A stretch of 64,000 bases of DNA from the NCBI RefSeq assembly GCF_025847205.1, contig NZ_JAOYTH010000007.1, positions 1 to 64,000 of the forward strand, given 5' to 3'. Below are positions 1 to 64,000 of the stretch, piece after piece; positions within the stretch are counted from its first letter, which is position 1, and each line of letters starts with the position of its first letter. Both the position numbers and the translations under genes were made by a program. The notes below the pieces were generated by a model. It had not been told where the DNA came from. It was given only the letters and a program-made list of their open reading frames with translations, and did not search any database. This stretch comes from Pararhizobium sp. YC-54. Lineage in GTDB: Bacteria; Pseudomonadota; Alphaproteobacteria; Rhizobiales; Rhizobiaceae.

Positions 1-104
1 CCAGTTCATCAGGCGGCGGGATGCCCCTAATTATCCGGAGTAAAATCCATGTCTTATCCTTGAAAAGCCACGCCTTTGCTCGGCGTACTCGACATAAATA
101 TCTC
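1..104. other. Unidentified sequence beyond the helicase breakpoint
   Basis: On the minus strand this stretch directly follows the premature stop of the methylase-helicase gene. None of its frames continues the helicase family sequence that should follow motif III. It holds very short ATG-led frames preceded by purine-rich stretches but nothing recognisable. It could be the edge of a mobile element whose body lies left of the window. The left edge prevents a decision. Confidence 0.3.
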
Positions 105-3100
105 CTACAAATAATTGGTGATCGGCGTGCCGGAGGCCAGCACCAGGGCGCGTCCGGGATTTTTGGTCTCGATGAAGCGGGACTTGACATAAACGTCCCA
201 TGCGCGCTGCGATCCGTTGGGATCGATGCCTTTCAACGTCGACATATTGGTGGCGAAGGACAGCTTTCGGAACTCCTGCGCCTCGTCGACGACAATCTGG
301 TCGACGCCGATTTCGGAGATCGTCAGCAGATCGTCCTTCCTCGTCGTGAGCGCCTGCAGCCGCTCCTCCAACCCTTCCTTCAAACGCTCGAGGCGTTTGC
401 GCGAGACGCGATCCTCGCTGTCGACCTTGACGAGCAAATCCTCATAGAGCTGAAGCTCTCGCCTGATCATTTGCTGTTCGAAGGCAGAGGGAACGCCGAT
501 GAACTTGAAGGCGGAATGGGTGATGATAACAGCGTCCCAGGTCGCCGTTGCGGCACGGCTGAGGAACCGGGCGCGCTTGTCCTTGGTAAAGTTGGTCTCG
601 TCGGCGACCAGGATGCGGGCATTGGGATAGAGCGCTAGGAACTCGCGGGCAGCCTGCGCAAGGCAATGGCCGGGAACGACGAGCATCGCCTTGGCGATCA
701 GCCCGAGCCGACGCTGTTCCATGATCGCGGCCGCCATGGTCATGGTTTTTCCAGCGCCGACGGCGTGCGCCAGATAGGTGGCGCCATCTGCGATGATACG
801 CCAGATGCCGCGTTTCTGGTGCCCATAAAGAACAAAGGCACCTGAAGCGCCGGGAAGTTTGAGATGGGAGCCGTCGAACGCGCGCGGTGCGATGTTGTTG
901 AACCGATCGTTATAGACCCTGGCCAACCGGTCGGTTCGATCCGGATCGGTCCAGACCCATCGTTCGAATTCGCTGCGGATCTTCTGCAGCTTTTCGCGGG
1001 CCGCTTCGGTGTCGACGACGTTCAGCACTCGCCGCTCGCCGTTCGCGTCCTTGAACACGTCGAAGATCTGCGGCACGCGGCTGTTCAGTGCGTCGGATAG
1101 CAGCTCGCCGGCGTGGCGACGGCTGGTGCCCCATTCCGACGTACCGGCGGCCGAATAGCCGAGCTGGCGGGCCTCGACCGTCCAAGAACCAAGCTCGGGC
1201 ATGTGATGGATTCGAATATCGGCCGCCATCATCTCCTTGACGAAGGTTACGACATCGCTGGCCGGGATCCACGGCGCGCCGAGACGTGCAGTAATATCCG
1301 ACGGCCGTAGGTCAGCCGGCTGCACCCGCTGCAGTGCACGAACATTACGCTGAAAAGCCGGGTCGAGTTCTGCGGCGGCCTTGGCGGCGGTGAGCTTGGT
1401 TCGGACCTGGCCCGAGAGGTAGGCGTCCGCCGTCTGCCATGACCCGTCAGCCGGATCTTGAAAGATATTCTCGGCGAGTTGATCGACCACGGTATTGCGA
1501 TCGCAATGCAGGAGCTCGGCGATATGGTCGAGATCGACCCGGCCGGCCTCGTTGAGAACAACCGCGAGCGCATCGACGGCGCTGGTGACGACGGGTGGAG
1601 CAGGGGGCGCGATGACCCGCTCGGAAAAGATCGGGCCGGGCTTCGCCGTGTCCGTATCGAGATCATAGTCCTCGATCGATGCCACCAGCCAGCAGTCCGG
1701 GTCGTCCCGGAAAGGCTGCAGGTTTGGTTGGCGATGGGTTTCCCTAATTTCATTGGTCTCGGCATCCTCCTGGATCGAGACGGTGGTATGATTGATCGGG
1801 CCAAAGTCCCGCACGAAGCTCGACCAGGCGATCCGCAACCGGACCTGCGCGTCGCGCCACGGCCGATCCGTCTCCTGAGCCTTCAGGACTTCGCGCACGG
1901 CGTCGCGGATCGGGATCAGCTTCCTGACAATCCGGACATGCTTTTCCGACAGGCCTTCGCCTGTTTGTCCTTCGGCTGACCGGCCATTGCCGGTTCGCCC
2001 CTTGCGCACGGGAATGGCGACCGGTGCACCATCGACGATTTGCATCAGGCCGTGTTTGGGATCGACAAGGTAACTGCCTTCCCGAACCTTCGAGGCGTCG
2101 GGTCGCAGATCGACGATATCGCCAAGCTCGTCCTCGAGGTCGAGATCGATGGCGGTCGGCTCGCCGTCATAAATGTCTTCAGGCAGGCGACCGATGGCAG
2201 CCTTCAAGTCTGCTTCGAGATCGCTGCCGGCACGGCGTCTGCAGGTGTAGGTCTCACCGAACGGTCCCGAGGTCAGCGCATGAGTGCCGAGCACGAAGTC
2301 CGGATGACGGGCGAACCACCGGTTGACGCGGATCGCGCCCTCATCCTCGGTGGCGCCACTGATCTCATCGACATCGAGCCACAGGAGATCACCTTCGGGC
2401 TCGCCGAGCTTCCGTCTTCGGAAGAAAAGTATGTCGACCGCCGTGTCCGTCCCGGCGTCGCGACGAAAACTTCCCTCGGGCAGGCGGATCGCTGCAATCA
2501 GGTTAGCGGACTTAGCGATATGTTCTCGCGCGGTCGTGTCCGCCTTGTCCATGGTACCGGCGCTGGTGACAAAGGCCGCCATTGCGCCCGGCTTCAAGAG
2601 ATCGATCGACCGGGCGATAAAATAGTCATGCAGACGAAGCCCCAGCGAACGATAGCTTCGATCGGAACGGACAGCGCGATCGGAGAAAGGAGGATTTCCG
2701 ATGGCGAGGTCATAGATCGCCGCCAGATCAGTGCGGGAGAAGTCGTTGTTGATGATCCGTGCTCGTGGCTGCAACAGCCGAGCGATCCGAGCGGTTACCG
2801 GATCGAGCTCGATCCCGGTGACATAGCTGTTTTCGCGATATCGAGCGGGCATCAGGGCCGGGAACAGGCCTGTGCCGATGCCCGGTTCGAGAACGCGGCC
2901 GCCGCGCCAGCCGAGCCGCTGTAGTCCCGACCACATCGCCCGGACGATGAACTCCGGCGTGAAATGCGCATACTGCGTGCAGCGGGCCAGCGACACATAG
3001 TCTGACTGATTGACGGCCGCTTCCAGCGAGCCGCCGAGCTCATCCCAACCATCACGGAATTCCGTCTCGCCCGGCCGGCGAAACATGCCATTCGCCAATT

Positions 3101-3503
3101 CCGATGCGCCAAAGCCGGTAAAGCGGATCAACCGCTTCTGGTGGTCGCGTGTGACCGGAACCCCATTTTGCTCGATCTCGTTCGCGGTCAGGATGGCGGC
3201 GACATTTAAGCGTGCCCGCTCCTTCCAGGTCGTCGCAAGGCCGCGATCTTCGTTGTCGAGATAGAAGTTTGCACGGTCTCCCTGCCTCTGTCCTTGACCG
3301 CTCAGCGCCGGTTTCATTCCTACGAGAGCGCGCCTTGCGGGAGAGGGAGAGGATGGGCGTGGGTCTGGATCGTCGTCATTGGCGGCGATAGGGTCAAAGC
3401 TACTTAGGCCCGTTACGCCGAGCCCAAGCCCGGATGACAAGGCGCTACTGCCGAACATGTCGAAGCTCCCGGCCTGATCGAGCGAAAAAGGATTGCTGCT
3501 CAT
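105..3503 (-). CDS. Plasmid DNA methylase / SNF2-type helicase, 3'-truncated
   Basis: Giant methyltransferase-helicase found on rhizobial plasmids and mobile elements; it probably acts on plasmid DNA but the role of the family is unclear. About 1,132 residues are present. An adenine-methylase-like half comes first (SAM site VLEPGIGTG near residue 210, catalytic NPPF in IGNPPFSD near 270). The N-terminal helicase half follows, with Walker A VGAGKT near 915, VVDEAQEF near 1,070 and motif III LASGTPITN at the very end. Family members continue with GEMF-like sequence and a whole second helicase lobe. Here the frame stops three codons after ITN, so motifs IV-VI are missing and helicase activity is unlikely. 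The start at 3503 has AAGGAGAAAACC just upstream; an upstream in-frame start at 3539 lacks such support. It is last in a minus-strand block with the DUF3085, DUF1419 and TOPRIM genes. Confidence 0.85.
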   Translation of the reverse strand: MSSNPFSLDQAGSFDMFGSSALSSGLGLGVTGLSSFDPIAANDDDPDPRPSSPSPARRALVGMKPALSGQGQRQGDRANFYLDNEDRGLATTWKERARLNVAAILTANEIEQNGVPVTRDHQKRLIRFTGFGASELANGMFRRPGETEFRDGWDELGGSLEAAVNQSDYVSLARCTQYAHFTPEFIVRAMWSGLQRLGWRGGRVLEPGIGTGLFPALMPARYRENSYVTGIELDPVTARIARLLQPRARIINNDFSRTDLAAIYDLAIGNPPFSDRAVRSDRSYRSLGLRLHDYFIARSIDLLKPGAMAAFVTSAGTMDKADTTAREHIAKSANLIAAIRLPEGSFRRDAGTDTAVDILFFRRRKLGEPEGDLLWLDVDEISGATEDEGAIRVNRWFARHPDFVLGTHALTSGPFGETYTCRRRAGSDLEADLKAAIGRLPEDIYDGEPTAIDLDLEDELGDIVDLRPDASKVREGSYLVDPKHGLMQIVDGAPVAIPVRKGRTGNGRSAEGQTGEGLSEKHVRIVRKLIPIRDAVREVLKAQETDRPWRDAQVRLRIAWSSFVRDFGPINHTTVSIQEDAETNEIRETHRQPNLQPFRDDPDCWLVASIEDYDLDTDTAKPGPIFSERVIAPPAPPVVTSAVDALAVVLNEAGRVDLDHIAELLHCDRNTVVDQLAENIFQDPADGSWQTADAYLSGQVRTKLTAAKAAAELDPAFQRNVRALQRVQPADLRPSDITARLGAPWIPASDVVTFVKEMMAADIRIHHMPELGSWTVEARQLGYSAAGTSEWGTSRRHAGELLSDALNSRVPQIFDVFKDANGERRVLNVVDTEAAREKLQKIRSEFERWVWTDPDRTDRLARVYNDRFNNIAPRAFDGSHLKLPGASGAFVLYGHQKRGIWRIIADGATYLAHAVGAGKTMTMAAAIMEQRRLGLIAKAMLVVPGHCLAQAAREFLALYPNARILVADETNFTKDKRARFLSRAATATWDAVIITHSAFKFIGVPSAFEQQMIRRELQLYEDLLVKVDSEDRVSRKRLERLKEGLEERLQALTTRKDDLLTISEIGVDQIVVDEAQEFRKLSFATNMSTLKGIDPNGSQRAWDVYVKSRFIETKNPGRALVLASGTPITNYL

Positions 3504-3611
3504 TGGTTTTCTCCTTGGTGAACAAGCGCATGGGTTCACCGGCCGCCGCGGCGCCGGGGAAAGCAGTGCAGGATTGAGAAAGTTGGTTTGCGGATTGGCC
3601 CAGCCGGACGG

Positions 3612-4013
3612 TCAAGCTCGCGTCAACACCGACAATTCCATCGTCTCCTCCTGGAATGCGATGGAGAGATGCGTGGCGCCCCGGCTGGCGGTCATCATGG
3701 CTTCCAGATGATCGGCGTCGGAGAACGCGACACCGTCAGCGCCGCCAAACGTTTGTCTCTTGATATGGAACCAGTCGTCGTTGCTGGTCGGATCGCATTC
3801 CTCGGCATAGGCGACGAGCGGTCGGCTGCCCTCTGGCAGCCTGCCGTTCGACATCACGTAGACGCCGTGATCGCCCACCAGCCAAAGGCCGGGTTGTTCG
3901 CCCTCGCCGGGTCGCATCCCGTAATAGGGATTGCGATACCCGCCATGGGCCGCGGCGTCCTTGCGTCCGCGGGCGATGATCTCACGGACGGCCTCGATCG
4001 GGAAAGACAGCAT
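3612..4013 (-). CDS. DUF3085 domain protein
   Basis: Small plasmid-borne protein of 133 residues, recognised as DUF3085 from the central DHGVYVMSNG segment and the conserved aromatic/acidic region after it. The function of the family is not known. It has no signal peptide or membrane segment, so it is presumably cytoplasmic. It sits 10 bp downstream of the DUF1419 gene and about 110 bp upstream of the methylase-helicase gene on the same strand, an arrangement repeatedly seen in rhizobial plasmid backbones; shared transcription is likely. The family assignment is by recognition of the sequence pattern, not by a search. Confidence 0.75.
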   Translation of the reverse strand: MLSFPIEAVREIIARGRKDAAAHGGYRNPYYGMRPGEGEQPGLWLVGDHGVYVMSNGRLPEGSRPLVAYAEECDPTSNDDWFHIKRQTFGGADGVAFSDADHLEAMMTASRGATHLSIAFQEETMELSVLTRA

Positions 4014-4023
4014 GGCTTCCTCC

Positions 4024-4629
4024 TCACGCCGCGACGGCGTCGGGCAGTTGGCGGAACTGCACGGGCAGCTTACCGGCGATCTCGTCGTCGGTGAGATCGT
4101 CGAGCAGCTTCAGGATCGCGCCTTTTCCATTGCTCCAGATCATCATGGTGCGCTTCCCCTGCAGGGCGCGCGGCCACCGATCGCCGGCATAGCCGCGATA
4201 GGCTTCTGCCGTGGTCGACCAGATATGCTCGAGGCGTTCGTCACGCGTCATGGAGCGGACCGGTCGGCTTTCGCGATCGATGATGGCGACGCGCATCGCT
4301 TCGACCGATCCGCGGTCGGAGAGATCGCAATAGCCGTGGAAATGCCGGAGAGCGCCATCGATGCGCAGCGCGAAGAAGACCGAGGTCACTAACCCGGTCA
4401 TGAACTCGCGCATGGCGAACATCGATCCACGGATCCACAGCGGCGGCAGGATTTCGAACATGTAATCGTGCTCGGCTTCGGAGATTTCGAACCATTCGCC
4501 AGCGTAAAGTGCGGTTGGTTCATCCTGCCCACGCGTCGGACGTTTGGCATGGCGATCGAAAAGCGAAAACATCTGCTTGCGGGTGGCGGGTCCCTCAAAA
4601 ACCTTGCGGATCGAGATTTGGTCGGACAT
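4024..4629 (-). CDS. DUF1419 domain protein
   Basis: 201-residue soluble protein of the DUF1419 family, usual in rhizobial plasmids; no biochemical role is established. The N-terminal half contains the typical pattern RKQMFSLFDRH followed by LYAGEWFEISEAEHDYM. The C-terminal part is rich in charged residues. It is followed after 10 bp by the DUF3085 gene, so both are probably on one transcript. The start ATG at 4629 is preceded by the purine-rich CTGAAGGAGCAGCCA, a good ribosome-binding site. No membrane segment is seen. Confidence 0.75.
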   Translation of the reverse strand: MSDQISIRKVFEGPATRKQMFSLFDRHAKRPTRGQDEPTALYAGEWFEISEAEHDYMFEILPPLWIRGSMFAMREFMTGLVTSVFFALRIDGALRHFHGYCDLSDRGSVEAMRVAIIDRESRPVRSMTRDERLEHIWSTTAEAYRGYAGDRWPRALQGKRTMMIWSNGKGAILKLLDDLTDDEIAGKLPVQFRQLPDAVAA

Positions 4630-4740
4630 TGGCTGCTCCTTCAGGTTATCAGGACCGAAGTGCCGAGATCCTCACGACCTCGCTTTTCTCTTTAGTCCTT
4701 CATGACCCCTCCCGCGCCGCCGACATCGGTGGCAGGCGGG

Positions 4741-5721
4741 TCAAGGGCCGGCATTGCCGGGCGCAGCCTCCCTTGATGCGGCTGACGCGGATGCGGCACG
4801 TCGTCCTTTCCCTGCTTCTTCTTTCTCTCGCTGTCTCTGCTTCAGCACCTCGTTCCAGTCCTCGGCGGACGGCCGCAGCCGAAACCATGAGCAGCCAACA
4901 TCTTCAGCCACCCCCCGCAGCCGGTCGGCAAAAGCATCGCCCTGCACGTTCGCGTCTGTCGCCGCAACGAGTTGCACGTCGGGCGTTTCGCATAGCCAGC
5001 GCAACGCTGATACAGTCGCTAGCGCCCAGCCCCCGCCTGTGCTGAGATAGAGCGTTCCCTCTCGCATTCCCTCGATAGCGGCCAGACTCATGGCATCGAT
5101 CGCAGCCTCGGTCACACAGAGACGCGTGGCGAGACCCGTGCCGAGCCGAAACAGGATCTTGCTTCCGCCCGTGGCAAAGCCACGCCATTCGGTACCGCGA
5201 CCTTCCCATCCACTAACGGTGCCTTCATCGTCCGTATGTGCTGCCCACATGCTTCCATACGGGCCCTCGCGGAGCAGGTTCTGGGCAATTGCCGTGCGGA
5301 TGACAGTGGCGGGAATAAACCGCTGAAAGCGGAGATAACGCCAGGAGGCAGAGCCGGGCCAGGGGGATCGCCGACGCGTCCAATCCTCAGCAACTGACGC
5401 CGAGTCTCTCTGCCCACAATCGTCCCGTTGCCAAACCGGCTCGGACGGCTGAAGGCCGCAAAGTGCGGCGACTCGCGCGCATCCCTCAACGAAGTCACAA
5501 CCCTCTAGGAGCGTCACCAGACCGAAGACGTCGCCCTTGTCGTCACTGAGAGGATCGAACCAGCCCCGACCGGCATGTGTGACAATGATGATCTCGGCGC
5601 CGCGGCGATATTTAAGCGCACGCCGGGTGCTTTCCTTTAAATCAAGAGCGAAGCCGGCGCGCTCCAGCACCACCTGGCAGCCCACCGTTTCGCGAAGCCG
5701 TTCGATCTCGTCTCTCTTCAT
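4741..5721 (-). CDS. DUF3991 and TOPRIM domain protein (primase-like)
   Basis: About 326 residues. The N-terminal region (residues 1-100, with HAGRGWFDPLSDDKGDVFGLVTLL) matches the zinc-free DUF3991 primase-like fold. The C-terminal part (about 180-290) carries a TOPRIM core with TEAAIDAMSLAAIE for the first acidic motif and VAATDANVQGDAFADRL for the DxD-type motif. TOPRIM proteins of this kind are linked to plasmid replication or mobilisation, but the exact reaction is not known. The start at 5721 is chosen because GGAGGAGAAGAAT lies directly before it; the frame is open upstream to 5934, but that part is low-complexity and unsupported. A TraR-box-like palindrome lies about 115 bp upstream. 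Confidence 0.8.
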   Translation of the reverse strand: MKRDEIERLRETVGCQVVLERAGFALDLKESTRRALKYRRGAEIIIVTHAGRGWFDPLSDDKGDVFGLVTLLEGCDFVEGCARVAALCGLQPSEPVWQRDDCGQRDSASVAEDWTRRRSPWPGSASWRYLRFQRFIPATVIRTAIAQNLLREGPYGSMWAAHTDDEGTVSGWEGRGTEWRGFATGGSKILFRLGTGLATRLCVTEAAIDAMSLAAIEGMREGTLYLSTGGGWALATVSALRWLCETPDVQLVAATDANVQGDAFADRLRGVAEDVGCSWFRLRPSAEDWNEVLKQRQREKEEAGKGRRAASASAASREAAPGNAGP

Positions 5722-5835
5722 ATTCTTCTCCTCCGGCCGCAAAGCGGCCGACCTTTCATCTCTTTTCTTCCCGCAACATGCGGGATCAGGTTCCGACAGG
5801 CGCGAAGAGCAAAGGCTGCAAGGGCATGGCCGGCA

Positions 5836-5853
5836 AGGTGCAGATTTGCACCG
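5836..5853. promoter_or_regulatory. tra-box-like palindrome
   Basis: The 18 bases match 14 of 18 positions of the TraR operator consensus ATGTGCAGATCTGCACAT; the core is GGTGCA-GATT-TGCACC. A third GGTGCA copy at about 5858-5863 can pair with the same TGCACC arm, so the RNA could form either of two exclusive hairpins. It lies between the small gene ending at 5919 and the TOPRIM gene starting at 5721, both read leftward. A TraR homologue is encoded in this window. Binding is inference; it could simply be an intercistronic hairpin. Confidence 0.4.
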
Positions 5854-5918
5854 GCCATGGTGCAGCTTCCCTTGCGGCCGCCAGCTCGCAAGCGGCAGCC
5901 AGGACGGCAAAGCGGGGC

Positions 5919-6095
5919 TCAGTGAGCCCCCCACGGATGGAATTCATGAATGACCGAGAGGTCGTCGCTAGCGTCGATCTCGTCAGAGGGAAGGACGCCA
6001 TACTCACCGTCGACTTCGAAGACGGTGACCGGGACCATCAGGTCACGGGAAAGCTGGAAAGCGTGAGACTGGGCGAGAACGAGATCGTGCGACAT
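5919..6095 (-). CDS. Small hypothetical plasmid protein
   Basis: 58-residue acidic protein beginning MSHDLVLAQSHAFQL and ending HEFHPWGAH; no family recognised. The start at 6095 has GGAG 11 bases upstream; an earlier ATG at 6110 has no ribosome site. The composition is protein-like (balanced hydrophobic and acidic residues with VTVFEVDGEYGVLP, a plausible beta-strand pair). It is in line with the minus-strand backbone block and about 200 bp upstream of the TOPRIM gene. It could be a plasmid accessory factor; nothing more can be said. Confidence 0.5.
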   Translation of the reverse strand: MSHDLVLAQSHAFQLSRDLMVPVTVFEVDGEYGVLPSDEIDASDDLSVIHEFHPWGAH

Positions 6096-6612
6096 GTTGA
6101 GAGGCTCCATCGGGAGCGGGCCAATCCCGCTCGATGGCTCCGAAAAGGCCTGGGGCCGGGCGCGATCACAGCGCAGTCGCAGGCAAGCGGCCGCAGCTTG
6201 CTAGCGGACCCTTCACGGGTTGATCGTGGAAGATCCGGACCTGGGCCAGGACGCCATCACAAGAGAGCGGGATTGGTTTGCTGCCGGCCAGGCATTCCCT
6301 CGTGCGTCAAGATCTCTGGCTGACCGTTCACCCTCTAGCTTTGTTTGCAAAGTGGGCTCCTTCTGCGTTCGCTATTTCAGACGTCGCAAGGATGCCTCCA
6401 CATCCATCCGGCGCTGCCAGGTGGTTGATCGAGATGCTGGCAAACCGCAGGCTTTCCTGACGCGGCTATCATTCGAACCAAAGTCGACCGCATAATTCTC
6501 GGCTATTTTTTCGGGGAGGGGGTGAACCGAGGGACAGGGGCCGTTTCATACTATGAGTATGCCTGTTCGTCCTCTATGTCCTTAGTACCTGATTAACATG
6601 TTGTACTGCTTT

Positions 6613-6678
6613 GGGCGACCTAGGATACATCCGCCCCCCGTATCAACGTTCGCGGACGGGGTGTACTTGAGGTCGCCC
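6613..6678 (+). promoter_or_regulatory. Strong nested stem-loop in a non-coding leader
   Basis: The gap 6111-6770 has no convincing gene. Within it GGGCGACCT (6613-6621) pairs perfectly with AGGTCGCCC (6670-6678); inside it TACA pairs with TGTA (6626-6629 / 6662-6665) and CCCCGT with ACGGGG (6636-6641 / 6656-6661), leaving a 14-nt loop. A further GGGGCG/CGCCCC hairpin follows at 6680-6702. The strand is uncertain because the structure is nearly symmetric. It may be the untranslated leader of the HTH gene at 6771 or a small counter-transcribed RNA of the kind plasmids use for copy control. Confidence 0.45.
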
Positions 6679-6704
6679 GCGGGGCGTCTCACAGTTCGCC
6701 CCTA

Positions 6705-6736
6705 ATTGGATTGAAACATTTGAAATTCAATCCAAT
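6705..6736. promoter_or_regulatory. 11-bp perfect inverted repeat, likely operator
   Basis: ATTGGATTGAA at 6705-6715 is repeated in inverse orientation as TTCAATCCAAT at 6726-6736, with a 10-bp AT-rich spacer. It ends 34 bp before the start codon of the HTH gene at 6771. Position and symmetry fit a dimeric repressor site, most simply for autoregulation by the adjacent HTH protein. That last step is inference. Confidence 0.5.
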
Positions 6737-6770
6737 ATGATGTTCACCAGAACACACAAAGGAACGTCAC

Positions 6771-7256
6771 ATGTCGGAAGGCAACAGTCAAGAGAAGGCG
6801 GATGTCGAAAGGCTCCGCACGAATGAGAAGAAATGGTCGAAGCCGTTGATGGCTGCGGGCTGGAACGTCATCCCCAACGTCATCATCGAAAAGCAGGAGG
6901 CGCTGGGCCTGGATGCTATCGACATGAACATCGTGGTTCACTTGTCCCATTACTGGTGGCACCCGGACAATCTTCCCCATCCGTCGGTCGCGACGATCGC
7001 GAAGGCGATCGGTGTGAAGCCTCGCACTGTCCAAAAGCACATCAAGCGGCTGGAAGCTGCAAACCTGGTTAAGCGTGAAGAGCGTCGTCACACGAAGCTG
7101 GGCAGCGCCACCAACCTCTATGATCTCAGTGGCTTGATTGAAGCTGCAAAGCCGTTCGCCGCCGAGAAGATGAGCGAGATCACCAGGGCGAAGGAAGCAA
7201 AAAAGGAAAGGCTGTCACGCAAGAAGCCCAGGTTGGTGGTCGACAACGAAATTTGA
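6771..7256 (+). CDS. Winged-HTH protein, plasmid replication-initiator-like
   Basis: 161-residue DNA-binding protein. Residues 45-110 form a winged helix-turn-helix (HPSVATIAKAIGVKPRTVQKHI, recognition helix VKPRTVQKHIKRL), of the type seen in phage and plasmid replication proteins and in DnaD-like N-termini. The C-terminal 45 residues are strongly basic (EAKKERLSRKKPRL), suggesting further nucleic acid contacts. The start ATG at 6771 follows AAAGGAACGTCAC. It stands alone behind a structured leader and an 11-bp inverted repeat, which suggests tight control. A role in replication or its regulation is inference; a plain transcriptional regulator is possible. Confidence 0.7.
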   Translation: MSEGNSQEKADVERLRTNEKKWSKPLMAAGWNVIPNVIIEKQEALGLDAIDMNIVVHLSHYWWHPDNLPHPSVATIAKAIGVKPRTVQKHIKRLEAANLVKREERRHTKLGSATNLYDLSGLIEAAKPFAAEKMSEITRAKEAKKERLSRKKPRLVVDNEI

Positions 7257-7399
7257 TGTTCCGTGCGGATGGTGAGGACGCTAAAGCACCACACGTCTCG
7301 TTGTGAATAACGCAAACATAGGAAAACGTGAACGCCAGGTATGCCGGCTGTCGACAAGGACATGTCTGCCCGCGCCACAGCCTAAAGCGGTAGGTAGCC

Positions 7400-7927
7400 A
7401 TGAACGAAATCGAAATTGCCGGGATCAAGCGTGATTTGAGCCATCTGCGCGAGGTCATTGTTTCCGTCGCGGGTAAAGGGAAAGACGGCGCTGATCTGCG
7501 TGTCGCTATCTCGTTCGGTTTGCACACCATATCGAAGGGTTGCGACCACGGGGAGCATGACATGTTCGACGAGAATGCCAAGCCGCGCCTGTTCAGCGAA
7601 GAAAGATATGCTTTCTCCTTGGGACTTCCCGAGCTTGCCCATCGCATGATCGAGCAGAATTACTTCTGCTGGGAATCGGCCGACCGCAACCATGCCATGA
7701 ATTATGCGGTGATAGATGTCGCACCTGGTCGCATCCAGCAACTGGCAGACGGCACACATCAGGTCGTATTCTTCTACCTTTACCCGGCGTCTGGCGTTAG
7801 TGCCGATGTCAATCTGGTTATCACCAGCTGCCATTCACGCGAAGTGGTGTTCAGCCGTATCAAGCGGCGTTACAATATTCATACTCTGCTGCGGAAGTGC
7901 CTATACGAAGCGAAGCGTATCCCATGA
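7400..7927 (+). CDS. Hypothetical protein
   Basis: 175-residue soluble protein without a family I recognise. It is judged real because it has AGGTAG before the ATG and is followed two bases after its stop by a textbook terminator. Its sequence is protein-like (VAISFGLHTISKGCDHGEH, HQVVFFYLYPASGVSADVNLVI). An antisense frame at 7382-7834 is considered a shadow. It lies 140 bp after the HTH gene on the same strand. No signal peptide or membrane segment is visible. Confidence 0.6.
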   Translation: MNEIEIAGIKRDLSHLREVIVSVAGKGKDGADLRVAISFGLHTISKGCDHGEHDMFDENAKPRLFSEERYAFSLGLPELAHRMIEQNYFCWESADRNHAMNYAVIDVAPGRIQQLADGTHQVVFFYLYPASGVSADVNLVITSCHSREVVFSRIKRRYNIHTLLRKCLYEAKRIP

Positions 7928-7932
7928 ACCAA

Positions 7933-7960
7933 AAAGGCTCCCGCGAAGCAGGAGCCTTTC
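7933..7960 (+). terminator. Rho-independent terminator
   Basis: Perfect 9-bp stem AAAGGCTCC / GGAGCCTTT with a 9-nt loop, starting six bases after the stop codon of the hypothetical gene ending at 7927. The A-rich left side and T-rich right side let it work in either direction. The following 245 bp up to 8204 contain no gene that I can support. Confidence 0.8.
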
Positions 7961-8204
7961 GAAATGGATGCGGGTGTGCCTTACCGTGGTGTACCGGCCT
8001 CTAGGGCGCACATGCTGACGGCGACTACCGAAGTAGAAGCCCCGCTGTCCGTAGCTGAGGATTTATATAGCACCCCCCGGGGTGTATTTCAAGGCAGGGG
8101 AGGGTCCTACGGATGGGGCGTCCCATGGTTCGTTCCCATTACACATATATGATTGTTGCACCGCGGATGCATCATGTGATCCGACTGCTACCGAGCCATG
8201 AAAA

Positions 8205-9227
8205 TCAAACCCGGTAACGCGGCTGCAGCTCAGGATAGAGCCACGGTTTGACGGGTTGGCCGCGGCGATCGTGCCTGTCGACAATGACTTCTTTCGAGAG
8301 CTTGTCGTCGATCGCAGCTAACAATGCTTCCTGCTGAGCGCCCAAAGCACTGCGCCTCTCGAACTCACGCTCCCAAAGCAACTCTTCCTTGATGGCGAAA
8401 ATATCTGCGCGCTCGCGCATCACTGCCGGATGCGTATGCAGCCAGCGCAAAAACGCGACGGCGTCCGGCGTTGAGCGCCACAAACCCTCGCAGTGTTCGG
8501 CATAGGCCTCGGCAGTTTCAGGCTCCGACAGGTTCGATCCGTGCCAGATCGCCATCAGCATGGGGCTCGGCGTGCCGGTCAAGATCTCGGCAATGTAAGG
8601 GTTTTCGACAAAGGCCCGCCGCAGTATCGTCGCGGCCTCAACCATCCCATCAGACATGATTTCGAGCAGGGCAGCCTCGTAGCGATAGGGAGGATAGCTG
8701 CACGCCTCTGTCTTAAAGATCTTCTGCGCCTTCTTCTCGTTGCCCGCGCGCAGATATTCCGAGCCGATCAGATAGCGGATGCCCTGGTTGTCACCGGGAT
8801 TCCAGCGTAGCATGTGCTCCATTATTTCGATTGCCTGATCCCGGCGACCGAGTTTCTGGTAGCACAAGGCGACACCATGAGCTGCGCGCAGGAATGGCCG
8901 GTTCTCCAGCCATGGCCACTCGATCCGCCCTCGGTAAGTCCGCGGGATCGCCGCAATGCCAACGCCAAGTCCGCGTTCGCAAGCCTCAAGCGCCTGTTTG
9001 GTTTTGCCCTGTTCCAGCATCACGAAGCCGAGATGCGCGTGACCATCAATAAAATGCGGATATTGGTCGACCAGGCTGGCCAATGCCAGATGGAACTTCT
9101 TTTGCGACAGGCTTCCGCTATCGCGCTGATCGAGAAGGGTGTCGAGCTGATCGCCGGCGTCTCGCTCATCGGCTCCGTGCCGAAACCTGGCGCCGTCCTC
9201 CTCCAGTTCCAAAATCACGGCACTCAT
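8205..9227 (-). CDS. Tetratricopeptide-repeat protein
   Basis: About 340 residues, cytoplasmic. Several TPR-like helical pairs occupy roughly residues 35-175 (HFIDGHAHLGFVMLEQGKTKQAL, GVALCYQKLGRRDQAIEIMEHM, LIGSEYLRAGNEKKAQKIF). TPR proteins act as scaffolds; the partner is unknown. The C-terminal half has no recognised domain, although it resembles ST7-like/TPR proteins in overall make-up. The start at 9227 is chosen for the GGGGGG-rich ribosome site upstream; the frame is open to 9278. It ends opposite an intergenic region and reads away from the neighbouring MFS gene's promoter side on the same strand. Confidence 0.7.
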   Translation of the reverse strand: MSAVILELEEDGARFRHGADERDAGDQLDTLLDQRDSGSLSQKKFHLALASLVDQYPHFIDGHAHLGFVMLEQGKTKQALEACERGLGVGIAAIPRTYRGRIEWPWLENRPFLRAAHGVALCYQKLGRRDQAIEIMEHMLRWNPGDNQGIRYLIGSEYLRAGNEKKAQKIFKTEACSYPPYRYEAALLEIMSDGMVEAATILRRAFVENPYIAEILTGTPSPMLMAIWHGSNLSEPETAEAYAEHCEGLWRSTPDAVAFLRWLHTHPAVMRERADIFAIKEELLWEREFERRSALGAQQEALLAAIDDKLSKEVIVDRHDRRGQPVKPWLYPELQPRYRV

Positions 9228-9383
9228 TCGATCTATCCCCCCCAAAATTGCCGGCTGCGCCGAGCACGATTCGCGCACAATGCACCAATGATGTTAATGG
9301 CAGCGCTGGCCAAATGGGAACACTTCTCGCAAGGACCTGCTTCAGTCACATCCGCGCGCATCTCGGAGACGGGCAGAAAACCG

Positions 9384-11027
9384 TCAAGGTCGAGAAATTC
9401 GGACAATTGGCGAGATCCGGCCACGACGCGCGTCTGTAGTCCGCTCGATCGAAAGAGCGGTTTCGGGGAACGCGTCGCCGATGTGCAGAGCGTGGAGACG
9501 TTGAAGGACGTCCTGATCCGAAGGCGATAGACGGTGCTGCAAGCGCAAATAATCCATCCAGGTCGGAGTCCGAAACGCCTCTGTCCACCGCGTCGGATTT
9601 CTCAGGTCGCGCTGAAGCCGCCAATCGCGTGCACCGGCGCGGGTGAGGGCATAGCGTCGCGTGCGCATATGGCCGAGAAACGCATCGGTATCGCCCTCGG
9701 CAATGAGAAACTCTGTTCGCGCTGCAATTGGCCCGCTCCGAGGTTTCAGATCCATTGCGACATCCGGCGCCGGATACTCTGACCCCTGTTGATCGCCATC
9801 GGCCGACAGCTGCACTGGCAGCAAGAAGCCGGAGGCCGCCACTACAAGCAGTGCGGCCGCAGCCAGTTGAAGCGATAGGCTGAGCGAATAGGACTGCGCG
9901 AGTAGTCCCCATACCCAGCTCCCGGCAGCCACGCCGCCGGACAGGAATGCATAATAGATGGACAGAGTTCGCCCGACGACCCACCGGGGACTGGCCAATT
10001 GGACCCAGACGTCGAAACCGGTCCAGGTGATCACCCAGCCGGCGCCGCCGAGTGCGAGACACAGCGTCGCCACGGTCACGGAGGATGTCATTGCCACGAA
10101 AACGCAAGAGAGTGCGCAGGCGACGGAGGCGAGTGCCATCAGGAATTCCTGGGGCACCAGCTTTCGCAACAGGCGGTTGCTCAAGCCCGCTGTACAAGCG
10201 CCTGTTCCGAAGCCCGCGAAGAGGATCCCGTAGACGACCGGTCCACCCGTCAGCTGGTCGCGCGCCACCAGCGGCAGCAATGCCAGCATCGATATGGCCG
10301 CAAAGCCGAACAGCATCGCTCGCACAATCGTGGCGCGGATGTCTAAGGACAGCGCGGTAAATCTCATGCCGTCGTGGATTGCAGTCGGGATCCGTTCCGG
10401 GGGGAGGGAGGAGGGGCGAACATGCCACTTGTTCCGCACGACGGCACCAAGCGGCGCTAGATTGCTGCCGGTCGCGTAGAGGAAGGCTGATAACGGACCC
10501 AGAAGCGCCAGGATCGCTCCCCCGAGCGCAGGGCCGACGCTTCGCGTCATATTGTAGCCGACAGACATCAGGGTCACGGCCGCGGGGATGTCCCGTTTGT
10601 GCAGGATATCACCGACAGAGGCATGCCAGGCGGGGTCGTTCAGGGCATAGCCGCAACCCGCCATGAAAGCGAGACCCAGGATCAGCCATGGGCTAACAAG
10701 ACCGAACACGCTTGCCAGCGCCAAAAGCGCGGAAGCCAGGGCGATCAGTGACAGGCCAATAATCATGACCGACCGGCGGCTGAACGTGTCGGCGATTGCG
10801 CCGGCGGGAATGGACAGGAGAAAAGCTGGCAAGGTCGTCGCCGCCTGGACGAGCGCCACCATCAGGTCGGACGCAGTGATCGTCGCCATGACCCAACTGA
10901 TGGCGACAGTCTGCACAAGATAACCGAGGTTCCCGATTTGTGTCGCGCCCCAGATCGATCGGAATGACACGTTTCGCAAAGGGTCGAGAGTACCTGGAGC
11001 ATTGGAAGAAATTTCGTCTGTCTGCAT
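9384..11027 (-). CDS. MFS transporter (MFS_3 / enterobactin-exporter-like) with C-terminal extension
   Basis: Inner-membrane efflux permease of the MFS_3 group. Residues about 20-400 contain the usual 12 hydrophobic segments, with IGNLGYLVQTVAISWVMA in the first and the loop IADTFSRRSVMI as the MFS signature. The protein then continues for about 125 cytoplasmic residues (EFLIAEGDTDAFLGHMRTRRYALTRAGARDW onward), a tail found in a subset of MFS_3 proteins whose role is unknown. The start at 11027 (MQTDEISS) matches the family N-terminus; an earlier ATG at 11075 is in frame. The substrate cannot be told; drug- or siderophore-type export is typical of the family. Confidence 0.8.
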   Translation of the reverse strand: MQTDEISSNAPGTLDPLRNVSFRSIWGATQIGNLGYLVQTVAISWVMATITASDLMVALVQAATTLPAFLLSIPAGAIADTFSRRSVMIIGLSLIALASALLALASVFGLVSPWLILGLAFMAGCGYALNDPAWHASVGDILHKRDIPAAVTLMSVGYNMTRSVGPALGGAILALLGPLSAFLYATGSNLAPLGAVVRNKWHVRPSSLPPERIPTAIHDGMRFTALSLDIRATIVRAMLFGFAAISMLALLPLVARDQLTGGPVVYGILFAGFGTGACTAGLSNRLLRKLVPQEFLMALASVACALSCVFVAMTSSVTVATLCLALGGAGWVITWTGFDVWVQLASPRWVVGRTLSIYYAFLSGGVAAGSWVWGLLAQSYSLSLSLQLAAAALLVVAASGFLLPVQLSADGDQQGSEYPAPDVAMDLKPRSGPIAARTEFLIAEGDTDAFLGHMRTRRYALTRAGARDWRLQRDLRNPTRWTEAFRTPTWMDYLRLQHRLSPSDQDVLQRLHALHIGDAFPETALSIERTTDARRGRISPIVRISRP

Positions 11028-11358
11028 CTTTGATTGGACTTTGACCGGGCGCGAACAAGTGACATAGCAACGCATCCTCGAAGACGAGGCGAATTCTTCT
11101 GATCAGCTTGAGACTTATGTTTAGAGGAATGGGTAGTCGGCCTTCAATATGCCTGAAATTTGGGCGCTTGTCATCGTGATTTCCAAGCCGCGAGCACGTT
11201 TCACCGACAACGGCATCAGAATTAAGGCAAGGTCGGCTACGCCCACTTTGACACGCCATATTCGCCCTGAGATCGATCTTCGCCAAGCCAAAATTCTGAC
11301 TTACCGAAGCAATTCCAATATCTTAGAAAAAATCAGATAATCAGTATTATGGAACTAA

Positions 11359-11487
11359 GAGCGCGTCTTCAAGTCCTACGAGGATATCGTCGACCACTAC
11401 TGCTACGCCTGGCGAACACTGCAGGAGCAACCATAGAAGATGATGTCAATTGGACGACGCAGTGGGCGCAAGGCCTCTGATCAATGA
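11359..11487 (+). mobile_element. IS630-family transposase 3' remnant
   Basis: One frame reads FKSYEDIVDHYCYAW then TLQEQP, stop, then KMMSIGRR, which is the conserved C-terminal end of IS630-type transposases (normally ...QPWKIMSI...). The tryptophan codon is replaced by TAG and the 5' part of the gene is gone, so this is a decayed scar. It fills part of the 460-bp gene-free stretch between the MFS and EamA genes. The remaining bases of that gap show nothing recognisable. Confidence 0.65.
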
Positions 11488-11537
11488 CGGTTGGTATAAG
11501 GCGGTGAACAGAGCGCAAATCTGTATTAAGTCAGGAT

Positions 11538-12431
11538 TTAATGTGAATCTCGTTCTTTACAACTCTTAACGTGTCTTTCGCGGAGGAAAATAAACAGACC
11601 CGATGCGACGATCGTTGCAGCGCCGACAAGTTTGGCAGCTGAAGGAAAATCGCCGAAGACGAGCCAACCGAAAATGATAGCCCAGAACAGCTGGGTGTAT
11701 TGGAAAGGTGCGACAATCGAGGCATCGGCTAACTTGAATGCCCAGTTCACCGCAACGTGAGCTAGCATTGCAAGCATACCCAGGGCGGCAAACAGCGGCC
11801 ACTCAAGTGAGGTTGGTGTCTCCCATGCTGTCGGCACCACCAGTAGACCGACGACAACTCCGCCAAACGTTTGCCAGAAGATCATGGAAATTCCAGGTAC
11901 CGCACGCAGAGAGCGTGCCGAAATCAATACGAGGCCAAATGCCATACTTCCTAATAATGAAACTACAGCCGCAGGGGTAAACATCGCTGTCGTCGGCTCA
12001 AGAGCGACAATCACACCTAAAAAGCCGAACCCTATCGCACACCACCTTGTCAAACCGACATGCTCACCCAGAAGCAGCGGGGAAAGGGCCGCGACATAGA
12101 GCGGGGCTGCCAACCAATATGTCATGACGTCAGCGAGGGGCAGCAACGATACAGCGTAATAAAACGCGAATGTATCGATTACAGTCATCAGGACACGAAA
12201 AAGAAAAAGCCACGGCCGTTCAAATGAAAAAATGCGTCTAAAACCTGCGCGATAGGCGAACGGCAGAAGTGTCAAGAAGGCCATAAGGCTTCGCAGAAAG
12301 ACCAACTGTCCGATCGAGTGGTGCCCGGTGAGCCACTTGCCCAAAGCGTCATTAGCGGTGAAGAGAAACATTCCCGTAAGCATGATAACAACCGCAGCTA
12401 CGGCCGGCGCATTTTGAAAATATTGACGCAC
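11538..12431 (-). CDS. EamA/DMT-family transporter
   Basis: 297 residues with about ten hydrophobic helices in two EamA repeats, as in the drug/metabolite transporter superfamily (inner-membrane exporters of amino acids, metabolites or drugs). The first repeat begins VVIMLTGMFLFTANDALGKWL and the second includes MAFGLVLISARSL and the family-typical FQYTQLFWAIIFGWLVFGDFP near the C-terminus. It is complete in length. It is monocistronic on the minus strand between an IS630 scar and an HxlR regulator. The substrate cannot be inferred. Confidence 0.85.
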   Translation of the reverse strand: MRQYFQNAPAVAAVVIMLTGMFLFTANDALGKWLTGHHSIGQLVFLRSLMAFLTLLPFAYRAGFRRIFSFERPWLFLFRVLMTVIDTFAFYYAVSLLPLADVMTYWLAAPLYVAALSPLLLGEHVGLTRWCAIGFGFLGVIVALEPTTAMFTPAAVVSLLGSMAFGLVLISARSLRAVPGISMIFWQTFGGVVVGLLVVPTAWETPTSLEWPLFAALGMLAMLAHVAVNWAFKLADASIVAPFQYTQLFWAIIFGWLVFGDFPSAAKLVGAATIVASGLFIFLRERHVKSCKERDSH

Positions 12432-12645
12432 TGTAGGCCTTACTTCTTCAGAACTGAAAGAGGCGGACAGTTAGATCCCGAATAAAGCGGCATTCTGCTT
12501 GAGCTTAAGCGGCTCATTTTAACATCCCTGTTCGTCGATGTCTGGCAGGAACCCAAGAAAAAGCGCTGACGTGCTTTCGTTCGAAGGCACGAGACATTTA
12601 TCGCGCTGCGCCCTCTTTACCCCACGCATCAGAACGTTTCACTGC

Positions 12646-12906
12646 TCACTCCTCTGTGAGACAATGGATCGCGGCTTGCACGTGATTTTTCGAAAGCCGA
12701 TGAACTTTTACAACGTCTATGCATCCCTGCTCCCCGCGATTGCCAGGGGTCGCCCGCGTGTGAAACTCTACCTTGGCTGTTTGATCGTCCATCGCCCAAG
12801 ACATAGGACCGCCAAAGTATATCATTGCGCCGCTTTGACTTTCTGTGATCTCGCGGAAGCCCCTAAAAGTGGATTTTAGATGATTGAGCAAGCCGTGTAA
12901 CATCAT
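12646..12906 (-). CDS. Small hypothetical protein
   Basis: 86-residue frame starting MMLHGLLNHLKSTF with a good ribosome site (AAAGGA eight bases before the ATG at 12906). The sequence is rich in histidine, basic and hydrophobic residues and contains AMIYFGGPMSWAMDDQ and VDVVKVHRL-like segments; no family is recognised. It follows the HxlR regulator on the same strand. An overlapping plus-strand frame at 12538-12879 has a less protein-like composition. It could also be a decayed gene. The 214 bp between it and the EamA gene hold nothing clear. Confidence 0.4.
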   Translation of the reverse strand: MMLHGLLNHLKSTFRGFREITESQSGAMIYFGGPMSWAMDDQTAKVEFHTRATPGNRGEQGCIDVVKVHRLSKNHVQAAIHCLTEE

Positions 12907-12963
12907 ATCCGAAGTCCTTTCCGACAGCCATGGAAGTCCGCGTACTGGTGATACCCGATTCAC

Positions 12964-13374
12964 CTACCGACACTTACGCACGGCGTTTTTGGCATCGAAC
13001 GTGGTGCACATGTTATCGATGGATTGGTGATTTGTATGGACCCACTTTACGATGCCTTCCAAGGGTCCGATCGACGAACGTCCACGCTCGGTCAGTTCAT
13101 ACTCAAAGGCAGATAGAGCTGTTGAGACAGGGCGACGCGCGACGCAGCCATGGCGCTCCAGGTGGTGTAGCGCGGACGCCAACTTGGCGTAATGCATGCC
13201 TGCGACATCGCGTGTTATGGCGTCAAAACTTGCGGGACCGTCAGATAGCACGCCGATCAGCATAACCGTCCATCTGTTGCAGATCACGTCAAACAAATTC
13301 AGAACCGACTGGTCCCGTCTGTCATCCGCATCACCGGTAGTCGACGTAGGATCAAGTGTTGGCTTTTCTGACAT
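12964..13374 (-). CDS. HxlR-family transcriptional regulator
   Basis: The C-terminal 105 residues form a typical HxlR winged helix: NRWTVMLIGVLSDGPASFDAI at the start, the helix pair HYAKLASALHHLERHGCV and the wing YELTERGRSS. HxlR proteins are MarR-like dimeric repressors that often sense redox or aromatic signals. No cysteine is found at the usual sensing position in the first helix. The start at 13374 (MSEKPT) gives a normal-length protein with a short N-terminal tail; the frame is open up to 13641, overlapping the ABC ATPase gene, which is unlikely to be used. No obvious target operator was found. Confidence 0.75.
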   Translation of the reverse strand: MSEKPTLDPTSTTGDADDRRDQSVLNLFDVICNRWTVMLIGVLSDGPASFDAITRDVAGMHYAKLASALHHLERHGCVARRPVSTALSAFEYELTERGRSSIGPLEGIVKWVHTNHQSIDNMCTTFDAKNAVRKCR

Positions 13375-13597
13375 CGCCGTTCCGCTGCTTTTATGCTTCG
13401 TTTCAGGAAGTGATCGAATGGGTTGTGGCGAAACTCCCGATGAAATCTGCGTAGTCCCGCGAGATAATTTGCGGCTTTTTATCTCTTCCAGCGCTTTAAA
13501 AAATTTCGGCAGCATAGGTGAAATCCCTGGCCAAGAAGGGGCTTCGGCAACAAGCTGGTCCACTCCGTCGATCCTCGCCATGGAAAGCCCACCATCA

Positions 13598-14647
13598 TCA
13601 CTCCGCGTTCGAGGGGTTGCTGCGCCGTGCCGCGGGCACAAGTGCTTTTAGTACATCTGTCATTTTCAATGTCCCGACCTGCTGTCCCGCGGTGTGAACG
13701 GCAAAAGTTTTACCTGCCTCACCCTTTGATCGAAGGATCGCTGCCTCGAGATTTTCGTCGCCGTCCAACAGCTCCAAATCGGTACTACCAGAGATAGTTT
13801 CCGTCATTACGGAGCGAACGCGAAGGACCCTTGCGCGGTTGATGTCGCTTACGAAATCTTCGATATATGGATCAGCGGGATTGAGGAGGATGTGTTGTGG
13901 TTCACCCTGTTGAACGATCTCACCATCCTTTAAAATTACGAGGTGATCGGCAATTTTAAGTGCCTCATCGAGATCATGGGTGATGAAGACGATGGTTTTC
14001 TGAAGGTCCTCCTGTAATTCCAGGAGCAGATCTTGCATGCTAGATCTGATCAGCGGGTCAAGCGCTGAGTACGCCTCATCCATCAGCATGAGTTCAGAGT
14101 TTGAGGTCAGCGCGCGCGCCAAACCAACACGCTGCTGCATACCACCAGAGAGTTGGTGCGGGTAAAGTGCTTCCGCTCCCGACAGACCGACGCGGTGCAA
14201 CCATTCCCGTGCGCTTTTGTCGATTACACGGCGATCATCTCCCCGCACTGAGCAAGGCATTCCAGCGTTTGTAAGCACCGTTTCATGGGGAAGCAATGCG
14301 AACTTCTGGAAGACCATGGACATCTGCGTGCGGCGCAACTGCAGCAATTGCAGGCGGTCCAGTTTCAAAATGTCGGTGCCGTTGACGATCACCTCGCCGG
14401 ATGTGGGATCAATCAGCCGATTAAGATGACGGATCAGCGTCGACTTTCCTGAGCCGGATAAGCCCATGATAACGGTGATCTCGCCCTTTTTAATCTCGAT
14501 ATTGATATTGCGGAGGCCGAGAACATGGCCGAACTCTTTGAGCATGTCGGCTTTATGCATTCCTGATTTTGCACGAGAAATCATCGCAGAAGAATTCGGT
14601 CCAAAAATCTTGTAAAGGTTCCGGATCGATATAAAACTATCGGTCAT
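13598..14647 (-). CDS. ABC transporter ATPase, quaternary-amine / proline type (ProV/OpuAA-like)
   Basis: About 349 residues; the energising subunit of an osmolyte-type importer. Walker A is GLSGSGKST near residue 67, the signature LSGGMQQRVGLARAL near 165, Walker B LMLMDEAYSALD near 190, and the switch His in FITHDLDEAL. The N-terminal extension before Walker A (KIFGPN...MLKEFGHVLGLRN) is typical of ProV/OpuAA. The C-terminal 80 residues replace the usual paired CBS region with a single, weak CBS-like stretch. The permease stop codon overlaps a GTG six bases upstream of the chosen ATG, so translation is coupled. It is last gene of the LysR-racemase-ABC operon. Confidence 0.88.
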   Translation of the reverse strand: MTDSFISIRNLYKIFGPNSSAMISRAKSGMHKADMLKEFGHVLGLRNINIEIKKGEITVIMGLSGSGKSTLIRHLNRLIDPTSGEVIVNGTDILKLDRLQLLQLRRTQMSMVFQKFALLPHETVLTNAGMPCSVRGDDRRVIDKSAREWLHRVGLSGAEALYPHQLSGGMQQRVGLARALTSNSELMLMDEAYSALDPLIRSSMQDLLLELQEDLQKTIVFITHDLDEALKIADHLVILKDGEIVQQGEPQHILLNPADPYIEDFVSDINRARVLRVRSVMTETISGSTDLELLDGDENLEAAILRSKGEAGKTFAVHTAGQQVGTLKMTDVLKALVPAARRSNPSNAE

Positions 14648-14649
14648 AT

Positions 14650-15681
14650 TCACGCCCCCGGCTGATGCATCTTGTTGACGCGTTGAAGGGCGGCTCGACT
14701 GACGCGATCTAAAACAATCGCCAAGATGACTATGCCAAGTCCGGCGACAAGGCCGACACCCAGTTCTAGCTTGTTAATGCCTCTCAGAACGAGCGTTCCG
14801 AGCCCTGGGGCGGAGACCAGCGAGGCGATAACCACCATTGATAAGGACAGCATAATTGTTTGATTGATGCCTGCCATAATATTTGGGAGGGCAAGGGGTA
14901 ACTGAACGCGAAGCAATTTTTGTCTCGACGTCATCCCGAATGCGTCGGCTGCCTCAAGCACATCGGCATCAACCAGCCGGATGCCGAGGTTGGTCAATCT
15001 AATCGCGGGAACGATCGCATAAAGTATGATCGCGATACCGTAGAGCTTGGGCTCTGTAACACTGAACAGAAAGATGAGCGGTATGAGATATACAAATGTT
15101 GGAAGCGTCTGCAGCATGTCGAGCATCGGAGTGAGCCACCGCTCCAGAACATTGCTTCGAGACATTGCAATACCGATTGGCACCCCGATGAGAACACAGA
15201 TCAACGTACAAACTAGGATGATTGCCAGTGTTTGCATTGCATAAGCGAAATGGTCGATAAATGCCAAACCCAAAAAAGACGCAAGAACAAACAGCGTGAC
15301 CCCAACGCGGCGCCCCGCAAGCTGAGCAATCAGAACGAGGATTATTATTGCCGCCCACCACGGAAGCGACTGCATTGTCTCGATAGCGTTTCGCAATGCC
15401 CAACTGAGGGGTTGCGTCAGCGGGTCGAGCACGACTTTGATGGGGTCTTTTACATCGAGGAACAGGCGCTCCAGTCCCGCTGTCATGTCACGCGTTCGCG
15501 GGATCGATCCGCATGCTTTATGCAGGACGTCGAGAGATGGGAACGGAATGGCCTCGACCTCGGCTTCCCCGCCTCCAGCTTTGCTGACGAGCTCGTCAAG
15601 TGTCATAGGGCCGCCGGTGGCCCCTGTGTTGCACCAAGTTCTGAGTCCCAGTGCGTCAAACAGTATTTCAAAGGATGCCAT
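14650..15681 (-). CDS. ABC transporter permease (ProW/OpuAB-like)
   Basis: Inner-membrane subunit of the same importer, about 343 residues. A soluble N-terminal tail of about 90 residues precedes five or six membrane helices from LPWWAAIIILVLIAQLAG onward. The EAA loop that docks the ATPase is visible as ADVLEAADAFGMTSRQKLLRVQLPLALP. The family's glycine-betaine/proline uptake systems share this layout. The start is uncertain: 15681 (MASFEILFD) is chosen, but the frame is open to 15738. It is separated from the binding-protein gene by a stable hairpin and joined to the ATPase gene by a four-base overlap. Confidence 0.87.
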   Translation of the reverse strand: MASFEILFDALGLRTWCNTGATGGPMTLDELVSKAGGGEAEVEAIPFPSLDVLHKACGSIPRTRDMTAGLERLFLDVKDPIKVVLDPLTQPLSWALRNAIETMQSLPWWAAIIILVLIAQLAGRRVGVTLFVLASFLGLAFIDHFAYAMQTLAIILVCTLICVLIGVPIGIAMSRSNVLERWLTPMLDMLQTLPTFVYLIPLIFLFSVTEPKLYGIAIILYAIVPAIRLTNLGIRLVDADVLEAADAFGMTSRQKLLRVQLPLALPNIMAGINQTIMLSLSMVVIASLVSAPGLGTLVLRGINKLELGVGLVAGLGIVILAIVLDRVSRAALQRVNKMHQPGA

Positions 15682-15836
15682 GACGTGCCCGTATTTGAAA
15701 CATAAGCCTGAAAACTGCAGCGAGTCTCCCGGGCTCAATTCACACCGAGAGTTTACCTACGGCGGTGATTTACACGGTCCCACCAGCGAGTGATGCAAGC
15801 GTCGCGAGAGATATGCTACGGAATTCTAGAGTGAAG

Positions 15837-15858
15837 GGCCGGCGCCTTAGCGCCGGCC
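15837..15858 (-). repeat. Intercistronic hairpin between binding protein and permease genes
   Basis: Perfect 9-bp GC-only stem GGCCGGCGC / GCGCCGGCC closed by a CTTA tetraloop. It lies nine bases after the stop codon of the substrate-binding protein gene and has no T-tract on the minus strand. Such hairpins commonly stabilise the upstream mRNA segment or attenuate, giving more binding protein than membrane subunits; that function is inferred from position. Confidence 0.6.
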
Positions 15859-15866
15859 ATCGACAA

Positions 15867-16835
15867 CTACTGCAGCACAGCGCTAAGCTTTTGTTTCGCG
15901 TCTGGGCTGAGCCAACCTGCCCAAACATCCTTATACGTCGTCAAGAAATGCACTGCGGCTTCCTCAGCCGATGCCTTCTTTTCCTCCTGCCAGGCAAGGG
16001 TCTCGCTCATCTGAGCATTGGTAAAGCTCACTTTGGACATGAGGTCAGCGATCTCAGGCTCACGCTTCTCAAATTCGGTGGTTGTAGCGGTGACGACCTC
16101 AGCAGGGGGATAAGCTGACTTGCCAGCGTTCGAGCACGATTCCGCCGCGTTACACGCGTGAACGTCGGCGACATAGGGGCCAATATCAACTTTCACCATG
16201 TCATATTTGCCCAACACCGAAGTCGGTCCCCAATAGTAACCGAACCATGGTTGCTTGCTCTCATAAGCTGCGGCAATCGCTGCAGCGAGGGTCTCTCCGG
16301 ACCCGTGGTCAAATACCGTAATCCCATGGCCCTTTAAGTCGAACGCCTCAGCAAGATGGCCATTGGTGATCTTACATCCCCATCCTTCGGGGCAATTGTG
16401 GAATTTACCGCCAACCCAATCAGGATGAGCAAGAATGCCGTCAATTTTTGCCAGCTCAGGATGCTCATCGACGAGATACTTTGGCACCCACCATGCATCG
16501 ATTCCGCCATCAGACAGCACATTCGCTAGGGTTTTCACCTTTCCGGCTTTCACAAGGTCGGGATAAGAAGGCGCTCCGTTCAGCCAGAGCTCAGTTACGA
16601 TGTCTGGCTGACCTGTCTCTGCCACTGAAGTAACCGCTGTAGCAGTCGCTGATGGAACGACGGTCACCTTGCAACCATACCCCTGCTCCATCAAAAACTT
16701 GGAAATGCCAGTTACGATCGAGCCGGAAGCCCAGTTCATCTCTGTAATTGTCACGTCGCCGCATTTTGCTTCCGCGGCAGTTGCAGCGACCGTTGCCAAA
16801 AAGGCAAAGGCAGTCATTTTCAGCAAATTGGACAT
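15867..16835 (-). CDS. Periplasmic substrate-binding protein, glycine betaine/proline type (OpuAC-like)
   Basis: 322 residues with a Sec signal peptide (MSNLLKMTAFAFLATVAATAAEA, cleavage after AEA). The mature part starts with CGDVTITEMNWASG, the usual beginning of OpuAC-type proteins, and carries tryptophans suited to a cation cage (NWASG, DAWWVP, PWFGYYWGP). Cysteine pairs (CPEGWGC, CNAAESC) suggest periplasmic disulfides. The ligand is probably a quaternary amine or betaine, although exact specificity cannot be read. The ribosome site AGGAGAAGCTACC is strong. It follows the enolase-superfamily gene and precedes the permease. Confidence 0.87.
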   Translation of the reverse strand: MSNLLKMTAFAFLATVAATAAEAKCGDVTITEMNWASGSIVTGISKFLMEQGYGCKVTVVPSATATAVTSVAETGQPDIVTELWLNGAPSYPDLVKAGKVKTLANVLSDGGIDAWWVPKYLVDEHPELAKIDGILAHPDWVGGKFHNCPEGWGCKITNGHLAEAFDLKGHGITVFDHGSGETLAAAIAAAYESKQPWFGYYWGPTSVLGKYDMVKVDIGPYVADVHACNAAESCSNAGKSAYPPAEVVTATTTEFEKREPEIADLMSKVSFTNAQMSETLAWQEEKKASAEEAAVHFLTTYKDVWAGWLSPDAKQKLSAVLQ

Positions 16836-16982
16836 GGTAGCTTCTCCTGTTGGTTTTCCATTCAGGCGATCGATACTGCAACAGTACCGAGACGTTCCCC
16901 GCTTTAAGGAGTTACAGGATGGCCCAGCATTAAACTAACGAATATAATTCGACCCTGACATCGGATTTCTCGATGCATGGAT

Positions 16983-18065
16983 TCAGATGGCGAACTTTTC
17001 GACAGCTGCCTCGTCGAACGTGAAGCCAGTGCCAGACCTGTGAGGAATTGTGATGTCACCATCAATGATTTCAATTTGCTCGCGAAAAAGGGGGGCATAC
17101 CAAGGCATATGTTCTACCGAAATGCAGTTTGCCGCAGAGCCTGCAATGCACAGGCTGTGTTCAGTGAAGATGTGGGTTGAAATCGGCAGGCTGTGCGCCT
17201 CCGCCAAGGCAGCGACACGACGCATTTCGGTCAAACCGCCGATTCGCTGCAGGTCTGGCATCAAGACGTCAGCGGCACGGGCATCAATAGTCTTGCGGAT
17301 CCCAAAACGTGTCCATTCTGTCTCCCCAGATGCTATATCCATTGTGAGAGCATTGCGTACCTCAGCCTGTCCCGCCAAGTCATGAACGGACACAGGCTCT
17401 TCAAGCCAACTCACATCGAGTTCTTCCAGCATTCTGCCCAGGCGGATTGCCTGTTTTGGCCTCAATGCTTGGTTCGCATCGGCCAAGATCTCGATGGATT
17501 GCCCCACAGCCTCGCGAACAGCCCTTACCCGTTCAAAATCTCTTCGTGGATCAGCGTTCCCAACACGAACCTTCATCGCGCGAAAGCCCTGTCCTAGGAA
17601 TTCTTCGGCTTCCCGCACTAGTTCATCAATGGTCTGCGAGAGCCACAGACCCCCACTGGCATAGGTCCGGACGGTATCCCGGCACGCACCAAAGACGTGG
17701 TGGAGGGGCTTATCCATAGCCTTTCCAACCAAGTCCCAGCAGGCAGTATCGATTGCCGAGAGGGCAGAGATCGTCACACCAGCATACCCAGTCGGGTTTA
17801 TATCGGACCAGATTGCGGAGTTAATCGCGGTTACATAATGTGGGTCCTGCCCAACTACTCGATGCGAGAAGCCCCTTACCATTTCATCAAAGGCCTTTAG
17901 GCGCACCGCGTTGAGCGTGAAAATATAACTCTGTCCAACAAGGCCCTCGTCCGTCTCCAAATAAACGAGAAGGCAACCCACTGAACGCATATCGTGGATT
18001 GCTGTCCTGATCGGCTTGACGAACGGGACGTTGGTGAGCCGAGTTTTCAGTGCGGTGATTTTCAT
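16983..18065 (-). CDS. Mandelate racemase/muconate lactonizing enzyme family protein
   Basis: 360-residue enolase-superfamily enzyme; these abstract the proton alpha to a carboxylate using Mg2+. The barrel shows AMKVRVGN (second-strand base; the usual KxK is KxR here), metal ligands in ILADANQ, WLEEPV and SGETEW, then MPDLQRIGG and the His base in STHIFTEHS. The lysine and histidine bases and three acidic metal ligands are present, so it should be active as a racemase, epimerase or dehydratase. Being between a LysR gene and a betaine-type ABC importer suggests the substrate is what the importer brings in. It may act on a betaine or a hydroxy acid; not decidable here. Confidence 0.85.
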   Translation of the reverse strand: MKITALKTRLTNVPFVKPIRTAIHDMRSVGCLLVYLETDEGLVGQSYIFTLNAVRLKAFDEMVRGFSHRVVGQDPHYVTAINSAIWSDINPTGYAGVTISALSAIDTACWDLVGKAMDKPLHHVFGACRDTVRTYASGGLWLSQTIDELVREAEEFLGQGFRAMKVRVGNADPRRDFERVRAVREAVGQSIEILADANQALRPKQAIRLGRMLEELDVSWLEEPVSVHDLAGQAEVRNALTMDIASGETEWTRFGIRKTIDARAADVLMPDLQRIGGLTEMRRVAALAEAHSLPISTHIFTEHSLCIAGSAANCISVEHMPWYAPLFREQIEIIDGDITIPHRSGTGFTFDEAAVEKFAI

Positions 18066-18094
18066 GGAGGCTTTCCAGAATTCAGGGTGAAAGG

Positions 18095-18940
18095 TTAGGC
18101 GATGGCGGCATGGAGGGCGTCCACGGCCTTCTCGATATATTCAGGCGTAATAACGTCGATCCGAATGGCGACAAACACGGTCCGCTGAAATCTTGGAGCG
18201 CCCTCGACTAAATGCAGGCGACCGCTTTTCAGATCATCGTCGATTGATGATGCCAAAAAATATCCTGACCCGTTGTTTGCAAGAATGTGTTCCATCGCTA
18301 CAGCCGCTGTGCGAATTGTCAGTTTATGACTGAAGACGCCGGGGAAGTGCATGCTATGCTGCGCCCGAAACGTCTCGCCCCAATCGACAAAAACGTAGCC
18401 TGGCACGACACCGGTTTGGACCGCGCGAGGGCGCGCGGAAACCATGACAAGTTCCTCTGTGGTGAGAGGTTCAATTCGCGCTTCTGCGCAGTGACGCGGA
18501 TCATATAAGACAGCAATATCGAGAAGACCGGCACGCAGCTTCTCCATCAGCACATCAGAGCGCTCGGCGATTGCACTGGCCACGCCATCAGGCAGTGAGA
18601 CATTCATCTGCCGCAACCAACCTGGAACGATCCGAGCCCAGTGGTTGTCCTCGACGCCCAGCGAGATGAGCGCATTCGATCCCTCTGGCAGCGTTGCAAC
18701 CTGTTGCCCACGCTCCCACGCGCGAACGATATTGACAGCGCTCGCGTGAAACTGGTGACCGCCAGTCGTCAAGGCGACCCCGTTCCTTTTGCGATGAAAA
18801 AGCTGGCGGTTCAGCCGCTCCTCCAAGGACTTAATCCGGGCACTGATCGTCGACTGTGTAACGTTCAGCTGATCAGCTGCGTGCTGAAAGCTTCCAGTGG
18901 TCGTAACCTCCAAGAAGGCTTTTATGTGCTCGATATTCAC
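18095..18940 (-). CDS. LysR-family transcriptional regulator
   Basis: About 281 residues from a GTG start at 18940 giving the family-typical opening NIEHIKAFLEV; the frame is open to 19027. The HTH is TGSFQHAADQLNVTQSTIS followed by RIKSLEERLNRQLF. The C-terminal part is the usual effector-binding domain (LISLGVEDN ... GYFLASSIDDDL). It reads leftward into the enolase-superfamily and ABC genes, with only 29 bp between, and is divergent from the dehydrogenase-aldolase genes that start at 19122. It probably controls both operons from the 180-bp divergent region and senses their substrate or an intermediate. Confidence 0.87.
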   Translation of the reverse strand: MNIEHIKAFLEVTTTGSFQHAADQLNVTQSTISARIKSLEERLNRQLFHRKRNGVALTTGGHQFHASAVNIVRAWERGQQVATLPEGSNALISLGVEDNHWARIVPGWLRQMNVSLPDGVASAIAERSDVLMEKLRAGLLDIAVLYDPRHCAEARIEPLTTEELVMVSARPRAVQTGVVPGYVFVDWGETFRAQHSMHFPGVFSHKLTIRTAAVAMEHILANNGSGYFLASSIDDDLKSGRLHLVEGAPRFQRTVFVAIRIDVITPEYIEKAVDALHAAIA

Positions 18941-19121
18941 TGCAAGATCCCGGTCAAATCGAAAAACTCGATATGACCAGTTAATTATATTCGCTTGCCA
19001 CGTCAATCGCTGTGGGAAAGAGTGCACACTGAGCTCTGGTTACAGGGCCACCAAATCAGATGTCGGCGACCCCGCAACCACGCTTTGACGGGAATGCGCC
19101 GACAGCATACGGGAGATAATT

Positions 19122-20030
19122 ATGCGCATCGCATTCATCGGACTGGGCAATATGGGCGGGCCAATGGCCAGCAACCTCGCCCGAGCAGGGTATGAATTGG
19201 CCCTGTTCGATCTGGATGCCAACAAAACCGAAACTGTTCAAGCGGCCGGCGCAGAGGCTGGAAACAGCAAGATCTCTATTACCGAGACAGCAGCCGCAGC
19301 CGCAGCCGGAGCCGACATCGCTTTTACGTCGCTTCCGAATCCTAAGATCATCGAGGCCGTGGCTCTTGCAGACGGCGGTTTGCTATCAGCACTGCACGAA
19401 GGCGCCGTCTGGATCGACCTTTCCACAAACAATTTAGAATGCGAGCGTCGTATCCGAGCGGCCGCGAAATCCAGAGGAGTCGAGTTCCTTGATGCCCCGG
19501 TCTCGGGCGGCATTGAGGGCGCTGCTGCAGGCACGCTGATGATCATGGTTGGCGGTGATGCAAGCGTGTTTGAGCGCTGTAAACCCGTTTTGAACAAAAT
19601 CGGAAACCGCGTGATGCATCTTGGGGAGCACGGCGCAGGCTATGTCGCCAAAATTGCCCAGGTTGTGCTGTGCTACCTGAACTCCGTGGCGCTCAGTGAG
19701 GCTCTTATGCTGGGGGTTAAAGGGGGCGTTTCGGCGGAGACCATGCTTGGAATTATCCAGGGCAGCACCGGTGCGAGTTACGTTGCGAACCGTTACGGGC
19801 CGGCGATCCTCGATGGAAGCTATGACCCTGGATTTGCTCTGGGTCTCGCGCATAAAGATATGGCCCTCACCTTAGAACTTGCGTCGTCTGTCGGAGCGAC
19901 GCTGCCAATGTGTGAGCAAGTCGAGGCAATCTACAAAATGGCGGTCGAGCAGTTCGGTTTCGATCAAAATCACCTAATGGCGGTGAAAATTCTTGAAGAG
20001 CAGAACGGCACATTTCTCCGTTCGGCATAA
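19122..20030 (+). CDS. NAD(P)-dependent 3-hydroxyacid dehydrogenase (HIBADH / tartronate-semialdehyde-reductase family)
   Basis: 302 residues. The Rossmann fold opens with FIGLGNMGGPMASNLARAG; the family substrate motif is DAPVSGGIEGAAAGTL; the catalytic lysine is in GAGYVAKIAQ. The residue four places after the lysine, often Asn, is Gln here. Relatives oxidise 3-hydroxyisobutyrate, glycerate or L-threonate. With the class II aldolase-family gene next to it, a four-carbon acid route (threonate-type dehydrogenase plus aldolase/decarboxylase) is an attractive reading, but no kinase gene is present. It is first gene of the rightward operon; GGGAGATAATT precedes the ATG. Confidence 0.85.
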   Translation: MRIAFIGLGNMGGPMASNLARAGYELALFDLDANKTETVQAAGAEAGNSKISITETAAAAAAGADIAFTSLPNPKIIEAVALADGGLLSALHEGAVWIDLSTNNLECERRIRAAAKSRGVEFLDAPVSGGIEGAAAGTLMIMVGGDASVFERCKPVLNKIGNRVMHLGEHGAGYVAKIAQVVLCYLNSVALSEALMLGVKGGVSAETMLGIIQGSTGASYVANRYGPAILDGSYDPGFALGLAHKDMALTLELASSVGATLPMCEQVEAIYKMAVEQFGFDQNHLMAVKILEEQNGTFLRSA

Positions 20031-20056
20031 TTCTCAGCGAGAAAGGAACTTACATC

Positions 20057-20830
20057 ATGGCTTATGAAATGAAATCCGATGACTTTAGCGCCGTGGGCGG
20101 ACACGCGAATATTTCAAAGGAGGAGTGGGATGCCCGGGTGGATCTTGCGGCGCTCTATCGGCTTGCCAACATCTATGGATATGACGACCTCATTTGGAAC
20201 CATATCACAATGCGCGTTCCCGGGACCGATCACCAGTTCCTGCTGAACCGGTTTGGTCTCTTATACAACGAGGTAACTGCTTCCAACCTCATCAAAGTCG
20301 ATGAAAACGGAAAGGTCCTCTATGGACCACCAGACGTCAACACGGCCGGATTTGTAATCCATTCGGCTATCCACAATACACACCACGACATGAAAGTCGT
20401 GTTCCATAGTCACGCGCCAGCCGGCCTCGCCATTACCGCTCTAAAAGAAGGGCTTGAATTCCTGACGCAGGACGGATCGATGCTGTGGGGCGATATTGGC
20501 TACCACGAGTGGGAAGGTCTTTCCCTGACGCTAGAGGAGCGTGATCGGCTTGCGAAGAACATCGCTGGGAAAAAGTGCCTCATCATGAAGAACCATGGCT
20601 TCCTGGCGGTCGGGGCGACCGCAGGCGAAGCCTTCATGAATCTTTACTACACCGTCCGTGCCTGCCGGGTACTGATTGATGCCTATTCGACCGGTTTGAA
20701 GCTTGAGAAGAGCACCGAGGAAATCTGGCGGCTCGCCCATCGGCAGTATGACGATTTCCCACTCGGCAAGTATGAATGGCCAGCATTGCTGCGCCAGGCT
20801 GATCGGGTCGATACGTCTTATCGGTACTAA
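20057..20830 (+). CDS. Class II aldolase/adducin-family protein
   Basis: 257 residues, cytosolic, zinc-dependent fold. Metal ligands are visible as VFHSHAPAG (HxH) and MKNHGFLAVG (third His). Members split or decarboxylate sugar-acid phosphates, or epimerise them; close non-phosphate relatives also exist. The start follows AGAAAGGAACTTACATC. It lies 26 bp after the dehydrogenase gene and 126 bp before the 2-hydroxyacid dehydrogenase gene. A 9-bp hairpin sits right behind it. The likely job is cleavage or decarboxylation of the 3-oxo acid produced by the upstream dehydrogenase; this is inference. Confidence 0.82.
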   Translation: MAYEMKSDDFSAVGGHANISKEEWDARVDLAALYRLANIYGYDDLIWNHITMRVPGTDHQFLLNRFGLLYNEVTASNLIKVDENGKVLYGPPDVNTAGFVIHSAIHNTHHDMKVVFHSHAPAGLAITALKEGLEFLTQDGSMLWGDIGYHEWEGLSLTLEERDRLAKNIAGKKCLIMKNHGFLAVGATAGEAFMNLYYTVRACRVLIDAYSTGLKLEKSTEEIWRLAHRQYDDFPLGKYEWPALLRQADRVDTSYRY

Positions 20831-20839
20831 GAATTCTCT

Positions 20840-20870
20840 GCTGGAAACCGGATAGCTTCCTGTTTCCAGC
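20840..20870 (+). terminator. Hairpin after the aldolase gene
   Basis: GCTGGAAAC (20840-20848) pairs perfectly with GTTTCCAGC (20862-20870) around a 13-nt loop, 10 bases after the aldolase stop codon. No T-run follows, so it may be a weak terminator or an mRNA-stabilising element that lowers expression of the third gene of the operon. Confidence 0.4.
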
Positions 20871-20956
20871 TCCTCCTCATCTGAAAACTATTTGATGACC
20901 TCGCTGGCCATGATGCACTTTTGTGTCTTTTTCATTCTTAATCGGGACTATAATCC

Positions 20957-21886
20957 ATGACCATCCTTCTGAATAATCATGGCTATGACAACGAGAGCTG
21001 GAGACAAGAGTTTTGTCTTCAACTCCCTCAGTTCCCGGTAAAGGTTTTTGGGCAGCAGCCGATCGACCCGGAAGAGGTGGTATATGCGATGGTGTGGAAC
21101 CATCCGCCGGGAGACCTCCAGCGATACCCAAAGCTTAAAGCTATCTTTTCTCTTGGTGCGGGTGCTGAACACTTTGTGAGCGACCCCACGTTGCCCGACG
21201 TACCGGTTGTGCTGCTAGCCGACCCGGCCGTGGCCCGCGACATGGCTGCACATGTACTATATTGGGTTCTCACATTTCACCGACGCTACGGCGACTATCG
21301 CGCACAGCAGCAAGGCCGTGTCTGGCATCGCAAGCCAATTGTGCCGACAGATCGTTTCCGCGCCGGGGTGGTCGGGCTTGGACGTATCGGGACGGAAGTG
21401 GCGCGCCGCCTAGCCGGCTTTGGCTATGCTGTTAGTGGTTGGGACGCAAGCGACCGCGAACTCGAAGGTGTCGAGTGCCATTCGGGCCTGGGGGCCCTTG
21501 ACGGGTTTCTGGCCCAGAATGATGTCATTATCAACGCGTTGCCCTTGTCGGAAAAAACTCGCCATTTCCTAGGGGCCGGAGTGTTCGTCTCAATGCGATC
21601 CGGAAGCTTCTTCATCAATATTAGCCGCGGCGCCGTCGTTCATGATGAGGCGCTTCTCGAGGCCCTTGATAATGGCCACTTGGCCGGTGCTGCGCTCGAT
21701 GCCTTTGCCGAGGAACCTCTTCCGGCAAACCATCGCTACTGGTCGCATCCGAATGTGTTTGTCACACCTCATATGTCAGGAGCGACGTTTCCTTCCAGCG
21801 CTGTTGCCGTGATTTCAAATAATGTCCGCCGCTTCGAAAAGGGGCTCGAGGTTTATCCGTTATTCAACCGCGAAGCTGGCTACTAG
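20957..21886 (+). CDS. 2-hydroxyacid dehydrogenase, glyoxylate/hydroxypyruvate reductase A-like
   Basis: 309 residues, D-isomer-specific 2-hydroxyacid dehydrogenase family. NAD-binding motif GVVGLGRIGTEVARRL near residue 137; NISRGAVVHDEALLEAL carries the substrate arginine; the catalytic Glu is in AFAEEPLP and His in VFVTPHMSG. This group reduces glyoxylate and hydroxypyruvate. In this operon it could recycle a glyoxylate- or hydroxypyruvate-like product of the aldolase step. The ribosome site before the ATG at 20957 is weak. The gene ends just before a degraded AraC gene on the other strand. Confidence 0.85.
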   Translation: MTILLNNHGYDNESWRQEFCLQLPQFPVKVFGQQPIDPEEVVYAMVWNHPPGDLQRYPKLKAIFSLGAGAEHFVSDPTLPDVPVVLLADPAVARDMAAHVLYWVLTFHRRYGDYRAQQQGRVWHRKPIVPTDRFRAGVVGLGRIGTEVARRLAGFGYAVSGWDASDRELEGVECHSGLGALDGFLAQNDVIINALPLSEKTRHFLGAGVFVSMRSGSFFINISRGAVVHDEALLEALDNGHLAGAALDAFAEEPLPANHRYWSHPNVFVTPHMSGATFPSSAVAVISNNVRRFEKGLEVYPLFNREAGY

Positions 21887-21899
21887 CGCTGCGAGTGGC

Positions 21900-22262
21900 A
21901 CCTAATAGGGCATTAATCATCAGCTTCAAACGACCACCAATTTGCGTGCTTCGTGCGGTGTGGATGCGATTTGCATCCCGAAATGTCCTTGAAAAATGAG
22001 ACGCGGATACAAATACACATGACGCCGCCACTTCGACTACGGAGCCAACCGCTTCAGCAAAAGTTTTGCCCATTCCGACCTCAGTTCTCGACGGTAGCGA
22101 CACGGCGATTTACCAAGCTCTTGTCGAAACAGGCGTTCAACTTGCGGCCTAGAAAGGCCTACAGCAGCGGCCATTTCTGCATCGCGAGAAGATTTGAAAA
22201 GATCACCTTGCATCAACTCGATGAGCGTCACAATTGTCGGGTGAACGGAATCTAACTTGCGC
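21900..22262 (-). pseudogene. AraC/GlxA-family regulator, 3' fragment with frameshift
   Basis: Read leftward, one frame gives HPTIVTLIELMQGDL and AAAVGLSRPQVERLFRQELG, ending WAKLLLKR then stop. The neighbouring frame continues SVVEVAA and FVSASHFSRTFRDA. Together these are the two helix-turn-helix motifs of a GlxA-type AraC regulator broken by a frameshift near 22045. The whole N-terminal amidase-like domain is missing upstream, where the traM-like frame begins. GlxA-type regulators often govern betaine/carnitine use, which would fit the importer nearby, but this copy is dead. Confidence 0.7.
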
Positions 22263-22533
22263 AGCAGAACTTGAACTACGAACAGTGTCCGGGTTTACGC
22301 AAAGACTGCCCGCAGCTGACCTGGAAGCGCTGACAATTGAAGTGATCCGAGAACACAGGGAGCTGGTTGAGAAGGCCGACGCATCTTACTGGGCGATTCC
22401 GGAAGACTATCAGAACGGCCGGGCGACCAGCGGCGTCCAGCATCCCGAATTTGTTCTGGCGAGCATCGCGATCGTCAGATCAGCTTGCTACGGATCGCGG
22501 TGGCCGTCAGGTGCGCGACGGTATGTACATTGA
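22234..22533 (+). CDS. traM: TraM-like quorum-sensing antiactivator with replaced C-terminus
   Basis: TraM binds TraR and blocks conjugation control in Agrobacterium and Rhizobium. Residues 21-75 match it well (FTQRLPAADLEALTIEVI, HRELVEKAD, QHPEFVLASI). The TTG start at 22234 gives the same distance from start to the conserved core as in known TraM. The last 20 residues do not: after ASIAIVRSA the frame runs into the antisense of the traR 3' end and ends RRYVH, while TraM normally continues with a hydrophobic helix ending near PKV. The tyrosine of the known ...HLEYIEAS segment is Phe here. The gene therefore seems trimmed at its 3' end and may be inactive. It is convergent with traR and overlaps it by 59 bp. 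Confidence 0.6.
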   Translation: MSGERNLTCAAELELRTVSGFTQRLPAADLEALTIEVIREHRELVEKADASYWAIPEDYQNGRATSGVQHPEFVLASIAIVRSACYGSRWPSGARRYVH

Positions 22534-23179
22534 ATTGCTTGCGGGCATGTTCGATTTTGACGCGCACGCTGTTGTATTTGACGCCTTCCAACTCTGCGAC
22601 CTCTTCCATCGTCTTGCCGTCGGCGATCCAGCTCAGGTAGGTCGCAGCCTTCGGATCGAGCCGGAGGTGCTCTTCGGCGGTCGGCATCGGATCCGCGAAT
22701 TGGATGCGAGAATGAAGTTGCGCCACCGCCGCGGCCGCGGTCACGGGGTCGACGTCACGCTCTAGCTCGACTTTCGGCTTGGAGGAAGCCAGCGTGAAGA
22801 GTGCAAGAGCACCATGGGCAATTCCGACCGGAATCGTGATCCCCGATCTGATCCCGAAATCAACGGCGAGCGAGAAGAAGGATCGCTCGTCCTCGGACAA
22901 GCGTGGCCGGTCCCACTCAGCGCTCCAGGAAAACGCCTGCCTCAACGTCTGCGCGCGTTTGATTACCGGGTCGAGCCTGTTGAAGCGGCGTCGGAAATAC
23001 TCAACCTGCCAATCAGGATGATAGTTAGAGATAGCGCTTGAGTGGCTTGGCTGGACGTTAAGATAGGCGTAGCCGTTAAAGTCGGTTGTCGAGATGAGTG
23101 CCTCCAACCCTTGCTTCACAAGATGTTCGTCGCCGGGAAGGGCAGAAAGATCGGTGAGTTTGTCAAGCCAGTTTTGCAT
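22475..23179 (-). CDS. traR: TraR-type LuxR quorum-sensing activator
   Basis: 234 residues, exactly the usual TraR length, starting MQNWLDKLTDL. The N-terminal autoinducer domain keeps the acyl-homoserine-lactone contacts: Tyr in SNYHPDW, Trp in the same segment, Asp in RLDPVIKRA and Trp in FSWSAEW, plus GIRSGITIPV. The C-terminal HTH is YLSWIADGKTMEEVAELEG followed by VKYNSVRVKIEHARKQF. It activates conjugal transfer genes at tra boxes; none of these transfer genes is in the window. AGGAAATCC precedes the ATG at 23179; an upstream in-frame start at 23293 is unsupported. Its presence implies that the replicon is or was a quorum-regulated conjugative plasmid. Confidence 0.88.
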   Translation of the reverse strand: MQNWLDKLTDLSALPGDEHLVKQGLEALISTTDFNGYAYLNVQPSHSSAISNYHPDWQVEYFRRRFNRLDPVIKRAQTLRQAFSWSAEWDRPRLSEDERSFFSLAVDFGIRSGITIPVGIAHGALALFTLASSKPKVELERDVDPVTAAAAVAQLHSRIQFADPMPTAEEHLRLDPKAATYLSWIADGKTMEEVAELEGVKYNSVRVKIEHARKQFNVHTVAHLTATAIRSKLI

Positions 23180-23395
23180 CCGGATTTCCTCAAAACCAGG
23201 GCGCGGCACCAAGTTCAGCAACATCCTGGGATCTGCCGTCAAAAATCGAAAGCACCCGACGTTCCAGTGCTGTTCGCAAGAGTTGTTCCGCATTGGATCT
23301 TCAACAACCAGAGCTTTGCTACGTGCTCATATTCCAACTCTCAACCCGGCCATATGGGGGTGTAAGCAGCCTGTTAGCACGAAAATTTCCTGCCG

Positions 23396-23600
23396 GCTCA
23401 ACCCCAATATCCTCTGCTGTCTCGACCAGCCCAACTCCGGCGACTATCGCGTCAACAGTCGTAGACAGGCCGGCTTAACGCCGGAGCAACTCAACGCGCT
23501 GAGCCGCAAGAACTTCGGTTTCATGTTTCAGCGCTATAATCTCCTGGGATTGGTCAATGCTACTCACAATGTCACGATCCTGCCGTCTATGCCCGTCTAG
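23396..23600 (+). pseudogene. MacB-type ABC ATPase fragment
   Basis: The frame reads LNPNILCCLDQPNSGDYRV, then ALSRKNFGFMFQRYNLL and NATHNV, which is the segment after Walker A through the Q-loop of MacB/LolD-type ATPases (normally ...MNILGCLDxPxSGxYxVxG... FGFIFQRYxLL). The Walker A part before it and the signature/Walker B part after it are missing, and the frame stops at 23600. It is a roughly 200-bp scrap of a macrolide-exporter gene in the remnant-rich area behind traR. Confidence 0.6.
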
Positions 23601-23902
23601 ATCCTGCATCGCATCGAGCGCGCGTCCGCGCTCCGTCGCCGCATTGATCTCGGCGATCGCCTCAACCATCGGCCGAACCAGCTTTCCGGCTGGCAGCCAT
23701 AGCACGTTTCCATCGCCCTCCACATCAATGAACGGCGGCCGACGAGCCAACGGGGTGGATCGAGAGCCGAAGCCGCAAAATCGTGCACGAAATGCTGAAG
23801 GAGCTCCACGTGGGCGCGCTGGAATTCGATCAGGCGAACGCAGACCCCCGCCATCTGGGGGCGTAGTCGCAATACAGACGCACGAATACCCTGTCGACTC
23901 AA
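23475..23902 (-). pseudogene. Frameshifted hypothetical ORF
   Basis: Two minus-strand frames look like one broken protein. From 23902 one reads VRLIEFQRAHVELLQHFVHDFAA and then PPRWLVGRR. The adjacent frame then continues PPFIDVEGDGNVLWLPAGK and VEAIAEINAATERGRALD, with a C-terminal charged stretch (IIALKHETEVLAAQRVELLRR is split by low-complexity sequence). No family is recognised. It overlaps the MacB scrap in antisense at its 3' end. The remaining 100 bp to 24001 hold only the promoter region of the chemoreceptor gene. Confidence 0.3.
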
Positions 23903-24001
23903 CCTCGGCGGATATCAAAAAAGCAATTATAGCGTTCCGCGCCCAGACAACGTTGTCCGGCCGATAAAGCGGAGGTTGGTAACAGATTTTGGGGGGAATC
24001 G

Positions 24002-26224
24002 ATGTTCGCATTCATCAACCGGTATCTCGCTGCAAAACTCATGTTGGCTGCCGGACTTGCCTTTTTCACAGTCCTTATTTTGACGAATTACGTTCTGATT
24101 AGTGAAAGCCGGGACAGGGTCTCAACGCTGGTGGCCTCGCATAGCGACAGCGAAGCGCGCGCAATTGCGCACAAAATTGAAGGGGCTATCGCTGAATTCA
24201 CTGGTGCAGCTCGAACTTTGGCAACGGGAATTGGCAAGGAGCATGAACACGGCGGTCTAAGTCGCACAATGTTAAAGCACTACTTGCAAGCTGGCATATC
24301 CGGCACGACGATCGTTTCGAGTGTATGGTTTGCAGAGGAACCAAACCAGTTCGACCTGAGTTCGACAGAGGTAGATCGAACGGCATCCCTAGGAAGCAAC
24401 AAAGACGGCCATCTCGCAATGCTTTGGACGCGCACGGACGAGGGACTTCAGTTCACTAGTTTCGATACCGAAGGTTACGAGAGGGAGTGGTTTACCACAT
24501 CAAAAAATACCCGAGACGGGGCACTTACCGAGCCATACGTCTATGACGACCCCATTGCGAAGGAGAAGATCGCGTTAACGTCCGTTACTTATCCGGTATT
24601 ATCCAACAACAAGTTTATCGGCGTCGCTGGCATCGATATCTCTCTAAAATCGCTTACAAATGAAATCCGTGCAATGAGACCGTTCGAAACAGGCCGTGTT
24701 TCCTTGCTGTCCGGCGCCGGAAAATGGATCGTGGCGCCTTCCCCGGAATTGATTTCGAAAGACTATAGCGATCCAGGAGAGGATCTCGTTAAGTCTGCTA
24801 TCTCGCAAAACACAACTGTCAGTATCCCCGACGTTATGGGAGAAGCCGGCCAATCGTATAATCGTCTGGTTCTGCCTTTTCGGATTCCTGGTCTGTCTAC
24901 CACATGGACCGTCCTTGTCGACGTTCCCCATGCTGCCATCGAGGCGCCTGTCTCCTCTCAAACAATTCTTATATCGATCGGTGGAACCTTTATGTTCCTA
25001 GCGGTGATGTTTGCACTGTATCTCGTCGTCGGCACCTCGGTGCAAAGGCCGCTCTCGCAACTCGTTTCTGACGTTATGAAGCTTCAGGAGGGGCGCTACA
25101 ATCACGTAGTAAGCAGCCAACACCGTGCTGACGAAATCGGATCTGTGGCCAAAGCGCTGGAAGGCTTCAGGTTAAAGCTTGCAGATACCACGCGACTTCA
25201 GGGCGAAGCCGATCAGCAACGGACAGCGGCGGAGATTGCGCGCAGCAGCAACGATCTGGAGCGGTCAGACGCGCTTTCAACACAACGCCAAGTCGTCGGC
25301 GCGCTTGGTCGAAGCCTTGCGGACCTGGCCAGCGGAAATCTAACGTGCCGCATCGAAACCGAATTTCCGGGCGAGTATCGGAATCTTAAATCGGATTTCA
25401 ACACAACGGCGGAAAAGCTCGAAAATGCGATGCTGGAGATAAGCACTATCGTGATCAATATTGCTGCCAATACAGTTGAGTTGAGTACAAGCGCAGCCGA
25501 CCTTGAACGAAGAACGGAACGCCAGGCCGGGCGTCTTGAGGAAACTGCAGCCGCGCTCCACCAACTGAGTGGACACATTTCCTCCAGTGCCTCGGTCGCT
25601 CAGATCGCCAGTGAAAATGTCGAACGAGCAAGAAGAGACGCGGAAAAATCCGGTGGAGTTGTGGTCGCTGCGGTGGGCGCGATGAAGGCAATTGAGCAGT
25701 CTTCCAGCGAAGTTTGGAGGATCATTGGAGTCATTGATGAGATCGCCTTTCAAACAAATCTACTCGCGCTCAACGCAGGCGTGGAAGCCGCACGCGCCGG
25801 CGAAAGAGGGAAAGGCTTTGCAGTCGTTGCGCAGGAGGTCCGCGAACTGGCGCAGCGCTCAGCGACCGCGGCGAGCGAGATCAAAGAGTTGATTTCTGCA
25901 TCCGCAACGCAGGTGAAGAGTGGGACAGAGTTCGTCGGAAACGCTGGTTCGTCACTTCAATCCATGTCCGAACAGGTAATGAACATTAGTCAGGCGATAC
26001 GGTCAATCAGCAGGGCAGCAGTCGAGCAGGCAAACGCGGTCGGCGAGATCAGCAAAGCGATGAACGAAATGGATGAAACAACTCAGAAGAATGCCGCGAT
26101 GGTGGAAGAAACGACGGCAGCGAACTTGGCGTTGAACGACGATGTTAACGCACTAAAGGCCCTCGTGCAGCGGTTTATATTAGTAAGGCCCGTTGCTCGC
26201 GAACGCGCAATCCAACGCGCGTGA
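24002..26224 (+). CDS. Methyl-accepting chemotaxis protein with periplasmic Cache domain
   Basis: 740-residue inner-membrane chemoreceptor. Membrane helix 1 lies at about 12-33 ([21 protein letters not shown]), a double-Cache periplasmic sensor spans about 35-315 ([35 protein letters not shown]), and helix 2 is near 320-342. HAMP segments follow ([20 protein letters not shown]; a second HAMP-like stretch near 430). The signalling domain has the conserved hairpin tip [24 protein letters not shown]. There is no C-terminal CheR-binding pentapeptide; the tail ends ERAIQRA. Cache sensors often bind amino acids or organic acids; the ligand here is unknown. Monocistronic; GGGGGGAATCG before the ATG is the ribosome site. 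Confidence 0.9.
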
Positions 26225-26549
26225 ACGCCGCGAACTGTGAACGTCCGCGGATTAATTAGGACACTGCTGACCGTTCGTTCCAAGCGTCCATGCCTGTGTT
26301 TCCAACATTCTGTGCATAGATGGCTGCAGCGATAAGGCAAGCTCGTGGATTGCCCCCCACACTCGGGCTGGATCCAGAAGCTATGCCAGCACCGTGTGGG
26401 CCTAACCTACTGGTCCGCTCTCGCCTCCGTAGGGAGCGTCATTTGCTCCCGAGCGACAATATCATTTGGGTTGGAAGTGCTTTTCCTGGTCACGAAGCGA
26501 TATCGACTGCACCCGATAACCGAATGAGAACGGAAGATGGTGTCGCGTA
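26225..26549. other. Intergenic stretch, no gene seen
   Basis: Between the chemoreceptor and the small gene ending at 26550, short frames exist on both strands but none has a ribosome site, a recognisable motif or a protein-like composition. One plus-strand frame from 26320 runs into the antisense of the small gene and is considered a shadow. It may be decayed sequence of unknown origin. Confidence 0.4.
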
Positions 26550-26792
26550 TCACTGGGGCGAAGTCGGTCGTTCCAAGTCTATGACAGCAGCAGACATCAA
26601 AAGATGATCAGCCAACTCTCGGCATTGTTCGCGCGTCAATGAGAATTGGACTTCAATCGGTCGCTGTTCCTCGTCGTTGTTTTCCAGAAGCAGCTTAATG
26701 ACACAATAAATTCCCTCGTCAATGTATCGCTCGAACCGAAGGAGTGAGGGCCTCAGCGGCCGCCCCCCTGCTCTCTGAGGTGGCATTTTCAT
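26550..26792 (-). CDS. Small hypothetical protein
   Basis: 80-residue soluble protein starting MKMPPQRAGGRPL with GGAGG five bases before the ATG at 26792. The second half (RPIEVQFSLTREQCRELADHLLMSAAVID) looks like a beta strand followed by an amphipathic helix and is well ordered in composition; this pattern is common in short rhizobial hypothetical proteins. No function is known. It stands alone on the minus strand between the chemoreceptor and the SDR gene. Confidence 0.6.
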   Translation of the reverse strand: MKMPPQRAGGRPLRPSLLRFERYIDEGIYCVIKLLLENNDEEQRPIEVQFSLTREQCRELADHLLMSAAVIDLERPTSPQ

Positions 26793-26938
26793 TGATCCTC
26801 CGTTAATGGACCGCAAAATTAGATGTAGATGGAATGCCCGCTGAGATTGAGTCTCGAGGCGGTTGCTAGTCAGGTTAGAGCTTCGAAGCGGGAGTAATCA
26901 ACGTGAGATTTCCCATGAGAAACGTCGCGTTCTCTTAG

Positions 26939-26966
26939 AAAAAGCCTGCCCCATGTGGGGCAGGCA
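26939..26966 (-). terminator. Rho-independent terminator of the SDR gene
   Basis: Perfect 9-bp stem GCCTGCCCC / GGGGCAGGC with an ATGT loop. On the minus strand it is followed by TTTTT, so it terminates leftward transcription from the SDR gene that ends at 27022. Confidence 0.85.
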
Positions 26967-27021
26967 AACACCACTCCCAGGGGATCAAGAGTGGCGAAAG
27001 GGATAAGGTGTGCTGAGACGT

Positions 27022-27822
27022 TCAGGAATGACTGTCAAAATAGGTCATTCCTGAATTGGCGATCAAAGATCCGCCATCGACCACATATTGAGCGCCGTTG
27101 ACAAAACTCGCTGCTGGCGAAAGAAGAAAAGCGATTACTTCCGCTGCCTCCATCGCCGTGCCGGCTCTTCGCTGCGGCACGTGCTCGCTAACTTTTTGAT
27201 AAGCGGCGTCAAGATCACTGCCAATCGCCAGCGAACGCATCTCCTCATCGCCCATCTCGGTCCGGATCCAGCCAGGTGCAACGGCGTTCGCGCGAACGCC
27301 AAACCTCGCATTCTCATAGGCAACACATTTCATGAGCTGGTCTATACCCGCCTTCGCGGCGGCGTAGGCGCCGAGACCGGGACCAGTCTGGATCGCACCC
27401 ACTGAACTCACGGCAACGATTGCGCCTTTCGAACGGATGAGGTGGGGCAGCGCCGCCTGCGTCATGACGAAAGGCGCCGTCAAGTTGACTTCAAGTTGGC
27501 GGTTCCAGTCCTTCAAAGCCATAGTGGCAACAGGGGCCGGTAAAACGGAACCAGCGTTCAAAACTAGACCGTCCAGACGACCGAAACGGTCGATGACATC
27601 GGCAATAAGATCCTTCGCCGCTTGGTAGTCGGAGATGTCAAGAACGATAGGATGCGCTCCCGTCCTCTGAGCCACCGTTTCCACCGCGCGTCGCCGGAGA
27701 TCACAAACCACGACGGTGCTGGTCTTTGACAGGCGTTCAGCGACTGCGGCACCGATGCCGCTTCCACCTCCGGTGACGAGCACAACATTCCGTGCCTCCA
27801 CTGGCGTCTTTTCCTCTGGCAT
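27022..27822 (-). CDS. SDR-family NAD(P)-dependent oxidoreductase
   Basis: 266 residues, classical short-chain dehydrogenase: cofactor motif VTGGGSGIGAAVAERL, structural LNAG in VLNAGSVLPA, catalytic Ser in VSSVGAIQ, and Tyr/Lys in GAYAAAKAG. The acidic residue in VVVCDLRRR at the end of the second strand suggests NAD rather than NADP. The C-terminal FVNGAQYVVDGG is standard. The start at 27822 (MPEEKT) follows a G-rich stretch; the frame is open to 27969 over the porin gene end. It is 75 bp after the porin gene and has a terminator behind it. The substrate is presumably an intermediate of the catabolic island to its right. Confidence 0.87.
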   Translation of the reverse strand: MPEEKTPVEARNVVLVTGGGSGIGAAVAERLSKTSTVVVCDLRRRAVETVAQRTGAHPIVLDISDYQAAKDLIADVIDRFGRLDGLVLNAGSVLPAPVATMALKDWNRQLEVNLTAPFVMTQAALPHLIRSKGAIVAVSSVGAIQTGPGLGAYAAAKAGIDQLMKCVAYENARFGVRANAVAPGWIRTEMGDEEMRSLAIGSDLDAAYQKVSEHVPQRRAGTAMEAAEVIAFLLSPAASFVNGAQYVVDGGSLIANSGMTYFDSHS

Positions 27823-27896
27823 CTTCAACCCCCCGCGTAACACGAACATTCGAGTGAGAAGCCGGCACGGCAAAATCCTGTGCCGGCGTCCTTGAC

Positions 27897-28775
27897 TTAG
27901 AAATCGAATGACAACGACAAAGCAAAACGGTCGCCGCACGATTTGGTCATCGAGGTTGCAGCAAAGCAAGACTTGCCTGCTCCGTTTTTGAGCTGGCTAC
28001 CGAAATACCGGAAGTCCAGTGTCGCGTTCTTGTACGTCGCTCCGACGCCTATGTTCCACACCGCGAAATCAGGAAGATCGGCATCGGGGATGAAGGCACT
28101 CTTCAGATCGGTTTTTCCGATCCACTGATAACCGAGTTCACCGGAGGTGAACAAGGTCACCTCGTCTAGCGCGGGGATCTGGGGAAGATTGATCCTCATA
28201 CCGCCCGACAGAAAGGTCTCAGGCGCGCCGGTACCGACAAAGTCCGGCGAGTAACCGAGGTAGCCGTTCAACGACACGGCTTCGTTCACGACGAACGACG
28301 GTCTGACCGCAAACTCCCACATATTCATATTCGAGACCGGCAGTCCGCCGCCAAGTTCGCCCACTCCAATCTGACCGGGATAGGTGAAGCGCAACGCACC
28401 GACGTCCAGCGTGAAACTGCCCCATGTGTGGCGCAAACCGAAAGAGTAGTCCAGTTCGACGGCCGGATCCGCCAAGCCCCACGGATCCGACGGGAAACTG
28501 ACGCTCGACATAAAGATCCCGGCGTAGAACCAGTCAAGGAAGCGACCTTCGACATATCCTTGGACTGCCGGCTTCCCATCGCTCTGGGACTGACTGCGGA
28601 AAACGTAGTCGCTCGTGAATTTGACGCCATAACCCAAGCTGATCGCGGGAGTAGCCACCTCCGAGATCTGGGCGGCCTCATCCGCCGTCTGGTCCGCCGC
28701 GAAGGAAACCTCCGCCTGAGGCCAACAGAAAACAATCGACAATAGCCCCGCATATCGCAGTTTTACTTTTTTCAT
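27897..28775 (-). CDS. TorF-family putative outer-membrane porin
   Basis: 292 residues with a signal peptide (MKKVKLRYAGLLSIVFCWPQAEVSFAA). The mature protein is rich in alternating beta strands, opens with SLGYGVKFTSDYVFRSQSQSDGKPAVQGYVEG-type sequence (split: FTSDYVFRSQSQS then PAVQGYVE) as in the TorF/Gcw_chp family, and ends in phenylalanine (LSLSFDF), the usual outer-membrane insertion signal. Such proteins accompany catabolic transport loci and probably let the substrate through the outer membrane. Two cysteines near the C-terminus (KSCFAATSMTKSC) may form a loop disulfide. It lies between an NCS1 permease and an SDR gene, all leftward. Confidence 0.82.
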   Translation of the reverse strand: MKKVKLRYAGLLSIVFCWPQAEVSFAADQTADEAAQISEVATPAISLGYGVKFTSDYVFRSQSQSDGKPAVQGYVEGRFLDWFYAGIFMSSVSFPSDPWGLADPAVELDYSFGLRHTWGSFTLDVGALRFTYPGQIGVGELGGGLPVSNMNMWEFAVRPSFVVNEAVSLNGYLGYSPDFVGTGAPETFLSGGMRINLPQIPALDEVTLFTSGELGYQWIGKTDLKSAFIPDADLPDFAVWNIGVGATYKNATLDFRYFGSQLKNGAGKSCFAATSMTKSCGDRFALSLSFDF

Positions 28776-29001
28776 TTGCCCCTCTCGGCTGTGATCCCTT
28801 GAGCGTTTGATACCAAGGCGACCGGATCATTTCGCGCTCGGCAATTTCAGATGAAGTCGCGACCGCTGGCGCTGTCCGAAAATCCGGCACGCTGAAGAGC
28901 AGCCGCGGAAGCGACATCGATGAACTCGAAACATGGAATGCTGATAGGTTTAGAACCTCGCGCTGCTCGCTTCGAACAATCGAGGCAAGCAGCGGCGGCT
29001 A

Positions 29002-30363
29002 CTATTTAACCGTTGACAGTAGCGGACCTGACCGGTGACCGCGCATAACGACAAAGTAGACGATGGAAGGAACAATCAGTCCAACCACCCATGCGATGTC
29101 GGCCCCGATAAGATGGTGCATGGGTCCATAGTAGAACGAGAACCCCATGAACGGAATTTGAGCGATGATCGCTGCCACGTAGGCTATTATACCCGGCATG
29201 TTGTAGCGGCCATAAATGCCGTTCACGTCATACATGTCCTTGACGCTGTAATTGCCTTTGCGCACCAGATAGAAGTCAGTGAGGTTGATAGCGCTCCATG
29301 GCACCAGAAAGTAAAGCTGACCGATAAGAATGTTCGAAAAGAACAGGAAGAAGCTTTCGCGCGTAAGTACGGCGATTGTGGTCGAAATCGCTGTCGCGCC
29401 GAAAATCAGCAAAAACTTCGTCGAATTGGTCAGCGACACCCGCCCGCGGAAGCCTGTGAGGATCGAGGTAACCGACATATAGGTGCTATACACGTTGAGC
29501 ACATTGATCTGCAGAACGCTTAAGACCAGTATCACGTAAGCGACGGGTGCGAGGCTCCCGAAAAGCGATGCTGCCGCGGTTCCGGCGTCGTTGACGGCGC
29601 CTGGAATAATGGTGGCGAGCACCGCACCGAAAATCATGACCAAAGACCCGCCTAGGAAATTTCCCCCAAAGGTGAATATGTAGGTCGATGAGGTCGGGGT
29701 ATTTGATGGAAGATAGCGAGAATAATCGGCAACATAGACACCGAAACCGAGGCTGACCGATACTGCCTGGGTCACCATGAAAAGAAACGCGGGGAGGTTG
29801 AACCCTGCTGAGCTGAATGCTTCTGCCGGGATCGGCTGTTGAAGCATGAAGATCGTGCCGCCAACAAAGAGCAATCCCGAGGCGATTGTCATGACGAAGG
29901 CAAGCCTGTGGATCAGTTCGTAACCCAGGTAGCAGATTACGACGGTTGCCGCGCCGAGCAAAAGGATGGCCGCCGTGGGCGAAATGCCGGCCCCCACAGC
30001 AAACGGCCCACTCCCAATGATCTCGAATGCCGCCGTCGTGACGGTGTAGCTCACGCAGACGACTGCCAGGGGAACCATCGCTCCAAGGACCCCGAACTGC
30101 GCCCGACTTTGGATCATCTGCGGTATGCCGAGGTGCGGACCCTGCGCCGAGTGGGCCGAGGTGAACAGCTGGCCGATGAAGTTGCCTAGGACGACGGCGA
30201 CACAGGTCCAGAACAGGTTCAATCCGAACACCAGTCCCAAGGTGCCCACGACCGCTGATGGGAGTGTCAGGTTGTTGCTGAACCAGAGCGTGAATAGCCT
30301 CCACACGCTCCCGTAGCGTTCCGTCTCGGGAATAAAATCAATACTTCTGTGTTCGACTTCCAT
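29002..30363 (-). CDS. NCS1-family permease (cytosine/purine/hydantoin type)
   Basis: 453 residues with about 12 membrane helices. Typical NCS1 features are the N-terminal YGSVWRLFTLWFSNNLTLPS before helix 1 and the later WSAINLTDFYLVRKGNY. The family imports nucleobases, hydantoins, allantoin, or related N-heterocycles with Na+ or H+. ERYGSVW in front is in the usual place. The start at 30363 has GGGGAGAGAA just upstream. It is divergent from a GAF-LuxR regulator at 30703. Together with the porin it suggests that the island handles a nitrogen heterocycle, but the substrate is not readable. Confidence 0.88.
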   Translation of the reverse strand: MEVEHRSIDFIPETERYGSVWRLFTLWFSNNLTLPSAVVGTLGLVFGLNLFWTCVAVVLGNFIGQLFTSAHSAQGPHLGIPQMIQSRAQFGVLGAMVPLAVVCVSYTVTTAAFEIIGSGPFAVGAGISPTAAILLLGAATVVICYLGYELIHRLAFVMTIASGLLFVGGTIFMLQQPIPAEAFSSAGFNLPAFLFMVTQAVSVSLGFGVYVADYSRYLPSNTPTSSTYIFTFGGNFLGGSLVMIFGAVLATIIPGAVNDAGTAAASLFGSLAPVAYVILVLSVLQINVLNVYSTYMSVTSILTGFRGRVSLTNSTKFLLIFGATAISTTIAVLTRESFFLFFSNILIGQLYFLVPWSAINLTDFYLVRKGNYSVKDMYDVNGIYGRYNMPGIIAYVAAIIAQIPFMGFSFYYGPMHHLIGADIAWVVGLIVPSIVYFVVMRGHRSGPLLSTVK

Positions 30364-30563
30364 TTCTCTCCCCTTCACACACGACGCCGCCATGCGATCG
30401 CCGATGCTGTCGCAGTTCTTGCCACACCGTCCCAAGCAACAGCCCGTTCGCTGCCGTCATGAAAGTGGTCGCTCTGTGATTGCTCCTCCCGCCTGAAAAG
30501 AAGGTCCTCAGCCTCCAAATCACCGGTCTTCAAAGGCTTCCCGAGAATCGCCATCCGTTCAAT

Positions 30564-30580
30564 CCCCCCGGACGGGGGGG
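30564..30580. promoter_or_regulatory. GC inverted repeat in the divergent NCS1-LuxR region
   Basis: CCCCCC-GGAC-GGGGGG(G) in the 339-bp space between the permease and the LuxR-type regulator. A TATAAT hexamer at 30632-30637 lies 66 bp before the regulator's start, without a clear partner -35 box. The repeat could be the regulator's operator or a hairpin in the permease leader. Confidence 0.3.
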
Positions 30581-30702
30581 TGCATAGGTACTCCCGCCAT
30601 TCTAGATGGACTATTCGTTTTGAAGAACTGCTATAATAATCAACGTGCCACGACGATAGTGATATCGGCTTGGCGCGGAACCCCAGCAGCGGTGGAAGAT
30701 GA

Positions 30703-31488
30703 ATGGTCGAGCACGCCCCTCAGGTTGTAAATGCCCTACGCCTCTATTTAAGGCTTGCCGGGAGTAAATCGCTCGCAGCTCTAGGCGACAATCTGATCGC
30801 CGCGCTTAATCCGATGCTCGGTCCGGGGGCTGTAGCAATTTATCTTTTGGCGGGCAACCAACCTGAACTCGTCTGCGCCAACGAGGCACCCGAAGGGTTC
30901 CTTGAGGAATACGATCACGCAAGCAGCTCCGATTCAATGCTGGACCATGTTCTGGGCACAGGCGTTCCTATCGACAATATTGCTATGCAACATGAGCCGG
31001 ATTGGTTGGCCGGAGGCAACGACGCGTTCCTGACCAAGTGGGGCTTCGGCCACTGTATGGCCGGCCCGGTCCTCATGGATCGTCGGGCCGTGGCGGTCGT
31101 TTATGTCGCTCGCGCCAAGGATGCAGGCGCCTACTCGCGGCCTGAACTTGAATTGCTGGAGGCAGCCTGCTTCTCTGCCAGTCTTTCCTTGGAAACAATG
31201 AGTGCCGCACAACTGCTCAACGACGACGAACAAGCCAAGATCGTCGATGCTCGGACAAAGAAGGAACCCGCAAAAGTTCCCCGCGCTGTTGCGCTCCTCC
31301 CCCCGCGCGCCGCGCAAGTTGCCGAGCTGCTCTGCAAAGGCCTCACCAACAAGGCCATTGCCAGACAGCTGAACATTTCAGCCTACACGGTCAAGGACCA
31401 CGTCAGCGCCCTGTGTCAACGTTTCGACGTGAGCAACAGGACCGAACTGGTGCACCGATTCATGGTGAGCGACGGATACGGAAGCTAG
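30703..31488 (+). CDS. GAF-domain LuxR-family transcriptional regulator
   Basis: 261 residues. Residues about 20-165 look like a GAF-type sensor (GAVAIYLLAGNQPELVCANEAP, then MAGPVLMDRRAVAVVYVAR). The C-terminal 65 residues are a LuxR HTH (LLPPRAAQVAELLCKGLTNK, recognition helix AYTVKDHVSALCQRF). There is no receiver or autoinducer domain. It is divergent from the permease and upstream of the flavin-reductase operon, so it is the best candidate controller of the island. Its ligand may be the imported compound. GGTGGAAGATGA precedes the ATG. Confidence 0.82.
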   Translation: MVEHAPQVVNALRLYLRLAGSKSLAALGDNLIAALNPMLGPGAVAIYLLAGNQPELVCANEAPEGFLEEYDHASSSDSMLDHVLGTGVPIDNIAMQHEPDWLAGGNDAFLTKWGFGHCMAGPVLMDRRAVAVVYVARAKDAGAYSRPELELLEAACFSASLSLETMSAAQLLNDDEQAKIVDARTKKEPAKVPRAVALLPPRAAQVAELLCKGLTNKAIARQLNISAYTVKDHVSALCQRFDVSNRTELVHRFMVSDGYGS

Positions 31489-31579
31489 TCTGCCGCGCCT
31501 GAGCCCCCCATTCGGCGGGATTGAGTCGACGCCCCACAGGCCAATAATGCCTCCATCACGAGCGAGAGGAGGCGAGCCT

Positions 31580-32125
31580 GTGAAACAACCGAGAATCGTC
31601 GGAATTTCCGGCAATGCAAAGCGCCCATCAAAAACCCGTGCGTTGGTCTGTACCGTTGCGGAGCGCGTTTCGCAGAAATGCGGGTTTGCTGTCGACATCT
31701 TCGACCTGGCCGATCTCGGCCCATCCGTTGAGACCACCAGGGACGAAGCTTCGGCGGAAACGAAGAGGGTGCTTGAGGCCATTGAAAGCGCCGATGCGCT
31801 GATCGTTGGAACACCCGTCTACAAGGGCGCTTACGCGGGGCTTTTAAAGCACCTGTTCGACCTTATCGAGCCGCTTGCCCTAAAGGACCGACCTATCCTT
31901 CTGACCGCGGTTGGTGGAGGACAGCGACACTCCCTGATTATCGAACATCATCTGAGACCCCTTTTCGGCTTCTTCGAAGCGCTGACGATCCCAACCGGTA
32001 TCTACGCCTCCGAAGGCGACTTCACGAACGGGACGGTCAGCGAGCCGGGCGTTAACGCCCGCATTGATCACGCTGTGAGGCAACTCGGCGCCATCCTCGG
32101 CAACGAAGCCTTTCGCGGCAGCTGA
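31580..32125 (+). CDS. NADPH-dependent FMN reductase (SsuE/MsuE-like)
   Basis: 181 residues from a GTG start with GAGGAGG eight bases upstream. Flavodoxin-like fold: VGISGNAKRPSKTRALV binds the FMN phosphate, GTPVYKGAYAGLLKHLFDL is the family signature and LLTAVGGGQRHSL the third loop. It supplies free FMNH2 to a partner monooxygenase; the partner is certainly the LLM protein encoded 36 bp downstream. In sulfonate systems this pair is SsuE/SsuD, but no sulfonate transporter is nearby. Confidence 0.87.
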   Translation: MKQPRIVGISGNAKRPSKTRALVCTVAERVSQKCGFAVDIFDLADLGPSVETTRDEASAETKRVLEAIESADALIVGTPVYKGAYAGLLKHLFDLIEPLALKDRPILLTAVGGGQRHSLIIEHHLRPLFGFFEALTIPTGIYASEGDFTNGTVSEPGVNARIDHAVRQLGAILGNEAFRGS

Positions 32126-32161
32126 TCGCAGCACCCCACTCAAACATATTGGATTTTCGCG

Positions 32162-33343
32162 ATGCCTATCTTGCCAGATACCGAATTTCTCGTCGCTCAC
32201 TACATGCCCTACACCGAACTGCCAGCTGAGGAAGCGGACAGAGAGTCACTTTGGGTGGACATTCCAAACAGCCTTTACGATCCGAAAAAGGGCCATGATC
32301 TCTACGGTCGCTATTTTCACGAGGCAGTGTTGGCCGAAAAGCTTGGCTTTGACGGGATCTGTATCAACGAACATCACGCAACCGCATCGAGCATGATGCC
32401 TGTCCCATCTTTGATCGCGGCCACGATCTTTGCACAAACGAGCAAGCTTAAGGTCTGTGTGATGGGGACACCTCCCAACATGGACAGCCCGAACCGGCTG
32501 GCCGAGACCTATGCCATGCTCGACGTGATGTCGGGCGGCCGTTTGGAAATCGCCATCCCGCTGGGAACGCCGATGGAATATTGGGTCAACCCGGTTGCGC
32601 CGGCCACGGCTCGCAAGCGGCACCGTGAAGCCATCGACATCATTCTCAAGGCCTGGACTTCGCGTGAAGCGACCTCGCACGACGGGGAGTTTTATCATTA
32701 TAAGTATCTGAACGTCTGGCCACGACCCTATCAGGACCCGCATCCTCCGATCTTCATCGTGGGGTCCGGAAGCCTTGAGACCGTCGATCTCGCCGTTGAG
32801 TATGGCTTCGGTTATGCCTCGACCTTTTCGCCGATCGCCAAGCAGCTGCAGGCTTTGGATTACTTCCGCAAGAAGACGACTGAGGCTGGGCGCGCCGTTC
32901 AGCCGAACATGTTCCCGCTTACCGTCATGACCTATGTTGCGGAGACCGACGAGCAGGCGCTCGCCGAATTCGAAGAGCACGCAAAATACTACTTTGACTT
33001 CCTGCTGCGGCCGGGCGAATTCGCAAACCTGCCGGGATACATCGCGCTGGACGAGCTGCGCAAGCGCGGCGGCCATGTCCTGCCGAAGTCCCACGGCAAA
33101 TTCGATTGGGATGACCTCCAGGATTTCTATCGTGTTGCCGTGGGATCGGCGGAGACGGTCACAAACAAGATCGAGAAATGGTCGGAGGAAGTTGGCTCAA
33201 GCCGTATCATCTTCGAGGTCCACACCGGCGACATGCCTCATTGGAAGCTTGCGAAGAACATGACCCTTCTGGCTGAGAAGGTCGTGCCCGAGTTGAAGCG
33301 ACGTCGGGACGCCGCCCAAACGCCAGCACAAGCGGCCGAGTGA
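32162..33343 (+). CDS. LLM-class flavin-dependent monooxygenase
   Basis: 393-residue bacterial-luciferase-like enzyme, using FMNH2 and O2. The (beta/alpha)8 barrel includes LGFDGICINEHHATASSMMPVPS near residue 65 (split: ICINEHHATA is the diagnostic motif) and HPPIFIVGSGSLETV near 200. It forms a two-component system with the FMN reductase just upstream. Such enzymes oxidise carbon-sulfur, carbon-nitrogen or heterocyclic ring bonds (sulfonates, nitriloacetate, uracil, pyridines). The hydrolase, cupin and MBL genes that follow suggest ring opening and hydrolysis of the product. Its 3' end overlaps the next frame's upstream GTG. Confidence 0.88.
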   Translation: MPILPDTEFLVAHYMPYTELPAEEADRESLWVDIPNSLYDPKKGHDLYGRYFHEAVLAEKLGFDGICINEHHATASSMMPVPSLIAATIFAQTSKLKVCVMGTPPNMDSPNRLAETYAMLDVMSGGRLEIAIPLGTPMEYWVNPVAPATARKRHREAIDIILKAWTSREATSHDGEFYHYKYLNVWPRPYQDPHPPIFIVGSGSLETVDLAVEYGFGYASTFSPIAKQLQALDYFRKKTTEAGRAVQPNMFPLTVMTYVAETDEQALAEFEEHAKYYFDFLLRPGEFANLPGYIALDELRKRGGHVLPKSHGKFDWDDLQDFYRVAVGSAETVTNKIEKWSEEVGSSRIIFEVHTGDMPHWKLAKNMTLLAEKVVPELKRRRDAAQTPAQAAE

Positions 33344-33378
33344 TCGGTGCTGTTCAGCCAAAAGAAGGGATGCAAATC

Positions 33379-34182
33379 ATGAATATCGCACAGAACATCA
33401 AGACACCCTCGATGGAGGGCTTCGAACGCAGCGAGTACAGTGTTGCGGGCACAAAGACGGTTGTCTACAGCATTGGCTCCGGGGACCCGGTAGTCTTTCT
33501 CCATGGCGGTGCCACCTTTCCCGGTTTTGAGTTCGCACGAAGCTGGGCACGCGAGCGCAAGGTAATCATCCCGCATCATCCGGGCTTCGGCGAGTCTGGC
33601 GATGATGACAAGATAAATTCGGTCCACGACTACGTGCTGCATTATCTGGAACTGTTTGATCTCCTGGAACTTGATCGCTTCGATCTCGCTGGGCACTCCT
33701 TCGGCGCGTGGATCGCGTTGGAATTCGCAGTCGAACACGCCCATCGGCTCAAGAAACTCATTCTTGCCGGCCCAACCGGTCTCGTCGTGAAAGAGCATCC
33801 GGCACCGGACTTCTTCAAAATTCGCGCGGCTGACCTTCCGGGGTACCTTACTGCCGATCCAGCGGTTGCCCGTTCCCTTTACCCTGCAGAGCCTGATGTC
33901 GACTTCCTGGTGCTCGCCTACCGCGAAACGACGTCGCTGAGCCGGGTATGCTGGGACAAACCGCAGGGCAACAGGAAGATTGGTCGTTGGTTGCACCGCG
34001 TTTCCGTCCCCACGCTACTCGTCTGGGGTGAGCACGATCGTTTTTGTCCGATTGCCGCAGCTGCCGCCTGGGAAGGCCTCCTTCCGAATGCACGACTTGA
34101 GGTCATTCCCGGCGCCGGCCACCTCGTCTTCGAGGAGGCTCCGGCAGCCGTAGATACCGCTCAACGTTTCCTGGCCGAGTAA
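33379..34182 (+). CDS. Alpha/beta hydrolase
   Basis: 267 residues, classical fold: oxyanion segment VVFLHGGATFPGF, nucleophile elbow LAGHSFGAWIAL (Ser), acid in VWGEHDRFCP and His in PGAGHLVFEEAP. A full catalytic triad is therefore visible. Relatives cleave C-C bonds of ring-fission products or esters, lactones and amides. The ATG at 33379 has AAGGG nine bases upstream. Third gene of the flavin-monooxygenase operon; probably acts on the product of the LLM enzyme. Confidence 0.85.
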   Translation: MNIAQNIKTPSMEGFERSEYSVAGTKTVVYSIGSGDPVVFLHGGATFPGFEFARSWARERKVIIPHHPGFGESGDDDKINSVHDYVLHYLELFDLLELDRFDLAGHSFGAWIALEFAVEHAHRLKKLILAGPTGLVVKEHPAPDFFKIRAADLPGYLTADPAVARSLYPAEPDVDFLVLAYRETTSLSRVCWDKPQGNRKIGRWLHRVSVPTLLVWGEHDRFCPIAAAAAWEGLLPNARLEVIPGAGHLVFEEAPAAVDTAQRFLAE

Positions 34183-34216
34183 AACAGCGAAATCACAGAC
34201 AAGATGGGAGAGAAGC

Positions 34217-34657
34217 ATGACTGATACGAGAGTGGGCGTTACGCACACCAAGGAAGCCTTTAATGGGCGTGTTTGGAATATCCTGGGTCAGACCTATACG
34301 TTGAAATACATATCTGAAGACATGATGGCGTGGTACGCAGTCCTGCCGCCTGGTACCTTTGTGCCGCCACACGTTCACCTGACGCAAGACGAGACGGTCG
34401 CGGTCCTTACGGGCCGCCTCGACATCGTTCATGCCGACGGCACGACGCCCGCGTCGGCCGGCGATTACGTCTACCTGCCGCGCAACCTTGAACATGGGAT
34501 CTACAACAATTCCGGCGAAGAGGCGCATGCTCTCTTCCAGGTCTCGCCGGCGCGGAAAATCTTCGATCTGTTCGAGAACATTCACAATGTGAAGGAGCCT
34601 GCGGTCGTCGTCCAGAAGGCAGGCGAGCGTGAGATCGAATTCTCCCCGCCTCGGTAA
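34217..34657 (+). CDS. Cupin-domain protein
   Basis: 146 residues forming one cupin barrel. Motif 1 is PPHVHLTQDETVAVLTGRL (His, His, Glu metal ligands: HVH and E), and motif 2 GDYVYLPRNLEHGIYNN contains the fourth His. A divalent metal is therefore likely. Single cupins of this kind act as small dioxygenases, isomerases or non-enzymatic binding proteins. It lies 34 bp after the hydrolase gene and a terminator follows. Its exact step in the pathway is unknown. Confidence 0.82.
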   Translation: MTDTRVGVTHTKEAFNGRVWNILGQTYTLKYISEDMMAWYAVLPPGTFVPPHVHLTQDETVAVLTGRLDIVHADGTTPASAGDYVYLPRNLEHGIYNNSGEEAHALFQVSPARKIFDLFENIHNVKEPAVVVQKAGEREIEFSPPR

Positions 34658-34667
34658 TCCAAGCGCG

Positions 34668-34695
34668 AAGGGGCGTACGAGGGCGCCCCTTTTTT
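34668..34695 (+). terminator. Rho-independent terminator after the cupin gene
   Basis: 8-bp stem AAGGGGCG / CGCCCCTT, 8-nt loop, followed by a T-run. It ends 28 bp before the start codon of the MBL-fold gene, so that gene is either expressed by read-through or has its own promoter overlapping this element. Confidence 0.8.
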
Positions 34696-34723
34696 CGTGA
34701 CCAACATCAAAACGGGGAATTCC

Positions 34724-35758
34724 ATGAGCCACGACCATGACCACAACCATGTGCATGATCACACCTGTTCGATGGCGACGAAATGCCAGATGTATCGGCC
34801 AAAGGCTACCGGCCTGTTCGACTACGCAGATCAATCTGCGACCGAGTGCATCAAACCAGGCCTGAAGATCAGGAACTGGATCGACGACATGATCCAGAAC
34901 CCCTTCAACGTGCAGAGGCTGACCGAGAAATCCTACCTTATCGGTGCGGCGGGATATAACGCCGTCATCCATGTCGGAAAGGAAGGCGTTCTCTTGATCA
35001 GCCCACAATCGGGCGACGCCACCACCCTCACACTGGATGGCATTCGAAGCATCACCGACCTTCCAATCACCGACGTCATCTATACGCACTACCATCTCGA
35101 TCACGTCGCAGGGATCACCTCCGTCATCGAGCAGACGCGGCAGAACAGCAAGGCCGAGCTCCGTATTCACGGGACCGATATGACGGCCCGGCGCATATCG
35201 AAATTCGGCGGCAAGGTTCCGCTTCCGAACCAGATCCTGCGCGGTCATGACGGCGAGTTCCTGTTCGAAGGAATGCCGATCCGGATCCGCACGCCGGAGG
35301 AAAACGGCCACTGCCCCGACAATGCGATTGTTGTTCTGCGCAGCGAAGGCATCACCCAATATGACGACATGCTGGAGCCGGAAGCACTCCCCTTCCCGCA
35401 TTTCGGGCCGGCAGAAAACCTCGTCGCCTATGAAGAGAACCTCCGGGAGCTGAAAACCTTCGACTGGCAGTTCATCAATTCAGGCCACGGGAACATCGGC
35501 TCACGCGCCGATGTCGATTTTTACATCCGTTATCTGGAGACCGTCCGCAATCACACAGGCACGATCATGGAACGGCTGTCGATGACCGATTTCATGGTAC
35601 CAACCTATTCTTACATGAGCGCATGGCGCAATTACATCGCCGCGGTCAGCGCCCTGGTTAAGGAAGAACTTCGGCCTACATACGGGCTCTATTACGGCTT
35701 TGAGGAAGTCGTCCCAACGCACGTCGAGATGGTCCTGAACAATCTCATCCTCTATTAA
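34724..35758 (+). CDS. MBL-fold metallo-hydrolase with His-rich N-terminus
   Basis: 344 residues. The first 25 residues hold a metal-binding tail (MSHDHDHNHVHDHTC). The MBL core carries THYHLDHVAG (HxHxDH), a further His/Asp site in YDDMLEPEALPFPHFG, and the late NSGHGNIGS. Family members hydrolyse lactones, thioesters, amides or sulfuric esters. A His-rich tail on an MBL enzyme is unusual and may buffer zinc. The ATG at 34724 has GGGGAATTCC upstream; a GTG at 34697 is in frame but inside the terminator. It precedes an SDR gene. Confidence 0.83.
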   Translation: MSHDHDHNHVHDHTCSMATKCQMYRPKATGLFDYADQSATECIKPGLKIRNWIDDMIQNPFNVQRLTEKSYLIGAAGYNAVIHVGKEGVLLISPQSGDATTLTLDGIRSITDLPITDVIYTHYHLDHVAGITSVIEQTRQNSKAELRIHGTDMTARRISKFGGKVPLPNQILRGHDGEFLFEGMPIRIRTPEENGHCPDNAIVVLRSEGITQYDDMLEPEALPFPHFGPAENLVAYEENLRELKTFDWQFINSGHGNIGSRADVDFYIRYLETVRNHTGTIMERLSMTDFMVPTYSYMSAWRNYIAAVSALVKEELRPTYGLYYGFEEVVPTHVEMVLNNLILY

Positions 35759-35776
35759 ACGGCCGGACAAAAAGCG

Positions 35777-36583
35777 ATGACATTACCTGAAGCAAGCGCC
35801 TTGGAACTCAACGGCAAGCGCGCGCTCGTGACGGGCGCCACGCAAGGTCTCGGTCGCGCGATCGCCGAGACCTTCGCGCGCGCCGGAGCGATCGTGGCCG
35901 TCCACGGCATCACCCTTGACGAGACGGAGGAGACCGTTTCCAACATTTCCGCTACCGGCGGCAGCGCATTCGGGGTCGAGGCCGACTTTCTCAAGACAGC
36001 TGAGATCGGCCCGATGGTGGAGGCTGCGGCGACCCGGATGGGCGGCATCGATATCGTGGTCAACAACGCTGGCATCGGCGCGGTCGCCGAGGTTGCCGCG
36101 ATGGACGAGGCGTTCTGGGATCGCATGATCGACATCGATCTGAAGGCGCCGTTTATCGTTACGCAAAAAGCACTCGCGCATATGAGCCGCGCGGGAGAGG
36201 GCGGACGTGTCATCTTCATATCGTCCACAGCTGCCAAGGCCGCCGAGGCAACCTTCGCCGCCTATTCGGCCGCCAAAGCCGGGATCCTGGCTTTTGCCCG
36301 CTGCCTGGCGGTCGAAGTCGGGCCAAGGGGCATTACCGTGAATGGTATTTGCCCTGGCTGGATAGACACGCCGTTATCGCGGGACCCGATCCATGAATGG
36401 GCCAAGGAAAAGGGTGTGCCTTTCGACCAATTGTGGCAGGAGACCATGGCCAATACGAACATGCTCAAACAGGTCCTCGAGCCACGCGATATCGCGGAGT
36501 GTGCGCTGTTCCTGGCAAGCGATCGGGGCCGGCATGTCACAGCTCAATCGATCAATGTCTGTGGTGGTCTCATCCATTACTGA
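35777..36583 (+). CDS. SDR-family oxidoreductase
   Basis: 268 residues. Cofactor motif VTGATQGLGRAIAETFA, NNAG in VVNNAGIGAVA, catalytic Ser in FISSTAAKAAE and Tyr/Lys in AAYSAAKAGI. AVHGITLDE at the second strand end lacks an acidic residue, which tends to favour NADP. The last gene of the rightward catabolic operon, 18 bp after the MBL gene, with a strong terminator behind it. It probably oxidises or reduces a hydroxyl/ketone intermediate. Confidence 0.86.
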   Translation: MTLPEASALELNGKRALVTGATQGLGRAIAETFARAGAIVAVHGITLDETEETVSNISATGGSAFGVEADFLKTAEIGPMVEAAATRMGGIDIVVNNAGIGAVAEVAAMDEAFWDRMIDIDLKAPFIVTQKALAHMSRAGEGGRVIFISSTAAKAAEATFAAYSAAKAGILAFARCLAVEVGPRGITVNGICPGWIDTPLSRDPIHEWAKEKGVPFDQLWQETMANTNMLKQVLEPRDIAECALFLASDRGRHVTAQSINVCGGLIHY

Positions 36584-36644
36584 CGAAAGCCGCTCGCTTG
36601 GCCGCAAGGCCGTTCAGCGCCCTCCCAAGCTTGATCGATATCCC

Positions 36645-36679
36645 AGCCCCGGTGCGAGCAGGCACCGGGGCTGTTTATT
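36645..36679 (+). terminator. Rho-independent terminator, end of the catabolic island
   Basis: Perfect 11-bp stem AGCCCCGGTGC / GCACCGGGGCT with a 6-nt loop, then GTTTATTT. Lies 61 bp after the SDR stop codon and before the convergent GNAT gene. Confidence 0.85.
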
Positions 36680-36703
36680 TAGCTTTTTGACAGGGATCCG
36701 GAC

Positions 36704-37225
36704 TTAAGAAGCCTGGGACTGCCATTCATGCCGCAGCAGGCCCATGATGGCGGTATCCCACCGCTCGCCACTAACCAGCGTAGAAGACCGGCGAACGCCT
36801 TCGGTCTTGAAGCCGAGCCGCTCGTAGCATCGAATGGCCGGTTTGTTCCAAGCGTAGACGTTGAGTTCGAGCCTTTCGATTTCAGGTCGGGCAAACGCCT
36901 CCTGAAGAACAGGGCGCAGCATTGGGCCAGCCAATCCGCGACCGCGGGCACGAGGCGCTATCGCTACGCGAGCAAGCAGGGCATTTCCGTTGCGCCAGTC
37001 AAAGCCAAGCTGCGCATGGCCGACGAAGGTTCCGTCGTGTTGCGCCATCCAGCTCAGTCGATCCGGCGGTACCGTATCGGCTTCGGCCAGCATAGCCCGG
37101 AGCTGCTCGTCCGTCAGGGGAAACGAAAGAAGAGGACCACCCCACTGCACCACGTCCGCCTGGCTCGCAAACCAGTTGGAGAGGACTGTAAAGTGCTCCA
37201 ACGTGAAGGGAACCAACTGAGGCAT
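36704..37225 (-). CDS. GNAT-family N-acetyltransferase (RimJ/RimL-like)
   Basis: 173 residues. Acetyl-CoA binding site VAIAPRARGRGLAGPMLRPVL near residue 90 and the C-terminal NKPAIRCYERLGFKTEGVRR are diagnostic for the RimL branch, which acetylates protein N-termini, antibiotics or small amines. Monocistronic. No link to the flanking pathways is evident. The start at 37225 is preceded by a weak ribosome site. Confidence 0.83.
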   Translation of the reverse strand: MPQLVPFTLEHFTVLSNWFASQADVVQWGGPLLSFPLTDEQLRAMLAEADTVPPDRLSWMAQHDGTFVGHAQLGFDWRNGNALLARVAIAPRARGRGLAGPMLRPVLQEAFARPEIERLELNVYAWNKPAIRCYERLGFKTEGVRRSSTLVSGERWDTAIMGLLRHEWQSQAS

Positions 37226-37325
37226 GACGCGACCATAGCCGATTATCGCCGGGTCGCCAAATCCACCTCACAACCACAACGAATGAGCCGCGCCAGCGCC
37301 ACGCCTTGCTGATTGGATTTAAACC

Positions 37326-38546
37326 CTAGCAAAACGCCTGAAGACCCGTGATTGCGCGTCCCAGGATCAGCGCATGGACGTCATGGGTCCCTTCATAGGT
37401 ATTGACGGTTTCCAGATTGACCATGTGGCGCATGACCTGAAATTCCTCTGAGATTCCGTTGCCGCCATGCATGTCCCGCGCCCAACGCGCAATGTCGAGC
37501 GCCTTCCCACAATTGTTGCGCTTGGCGAGCGAGATCATCTCCGGTGCGGCATTCGCGCAATCGAGAAGACGGCCAACCTGAAGGCTTGCCTGCAGGCCGA
37601 GGCTTATCTCGGTCATCATGTTGGCCATCTTGAGCTGATAAATTTGTGTCTGTGCGAGCGGCCGACCAAACTGCTTGCGGTCAAGTCCGTACTGACGGGC
37701 AGCGGAAAGGCAGAATTCGGCAGCACCCAGAACGCCCCAGCTTATCCCGTAGCGCGCGCGGTTCAGGCAGCCGAAGGGCCCCTTCAACCCTTCGACGTAG
37801 GGGAGCAGGGCGTCTTCTCCGACCGCTACATCGTCCATGACGATTTCCCCGGTAATCGATGCACGAAGCGACAACTTGCCCGCAATTTTGGGCGCCGACA
37901 GGCCTTTTGCCCCTTTCTCGAGAATGAAGCCGCGTATTTTGCCGCCATGCGCTTCGGACTTTGCCCATATGATAAAGACGTCAGCAATCGGACTGTTTGA
38001 GATCCACATCTTGCTGCCGCGCAACAGGTAGCCGTCTTTCGTCTTCTTTGCTATCGTGCGCATGCCGCCAGGGTCGGAACCAGCGTCCGGTTCCGTCAAG
38101 CCGAAACAGCCGATGAATTCACCCGAGGCGAGTTTCGGAAGATATTTCTGGCGCTGTTTTTCCGTTCCGTAGGCGTAGATCGGGTACATGACCAGGCTTG
38201 ATTGGACGGACATCATCGAACGATATCCGGAATCGACCCGTTCGATCTCGCGAGCCACGAGGCCATAGGCAACATAGGACGCACCCGCGCCGCCATATTC
38301 TTCGGGCACCGTGACACCGAGCAGCCCCATCTCGCCCATTTCCCGAAAAATCGACGGGTCGGTTTCTTCCTCGGCAAAGGCATGAATAATCCGCGGCTGA
38401 AGCTTTTCCTGGGCGTAGGCATGCGCGGCGTCGCGGATCGCGCGTTCGTCTTCCGACAATTGGTCTTCAAGGCGAAAAGCATCTTGCCAGTCGAAATTCG
38501 CCAGTTCCGGGGCGTCCTTGGCTTTGAGAAGCGGGCGCTCAGTCAT
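37326..38546 (-). CDS. gcdH: Glutaryl-CoA dehydrogenase
   Basis: 406-residue FAD enzyme that oxidises and decarboxylates glutaryl-CoA to crotonyl-CoA. The FAD/substrate loop is [16 protein letters not shown], and the catalytic Glu is in [21 protein letters not shown] (split: [16 protein letters not shown]), which is the hallmark of this group among acyl-CoA dehydrogenases. [11 protein letters not shown] is also typical. The catalytic glutamate and the arginine of the family are in place. In this locus it fits the end of the anthranilate route: ring-opened C7 dicarboxylate to glutaryl-CoA to crotonyl-CoA. It has its own 177-bp upstream region with a perfect palindrome. Confidence 0.88.
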
Positions 38547-38598
38547 CTTTTTCTCCAGTATGGGTTAGGGCGATCATTCGTCGCGCCGCTTCGAGCGG

Positions 38599-38613
38599 GG
38601 ATCACGGTGATCC
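38599..38613. promoter_or_regulatory. Perfect palindrome upstream of gcdH
   Basis: GGATCAC-G-GTGATCC, 53 bp upstream of the gcdH start codon and in the 177-bp gap behind the ligase gene. Size and symmetry fit a GntR- or MarR-type operator. It differs from the ATTTCAAGCTTAAA element of the main cluster, so a separate regulator would be expected. Confidence 0.35.
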
Positions 38614-38723
38614 GTTGGGGATTGAATCGGGAAAGGTGCGAGGCATCACGATAAAGGAGTGATGAGACCGATTGCCGGCGCTCCCCACGAATGTGGACGG
38701 GTCAATCATGCGCTTCCCCTCAA

Positions 38724-40346
38724 TCACGAGACGTCATTGCGCAGCTGAAAGCGTTGGATTTTGCCGGTCTGGGTCTTCGGCAGGGCCTCCACGAAACGCA
38801 CCCTTCGCGGATATTTGTACGGCGCGATCTCGGCCTTGACGTGATCCTGCAGCCGCTTGACCATGTCGGCATCTCCGACATATCCGTCAACCAGAACAAC
38901 ATGAGCCTCAACGATCTGACCGCGTTCGGCATCGGCCACGCCCACGACCGCGCATTCGAGCACGGCCGGGTGTGACAGCAAGGCGGCCTCCACCTCCGGT
39001 CCGGCAATGTTGTAGCCGGAAGAGACAATCATGTCGTCAGTGCGAGCAGCGAAATGGAAATAGCCATCGGCGTCCTGCCAGAATGCATCCCCGGTCAGGT
39101 TCCAGCCATCGCGGACGTATTTTTCCTGGCGCTCGTCATCAAGGTAGCGGCAGCCGGTCGGGCCTCGCACGGCCAATCGCCCGATCTCACCCCTCGCCAC
39201 CTCGCTCATTGTCTCATCGACGATGATCGCCTCGTAGCCGGTCACAGGTTTTCCCGTGCAGTCCGGACGATGGTCCGTGAAGCGGTTTGAAATGAAGATA
39301 TGCAACATTTCCGTCGCGCCTATGCCATCGAGCATCGGTTTTCCGGTCTTCGCCATCCATTCCGTGTAAACTGGCGCCGGCAAGGTCTCGCCCGCGCTCA
39401 CGGCGGCGCGAAGCGATGACAGGTCGGCACCCTCATCCATAGCCTTCAACATCATGCGATAGGCCGTTGGCGCCGTGAAGCACACAGTTGCCTTGTGCTC
39501 CTGGATGATCTCGATCATGTTTGGCGGGCTGGCCTGCTCTAAAAGTGCTGCGGCGGCGCCGAACCGCAAGGGAAAGATTGCAAGACCACCAAGACCAAAC
39601 GTAAACGCAAGCGGCGGGCTCCCGACAAAGACATCGTCAGGCGTTACATCGAGAATTTCACGGCCGTAACCATCGGCAATGACGAGCAAGTCTCGATGAA
39701 AATGCATCGTCGCCTTGGGCTCGCCTGTCGTGCCGGAGGTGAACCCGAGCAGAGCAACGTCGTCGCGCCCGGTCTGAACCGTGTTGAAGCGAACGGACTT
39801 CTTCAATGCGACACGGTCGAGGTCGGCATCGTGGTTGGCGCTACCGTCGAAGCCGATCACGGTATGTAGGTAGGCGCTGGACGACTTGCTGGTAGCAAGA
39901 TCCTCCATAAGACGGGTATCGCACAGGGCATGGGTGATTTGTGCCTTGTCGATGATTTTCGAGAGTTCGCCAGGTCGCAACATCGGCATCGTGTTGACCA
40001 CCACGGCACCGGCCTTGGTGGCCGCCAACCAGCAGGCCACCATCGCCGGATTGTTTGCCGATCTGATCAAGATCCTGTTACCAGGCCTCAGTCCGTAGTC
40101 TTCCACGAGCGCGTTCGCGATACGGTTGGTCCAGTCGGTTAATTCCTTGTAGGTTCGAATTCGACCGTTGCCGATCAGGGCGATATGATCCCCAAAGCCC
40201 ATCTCGACCATGTGGTCGCTGAGTTCCCACCCGGCGTTCAGCCATTCCGGATAGGCAAACCCGGCCGGTTTCATGACGGGCCAGGCATCCAGGGGCGGCA
40301 ATCGATCACGGGTAAAACTGTCGGTATGTCCGGTCGGTCCAAGCAT
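38724..40346 (-). CDS. 2-aminobenzoate-CoA ligase-like aryl-CoA synthetase
   Basis: About 540 residues of the AMP-forming ligase superfamily. The phosphate loop is LLGFTSGTTGEPKATMH, adenine site DGIGATEMLHIF, hinge/catalytic YFHFAARTDDMIVSSGYNIAGPEVE (split: RTDDMIVSSGYNIAG), and the final lysine in PKTQTGKIQRFQL. It belongs to the benzoate/2-aminobenzoate-CoA ligase branch. Together with the fused monooxygenase/reductase in the same operon this argues for anthranilate as substrate; benzoate or salicylate cannot be ruled out from sequence alone. The ATG at 40346 has AAGGGGAGAGAG before it. It is the last gene of the leftward cluster. Confidence 0.85.
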   Translation of the reverse strand: MLGPTGHTDSFTRDRLPPLDAWPVMKPAGFAYPEWLNAGWELSDHMVEMGFGDHIALIGNGRIRTYKELTDWTNRIANALVEDYGLRPGNRILIRSANNPAMVACWLAATKAGAVVVNTMPMLRPGELSKIIDKAQITHALCDTRLMEDLATSKSSSAYLHTVIGFDGSANHDADLDRVALKKSVRFNTVQTGRDDVALLGFTSGTTGEPKATMHFHRDLLVIADGYGREILDVTPDDVFVGSPPLAFTFGLGGLAIFPLRFGAAAALLEQASPPNMIEIIQEHKATVCFTAPTAYRMMLKAMDEGADLSSLRAAVSAGETLPAPVYTEWMAKTGKPMLDGIGATEMLHIFISNRFTDHRPDCTGKPVTGYEAIIVDETMSEVARGEIGRLAVRGPTGCRYLDDERQEKYVRDGWNLTGDAFWQDADGYFHFAARTDDMIVSSGYNIAGPEVEAALLSHPAVLECAVVGVADAERGQIVEAHVVLVDGYVGDADMVKRLQDHVKAEIAPYKYPRRVRFVEALPKTQTGKIQRFQLRNDVS

Positions 40347-40395
40347 CTCTCTCCCCTTCTGCTCGTCCAAGTCTGTTGCCTGCGGTGTCTGGCGC

Positions 40396-40794
40396 TCAGT
40401 CCGAGACGACAGCGGTCGCCTCGATCTCGACCTTGGCGCGATCCTCCATCAGCGCGCTCACCTCCACGACCGCCATCGCCGGGTAATGCCTGCCGATCAC
40501 GTCCTTGTAGACGCGTCCAAGCGCCTTGAGATCCGCGAGATATTCAGCCTTGCTGGTCACATACCAGGTCAGCCGGACGAGATGCTGAGGGCCTGCACCA
40601 CCTTCCGCCAGAACTGCCACAATGTTGCGCAGTGTCTGTTCGACCTGCGCTATGAAATCGTCCGTTTCGAATTGGCACTGACTGTTCCAGCCGATCATCC
40701 CACCTGTATAAATCGTACGTCCCTGTGCAAGGACGCCGTTGGAGTAGCCTTTGGCGGCGACCCATCCCTCGGGATGCAAAGTCTTGTGCGTCAT
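40396..40794 (-). CDS. RidA/Rid-family protein (no Arg105)
   Basis: 132 residues, trimeric Rid fold (SNGVLAQGRTIYTGGMIGWN, QVEQTLRNIVAVLAEGG, KVEIEATAVVSD). Canonical RidA enzymes hydrolyse 2-imino/enamine intermediates with an Arg in PAR-S; here the segment reads HYPAMAVVEV, so that Arg is Met. It belongs to one of the Rid subfamilies without demonstrated imine deaminase activity. The anthranilate route needs removal of an enamine nitrogen, and this is the only candidate in the cluster. The stop of the thioesterase gene overlaps its ATG, so the two are coupled. Confidence 0.82.
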   Translation of the reverse strand: MTHKTLHPEGWVAAKGYSNGVLAQGRTIYTGGMIGWNSQCQFETDDFIAQVEQTLRNIVAVLAEGGAGPQHLVRLTWYVTSKAEYLADLKALGRVYKDVIGRHYPAMAVVEVSALMEDRAKVEIEATAVVSD

Positions 40795-41198
40795 TTTATC
40801 TCCATGAATTCCGAAATGTGATTGAGAGCGGACTGCGACCAAGGCTGTGGACGCCCTGTCGCGGAAACGTAGACAAGTGTGAGCGTGGCACTGAGCCGGC
40901 TCTCGTCATTGCAGGTGGCGTCCAGGGCGAGATCGAGCGCCGACGTGCCAATGCGTTTTACGCTCAGCTGCCAATCAAGACCGTCGCCGAGCCTCGAAGG
41001 CGCATGAAAGTTGGTTTCGATGCGTGCCGTTGGCACGCCCTCACGACGCGCCATCATGTCCTCAAATGGACGTCTCACGATGTCGCGAAAAAAGTTCTCG
41101 ACAACCGAGTTGCACATCTCGAAATAGCGCGGGTAGAAGACGATGCCTGCGGGGTCGCAATGATTGAACTCCACGCGGATAGATCGGCGATAAATCAT
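40791..41198 (-). CDS. Hot-dog-fold acyl-CoA thioesterase (4-hydroxybenzoyl-CoA thioesterase family)
   Basis: 135 residues. The active-site signature EFNHCDPAGIVFYPRYFE (Asp as catalytic residue) is textbook for the 4-HBT family that hydrolyses aryl- or acyl-CoA thioesters. In an aryl-CoA pathway it may release CoA from dead-end intermediates. It overlaps its neighbours by four bases on both sides (ATGA type), so it is translationally coupled between the acyl-CoA dehydrogenase and the Rid gene. Confidence 0.87.
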   Translation of the reverse strand: MIYRRSIRVEFNHCDPAGIVFYPRYFEMCNSVVENFFRDIVRRPFEDMMARREGVPTARIETNFHAPSRLGDGLDWQLSVKRIGTSALDLALDATCNDESRLSATLTLVYVSATGRPQPWSQSALNHISEFMEIK

Positions 41199-42328
41199 AG
41201 CAAGCTCCGTGCGATCACGAGCCGCTGGACATCGCTTGCGCCTTCGTAAATCCGTAACGCCCTGACGTCCCGGTAGAGCGCTTCGACGGTGAAGCCCTGG
41301 CGGACCCCGTCGCCGCCGTGGAGCTGCAGCGCCATGTCGATGACTTCCTGCGCGGCTTCGGTCGCATAAAGCTTCGCCATCGCCGCTTCCCGCGAGATCC
41401 GGGCAGCGCCCATATCCTTTGCCCAGGCTGCGCGATAAATGAGCAGCGCGGCGGCATCGACCTTCAGCGCCATGTCCGCGATATGACCCTGCACCATCTG
41501 CAAGGACGCCAGCGGCTCCCCTTGGATCCGGCGAGTTCGGGTTCGCTCAAGCGCCTCGTCCAGTGCGCGTCGCGCCATGCCAAGGGCCGCAGCGCCGACT
41601 GTCGGCCGGAACACGTCAAGCACCGCCATGGCAAGCTTGAACCCCTCCCCGCTCTTGCCGATCAGAGCACTATCCGGGAGAAACACACGGTCCAGCTTTA
41701 ACGATGTCAATGGGTGGGGTGCGATCACCTCTATGCGTTCGCTTGACGTAAGCCCGTGCGCGTCCGCCGGCATGAGAAAAGCCGAAATCCCGCGTGCCCC
41801 CGGCGCCTCGCCGGTGCGGGCGAAAATGACGAAAATATCGGCAATGGCGCCGTTGGAGATAAAGGTTTTGTCGCCGGAAAGGCTCCAGCCACCTTCAACC
41901 CTCTCGGCGATGGTCGAAAGATTGGCGACGTCAGAGCCCGATCCCGGCTCCGTCAACGCAAAGGCCGCAATAGCCCTGCCTGACCGTGTTTTCTCGAGCC
42001 AGACGCGCTGGCTGTGCGTGCCAAAAAAGGAGACCGCACCCATGCCAAGCCCCTGCATGGCGAAAGAAAAATCCGCCAGCGGATCATGCCGGGCAAGTGT
42101 TTCGCGAACAAGGCACAGCGTCCTGACATCGAGCTTCCCGGCCTCATCTGAGCCGGTGTGCTTCAGGAAGCCGGCATTGCCCAACGAGTCGACGAGCGCC
42201 CTGCAAGCCACGTCGACATCCGAATGGTCCACCGGAAGGTTTTGTCGGGCCCATTCGTCGACCGCCAAGGCCACATCGCGATGCCGCTCGTCAAAAAAGG
42301 GCCAGTTCAGAAAACTCGTGTCGCTCAT
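41195..42328 (-). CDS. Acyl-CoA dehydrogenase
   Basis: 377 residues. FAD loop FALTEPGSGSDVANLS, second motif GDKTFISNGAIAD, and the C-terminal catalytic Glu in RIYEGASDVQRLVIAR, all as in the medium/short-chain group. Cofactor residues look intact. In the 2-aminobenzoyl-CoA route a dehydrogenation of a ring or side-chain acyl-CoA is needed after ring reduction; this is the candidate, distinct from the glutaryl-CoA enzyme at 37.3 kb. It overlaps the thioesterase gene by four bases and lies 47 bp after the enoyl-CoA hydratase-like gene. Confidence 0.87.
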   Translation of the reverse strand: MSDTSFLNWPFFDERHRDVALAVDEWARQNLPVDHSDVDVACRALVDSLGNAGFLKHTGSDEAGKLDVRTLCLVRETLARHDPLADFSFAMQGLGMGAVSFFGTHSQRVWLEKTRSGRAIAAFALTEPGSGSDVANLSTIAERVEGGWSLSGDKTFISNGAIADIFVIFARTGEAPGARGISAFLMPADAHGLTSSERIEVIAPHPLTSLKLDRVFLPDSALIGKSGEGFKLAMAVLDVFRPTVGAAALGMARRALDEALERTRTRRIQGEPLASLQMVQGHIADMALKVDAAALLIYRAAWAKDMGAARISREAAMAKLYATEAAQEVIDMALQLHGGDGVRQGFTVEALYRDVRALRIYEGASDVQRLVIARSLL

Positions 42329-42375
42329 CTCTCGCTCTCCCTAAAAAGGGGCATTCAGCCTTGCACGGACCGCGA

Positions 42376-43188
42376 TCAGTTGCCCATGAACACGGGCTTC
42401 TCCTTGGCAACGAAAGCATGGTAGGCGCGCTCGAAATCCCTGGTCTGCATGCAGATCGCCTGGGCTTGCGCCTCGGCCTCGATTGCTTGCTCCAGGCCCA
42501 TGTTCCATTCCTGCAGCAATTGGGTTTTGGTCATGGAATGTGCGAATGTCGGGCCCGCCGCGATCCGGGCAGCCATTTTCATCGTTTCAACCTCGAGAAC
42601 ATCCGCGCCGTAAAGTGCGTTCCAGAAACCCCAGCGTTCACCCTCGGCCGCGCTCATGGAGCGACCGGTGTAGAGGAGTTCCGAGGCACGTCCCTGCCCG
42701 ATGATCCGCGGGAGCATGGCGCAAGCGCCCATGTCGCAGCCTGCAAGACCGACACGCGTGAACAGGAATGCGCATTGTGCGTTGGGCGCCGCAAACCTAA
42801 TGTCAGACGCCATTGCGATGATTGCGCCCGCCCCGACGCATACGCCCTCGACAGCGGCAATAATTGGCTTGCCGCAGCCGATCATCGCCTTGACGAGATC
42901 GCCTGTCATGCGCGTGAAGGCGAGCAACGCCTTCATATCCATCGCAACGAGGGGACCGATGATCTCGTGGACGTCGCCACCCGAGCAGAAGTTTCCGCCA
43001 TTCGACGCGAAGACCACGACATCCACGTCGGTTGCGTAAGGCAGGGCACGAAAGAGGTCGCGCAGCTCCGCATAGCTGTCGAAGGTCAGTGGGTTCTTGC
43101 GCTCCGGTCTGGAGAGGCGGATTGTTCCAACACGGTCATCGACATCCCAAGCGAAATGCTGTGTCGACAAATCAGTGAGTTTTGTCAC
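42376..43188 (-). CDS. Crotonase-family protein lacking both hydratase glutamates
   Basis: 270 residues from a GTG overlapping the MarR stop codon (GTGA). Oxyanion motifs are clear ([26 protein letters not shown]), so acyl-CoA binding is expected. The two acid/base glutamates of enoyl-CoA hydratase are absent: the usual G-C-E-L is GAII and the usual P-E is TR in [12 protein letters not shown]. Other crotonases with replaced glutamates do ring-opening or retro-Claisen hydrolysis, isomerisation or dehalogenation. A role in cleaving the cyclohexane ring of the anthranilate intermediate is therefore a fair guess. Confidence 0.85.
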
Positions 43189-43622
43189 TTTGGACCTCCA
43201 ACACGTTTGAGGATGTCTGAGATCATGTCGACCTCCTCTGCCGACAGGCTTGAGAAAATCCGGTCGACCTCGCCCTCGTGCTGGGTGGCCAGTTCCTCGA
43301 AGAGGTGCAAACCCTCAATAGTGAGGCTGACAAAGGTCGTTCGGCGATCGGTCGACGACGGCGTTCGGCGCACGAGCCCGTCTGTTTCCAGTCGGTCGAC
43401 GACAGCGGTCGCATTGCCGTTCGAGACCAGAAGCATGCGAGAGAGCTCCGTCATGGTCAGGCCTTCGCGCCGTCGATACAGGGCTGCCATCACGTCAAAT
43501 CGCGGCAGCGTGGTGTCGTGCTTGACGCGCAGGAATTCGCGAAGTTCGCCTTCCGCCGCCCGCGTCGCGCGCAGGATCCGGATCCACATCTTCAAACGGC
43601 GTTTCGACAGAGGGTGGCTCAT
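43185..43622 (-). CDS. MarR-family transcriptional regulator
   Basis: 145 residues starting [17 protein letters not shown]. Winged [25 protein letters not shown] then [19 protein letters not shown], wing [19 protein letters not shown]. MarR proteins in aromatic-CoA clusters (such as BadR-type) are often released by the CoA thioester of the substrate. Coded within the ligase-monooxygenase operon, with ATGA overlap on the SDR side and GTGA on the crotonase side. Its probable operator is the inverted repeat at 46684-46713 between the two divergent halves of the cluster. Confidence 0.88.
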
Positions 43623-44359
43623 ATTTCGCCCCCGGCGATGGCGACAGCCTGCCCATTGATGCTTTCTGCCCCCGGCATGCAGAGCATGTGCGCCATGGCG
43701 CTCACTTCGCAGGGTTGTACGAGCCGTTTTTGTGGATTGGAGGCGGTCAACGCGGCAACTGCGGCCTCCCTTGGTTTGCCGGTCTTTTCGACGATATTGG
43801 CAATCGATCGCTCCGTCATTTCGGTATCCAGAAAGCCCGGGCAAAGGGCGTTGATCGTGATCGGCCGAGATGCAACCTCGAGCGCCAGACTGCGCACGAG
43901 ACCGATGATGCCGTGCTTCGACGCTGCATAGGGCGCGACATATCGGTATCCCTTCAAACCGGCGGTAGAAGCGATGGCGATCAGCCGCCCCCAGCCCGTC
44001 ATTTGTCGCAGTCCCTCGCGAAACGTGAGGAAGGTGCCGGTCATGTTCACGGATAGCATCGTGTTCCAATGATCGAGGGTGACCCGCTCAAATGGCGCAC
44101 TGTCGGCGACGCCCGCATTGGCGATGACGATATCGCATGGACCTGCCCTTTCGAACATGTCTTGCACGGCGGCCTCGTCGGTCACATCCGCCTGAAGGGC
44201 CGATATTTCTGGTATCGCTGAAGCAACGCTCTCCAGCGGCGCGAGCCTGCGTCCCACCACGACGACCTCTGCACCGCTTCTCGCAAATGAACGCGCGAGG
44301 TCGGCGCCCACGCCGGTTCCGCCGCCGGTGATCAACACACGTTTTCCCGAAAGCGTCAT
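43619..44359 (-). CDS. SDR-family 3-hydroxyacyl-CoA-type dehydrogenase
   Basis: 246 residues. Cofactor motif ITGGGTGVGADLARSFA, IANAGVADSAPF, catalytic Ser in IAIASTAGLKG and Tyr/Lys in APYAASKHGI. VVVGRRLAP with a basic residue after the second strand suggests NADP(H). Related proteins act as 3-hydroxyacyl- or cyclic-alcohol dehydrogenases in aryl-CoA pathways. Placed directly behind the 2-aminobenzoyl-CoA monooxygenase/reductase with a four-base overlap, so probably processes its cyclic hydroxy/oxo product. Confidence 0.86.
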   Translation of the reverse strand: MTLSGKRVLITGGGTGVGADLARSFARSGAEVVVVGRRLAPLESVASAIPEISALQADVTDEAAVQDMFERAGPCDIVIANAGVADSAPFERVTLDHWNTMLSVNMTGTFLTFREGLRQMTGWGRLIAIASTAGLKGYRYVAPYAASKHGIIGLVRSLALEVASRPITINALCPGFLDTEMTERSIANIVEKTGKPREAAVAALTASNPQKRLVQPCEVSAMAHMLCMPGAESINGQAVAIAGGEI

Positions 44360-46638
44360 GCGCGGATTGCCTCTTGCTGGCGTTGGTGGAGCCGGAACAA
44401 AAGGTCACGACCGCCCTTGTAGGGTGCCGGCCATTCGCTTTCGGTATCGCCCTGCTCGACCGCAGCGTGCAATGTCCAATAGGGGTCGGCCAGATGGACG
44501 CGCGCCAGGCAAATGAGGTCCGCACGGCCCGCCATCAAGATACCGTTTACCTGATCATAGTCGCTGATGTTGCCGACCGTCATGGTTGCAATACCCGCCT
44601 CGTTTCGAATGCGATCGCTAAAGGGCGTCTGAAACATACGGCCATAGATCGGTTTTTCGGAAGGGTCGGTCTGGCCCGACGACACGTCGATAATATCGGC
44701 GCCCGCGGCACGGAACGCCTTTGCGATCAACACCGCCTCTTCCGGAGAGACGCCGCCGTCGATCCAGTCATTGGCTGAAATCCGGACCGACATCGGTTTG
44801 CGTTCAGGCCAGACGGCACGCATCGCGCGGAAAACCTCCAGCGGGAACCGCATGCGGTTTTCAAGGCTTCCGCCGTAGTCGTCGTCGCGCCGGTTGGTGA
44901 CAGGACTGATGAAACTGGCGATGAGATAGCCGTGTGCGGCATGCAATTCGATCATGTCGGCACCGATACGCGCGGCCATCTCGGCTGCGGCGACGAACTG
45001 GTCGCGCACCCGTTCCATGTCGGCCCGGTCCATTGCCCGCGGAACCGCGTTTTCCGGTTTGTAGGAGAGCGCCGACGCGCTGATCGTCTCCCAGTTTCCA
45101 TCTTCGAGTGGTTTATCGATGCCTTCCCAGGCGACGCGGGTTGATCCCTTACGTCCCGAGTGGCCGATCTGCATACAAAATTTGGCTGTGGTCTCAGTAT
45201 GGATGAAGTCTGCGAGACGCTTCCACGCTGCCTCATGCTCGGGAGCGTAGAGACCGGGGCAACCGGGCGTTATCCGGCCCTCGGCGCTGACACAGGTCAT
45301 TTCTGTGTAAATCAGTCCTGCACCGCCCTTCGCCCGCTCGCCATAGTGGGTGAAATGCCAATCGGTCGGAGTGCCATCAACTGCCTTATATTGGGCCATC
45401 GGCGACATGACGATCCGGTTCTTAAGCTCCATATCGCGCAGCTTGAAAGGAGCGAACATCGGGCGGCGTCCCTTCTGCCCGCCTGACTGCTCCTGAAACC
45501 AGTCTTCCGCCGCTTGCAGCCATTGTGGATCGCGCAGCCGAAGATTTTCGTGGCTGATGCGTTGGCTTCGCGTCAGCAGAGAATAGGCAAACTGCGTCGG
45601 CTCCATGCCAAGGTAGCGCTCGACCTGTTCGAACCATTCAAGACTGTTGCGGGCCGCAGATTGCAAGCGCAAAACCTCGATGCGCCGTTCCTCCTGATAT
45701 CTGACGAAGGCGTCCTTCATCGTGGGTTCGCTGTGCAGGTATTCTGCAAGGGCGATTGCACTGTCGAATGCAAGCCGCGTCCCCGAACCGATCGAAAAGT
45801 GGCCGGTGGCGGCCGCATCGCCCATCAGAACGACGTTTTCGTGATACCAGCGCTCGCAGATGACACGCGGGAATTGCGTCCACACGGCGGAGCCGCGAAG
45901 ATGATCGGCATTCGACATGAGCGCATGGTCGCCCAGGTGGCGCTCGAAAATACGGCGGCACGTCTCGATGGTTTCCTCCTTCGACATGTCGGGGAAGCCA
46001 AGCCTTTCCCAAGTGTCGGGCAAGGTCTCCACAATGAAGGTCGCGGTGTTGGCATCGAACTGGTAGACGTGCGCCCATATCCAGCCATGCTCGGTTTTCT
46101 CGAAGATGAAGGTGAACGCATCGTTGAATTTCTGGTGCGTGCCGAGCCATACGAATTTGCACACGCGCGTGTCGATGTCAGGATTGAAGACGCTTTCATA
46201 CTCGCGGCGCACAAGGGAATTTATACCGTCGCTGCCAATCACGAGGTCGAAATCCTTGCGGTAGGTCTCGCATGACTTGAAATCGACTTCGAAACGTAGG
46301 TCGACGCCAAGCTCACGGGCGCGCTGCTGCAGGATGATCAGCATCTGCTTGCGCCCGATTCCGGCAAAGCCATGCCCGCCCGAGACCGTCCTCGTTCCAT
46401 CGTGAACGACGGCGATATCGTCCCAATACGAAAAGTTGGAGCGGATCGCATCGGTGCTGACGGGATCGTTGCGCTGCATTCGCGCCAGCGCGTCGTCCGA
46501 CAGCACGACACCCCAACCGAACGTGTCATTGGCGCGGTTACGCTCGAGCACCGTGACCTCGTGAGAGGGATCGCGGAGTTTCATCGAGATAGCGAAATAC
46601 AGGCCCGCCGGGCCACCGCCAAGGCATAGAATTTTCAT
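44356..46638 (-). CDS. 2-Aminobenzoyl-CoA monooxygenase/reductase-type fusion
   Basis: 760-residue two-domain flavoenzyme. Residues 1-395 are an FAD aromatic hydroxylase: ILCLGGGPAGLYFAISM, DLVIGSDGINSLVRREY and VVLMGDAAATGHFSIG. From about 400 on it is an Old-Yellow-Enzyme barrel: MFAPFKLRDMELKNRIVMSP (FMN site), LIYTEM and HAAHGYLIASFISP. Exactly this fusion is known from Azoarcus evansii, where it hydroxylates 2-aminobenzoyl-CoA and reduces the ring with NADH to 2-amino-5-oxocyclohex-1-ene-carboxyl-CoA. Databases also label such proteins salicylyl-CoA 5-hydroxylase/oxidoreductase. The ATG at 46638 has GGGAGGTGTCGC before it. It is first gene of the leftward operon. Confidence 0.9.
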   Translation of the reverse strand: MKILCLGGGPAGLYFAISMKLRDPSHEVTVLERNRANDTFGWGVVLSDDALARMQRNDPVSTDAIRSNFSYWDDIAVVHDGTRTVSGGHGFAGIGRKQMLIILQQRARELGVDLRFEVDFKSCETYRKDFDLVIGSDGINSLVRREYESVFNPDIDTRVCKFVWLGTHQKFNDAFTFIFEKTEHGWIWAHVYQFDANTATFIVETLPDTWERLGFPDMSKEETIETCRRIFERHLGDHALMSNADHLRGSAVWTQFPRVICERWYHENVVLMGDAAATGHFSIGSGTRLAFDSAIALAEYLHSEPTMKDAFVRYQEERRIEVLRLQSAARNSLEWFEQVERYLGMEPTQFAYSLLTRSQRISHENLRLRDPQWLQAAEDWFQEQSGGQKGRRPMFAPFKLRDMELKNRIVMSPMAQYKAVDGTPTDWHFTHYGERAKGGAGLIYTEMTCVSAEGRITPGCPGLYAPEHEAAWKRLADFIHTETTAKFCMQIGHSGRKGSTRVAWEGIDKPLEDGNWETISASALSYKPENAVPRAMDRADMERVRDQFVAAAEMAARIGADMIELHAAHGYLIASFISPVTNRRDDDYGGSLENRMRFPLEVFRAMRAVWPERKPMSVRISANDWIDGGVSPEEAVLIAKAFRAAGADIIDVSSGQTDPSEKPIYGRMFQTPFSDRIRNEAGIATMTVGNISDYDQVNGILMAGRADLICLARVHLADPYWTLHAAVEQGDTESEWPAPYKGGRDLLFRLHQRQQEAIRA

Positions 46639-46683
46639 GCGACACCTCCCAAGGATATCCAAGTGTGAGCTCAATGATAAATT

Positions 46684-46713
46684 ATTTCAAGCTTAAAGTT
46701 TTATGCTTGAAAT
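46684..46713. promoter_or_regulatory. Inverted repeat operator in the divergent anthranilate promoter
   Basis: ATTTCAAGC (46684-46692) and GCTTGAAAT (46705-46713) are perfect inverse copies with a 12-bp spacer. The left half extends into ATTTCAAGCTTAAA, itself nearly palindromic, and that 14-mer recurs at 51785-51798 before the kynurenine-formamidase-like gene. It lies between the ATGs at 46638 and 46742, over the likely promoters of both transcripts; the MarR protein of the cluster is the probable binder. Confidence 0.65.
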
Positions 46714-46741
46714 ATTTTTGATTTGGATGATGCTGTGACCT

Positions 46742-47500
46742 ATGAAGCACCTCGTTACACAGGATGAAGCCGGTTGGGTCCGTGTTGTCATCGACCGGCA
46801 GCAGGCACGAAACGCGCTCAATACGTCTTTGCTCGCCGACCTGGCGGCTGAATTTGCAACTTATGCCGTCGACCCTGCTTGCCGGGCCGTGCTCGTCCAC
46901 GGCGCGGGCGGAAACTTCGCCGCCGGTGCAGACATCGGCGAGATCGAGACAAAGACACGGGTTGAGGGCGAAGTCGACGCGCGTAAAGCCCACTGGGCGT
47001 CGCTTCGCGCCTTTCCAAAACCGGTCGTCGCGGCCGTTGACGGATTTGCGCTCGGAGGCGGCCTGGAACTGGCACTAATTGCCGACCTGCTGGTCGTCGG
47101 CCAGACTGCGCGCCTTGGTCTGCCCGAAACAAATCTTGGACTCATCCCGGGCGCCGGCGGCGGCCAACGTCTGATGGCGCGCATCGGACCCGCCCGTGCC
47201 GCCCGTATGATCTTGACCGGTGAGATCATCGACGCGGCAACAGCCTATGCATGGGGTCTCGCCTCGCACATTGCAGAGGAAAGCGCCGTCCCGCTTGCCG
47301 AAGACCTGACCACGAATTTGGCGCGTCGCGCACCGCTCGCCCTTGCCGCGGCGAAGGCGTCTCTTGTTCTGGGCAGCGAAAACGTTGCGGCATTGCAGGC
47401 TGAGCGCACCGCGTTCGAAATCCTTCTCGACAGCGTCGACAAGTTGGAAGGCATCCAGGCATTCCGCGAAAAAAGAAAGCCGGAGTTTAGGGGACAATGA
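46742..47500 (+). CDS. Enoyl-CoA hydratase (crotonase, canonical)
   Basis: 252 residues. Oxyanion motif NFAAGADIGEIE; both catalytic glutamates are present in FALGGGLELALIAD and GLPETNLGLIPGAGGGQRL. It should hydrate an unsaturated acyl-CoA such as crotonyl-CoA or a 2-enoyl pimelate-like intermediate. The ATG lies 29 bp right of the operator repeat, so the leader is very short. Four-base overlap with the next gene. Confidence 0.9.
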   Translation: MKHLVTQDEAGWVRVVIDRQQARNALNTSLLADLAAEFATYAVDPACRAVLVHGAGGNFAAGADIGEIETKTRVEGEVDARKAHWASLRAFPKPVVAAVDGFALGGGLELALIADLLVVGQTARLGLPETNLGLIPGAGGGQRLMARIGPARAARMILTGEIIDAATAYAWGLASHIAEESAVPLAEDLTTNLARRAPLALAAAKASLVLGSENVAALQAERTAFEILLDSVDKLEGIQAFREKRKPEFRGQ

Positions 47501-48612
47501 CCACCGTTGGAATTATCGGACTTGGAACCATGGGGCTGGGCATTGTCCAGGCCTTCGCCGCTGCCGGGTTCGATGTGCTCGCCACGGATGCCTCCGATGT
47601 CATGCGCGACAGCACCGTTGAGCGGCTGAGGTCGGATCTTGCAAGCCGTGTGGAAGCGGGCAAGCTCTCGCGTGATCATGTGGAACCGCTCTCATCCCGT
47701 GTCACCGTGATCGATGATGTCCACCGCCTCCATCCCGCCGACCTTATCGTCGAGGCTGTGGTCGAGAACCTGGAGGTGAAGCAAGCGCTGTTTGCTAAGC
47801 TCGAGGATATTGTCAGTAGAAACTGCATCCTCGCCACCAACACATCTTCCTTGTCGGTTGGCGCAATAGCTGAGGTGTTGTGGCGACCGGAGCGCTTATT
47901 AGGCCTGCATTTTTTCAATCCCGCACCGGTCATGAAGCTTGTCGAACTCGTCGCTCATTCAGGAGCCGATGCATCTGTAGTTGCAACAGCGCGCAGTCTC
48001 GCTGAGACGTTAGGAAAGACCGTCATCGAATGCCCCGATCGCCCGGGCTTTATCGTCAACCGGTGTGCACGGCCATTCTACGGAGAGGCTCTGGCTCTGC
48101 TCGAAGAGGGAAGAAGCCCGTCGGATATCGACAGCGCCATGGTCGCAGCTGGCTATCGGCTTGGCCCCTTCGGTCTGATCGATTTGGTCGGAGCCGACAT
48201 CAACCTGGCAGCGACGGAAAGCCTTGCGCTGGCCATGGGCGGCAGTCCGCGGTTCCATGTTTTCGCGACGCTTCGCCAAAAAGTCACTGCCGGTGACCTC
48301 GGCCGGAAGGCTGGCCGGGGGTTTCTTTATCCCGATCGACCCGGCCAGCCGCCTCATGATGCAGCCGAGATCGTGCAACGAATCGAGGCCGCCCTGGTCA
48401 ACGAAGCAGCCTGGCTTTTTTCCGAAGGCGGGACGACGGCTGAAGGCATCGATACCGCCGTTAAACTCGGTCTCAACTTCCCACGTGGCCCCTTCGAGAT
48501 TCGCAAAGGCAGATCCGGTGCAATTGCTGCTGCGCTCAGCGCACTCGAAGACCGCGCCCAGCCGCATCTCAAGGGTCGATACCGACCTGCCCCCGGCTTG
48601 GAGGAAACATAA
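47497..48612 (+). CDS. 3-Hydroxyacyl-CoA dehydrogenase
   Basis: 371 residues. NAD site GIIGLGTMGLGIVQAF, catalytic His in LLGLHFFNPAPVMKLVEL, Ser in TNTSSLSVGAIA, and CPDRPGFIVNRCARPFY between the domains. The protein is about 90 residues longer than a minimal 3-hydroxybutyryl-CoA dehydrogenase because it carries a second C-terminal helical domain, as in the 3-hydroxyadipyl-CoA group of aromatic pathways. It overlaps the hydratase gene by four bases and the thiolase start by one. Confidence 0.89.
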   Translation: MTTVGIIGLGTMGLGIVQAFAAAGFDVLATDASDVMRDSTVERLRSDLASRVEAGKLSRDHVEPLSSRVTVIDDVHRLHPADLIVEAVVENLEVKQALFAKLEDIVSRNCILATNTSSLSVGAIAEVLWRPERLLGLHFFNPAPVMKLVELVAHSGADASVVATARSLAETLGKTVIECPDRPGFIVNRCARPFYGEALALLEEGRSPSDIDSAMVAAGYRLGPFGLIDLVGADINLAATESLALAMGGSPRFHVFATLRQKVTAGDLGRKAGRGFLYPDRPGQPPHDAAEIVQRIEAALVNEAAWLFSEGGTTAEGIDTAVKLGLNFPRGPFEIRKGRSGAIAAALSALEDRAQPHLKGRYRPAPGLEET

Positions 48613-49787
48613 TGCGCGACGTCTACATCTGTACGATGCGACGCACACCGATTGGTCGCTACGGTGGTGTCCTGGCAACTGTCCGGCCCGACGATCTCGC
48701 TGCCCACGTGATAGATGGCTTGATCGCACTGCACCCTGATCTGGCGGTCGATGAAGTGATTTTCGGCTGCGCCAATCAGGCGGGAGAGGACAACCGCAAT
48801 ATTGCCCGCATGGCGGTGCTTTTGTCTCAACTGCCTCATACTGTTCCAGGCATCACGGTCAATCGGCTTTGTGCCTCGGGGCTCGATGCTGTCATTGGCG
48901 GCGCACGCGCCATTCGCGATGGCGCCGACGTTGTCATCGCTGGCGGCGTCGAAAGCATGAGCCGGGCGCCCATCGTCATGCCAAAAGCCACCGCGCCATT
49001 TGACCGCAAGGTCGAGATCTATGACACAACCATCGGCTGGCGGTTCGTAAACCAGCGTATCGCTCAGCTGCACGGCATAGAGTCCATGCCCGAGACGGCA
49101 GAGAACGTTGCTGAAGACCATGCCATCACCCGGGCCGATCAGGATGCTTATGCACTGCGCTCTCAGGAGCGCTACGACATGACGTGGCACAGCACCGATA
49201 TCAGCCCCGTAGTGGTTCCCGGCAAAAAAACCGACGCTCTGGTCCTGGAGGACGAACATCCGCGCTCCACCTCGCTGGAGGCCCTTTCGCAACTGCGCGC
49301 GCCGTTTCGCGCCGGCGGTTCGGTGACCGCTGGCAACGCGGCCGGGGTTAACGACGGGGCGGCCGCTCTCATCCTGGCATCTGCACAGGCACTGCGTAAG
49401 TACAAGCTGACACCGCTTTCGCGGGTGGGAAGGGCGGCCTCAGCAGGCGTGTCCCCGAGAGTGATGGGCATTGGCCCGATTGCCGCGCTTTCCCGGCTCG
49501 TGTCCATGGGAGTTCAATCACCTGATGAGCATGACGTCATTGAAATCAACGAGGCGTTCGCTGCGCAAGTTCTCGCCTGCACGCGCGCCTGGGGCTTGAA
49601 AGACGACGACGGCCGCGTCAACGCCAAGGGCGGCGGCATCAGTATGGGCCATCCTTTGGGCATGTCGGGTGCGCGCATAGCCGGAACTGCAGCAAGGCGG
49701 CTGCACGAAAGCGGTGGAAAATCAGCGATCGTCACATTGTGTGTCGGAGTCGGTCAGGGTGTGGCGATGGAACTTCTACAGGTTTGA
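48612..49787 (+). CDS. Acyl-CoA thiolase (3-oxoadipyl-CoA/acetyl-CoA acetyltransferase type)
   Basis: 391 residues. The nucleophilic Cys is in TVNRLCASGLDAVIGGA near residue 88 (NRLCASGLDA), the His in GGGISMGHPLGMSGARI, and the second Cys in VTLCVGVGQGVA. It is closest in style to PcaF/PaaJ-type 3-oxoadipyl-CoA thiolases, which would suit dicarboxylyl-CoA intermediates. It ends the first part of the rightward operon; a 203-bp gap with no gene follows before the second dehydrogenase. Confidence 0.89.
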   Translation: MRDVYICTMRRTPIGRYGGVLATVRPDDLAAHVIDGLIALHPDLAVDEVIFGCANQAGEDNRNIARMAVLLSQLPHTVPGITVNRLCASGLDAVIGGARAIRDGADVVIAGGVESMSRAPIVMPKATAPFDRKVEIYDTTIGWRFVNQRIAQLHGIESMPETAENVAEDHAITRADQDAYALRSQERYDMTWHSTDISPVVVPGKKTDALVLEDEHPRSTSLEALSQLRAPFRAGGSVTAGNAAGVNDGAAALILASAQALRKYKLTPLSRVGRAASAGVSPRVMGIGPIAALSRLVSMGVQSPDEHDVIEINEAFAAQVLACTRAWGLKDDDGRVNAKGGGISMGHPLGMSGARIAGTAARRLHESGGKSAIVTLCVGVGQGVAMELLQV

Positions 49788-49990
49788 GGCCAGCTGGAAC
49801 CGCCTTGGCCAGCCATCTTGCTAGTGGTGCCGCGCAACGACGCTCAACACACCCGGACCATATTTTTCGCCGGGGCAGATAGTTCTTCGCTTTGCTCCTT
49901 AGACGGGACTATAGGCGGGAAACGCCACATTGCTTAACCAATGCCACGGCGTTCGTTACCTTAGGCGAACGGCTCGATAGGGACCACACC

Positions 49991-50866
49991 ATGACAATTT
50001 GCACAGTGGGCATAATAGGCGCCGGCCAAATGGGATCCGGAATTGCCCATGTTATGCTTCAGGCTGGTTATAAGGTCGTCCTTTTAGACATCGCAGAGAC
50101 CAAGCTTAACACGTCAGTTGCCACGGTCCGCTCCCTCATCAATCGGCACGCAGCAAAAACCAATCTTTCACAAAGCGAACAGCAGCAGATCTTTGCAAAG
50201 CTAAGTACGACAATGTCAATCGTCGAGATCGGCTCCTGTGACCTGGTAATTGAAGCCGCAAGCGAAAACGAGGCTGTCAAGAGCAAGATTTTCGACGATC
50301 TTGCCCCTCACACCGAGGCCCATACGATTGTCACCTCTAACACCTCCTCACTATCGATTACGCGTCTTGCCGGCCACACTGCGCATCCCGAACGGTTCAT
50401 GGGCCTCCATTTTATGAAACCGGTTTCCGCGATGCGTCTTGTTGAACTCATTCATGGTATCGCCACGAGTTCAGAGACGTTCAAAACAGTCAGCGAGCTT
50501 GTAAAGCGGATCGGCAAGACGCCGGTTGTGGCAGCAGACTACCCGGCCTTCATCGTCAACCGGATTTTGATTCCGATGATCAATGAGGCCATCTACACGC
50601 TTCATGAAGGTGTAGGATCGATCGCGGGCATCGATCAGGCTATGAGGCTGGGCGCCAATCATCCCATGGGACCGCTTGAACTTGCCGATTATATTGGTCT
50701 TGACGCCTGTTTAGCCATCATGACGACCCTGCATAAGGGCCTCGCGGACAGCAAATACAGGCCATGCCCACTACTCGTCAAATATGTCGAGGCAGGCTGG
50801 CTTGGACGCAAAGTTCGAAAAGGTTTCTACGATTATAGCGTGCCCATCGCTCGCCCAACCAGGTAA
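49991..50866 (+). CDS. 3-Hydroxybutyryl-CoA dehydrogenase
   Basis: 291 residues, minimal two-domain enzyme: GIIGAGQMGSGIAHVML (NAD), SNTSSLSITRLA (Ser), RFMGLHFMKPVSAMRLVELI (catalytic His), DYPAFIVNRILIP. It differs from the longer dehydrogenase two genes upstream and fits the last beta-oxidation step after crotonyl-CoA. The ATG at 49991 is supported by AGGGACCACACC; an upstream in-frame start at 49892 is not. It converges with the formamidase-like gene 13 bp downstream. Codon use is slightly more AT-rich than in the preceding operon, so it may have been added separately. Confidence 0.89.
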   Translation: MTICTVGIIGAGQMGSGIAHVMLQAGYKVVLLDIAETKLNTSVATVRSLINRHAAKTNLSQSEQQQIFAKLSTTMSIVEIGSCDLVIEAASENEAVKSKIFDDLAPHTEAHTIVTSNTSSLSITRLAGHTAHPERFMGLHFMKPVSAMRLVELIHGIATSSETFKTVSELVKRIGKTPVVAADYPAFIVNRILIPMINEAIYTLHEGVGSIAGIDQAMRLGANHPMGPLELADYIGLDACLAIMTTLHKGLADSKYRPCPLLVKYVEAGWLGRKVRKGFYDYSVPIARPTR

Positions 50867-50879
50867 CGTGGGTTGACGT

Positions 50880-51710
50880 CTAAATGGATAGCAAGGCACG
50901 CGTTAAGGGATGGGCCGGGTCCATGAGCCCATCAATGATATTGAAGTGATGCTTATCCGGTTCGACGACGGCGGCGGTCGATGCACCCAGGCCCTGCCAG
51001 ATATTTGCCAGCAATGCGTTTTGCCGCAAGAACTCTTCTCGCTCGGCACCTCCGACCCAACAGCATAGGCGCGCCTTGGCAACGGGTGTCAAAAGGGCCG
51101 GGCTTTCAGTATTGGCTTCTGCTGCATCGATCGAAAGGGTCGCGTTCATCGCGGTGTTCATGAGAGGCCTTAGATCATGAACGCCAGAGATCGAGACGAC
51201 CTTTTGAACGCGGTGTAGCACCTCAATTGGCAGCGGCGACGTCGTGGTAATCATGCGCGTCACAAGGTGTCCGCCTGCTGAATGACCGACGAGATGGATC
51301 GGTCCTGTGAAAAGCGTGGCGGCCTTGGCAACAGCCAGTGCCACCTCATTGGTGATGTCGCGAACGCGGCTTTCCGGGCAAAGTGTGTAAGACGGCATGG
51401 CGACAGCATAGCCCTGCTCGACGGCGCCGGCCGCCAGATGAGACCAGTAGCTTTTATCAAGGCGCATCCAGAAACCGCCGTGCACGAAGGTCACCAGGCC
51501 TCGCGGTGCATTCTGGGGCAAGAAGATGTCGAGAACGTTTCTGGGACGCTCTCCATATGAAACGTTGAGTTTCGCGCGGCCCGCCCCATGCAGGGCGTCT
51601 CGAAAGCTTGTCGCAGGCGCAATCCAGGCTTCCGGCCACCGCTCGCCGCCCGCGATGTTCGGACCGTTGGCGTATGCGTTGTCCCAATCGCGGACACCAT
51701 ACTCGATCAT
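50880..51710 (-). CDS. Kynurenine-formamidase-like alpha/beta hydrolase (arylformamidase)
   Basis: 276 residues. The motif VTFVHGGFWMRLDKSYW and the nucleophile elbow HLVGHSAGGHLVTRM are the two signatures of the eukaryotic-type kynurenine formamidases; acid and His occur in VEPDKHHFNI. These enzymes convert N-formylkynurenine to kynurenine, the precursor of anthranilate through kynureninase. Neither tryptophan dioxygenase nor kynureninase is in the window. The start at 51710 has GGAGAGTTCAGC upstream. The promoter carries the same 14-mer as the anthranilate operator. Another carboxylic-ester or carbamate substrate remains possible. Confidence 0.78.
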   Translation of the reverse strand: MIEYGVRDWDNAYANGPNIAGGERWPEAWIAPATSFRDALHGAGRAKLNVSYGERPRNVLDIFLPQNAPRGLVTFVHGGFWMRLDKSYWSHLAAGAVEQGYAVAMPSYTLCPESRVRDITNEVALAVAKAATLFTGPIHLVGHSAGGHLVTRMITTTSPLPIEVLHRVQKVVSISGVHDLRPLMNTAMNATLSIDAAEANTESPALLTPVAKARLCCWVGGAEREEFLRQNALLANIWQGLGASTAAVVEPDKHHFNIIDGLMDPAHPLTRALLSI

Positions 51711-51784
51711 GCTGAACTCTCCGACATTAGAAGCCCTGCCTGAACCCATTGGCATTGATCGACACAATGACCGAGATAAAAATA

Positions 51785-51798
51785 ATTTCAAGCTTAAA
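51785..51798. promoter_or_regulatory. Second copy of the ATTTCAAGCTTAAA element
   Basis: Identical to the 14-mer at 46684-46697, here 75 bp upstream of the formamidase-like gene and also preceded by GATAAA. The right-hand GCTTGAAAT arm of the main operator is missing. It suggests that the MarR regulator controls this gene too. The rest of the 231-bp gap to 51942 shows nothing else. Confidence 0.55.
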
Positions 51799-51941
51799 AC
51801 ATTTTCGAGAGTGGTGGACGTGCTCTTCTCGTGTTTGCTCGAGCCGGACCGGCAGCTGTGGCGCAAGGCGAACGTTCTGCCGGAGTTCGGCAAACGGTCA
51901 GTCCCCAGTTGCTAGTTGTGAGTTGAACCCGCTACGCAATC

Positions 51942-53174
51942 TCAACGCCGTGCAATCGCACAGACCACGTCCAACAAGACCCTTGCTCCGGCGATCAGGT
52001 CGGCCTCGGAACTATGTTCGGCAGGATTATGGCTGATCCCGCCCGCGCTCGGTACGAAGATCATTGCCGTCGGGGCGACGGCGGCGATCATCTGGGCGTC
52101 GTGGCCTGCCCCTGATGTCATGCGCCGGCACGAAAGGCCGCGCTTACCGGCAGCCGCTTCAACCGTCGCCACGATGTCCTGGCTGAACGAGACGGGGCTT
52201 GAACGCGAAAGCGTCTCAACTGAAATCCTCAATGCCTCTTCCTCGGCGAGGCGCTTGAGGAAATCGTCAAGCGCTGCTTCCTCCTCACGCAAGCGGTGTT
52301 CGAACGGGTCGCGAAGATCGACGGTCAAGGTCGCGCGCGACGGGATGACGTTGATCGCGTTGGGCTCGAGCGTCAGGCACCCGACAGTCGCGACAGTCTG
52401 CGTCGCCGATGTCCTGGCGCGCTCTCGCAGGTAGGTCGTAATCCGTGCGGCTCCATAACCAGCATCAGCGCGCATCGAAATCGGCGTCGTCCCGGCATGG
52501 TTGGCAGTCCCATCGATTGTGATCTTTCGCCAGGAGATCCCCTGCAGGTTTTCGACTGCGCCGATGGCGCGACCCTCGCGTTCCAGGATCGGCCCCTGCT
52601 CGATGTGCAGCTCGACATAGGCATGCGGCTTCATATATCCGGGCGCTTTGTCCCCCGCATAACCGATGCGTCGCAACTCATCGGCGAGGATCGAGCCATC
52701 CGTGCCAATGGTCGCAAGGGCCTCGTTAAGAGCCAATCCGCCGGCATAGACCAGAGATCCCATCATGTCGGGCGCAAACCGCACGCCCTCCTCGTTGGTG
52801 AATGCGGCGACCACGATCGGTCTTGCCGGTTCGAAGTCCTGCTCTTTGAGCGACTGAATAACTTCAAGGCCCGCCAGAACGCCATAGCAGCCATCGTACA
52901 TTCCGGCATTGATGACCGTGTCGATGTGCGAGCCAACCATCACAGGTGCCATGTGTCGTGTCGGTGCCGGCTGCCAGACGCCGAATATGTTGCCGATCCG
53001 GTCGACCGCGACCTCCAAACCGGCCTGCTGGAGCCACCGTACCAACTGGTCCCTGCCAAGCTTGTCGGTGTCGGAGGCAGCAAGCCGCGTCAGGCCTTCG
53101 GCATCACGGCCTACGCTGCCCAGTTTGAAGATGCGTTTAAGAAGGCGACCACCGCTGATGGAAACGTCGTTCAT
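51942..53174 (-). CDS. M20-family Zn-dependent amidohydrolase (N-carbamoyl-amino-acid hydrolase / allantoate amidohydrolase type)
   Basis: 410 residues. Metal ligands are visible in GSHIDTVINAGMYDGCYGV (His, Asp), FTNEEGVRFAP (Glu-Glu, one catalytic) and late GAGHDAQMIA; NHAGTTPISMRADA is the dimer/substrate His segment. This HyuC-like branch hydrolyses N-carbamoyl groups from amino acids or ureido acids. Last gene of the diaminopropionate operon, 77 bp after the ABC gene. A substrate such as a carbamoylated or acylated diamino acid would give 2,3-diaminopropionate for the lyase upstream. Confidence 0.87.
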   Translation of the reverse strand: MNDVSISGGRLLKRIFKLGSVGRDAEGLTRLAASDTDKLGRDQLVRWLQQAGLEVAVDRIGNIFGVWQPAPTRHMAPVMVGSHIDTVINAGMYDGCYGVLAGLEVIQSLKEQDFEPARPIVVAAFTNEEGVRFAPDMMGSLVYAGGLALNEALATIGTDGSILADELRRIGYAGDKAPGYMKPHAYVELHIEQGPILEREGRAIGAVENLQGISWRKITIDGTANHAGTTPISMRADAGYGAARITTYLRERARTSATQTVATVGCLTLEPNAINVIPSRATLTVDLRDPFEHRLREEEAALDDFLKRLAEEEALRISVETLSRSSPVSFSQDIVATVEAAAGKRGLSCRRMTSGAGHDAQMIAAVAPTAMIFVPSAGGISHNPAEHSSEADLIAGARVLLDVVCAIARR

Positions 53175-53251
53175 ATCATGCCTCTTGTTTCGCGCTGCGA
53201 TCTTCGCGCATCACTGCTGCCCGTGGGCTGGTCGAGCAACCATCTGCCCGT

Positions 53252-54760
53252 TTAATGCCGCACGAATTCCGCCAGACGGCCGTCTTGCTTCCTTTGCTCG
53301 GCGAGAAGCTCCGGGGACCCGTCGAAAACAACCTTTCCTTGTTCCATGAAGATGACACGGTCGGACACCTCCATGGCGAACTTCATCTCATGCGTGACGA
53401 TCACCATCGTGCGCCCCGAGCGGGCGAGCGCCGCCATGATACGCAACACTTCGCCCACCGTTTCCGGATCGAGGGCAGATGTCGGCTCATCGAACAGTAG
53501 GATTGACGGATGCATGGCCAGCGCACGGGCGATCGCAACGCGCTGTTGCTGGCCACCCGATAGCTGGTGCGGATATTTGTTTTCATGGACGAGCATGCCG
53601 ACCTGGTTAAGGAGCGTGCGGGCGTCGTTTCGCAATTCGGCAAAGCTTCCGCGCTTATGGTAGAGCGGTCCCATCATCACGTTTTCGAGCGCCGTGCGGT
53701 GCGGGAACAGATTGAAGTTCTGAAAGACCATGCCGATACGAAGCGCGTCAACGCCGTCGTAGCGCACTGATTTCGACAGTTTTTCGCGCGAGCCCGCGAG
53801 GAACGGCTTTCCTTCGAGATAGACGACGCCATGCTCCAGCGTCTCCAGGCCGTTGAGGGAGCGGATGAGCGTCGTCTTGCCCGATCCAGACGGCCCGATG
53901 ATTGAAACGACTTCTCCGGGCTTGACCGAAAGGTGGAGATTTTCAAAAACGCTATGGATGCCGTAGGATTTGCCGCCTCCCTCCAGACGAATTGCCGGCT
54001 CGGCGGTCATCGCGCGGGCGTCATCGCCGATTGTTCTGGCGACCTCGCCGCTTGGCTCGGCGTCTTCCGTCGTCAGTTCGGCAAGACGCCGCGAAAAGTC
54101 GAGCCGCCGCTCAAAGGCTTTCAGCGCAGTGTCGAAGACCGTGACGATCAGCACGTAGTAGACGGCAACGGCCACCATGGTCTCCATTACCTTGAAGTTC
54201 TGGGTATAATAACGCTGACCGACCAGGAGGATCTCCGCAAGCGAGATGACCGAGACGAGTGAGGTCAGCTTGACGATCGAGACGAATTCGTTGCCGAGTG
54301 CGGGAAGCGCGATGCGCAACGCCTGCGGAATGACGACCAACCGCTGAATCCCAGCCCGCGACAATCCCAGGACCCGGCCAGCCTCGTATTGCCCCTTTCC
54401 GACAGCAACCAGCGCGCCCCGGTGAATTTCCGCAATATAGGCGGTCTCGCTCAGCACCATGGCCAGGAGACCGGCGATGAACGGGACGGATAGAAGGGCT
54501 GAGGTCGCCGGAAAGGCCTGAGGCAGGTTATAGACGAATATCAACAGCACCAGTAGCGGCAGGCTTCTGAAAAACCAGACATAGAGGGCGGCGGCACGCC
54601 GGACGACCATAAGGCTAGAGCGGTCCGCTAGGGCGACAAAGAAGCCGAGCACGACGGCAAGCACCCATGTTGCGACGCTCAACTCCACCACGAGCAGGGT
54701 GGCGTCCCAGAAATCACGGCTCCACAGGAGCCCGATCGTGTAAGACCAGTCGAAATCCAT
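53252..54760 (-). CDS. Fused amino-acid ABC transporter permease and ATPase
   Basis: 502 residues combining what are usually two proteins. Residues 1-220 are a HisM/GlnP-type permease ([21 protein letters not shown] loop [27 protein letters not shown]). After a linker of about 40 residues comes a GlnQ-type ATPase: Walker [11 protein letters not shown]-loop [11 protein letters not shown], signature [15 protein letters not shown], Walker [13 protein letters not shown], switch VTHEMKFA. It imports polar amino acids together with the binding protein encoded just upstream. Such fusions exist in alphaproteobacteria, so this is uncommon but not a frameshift artefact. Confidence 0.9.
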
Positions 54761-54821
54761 GTTCCCAATTCCGTTCGAAGATCGCCCGAGCTGACTCAAA
54801 GGCAGCCCTGGACGATACGGG

Positions 54822-55658
54822 TTACTGCGCTTTGGCGAGGGCCGCTTCGACTTCAGCGTCGCTCGGAAGGGCAAGATTGTACCTCGCGAGGATCGCTTCG
54901 TATTCTTTGCTCGATTTCAAGGGTTCGAACGCTGCCTTGAGGCTCGTCAACAGCGCGTCGTTGCCCTTTTTCACAGCCAGACCCATGACGACGGGAAACA
55001 GGATTTCGGTAGAGGTGATCTTGAGGCGATCTCCGGAGGCGACGACTGCCGCCTTCGACACGCCGGCATCATCGAAGACGACGTCGGCACCCCGAGACAA
55101 GAGCGCCTGAGCGGCCTCTGCCGAGGTCGCGAACTCGCGCACATCGATCGGATTTGAGGCACACTTATCTTGGGACACCTTCTGGAGTTCCGGGACCCAG
55201 GCGGCACCTTTCAAGTTTGCAACGCGCTTACCGCATAGATCCTCCGGGACCTTTGGCGTAAACGTGTCGTCGGCACGTACCATCAGCGAACCGCCGGTCT
55301 TGGCATAGGCGATGTAATCAACCACCTGCGCTCGAGCGGGCGTCACGTAAAGGGCGGATGCGATCACGTCGAACCGGTTAGCCTGCAAGCCCGGAATGAG
55401 GCTTGCAAAGCGCGTATCGGCGAACTCGATCTTAACGCCGAGCTTCGGACCGATTGCCGCCATGACGTCCGCATCAAAGCCTTTGGTCACGCCATTTTCG
55501 ATATAGTCGTAGGGCGGATAGACCTGATCGGAACCGACGAGCAGGGTACCGGCATTGATCGTCTTGACCTCTTCAGCATTCGCTGGCGAAACAGCCAACA
55601 GAACAGAGGCGATAGCGGTGGCCAAAAGGACGGCCGTAGATGCGTTTTTCTCGTGCAT
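54822..55658 (-). CDS. Periplasmic amino-acid-binding protein (ABC importer)
   Basis: 278 residues with a signal peptide ([16 protein letters not shown], cleavage after ANA). Family-3 solute-binding protein: [34 protein letters not shown] and [14 protein letters not shown]. An Arg and Asp for the alpha-amino/carboxyl clamp are in the expected regions ([13 protein letters not shown]). The start at 55658 is spaced eight bases from AAGGGG. Gene order on the transcript is lyase, M24, binding protein, permease-ATPase, M20. The ligand is probably a polar, perhaps diamino-acid-derived, compound. Confidence 0.88.
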
Positions 55659-55738
55659 TCTCATTCCCCTTTTTATTTGCCGGGCAGACCATCCGCCCGG
55701 AGCTGGAGCTTTCCGCCTCGGTTTCGTCCCGACAGGCC

Positions 55739-56911
55739 TTAAGAAATGACCGGCATTTCTCGTGGCGCGCGCTTCGTCAAAAGCCGCGGCCCAACTTTGG
55801 TGATGGCAATATTTTCTTCGTGAACGATCATTTTGCCGGGGGCATATTCCATGCCCGGCTCGATCGTCAGCACCATGTTCTCGACAATCTCGGTACCGTC
55901 GCCGAGACGATGCGACGGCGGCTCGGTCAATTGCATGCCGAGACCATGGCCAAGACGACCAACATTGTTGCCAATCGCGCCGGCCTCCTCGATGATCTTC
56001 GCCATAGCCCGAAAGACATCGTCGGTTTTTGCACCGGGAACGGCGGCAGCGATACCGGCCTCCGTGGCCAGCCACAGGGCATCATGGACGCGCTTTGCCT
56101 CGTCAGAGATCTTGCCGATCGCATAGTTGCGGTCGAAATCGCAGAAGTAGCCGTCAAAGGTCGAGCCGGTATCGATGAACAAGACGTCGCCTTCCTCAAC
56201 CAGACGATCATGCGGGCCACAGACGATCTGGGTCACACCACCTGGCCCGGAGATTGCCGGCATGAAGGGGGTCGAATCCGCGCCGCGGCGTGCAATGTCG
56301 ATGCGCAGCTTGCGCGCGATCTCACGTTCGCTCTCGCCGATCGAGATGCTTGCTGGCAACGCTTCATAGGCATCGCTGGCGATCTGGCAGATATAATGGA
56401 TATGATCGATCTCGGCTGGTGTCTTGACCATACGGATGTCCCAGATGCAGGGGGCTCCATCGGCGATCTCCAACGACAGCGTGTCGCGCAAGGAGAGCAA
56501 ATCCGAAACTGGCATTCTGACGGTCATCTCGCGACCGAGCTCGGCACCGAGGCGACCGTAGCGCCGCGGGAAGCTTTCGATGGTCGATTTCAGAAGCGAA
56601 ATACCGTCGTCCTCTGGATTGGGCGCCTGCCAAGTGCGGATATCCGTCATCCAGGTGAGCGCCATCTCCGGGGCGCCGATTTCGGGAATGACTGCGACCG
56701 GATCGCCCTCAAGCGGCACGACCACGAACCAGGGTCTAGTCGGGCTTTCCCAAAACTGCGAGTCGAAGCCGGTGAAGTAGCGCACGTTCGGCGGCGACGA
56801 AACCAGCAAAGCATCGAACTTGTGCCGGTGCATGATTTTGCGTGCCCGCTCCAGCCTTGTCTCGAACTCCGAGTGGCCAAAGCCGCGTTTTGGGATCCTG
56901 ATCGTGCTCAT
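55739..56911 (-). CDS. M24-family hydrolase (Xaa-Pro peptidase / ectoine-hydrolase-like)
   Basis: 390 residues. Pita-bread fold with all five metal ligands: Asp in FIDTGSTFDG, Asp in FCDFDRNYAIG, His in LGHGLGMQLTE, Glu in LTIEPGMEY and Glu in IVHEENIAIT. The creatinase-type N-terminal domain (NVRYFTGFDSQFW) is present. This branch includes prolidases, creatinase and the ectoine hydrolase DoeA. Sitting between a diaminopropionate lyase and an amino-acid importer it may cleave an amide, dipeptide or cyclic amidine of the imported compound. Which of these cannot be read from sequence. Confidence 0.87.
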   Translation of the reverse strand: MSTIRIPKRGFGHSEFETRLERARKIMHRHKFDALLVSSPPNVRYFTGFDSQFWESPTRPWFVVVPLEGDPVAVIPEIGAPEMALTWMTDIRTWQAPNPEDDGISLLKSTIESFPRRYGRLGAELGREMTVRMPVSDLLSLRDTLSLEIADGAPCIWDIRMVKTPAEIDHIHYICQIASDAYEALPASISIGESEREIARKLRIDIARRGADSTPFMPAISGPGGVTQIVCGPHDRLVEEGDVLFIDTGSTFDGYFCDFDRNYAIGKISDEAKRVHDALWLATEAGIAAAVPGAKTDDVFRAMAKIIEEAGAIGNNVGRLGHGLGMQLTEPPSHRLGDGTEIVENMVLTIEPGMEYAPGKMIVHEENIAITKVGPRLLTKRAPREMPVIS

Positions 56912-56953
56912 GGTCTATTCCCTTTCAGTAGGATTTCGCTGTCGCAGTTACGC

Positions 56954-58153
56954 TCAGGCGGGCTGGCTCAGTGAGCATTGACGCACCTCATCAGCCGTTG
57001 CACCGACGATGCTTTCATAGGAAGCCGGATCGGTTGCGCCTTCCGTATTGATCAAAAGCACCCGGCTTTGCTCGGTGAGACCCAGACGGCTGCGCGCCTC
57101 TGGATCGGTGGCGACCGACAAATACCCGGCAAGACCCGCCGCCCCGCTTTCGCCGGCAACTATTGGAGGACGGTGCGCGGCCAGGCGGCGCATGGCAATT
57201 TTTGCCTCTTCCTCGGTTACCGTCAGGAAGGCACTCGCGGTCGCGTTCAGGATCCTCCAGGCAACGAGCGAAGGTGTATAGCACTCGAGCATCGCCATGA
57301 TGGTCGATTCGACCGGGGAAAAGGATGTGAGGCGTCCAGCTTCAGCCGAAACGAAAAGGCAGGCCGCCCGATCCGGCTCGACAATGACTGTCTTGATGCC
57401 GCGTTCGCCCAGCGCTTCGCTCAAGTGAAGCGAGATGCTGCTGGCAAATCCCCCAACGCCCGCCTGAAGAAACACGTGGGTCGGTGGCGCAATGCCGGCT
57501 GCACCGATCTGGGTCAGCGCCTCCTCGGCGAGCACGGTATATCCCTGCGCCACGAGCGAAGGGATTTCTTCGTAGCCCTCCCATGACGTGTCCGAAACGA
57601 GGCACCAATCGCGCTCCATCGCGACACGTTCGGCCTCGTCGACTGATCGATCGTAATTGCCGGGAACGCGGATCACCTCGTCGGCGCCGATTGCTTCGGC
57701 GCGCGCCGCGGTCACGCCCTCATGGACAAAGATGACGGAGCGGCAACCCAGTATCCGGGCACCGGCGGCGACCGATTTTCCATGGTTGCCGTCGGTGGCG
57801 CAGCAAAAAGTCATGCCGGCTGCGGGCTCGCGCGCTCGGGGCGAAGTGAGCTGTGCAACGGAAACCTCCTCGCCCAGACGCTCTTCGAGCGTCCGCTTGA
57901 AGAGCGTCATCACAGCATAGGCGCCCCCGAGCGCCTTGAAGCTGCCAAGCCCGAGGCGCTGTCCCTCGTCTTTGACCAGGACATTGGCGACTTTGGTTTC
58001 AGCTGCAATCGAGGCAAGGGAGATGAGCGGCGTTGCCCGCTCGTCTCTCCACAAGGTCAGATAGGGACGCACCAGCGCCGGGGCGTTTATGCCAAGCAGC
58101 GCCTTATCGCTGTCGGTTACGCCGTCGGGGTTTGGAGAGTGGAAATGGATCAT
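56954..58153 (-). CDS. dpaL: Diaminopropionate ammonia-lyase
   Basis: 399 residues, fold-type II PLP enzyme that turns 2,3-diaminopropionate into pyruvate and two ammonia. The PLP lysine is in LGLGSFKALGGAYAV near residue 75; CCATDGNHGKSVAAGA and VHEGVTAARAEAIGADEV are typical; LQAGVGGFASSI binds the phosphate and VAGESGAAGLAGYL follows. First gene of a leftward operon with importer and two amidohydrolases, divergent from an AsnC regulator. The assignment over threonine dehydratase rests on the VKDEGQRLGLGSFK and DTSWEGYEEIP segments, known from YgeX/DpaL. Confidence 0.87.
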   Translation of the reverse strand: MIHFHSPNPDGVTDSDKALLGINAPALVRPYLTLWRDERATPLISLASIAAETKVANVLVKDEGQRLGLGSFKALGGAYAVMTLFKRTLEERLGEEVSVAQLTSPRAREPAAGMTFCCATDGNHGKSVAAGARILGCRSVIFVHEGVTAARAEAIGADEVIRVPGNYDRSVDEAERVAMERDWCLVSDTSWEGYEEIPSLVAQGYTVLAEEALTQIGAAGIAPPTHVFLQAGVGGFASSISLHLSEALGERGIKTVIVEPDRAACLFVSAEAGRLTSFSPVESTIMAMLECYTPSLVAWRILNATASAFLTVTEEEAKIAMRRLAAHRPPIVAGESGAAGLAGYLSVATDPEARSRLGLTEQSRVLLINTEGATDPASYESIVGATADEVRQCSLSQPA

Positions 58154-58259
58154 TTCGGCCTCGTTCGATTGTTGAGCGAGACTTTATTGTGAAACGAACT
58201 TTAATTGTGCTCTCATTCACGTTATTCGTTGCAAGAATTTTGCAGAAGGAGGCAGGAAA

Positions 58260-58736
58260 GTGGCTCGAACTCTCGTAGGAGACCTCGACGAATTCGACGT
58301 CAAGATTCTCAGGATGGTCCAGACGGACAACTTCCTGTCCCAGCGTGTCATCGCCGAAAAGGTCGGGCTTTCGCCGCCAGCCGTTGCGCGCAGGCTCCAG
58401 CATTTGCGTAACACAAAGGTAATCAGAAGCGATATTGCGGTTCTGGACGAGACCGCTGTCGGGCGGCCGTTGACGATCATCGTCCACGTCGCCACCGAAA
58501 ACGAGCGGCTCGACCTTCTTGACGCGATGAAGGAACGGTTCCAGCGCTGTCCGCAGGTTCAGCAATGCTATTACGTCACCGGAGAAATGGATTTTATCCT
58601 GATCCTCAATGTAAAAGACATGGCGGAATACAATGAAGTGACGCGATCGGTGTTTTTCGAAGGTGGCAACGTCAGAAGTTTCCAGACCTGTGTTTCGATG
58701 GAAAATGTCAAAACGCACGGCCCGATACCGCTTTAA
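58260..58736 (+). CDS. Lrp/AsnC-family transcriptional regulator
   Basis: 158 residues from a GTG with AGGAGGCAGGAAA just upstream. N-terminal HTH (LRMVQTDNFLSQRVIAEKVGLSPPAVARRL) is here split: SQRVIAEKVGLSPPAVARR is the core; the RAM effector domain follows (CPQVQQCYYVTGEMDFILIL). It is divergent from dpaL, 106 bp apart, and is likely to bind that gap and respond to an amino acid of the pathway. Beyond it, 58737-59168 contains no supported gene. Confidence 0.88.
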   Translation: MARTLVGDLDEFDVKILRMVQTDNFLSQRVIAEKVGLSPPAVARRLQHLRNTKVIRSDIAVLDETAVGRPLTIIVHVATENERLDLLDAMKERFQRCPQVQQCYYVTGEMDFILILNVKDMAEYNEVTRSVFFEGGNVRSFQTCVSMENVKTHGPIPL

Positions 58737-59068
58737 GCCTGTCGCAGTCCAATGGTCTCGCCATCCTCGACCGCTTGATCGAGACATCGCCATCGAGGAA
58801 GCGTCGCGGACCCTGATGAAGGGCTTTGACTAGGTGATGCGCTTGCCATGCTCACCCCAGAAGGCACCGGGGGTTTTCGAGGCTATCCATCTACCCTTTG
58901 AGACAGGTGTCGCTGTCGATGAGTTCGCGTGCGCTTACGATGTTGAGTACGGGCTAGTTCCTCCTCCAAAACTCGGTGTCAATGACTGCGGCGCTCTCAC
59001 CCATGGCTTCACGTTGGAGGCTCGGCAGCTATTGTGATTTGCAGGAAAGCATTTTGATCTTTGCGTGG

Positions 59069-59100
59069 TGAGAAGCCCGCGTAGGCGCCCGGGCTTCTCA
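59069..59100. repeat. 11-bp inverted repeat in a gene-free stretch
   Basis: TGAGAAGCCCG / CGGGCTTCTCA with a 10-nt spacer lies 69 bp past the MFS stop codon and is symmetric for both strands. There is no T-run on either side, so it may be a weak bidirectional terminator. The rest of 58737-59168 has only unsupported short frames; one at 58834 has a short crotonase-like string but is not convincing. Confidence 0.4.
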
Positions 59101-59168
59101 AGTCAGAGGTGGGTCCGAGACCCCGGACTGGCTGAGGCCGTTCAAGCCGAGGCCGATCCTTGGAGCGG

Positions 59169-60791
59169 TCAGGTTCTCAGATCGCGCCCACGTGTCTCCG
59201 GCAGAAGGAGGGCACCGATCACCGCTGTTAGTCCGGCAAACGCCACCGTGTACCAAAGGCCGCCGAAAATATTGCCGGTCGCGATCACCACCGCCGTCGC
59301 GACGAAGGGCGCGAAGCCACCGATCCAGCCGTTGCCAAGCTGTAGGGCGACCGAGACGCCGCTATAGCGGATGCGCACAGGAAACAGCTCGACCAGAAGC
59401 GCCCCAAGCGGTCCGTAAACCATCGTGGTCAGGAACACCAAGGCGAAGAGAATGCCAACCACCATCGGTCCGTTCGGCTCAACGGGGGCTTTCGGATCAG
59501 GCATCCCATTTTCGGTCAGGGTCGCGAGCAGTTCGGCTTCGTTGAACGGCTTCATCTCGCTTTCGTTCACTTGAACCCGAAGGGGCTGATCGTCGGTTTT
59601 AACCGTGTAAGGAATCGCACGCGCCGTCAGAAGCGCCTTGGCCTTCTGGCAGTCGGTGGTCGCTTGCGGGCTGAACAACTGCCCGATGAACGACTGATCA
59701 TGGTCGCAGCCGTTGCCGACAAGCTGAACCGACGTCCTTGCGCGGAACTCGGCAAGTCCGGGATTGCCATAGGTCCCGAGCGCCTGGAACAGCGGCATGA
59801 TTAGCAAGGCCGACAGCGCGCAGCCCGTCACGACGATCCATTTGCGCCCGATTTTGTCGGACAGCCAGCCGAAGAACAGGAAAAATGGCGTACCAAGTGT
59901 CAGCGCGATCAGGAGATAGAGGTTGGCCTGATCCTGCGTCAGCTTCAAGGTCGTCGTCATGAAGTAGAGGCTATAGAAATGACCGGTGTACCAGATCACG
60001 GCTTGACCGGCTACAACGCCGAAGATCGCGACGAGAACGAGACGCAGATTTTTCCCATCGCCGAACGTCTCGGCGATCGGATTTTTCGATCCCTTGCCCT
60101 GGGCCTTCATTTCCTGAAACACCGGTGACTCGTGAAGTTTCAGGCGAATGTAGAGCGAGAGAATCAAAAGCAGGATGGAGCCCACGAACGGTAAGCGCCA
60201 GCCCCAGCTTGCAAAGGCCTCCGGCGACATTGACGAACGGCAGAGCACGATGACGATCAGGGATACGAAGAGGCCAAGTGTGGCCGTGATCTGGATCCAG
60301 CTTGTCGTCAGGCCACGCCGGTTGTCATCGCAATGCTCCGCGACATAGGTGACCGCGCCACCAAATTCGCCTCCAACAGCCAGGCCCTGGAGTAGGCGCA
60401 ATGCGACGAGCAAGGCCGGCGCTGCCCATCCAATGCTTTCGTACGTGGGCAGGAGACCGATGGCGGCTGTCGCAAAACCCATGACCAGCATGGTCACGAG
60501 AAAGGTTTTCTTGCGCCCGACAAGATCCCCGAGCCGGCCGAAGACCACCGCCCCGAACGGGCGAAGCACGAAGCCGGCCCCAAAGGTTGCGAGCGCCGCA
60601 AGCAGCGCCGCCGTTTCGTTGCCTTTCGGAAAGAACAGCGTGCTGAAGAACGCTGCGAGCGAGCCGTAAATGAAGAAGTCGTACCATTCGAACACCGTTC
60701 CGAGTGCGGCCGCAAAAACGGTCCGCTTCGTATTCTGGTCCAGACTTTCGACATGCGAAACAGATTTTGAAGTGATCTCTTGAACAGACAT
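59169..60791 (-). CDS. MFS transporter, metabolite:H+ symporter (MHS) type
   Basis: 540 residues. First helices FEWYDFFIYGSLAAFFSTLFFP and the signature RPFGAVVFGRLGDLVGRKKTF (here split: VVFGRLGDLVGRKKTF) are typical of the ShiA/KgtP/ProP group; LLQGLAVGGEFGGAVTYVAEH is the helix 4-5 motif. Between helices about 9 and 10 there is an insert of about 95 polar residues with two cysteines (VGNGCDHDQ, TTDCQKAK), probably a periplasmic loop. It probably imports an aromatic acid or other organic acid. The start at 60791 has GGGAGGCTCAC upstream. It follows the hydrolase gene under a sigma-54 promoter. Confidence 0.88.
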   Translation of the reverse strand: MSVQEITSKSVSHVESLDQNTKRTVFAAALGTVFEWYDFFIYGSLAAFFSTLFFPKGNETAALLAALATFGAGFVLRPFGAVVFGRLGDLVGRKKTFLVTMLVMGFATAAIGLLPTYESIGWAAPALLVALRLLQGLAVGGEFGGAVTYVAEHCDDNRRGLTTSWIQITATLGLFVSLIVIVLCRSSMSPEAFASWGWRLPFVGSILLLILSLYIRLKLHESPVFQEMKAQGKGSKNPIAETFGDGKNLRLVLVAIFGVVAGQAVIWYTGHFYSLYFMTTTLKLTQDQANLYLLIALTLGTPFFLFFGWLSDKIGRKWIVVTGCALSALLIMPLFQALGTYGNPGLAEFRARTSVQLVGNGCDHDQSFIGQLFSPQATTDCQKAKALLTARAIPYTVKTDDQPLRVQVNESEMKPFNEAELLATLTENGMPDPKAPVEPNGPMVVGILFALVFLTTMVYGPLGALLVELFPVRIRYSGVSVALQLGNGWIGGFAPFVATAVVIATGNIFGGLWYTVAFAGLTAVIGALLLPETRGRDLRT

Positions 60792-60805
60792 GTGAGCCTC
60801 CCAAC

Positions 60806-61636
60806 TCAAACGGCTTGCTGTGAAAGGCCTTGGCCTTTCGTGTGAGACGACGGACCATCGCAGGTAAAGAGAAAGTCCTTCAGAATGCGATTGAACACCT
60901 CGGGCTGCTCGAGCATCGGGAAATGACCTGCAGCCGGGATGATCTCAAGTCGGCTACCCGCAATTCCCTCAGCGAGAATAACGGATTCACCGGGCGGTGT
61001 GATGATGTCTTCGTTGCCGACCACGACCAGCGTGGGGACATAGATCCTGGAAAGAAAAGCACGACTGTCGGATGCATTGAGTGAAGCGATGGCCTCCCGT
61101 GCAACGAACGCAGGTGTCTGCGCGACCTCTGATTTCGCGAACTCGACGAGTTCACGGCCTGCCGCATGGCCAAAAGAACGCTCAATGACGTTCTGACTGG
61201 CCAGGACAACGCCAAGATCGTCGATTGCCTGAAGAACATTGTCGACGTTGACGTCGTCGCCAAGTCCATGTGGTGTGGCGCCTACGAGGACGAGAGCGCG
61301 CACCATCAATGGGTGGGCAAGCGTGAAGTGTTGCGCCACGGTTCCGCCCATCGAAAGCCCGACCAGAATGGCGTCGTCAATGTTGAAAGCTCGGTAAACT
61401 TCCAGGATGTCGTCAACGAAAGCGGGGATGGAATAGGCACGCTCAGCCGGGCGCGGCGAAACACCGTGTCCCGGAAGATTGATGCGGATGACCCGATATC
61501 GCGATGAGAATGCCGCGATCTGTTCGCGCCAGAATTCCGCCGTGGTCGTGAAACCGTGTACAAAGATAAGTGGCGATCCCGCACCCGATACCTGAACGAC
61601 GGTATCACCGATTGTGAAAGTCTCTTGCTGTAGCAT
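60806..61636 (-). CDS. Alpha/beta hydrolase, 3-oxoadipate-enol-lactonase-like
   Basis: 276 residues. Oxyanion segment PLIFVHGFTTTAEFW, nucleophile elbow ILVGLSMGGTVAQHF (Ser), Asp in VVVGNEDIITPP and His in IPAAGHFPMLEQP, so the triad is complete. PcaD-like enzymes open the enol-lactone of the protocatechuate branch; others in this subfamily open different lactones or esters. It is first gene of the operon and lies 37 bp after a sigma-54 promoter. The GGGGAGCAAAC ribosome site is good. Confidence 0.83.
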   Translation of the reverse strand: MLQQETFTIGDTVVQVSGAGSPLIFVHGFTTTAEFWREQIAAFSSRYRVIRINLPGHGVSPRPAERAYSIPAFVDDILEVYRAFNIDDAILVGLSMGGTVAQHFTLAHPLMVRALVLVGATPHGLGDDVNVDNVLQAIDDLGVVLASQNVIERSFGHAAGRELVEFAKSEVAQTPAFVAREAIASLNASDSRAFLSRIYVPTLVVVGNEDIITPPGESVILAEGIAGSRLEIIPAAGHFPMLEQPEVFNRILKDFLFTCDGPSSHTKGQGLSQQAV

Positions 61637-61672
61637 GTTTGCTCCCCATTGGTTTTTCACATCAGCGGACAT

Positions 61673-61689
61673 CGCAAGTCGCGGGCCAG
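61673..61689 (-). promoter_or_regulatory. Sigma-54 promoter (-24/-12)
   Basis: On the minus strand the sequence CTGGCCCGCGACTTGCG has GG and GC separated by exactly 10 bases and matches TGGCACG-N4-TTGC well. Start of transcription should be near 61660, 25 bp before the hydrolase ATG at 61636. A sigma-54 activator gene is divergent and adjacent, which supports the assignment. Confidence 0.65.
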
Positions 61690-61780
61690 TTCCCGAAATG
61701 GGCGGCGTCAACCGGCCAAGCCGTTGAGAAAAAAGGAGATTACCCAACCGGGTCGCGTTTCCCCAAGCCCGCGAGGTCGA

Positions 61781-61836
61781 ATTGTCTCAAAAACATTGTC
61801 ACATTAAGGAGACAATAGGGATCGTATTCGAGACAG
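61781..61836. promoter_or_regulatory. Putative upstream activator sites
   Basis: ATTGTCTC (61781-61788) and GAGACAAT (61809-61816) form a perfect inverted repeat with a 20-bp spacer; a further ATTGTC (61795-61800) and CGAGACAG (61829-61836) follow. They lie 90-150 bp upstream of the sigma-54 promoter, the usual enhancer distance, and just upstream of the activator gene at 61893. Confidence 0.55.
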
Positions 61837-61892
61837 TTTGCGCATAGGATGTTGGCCTAGCCCCTTCCCCGTTTGATAAGGACGAGAGTGAG

Positions 61893-63251
61893 ATGCCGCT
61901 TCCGGAGTTGTTCAAGGGCTCACCAGAGGAAACCGACTTCCTTCGGCTCGTGCTCGATCATGTTTCCGATTGTCTGGTTGCCGTCGACACTGAAGGGTCC
62001 ATTGTGTTGATCAACGAGCCTTATTGCCGGCTGCTTGAGGGAGAGGCCGAGGATTTTCTCGGCCGGCACATCACGAATGTGGTTGGGCCGCAGACGAAAC
62101 TTCATTTTGTAGCACGCGGGATCGGAACCCATGTCGGCTACCCGCTCGAAGTGCGCGGCCACAAATTGGTAACCAAGCAAGTGCCGGTACACAAGGATGG
62201 CAGGATCATCGGCGCCGTCGGCCTTGCCCTTTTCTCGGACTATGGTGCGCTCAAGAAAGCCTACAGCCGCATCTCAAAGGCTGAACTCGCCATTCCGCAA
62301 CGACCGCGATCCTGGCATTCGAAGTTCCGCCTCGTCGACATCATCGGAACCGGCGATGTCATAGATGCCTATCGCGATAGCCTGAAGCTTGCAGCCGCCT
62401 ACGAGCTACCGGTGATGATTTCCGGCGAGACCGGCGCCGGCAAGGAGCTCGCTGCTCACGCGATACACGCACTATCCGACAGGAGCGCCGGGCCCTTCGT
62501 CTGGGTCAACTGTGCTTCCATTCCAAGCGAACTCATCGAGGCGGAGCTTTTCGGCTATGAAGGCGGCGCATTTACCGGCGCGCGCAGTCAAGGCAAACCG
62601 GGAAAGGTCGAGCTCGCGAGCGGGGGCATCCTCTTCCTGGACGAGATCGGCGACATGCCGCTGGGACTGCAGGGCAGCCTGTTACGCGTCCTGCAGACGA
62701 ATGAAATCGTGCGCGTCGGCGGCACCACGCCGATCAACATCGATTTGCGCATTGTCTGCGCCACCAATCGGCGTCTTGGTGATCTCGTTCGCTCGGGACG
62801 CTTCCGCGAGGATCTCTATCACCGGCTCAATGTGCTGTCGATCAATGTACCGGCGCTTCGGGAGAGGACGGACATTGTCTTTCTGGCCGACAGGCTGCTT
62901 GATCGTGTCAGCAGCCGGCTTGGGAAGGCGCCGCCGTCGCTGACGCGACAGGATCGAAAGGCGCTGTCCGATCACCCATGGCCCGGAAATGTGCGCGAAC
63001 TGGAAAACGCGCTGACGCGAATGATCGTCACCGGCAGGCTTTCCCTTTCGTCACCAGCACCTTCGCTCAGCAGCCTTGACGACGGGGCGGATGCCGACAC
63101 GGACCTGAGGCGCAAATTGAAAAGCCAGGCCAAGGAAGAGGTCCGCGCAGCCCTTGCACAGGCGGGCGGCAGCAAATCGCGTGCAGCCAAGATATTGGGC
63201 GTCAGCCGCGCGCACGTCTATCGGCTCCTCAACGGGTCCGACCAGGTATAA
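61893..63251 (+). CDS. Sigma-54-dependent transcriptional activator (PAS-AAA+-Fis)
   Basis: 452 residues. N-terminal PAS sensor (VLDHVSDCLVAVDTEGSIVLINEPYC; here split: CLVAVDTEGSIVLIN) to about 130, then the AAA+ domain: Walker A SGETGAGKELAAHAI, GAFTGA loop in EGGAFTGARSQG, Walker B ILFLDEIGDMP, sensor II HPWPGNVRELENAL. The C-terminal Fis HTH is SKSRAAKILGVSRAHVYRLL. The GAFTGA contact loop is intact, so it should activate sigma-54 RNA polymerase. It is divergent from the transporter operon, whose promoter fits. Confidence 0.92.
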   Translation: MPLPELFKGSPEETDFLRLVLDHVSDCLVAVDTEGSIVLINEPYCRLLEGEAEDFLGRHITNVVGPQTKLHFVARGIGTHVGYPLEVRGHKLVTKQVPVHKDGRIIGAVGLALFSDYGALKKAYSRISKAELAIPQRPRSWHSKFRLVDIIGTGDVIDAYRDSLKLAAAYELPVMISGETGAGKELAAHAIHALSDRSAGPFVWVNCASIPSELIEAELFGYEGGAFTGARSQGKPGKVELASGGILFLDEIGDMPLGLQGSLLRVLQTNEIVRVGGTTPINIDLRIVCATNRRLGDLVRSGRFREDLYHRLNVLSINVPALRERTDIVFLADRLLDRVSSRLGKAPPSLTRQDRKALSDHPWPGNVRELENALTRMIVTGRLSLSSPAPSLSSLDDGADADTDLRRKLKSQAKEEVRAALAQAGGSKSRAAKILGVSRAHVYRLLNGSDQV

Positions 63252-63275
63252 GGCCTCATTTCCGTGACCAGATCA

Positions 63276-63608
63276 TCATTTGAGGGCCAAATAGGACTGG
63301 GGATCGAGAAGTCCGATCCTGACGGCCACCCGGGCCGCGGCCGCTGCCGAAAGAAGCCTTTGAAGGTCTTCACCGACGCCCTTGATTTTCTCCCGCGTCC
63401 GACCGGGTGTCGGTAGGATGGAGATTTCGACATTCACCGGGGGAAGATCGTCCATCGCGTAGACCGTCAGCATCGCAAACTGGAAAGCCTCGGGACCGAC
63501 GCCGAGCGCCTGAGCAAGCAGCGCCCGGACGGACACCAGAGCCGTCGCAAGTGCCTCGTGGGCTTCAGCCGGCAGCGCTTGATCGACATAGATCTTGACG
63601 TTTGGCAT
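63276..63608 (-). CDS. Tautomerase/CHMI-like small protein
   Basis: 110 residues starting MPNVKIYVDQALP. The fold expected is that of 5-carboxymethyl-2-hydroxymuconate isomerase / MIF tautomerases, where a proline next to the initiator Met acts as base; Pro2 is present here. In aromatic degradation it would isomerise a ring-fission product. It is four bases downstream of the intradiol dioxygenase gene and converges on the regulator gene, 24 bp away. Confidence 0.7.
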   Translation of the reverse strand: MPNVKIYVDQALPAEAHEALATALVSVRALLAQALGVGPEAFQFAMLTVYAMDDLPPVNVEISILPTPGRTREKIKGVGEDLQRLLSAAAAARVAVRIGLLDPQSYLALK

Positions 63609-63611
63609 GGG

Positions 63612-64000
63612 TCAGCTCCGCTCTCGAGTGAGCACGAAATCAAAGGGCGATCGCCATTTCGCCGGTCCGTCCGTCAATTGCTCGTAGACTGCGACAAGCG
63701 TCTCCTTGACACCGAACACAGCGTCCGACGCGAGGTAAGGATCGTCGCCGACGAAGGTGTGCGTCACCACCTTCTGATACCCTGGCGCGGTGACGATATA
63801 GTGCATATGGGCGGGCCGGTACGGATGGCGGCCGAGATGTTTTAGCATCTGACCGACAGGCCCATCATCCGGGATCGGATAGGAGACCGGCTTGATGCCG
63901 ACAAACTGGTAGGCGCCTTCGGAGCCTGTTACGAACCGCCCGCGGTTGTTCCACTTCGGCTGCTGACCGGGTTGTTGAACATCGTAATAGCCGTCTGCAT
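63612..64000 (-). CDS. Intradiol ring-cleavage dioxygenase, hydroxyquinol type (5' part outside window)
   Basis: The C-terminal 129 residues are in the window: DGYYDVQQPGQQP, SYPIPDDGPVG, GRHPYRPAHMHYIVTAPGY and DDPYLASDAVFGVKETL. PAHMHYIV carries the two His ligands of the non-haem Fe(III) site and SYPIP the Tyr. This pattern is that of hydroxyquinol 1,2-dioxygenase (maleylacetate formation) rather than catechol 1,2-dioxygenase. The 5' end, including the first Tyr ligand, lies right of 64000. The operon goes on into the tautomerase gene. Confidence 0.87.
   Translation of the reverse strand, partial: ADGYYDVQQPGQQPKWNNRGRFVTGSEGAYQFVGIKPVSYPIPDDGPVGQMLKHLGRHPYRPAHMHYIVTAPGYQKVVTHTFVGDDPYLASDAVFGVKETLVAVYEQLTDGPAKWRSPFDFVLTRERS

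Follow-up and report, generated by a model that had tools for sequence, protein, structure and literature searches.

The early steps of the CoA-dependent anthranilate pathway have been known since 1990. In Azoarcus evansii, the 2-aminobenzoyl-CoA pathway comprises a CoA ligase and a fused monooxygenase/reductase, with the later steps put down to beta-oxidation enzymes (Schuehle et al. 2001, as cited in the accessible parts of PMC4539516 and PMC3534580), and its genes are reported on a small plasmid (excerpt of PMC4539516). For Arthrobacter sp. Rue61a, the available text of PMC3534580 describes anthranilate ligase activity as well as the detection of the CoA esters of anthranilate breakdown by LC-MS. 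Nonetheless, a curated catabolism resource still omitted the pathway in 2022 for want of knowledge (excerpt of PMC9007349). Since the fusion turned up in 83 of the 397 genomes sampled across the phylum and in 71 of 199 in one family sample, a good deal of tryptophan and auxin carbon is affected by this gap.

The window, a stretch of 64,000 nucleotides from Pararhizobium sp. YC-54, also carries a CoA ligase and a fused monooxygenase/reductase and, like the A. evansii genes as described in the excerpts, is plasmid-borne. The pathway genes form two divergent operons with one perfect inverted-repeat operator between them. In the following list, neighbour counts refer to 63 loci with 9 kb downstream (right) or to 55 loci (left).

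37326..38546, minus strand: predicted glutaryl-CoA dehydrogenase (GCDH); best solved relatives 4w9u and the bona fide GCDHs 3gnc, 3eom and 1sir; YEGTHD motif
38724..40346, minus strand: aryl-CoA ligase, probably anthranilate-CoA ligase; score slightly below the TIGR02262 cut-off; best solved relative 4wv3
40396..40797, minus strand: Rid/YjgF-family protein, proposed beta-enamino-acyl-CoA deaminase; PF01042; Met108 at the RidA Arg105 position
40791..41198, minus strand: 4HBT-like thioesterase; PF13279; 3ck1 and 4-hydroxybenzoyl-CoA thioesterases; 47/63 loci
41195..42328, minus strand: acyl-CoA dehydrogenase ACAD2; profile matches; 62/63 loci
42376..43188, minus strand: crotonase-fold ECH1, proposed ring-opening hydrolase or isomerase; NF006107 471 bits, cut-off 330; 62/63 loci
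43185..43658, minus strand: MarR-family regulator; profile match; 60/63 loci
43619..44359, minus strand: SDR oxidoreductase, proposed C5-ketone reductase; profile matches; 61/63 loci
44356..46638, minus strand: fused FAD monooxygenase/OYE reductase (2-aminobenzoyl-CoA monooxygenase/reductase); NF006101 1276.7 bits; His566
46683..46714, no strand: inverted-repeat operator, predicted from sequence; arms TATTTCAAGC / GCTTGAAATA, spacer 12
46742..47500, plus strand: enoyl-CoA hydratase ECH2; PRK09674/PaaF-like, under cut-off; both catalytic Glu there
47497..48612, plus strand: 3-hydroxyacyl-CoA dehydrogenase HAD1 (PaaH-like); left neighbour in 22/55 loci
48612..49787, plus strand: PcaF-like thiolase; 548.7 bits, cut-off 605; left neighbour in 9/55 loci, right in 2/63
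49988..50866, plus strand: 3-hydroxybutyryl-CoA dehydrogenase HAD2; NF005715 456.6 bits, cut-off 420; linked in 0/80 relatives
50880..51893, minus strand: alpha/beta hydrolase, distant kynurenine-formamidase relative; 2pbl 250 bits, 4e11 (kynurenine formamidase) 60 bits

All genes named in the original prediction proved to be full-length open reading frames at the positions given there, their families being confirmed by profile matches, and its placement of the cluster on a plasmid is borne out by repC, a marker of repABC replicons (C7:246669-247190, 223 bits), on the same contig of 316,086 bases. The Rid, thioesterase and MarR genes and the operator were absent from its gene list. The gene set recurs around the fusion in most of the 80 related loci (the best 80 of 594 confirmed), which argues against a chance arrangement; these loci are mostly from Rhodobacterales and not independent of each other. 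Most likely, the cluster was acquired from a Rhodobacterales donor. A relative of the alpha/beta hydrolase occurs in 9 of the 80 loci, and its membership of the unit is uncertain. When 6.24 Mb were scanned allowing up to 3 mismatches, the operator between the divergent operons was the sole site, and it is conserved upstream of the fusion gene in relatives. Promoter and terminator scans stayed at chance level. The unit is probably controlled by the MarR-family regulator, and it is reasonably probable that it acts as one plasmid-borne unit running the ligase-to-thiolase anthranilate sequence proposed below.

With 1276.7 bits against NF006101 (cut-off 1078), the fusion was the sole match above the cut-off in its own genome. 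The ligase reached 358 bits in the benzoate-CoA ligase family (TIGR02262, cut-off 375) and belongs to the right-hand neighbour set at 55 of 63 loci; both this family and its best solved relative, the anthranilate-CoA ligase 4wv3, fit the assignment. Since NCBI names the fusion family 'bifunctional salicylyl-CoA 5-hydroxylase/oxidoreductase', a breakdown of salicylate via salicylyl-CoA and gentisate has to be weighed. Indeed, the fusion is paired with gentisate-dioxygenase-like and fumarylacetoacetate hydrolase (FAH)-like genes at 3 of 84 wider loci (11 of the 84 being neither anthranilate- nor gentisate-type, 5 of these on stretches below 13 kb) and at 4 of 14 plasmid loci hand-picked from 95 records with a full-length match. 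These relatives can be distinguished, since they combine gentisate dioxygenase and FAH with the loss of a histidine in the OYE domain, and the window shows neither feature. The column of this residue, His566, aligns with the His of 5ocs; we take it to be the OYE active-site His, whose role is known from OYE enzymes. All 150 anthranilate-type fusions have H here and all 7 gentisate-type ones have Q, and on 40-row trees (all 7 gentisate-type plus 33 other hand-chosen rows) the loss falls in two separate lineages. The window fusion retains His566 and Lys497, no gentisate dioxygenase or FAH was found among the genes called beside it, and the Rid, SDR and ECH1 genes missing from the 7 gentisate-type loci are present. 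Salicylate was accordingly rejected as the substrate of the window, and this route is considered highly improbable.

The gene neighbourhood of relatives points to anthranilate as well. Tryptophan 2,3-dioxygenase genes lie beside the cluster in 21 and kynureninase genes in 7 of the 80 related loci; of the 70 wider anthranilate-type loci, 17 have one or the other. In Thalassospira, kynU and kynA sit between the ligase and Rid genes, and in Azospirillum an iad-like auxin operon lies immediately upstream of the cluster; the end product of the iad route is anthranilate (excerpts of PMC12633357 and PMC11630574). The genome of the strain itself yielded no tryptophan dioxygenase, which was counted against the best explanation. 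Altogether, the retained His566 and these neighbours sustain the earlier assignment, and the cluster very probably encodes an aerobic CoA-dependent anthranilate route.

For the proposed pathway, the literature on the family backs the first two steps alone, and the later steps and all catalytic assignments are our inference. The ligase would form 2-aminobenzoyl-CoA, which the fusion would hydroxylate at C5 and reduce in the ring to 2-amino-5-oxocyclohex-1-ene-1-carboxyl-CoA. By hydrolysing this beta-enamino thioester, the Rid protein could then release ammonia and form the 2-oxo acyl-CoA, and the SDR could reduce the C5 ketone before or after the Rid step. A cut of the ring between C1 and C2 by ECH1 would give a C7 dicarboxylyl-CoA still bearing the C5 oxygen, from which ACAD2, ECH2, HAD1 and the PcaF-like thiolase would split off acetyl-CoA to give a C5 dicarboxylyl-CoA. 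With the oxygen kept, this product would be 2-hydroxyglutaryl-CoA, which the thioesterase could release; if it is lost by some further step, glutaryl-CoA would be converted to crotonyl-CoA via GCDH.

The original prediction had held that the listed genes cover every needed activity. This finds no support in that form, since an enzyme for the removal of the amino group is missing from its list and the candidate Rid gene had been overlooked. The Rid protein shows the Rid/YjgF fold (PF01042, E 4.7e-21), and its gene was found at 59 of the 63 loci having 9 kb downstream. In the wider sample, Rid accompanies 67 of 80 anthranilate-type clusters compared to 0 of 7 gentisate-type ones (Fisher p 1.3e-5, uncorrected for relatedness); in 13 of the 80, no Rid of the Met type was found in the stretch read. 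Conversely, the fusion was absent within 9 kb at 2 of 6 loci of the Met-type Rid, both on Sulfitobacter plasmids. Met108, at the position of Arg105 in RidA deaminases, is unchanged in all 70 aligned relatives and belongs to their invariant residue set. According to excerpts of PMC4433059, Rid4 and Rid7 carry Trp at position 105, Rid5 and Rid6 are variable and none has Arg105; with neither Arg nor Trp, the window Rid fits Rid5/Rid6 or no subfamily. Proteins of this Arg-less kind are termed mysterious there, and the accessible parts of PMC8113886 and PMC4433059 report no deaminase activity for them so far.

We give even odds to the assumption, drawn from sequence and gene linkage, that the Rid protein acts as the deaminase of the beta-enamino-CoA product of the fusion. 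Its substrate would then carry a CoA thioester instead of a carboxylate, so that the carboxylate-holding Arg would be unneeded and could have been replaced. In vivo, Arthrobacter showed a CoA ester of composition C7H8O4, which may be the deaminated cyclohexanedione-carboxyl-CoA, only when grown on anthranilate (excerpt of PMC3534580). Another explanation would be that the enamine deaminates spontaneously and that Rid is a damage-control or accessory protein, conserved for protection and no pathway step. Rid proteins generally accelerate reactions that also run uncatalysed (excerpt of PMC8113886), acid deaminates the fusion product non-enzymatically (excerpt of PMC3534580), and the missing demonstration of deaminase activity in Arg-less Rids points in the same direction. 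However, the near-universal linkage to the pathway, the absence from the 7 gentisate-type clusters and the invariant residues including Met108 argue for one specific Rid ligand, and a purely protective role is therefore regarded as unlikely.

The enzyme BadI, 2-ketocyclohexanecarboxyl-CoA hydrolase, performs a crotonase-fold ring opening of 2-oxocyclohexane-carboxyl-CoA. TIGR03210, the BadI family, did not appear in the 25 top-ranking families for ECH1, and the genome gave no badI match at E <= 1e-100. At the two hydratase Glu positions, ECH1 of the window has Ile and Phe; among 151 sequences the first Glu is missing and the second is Phe in all 151, and one Asp is likewise invariant in 151 of 151. 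Unlike ECH1, ECH2 has both catalytic Glu. The ECH1 Asp aligns near that of PaaG and not at the MenB/BadI place, so that an isomerase function is possible. Based on these residues, ECH1 is put forward as a candidate for the ring-opening enzyme, at slightly less than even odds. At 8 of the 70 wider loci ACAD2 was not found, so that it is not strictly core.

For the end of the pathway, the original prediction had proposed that beta-oxidation of the ring-opened C7 dicarboxylyl-CoA yields glutaryl-CoA and that GCDH then forms crotonyl-CoA from it by oxidative decarboxylation. The gene at 37326-38546, which follows the ligase gene on the same strand after a gap of 177 bases, is a full GCDH by sequence: it is kin to GCDHs and shows in the alignment with solved relatives the YEGTHD motif, which presumably holds the catalytic Glu, and HAD2 would serve a crotonyl-CoA end. 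In addition, a GCDH at E <= 1e-90 was found in 46 of 49 genomes searched (from among the best 80 loci, isolates preferred); the 3 without are drafts of unstated completeness. On a 26-row tree, the nine distinct cluster-linked GCDHs, including that of the window, require 4 label changes; starred branches force at least 3 of these, although the changes may include losses. GCDH thus seems to have joined such clusters on several occasions. The GCDH of the window is 88% identical to one in Gemmobacter that is unlinked to the cluster of Gemmobacter itself. The prediction of glutaryl-CoA is weakened by the linkage of GCDH at only 4 of 80 loci and 4 of 70 wider anthranilate-type loci, by a second copy (81% identical) on another contig of the same genome, by the 3 cluster-bearing genomes in which no GCDH was found and by the operator site scan, which found no operator ahead of the GCDH gene. 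GCDH also acts in lysine breakdown. Furthermore, the C5 oxygen of the ring product would be gamma to the thioester, where a crotonase could presumably not remove it by beta-elimination, and judged by the chemistry of the ring, a hydroxylated C5 product is the more likely one. Masked clustering of the linked families at 150 loci yielded for the most part an ABC transporter of the branched-chain type, with the binding protein at 27 loci and permeases at 19 and 18, and no family that decides the pathway end. Glutaryl-CoA as a normal intermediate is rather doubtful.

Combining these observations, the Met-type Rid would be a dedicated beta-enamino-acyl-CoA deaminase supplying the missing nitrogen-removing step, the Asp-type ECH1 would be a ring opener non-orthologous to BadI that completes the ring-opening half, and at least two gentisate-joined lineages would have turned the fusion into a plain 5-hydroxylase by loss of the His. 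We assign this joint reading a probability of roughly 40%. It names testable genes, Rid for nitrogen release and ECH1 for ring opening, and gives the Arg-less Rid proteins a candidate role; if true, a Rid protein lacking Arg105 would thereby gain a function for the first time. His566 moreover offers a sequence test separating monooxygenase/reductases from gentisate-type hydroxylases, to which NCBI gives the same name.

Compared to A. evansii, the assignments of Rid and ECH1 come from the present analysis and not from the work on that organism, and the anthranilate genes of Arthrobacter sp. Rue61a are, unlike those of the window, actinobacterial. RutC (3-aminoacrylate deaminase) and AmnE (2-aminomuconate deaminase) are Rid-family proteins releasing ammonia from enamines in catabolic pathways (excerpts of PMC8113886 and PMC6742747), and the same is proposed for the window Rid. 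RutC requires Arg104 according to these excerpts, a position taken by Met in the Rid of the window, for which the proposed substrate bears a CoA thioester instead of a carboxylate. The reaction of BadI is the one proposed for ECH1, whose Asp sits closer to that of PaaG. Finally, the gentisate-type clusters (L094, L100, L104, L106, L162, L165 and L196) share a fused enzyme of the same family, 51-55% identical to that of the window, but differ in the exchange of the OYE His for Gln and in gentisate dioxygenase and FAH replacing Rid, SDR, ECH1 and ACAD2.

All genes on which the original prediction had based a plasmid-borne, CoA-dependent anthranilate cluster at 37326..50866 are present, full-length and located as predicted, and profile searches confirmed their families. 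The fusion scored 1276.7 bits with NF006101 (cut-off 1078), the closest solved structure to the ligase is the anthranilate-CoA ligase 4wv3, and 37326-38546 is a glutaryl-CoA dehydrogenase judged by sequence. The following list includes two genes absent from the prediction (Rid and thioesterase).

37326-38546, glutaryl-CoA dehydrogenase (GCDH)
38724-40346 (-), ligase
40396-40797, Rid/YjgF protein
40791-41198, 4HBT-like thioesterase
41195-42328, acyl-CoA dehydrogenase (ACAD2)
42376-43188, crotonase-fold protein (ECH1)
44356-46638 (-), fused FAD monooxygenase/OYE reductase (fusion)
46742-47500, second crotonase (ECH2)
47497-48612 and 49988-50866, 3-hydroxyacyl-CoA dehydrogenases (HAD1 and HAD2)

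The location on a plasmid (or chromid) holds as well, since one of the eight repC-like matches in the whole genome lies at 246669 on the same 316,086-base contig. Two neighboring gene sets were observed in the window. A separate catabolic-looking block at 31547-36583 (+) comprises FMN reductase, luciferase-like monooxygenase, alpha/beta hydrolase, cupin, metallo-hydrolase and SDR genes, of which only cupin-like ones are linked to the fusion in relatives (9/80 loci). At 51942-55700 lie an M20 amidohydrolase, a fused amino-acid ABC permease/ATPase and a binding protein, a set resembled by a Comamonas locus (L091) with M20, fused ABC, LLM oxidoreductase and FMN reductase genes near the fusion.

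Of 594 genome loci that were confirmed, the best 80 were used to determine the gene content of relatives. Downstream of the fusion, counted in the 63 loci with at least 9 kb of downstream sequence, ECH1 (62), ACAD2 (62), SDR (61), MarR (60), Rid (59), ligase (55) and thioesterase (47) were found, while the 55 upstream stretches contained HAD1 in 22, ECH2 in 16, thiolase in 9 and GCDH in 3 cases. Anywhere at the locus, GCDH was linked in 4/80 and HAD2 in 0/80. In a wider draw from the phylum, 83 of 397 genomes contained the fusion, and the 84 other loci read there comprised 70 with ECH1 (anthranilate-type), three with gentisate dioxygenase-like and FAH-like genes (gentisate-type) and 11 with neither. 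The 70 showed SDR (64), MarR (64), ACAD2 (62), ligase (58), Rid (58) and thioesterase (23), as well as FadJ-like genes (13) and GCDH (4). The same core is carried by plasmids of Deinococcus, Comamonas, Aminobacter, Azospirillum, Ensifer and Thalassospira. One genome (G431) contains both types, L140 being anthranilate-type (in a stretch without Rid) and L162 gentisate-type. The fusion frames of L144 (G323) and L165 (G483) each contain one in-frame stop, which may stem from gene decay or faulty assembly.

Regarding the substrate, tryptophan 2,3-dioxygenase was linked in 21/80 loci and kynureninase in 7/80; one or the other occurred in 17 of the 70 wider anthranilate-type loci compared to 0/7 gentisate-type loci, and in Thalassospira kynU and kynA lie within the operon. 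Furthermore, indolepyruvate oxidoreductase-like genes were linked in 13-15 of the 80 loci. On a plasmid of Azospirillum thermophilum (L101), an iad-like set that includes a Rieske oxygenase directly precedes the anthranilate cluster, and anthranilate is the end product of the iad pathway according to excerpts of PMC12633357 and PMC11630574. This plasmid unites auxin and anthranilate breakdown. Since a genome search revealed no tryptophan dioxygenase in the window's own genome, anthranilate must reach this host by another way.

A cut between C1 and C2 followed by one round of beta-oxidation would yield a C5 unit whose carbon 2 carries the oxygen from ring position C5, and this product would therefore be 2-hydroxyglutaryl-CoA. 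The originally predicted sequence via glutaryl-CoA to crotonyl-CoA would demand removal of this gamma-oxygen, which should lie beyond crotonase chemistry, although it would fit the occurrence of cluster-linked GCDHs at several places of the GCDH tree. This tree, with nine distinct linked copies (ten rows, the 49%-identical, long-branched copy of L214 being doubtful), shows four label changes, three of them forced, in which gains are not distinguishable from losses. Six of the nine form one clade; the window copy lies outside it and groups (97/93) with ordinary GCDHs of Rhodobacterales, with 88% identity to that of Gemmobacter. GCDH was present in 46 of the 49 genomes searched, all of them cluster-bearing.

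Between the divergent fusion and ECH2 genes lies a perfect inverted repeat, TATTTCAAGC-N12-GCTTGAAATA (46683-46714), whereas shuffled sequence predicts none. No other site in the 6.24-Mb genome fits it with up to three mismatches; as a control, the backward pattern gave two forward and two reverse matches at this tolerance. The word ATTTCAAG recurs upstream in relatives (102 of 177 stretches), and 77/174 loci showed an operator-like site (at most 4/16 mismatches, within 300 bases upstream). Sites with at most two mismatches numbered 44, compared to none in nine and one in the tenth of ten shuffled-arm controls. Hence, one regulator probably governs both operons, most simply the product of the unit's MarR gene, whose binding is predicted. 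The operator search found no such site before GCDH or HAD2. In the gentisate-type locus L196, a site with 3/16 mismatches lies just ahead of the gentisate dioxygenase-like gene (around position 6559), and the regulator may therefore be common to both pathway types. In five clusters of the window's own family (L180, L184, L186, L187 and L189), another operator-like site stands ahead of further genes, some 2.1-2.3 kb past the Rid gene.

The window fusion is closest to Paracoccus-group sequences (84%), while the fusions read from other genomes of its own family reach 67-69% at best. The genes at 1-6 kb on the plasmid have a Rhizobium/Agrobacterium character. The cluster probably came by transfer from a Rhodobacterales donor, and its host probably belongs to the Rhizobiaceae.

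A comparison of 178 fusions (150 anthranilate-type, 7 gentisate-type, 21 others) gave only four columns separating the first two types by our own criterion, all in the OYE domain. His566 (HAAHGY motif) is conserved in 150/150 anthranilate-type and 21/21 other fusions and replaced by Gln in 7/7 gentisate-type ones, in which Lys497 is Arg (7/7) and Tyr571 is altered in 3/7. In the OYE structure 5ocs, a His aligns with the His566 column; this His binds the substrate in OYEs. A single gentisate-type clade was rejected on the monooxygenase-domain tree (AU p 0.00027) and, more weakly, on the OYE-domain tree without five columns (p 0.02). Since gentisate-type fusions thus fall in two places, the reductase site seems to have been lost twice, where the product must remain aromatic; the window fusion retains it.

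For the ring opening, ECH1 is the only remaining conserved gene whose product could cut the C1-C2 bond, and a genome search found no badI in the window's genome. We therefore favor ECH1 as candidate ring-opening hydrolase; alternatively, it may be an isomerase. Among 151 ECH1 sequences, the first hydratase Glu position is occupied by Ile (142), Met (8) or Val (1) and the second by Phe (151/151), while one Asp is invariant (151/151); ECH2 keeps both Glu in 23/23. This ECH1 pattern is closer to PaaG than to MenB or BadI.

Rid occurs in 67/80 anthranilate-type compared to 0/7 gentisate-type clusters (Fisher p 1.3e-5, uncorrected for kinship and with two gentisate lineages only). At the position of RidA Arg105, Met was found in 70/70 aligned relatives and in 70 of 73 Rid-like matches at the wider loci, the other three being weak (35-58 bits). 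Among the best 60 of 211 records of plasmid-borne relatives, the scores show a sharp drop, with values of 114-206 bits followed by at most 72 bits. Six such loci were fetched, four with a fusion within 9 kb and two, both from Sulfitobacter (L251, L253), with none in this range. The latter carry a Met-type Rid and a thioesterase beside a branched-chain-type ABC transporter. In the limited literature collection searched, no paper naming aminobenzoyl-CoA or salicylyl-CoA together with RidA was found; an excerpt of PMC3534580 describes a CoA ester C7H8O4, perhaps cyclohexanedione-carboxyl-CoA, only in anthranilate-grown Arthrobacter. According to excerpts of PMC4433059 and PMC8113886, RidA, Rid1-3 and RutC require the Arg, whereas Rid4-7 lack it and deaminase activity has been demonstrated for none of these; in the former source, the Arg binds the substrate carboxylate. 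The fusion product and 3-aminoacrylate, the substrate of RutC, are both beta-enamino acids, but the fusion product carries a thioester instead of the carboxylate that the Arg would bind, and for this reason loss of the Arg in the cluster Rid is to be expected.
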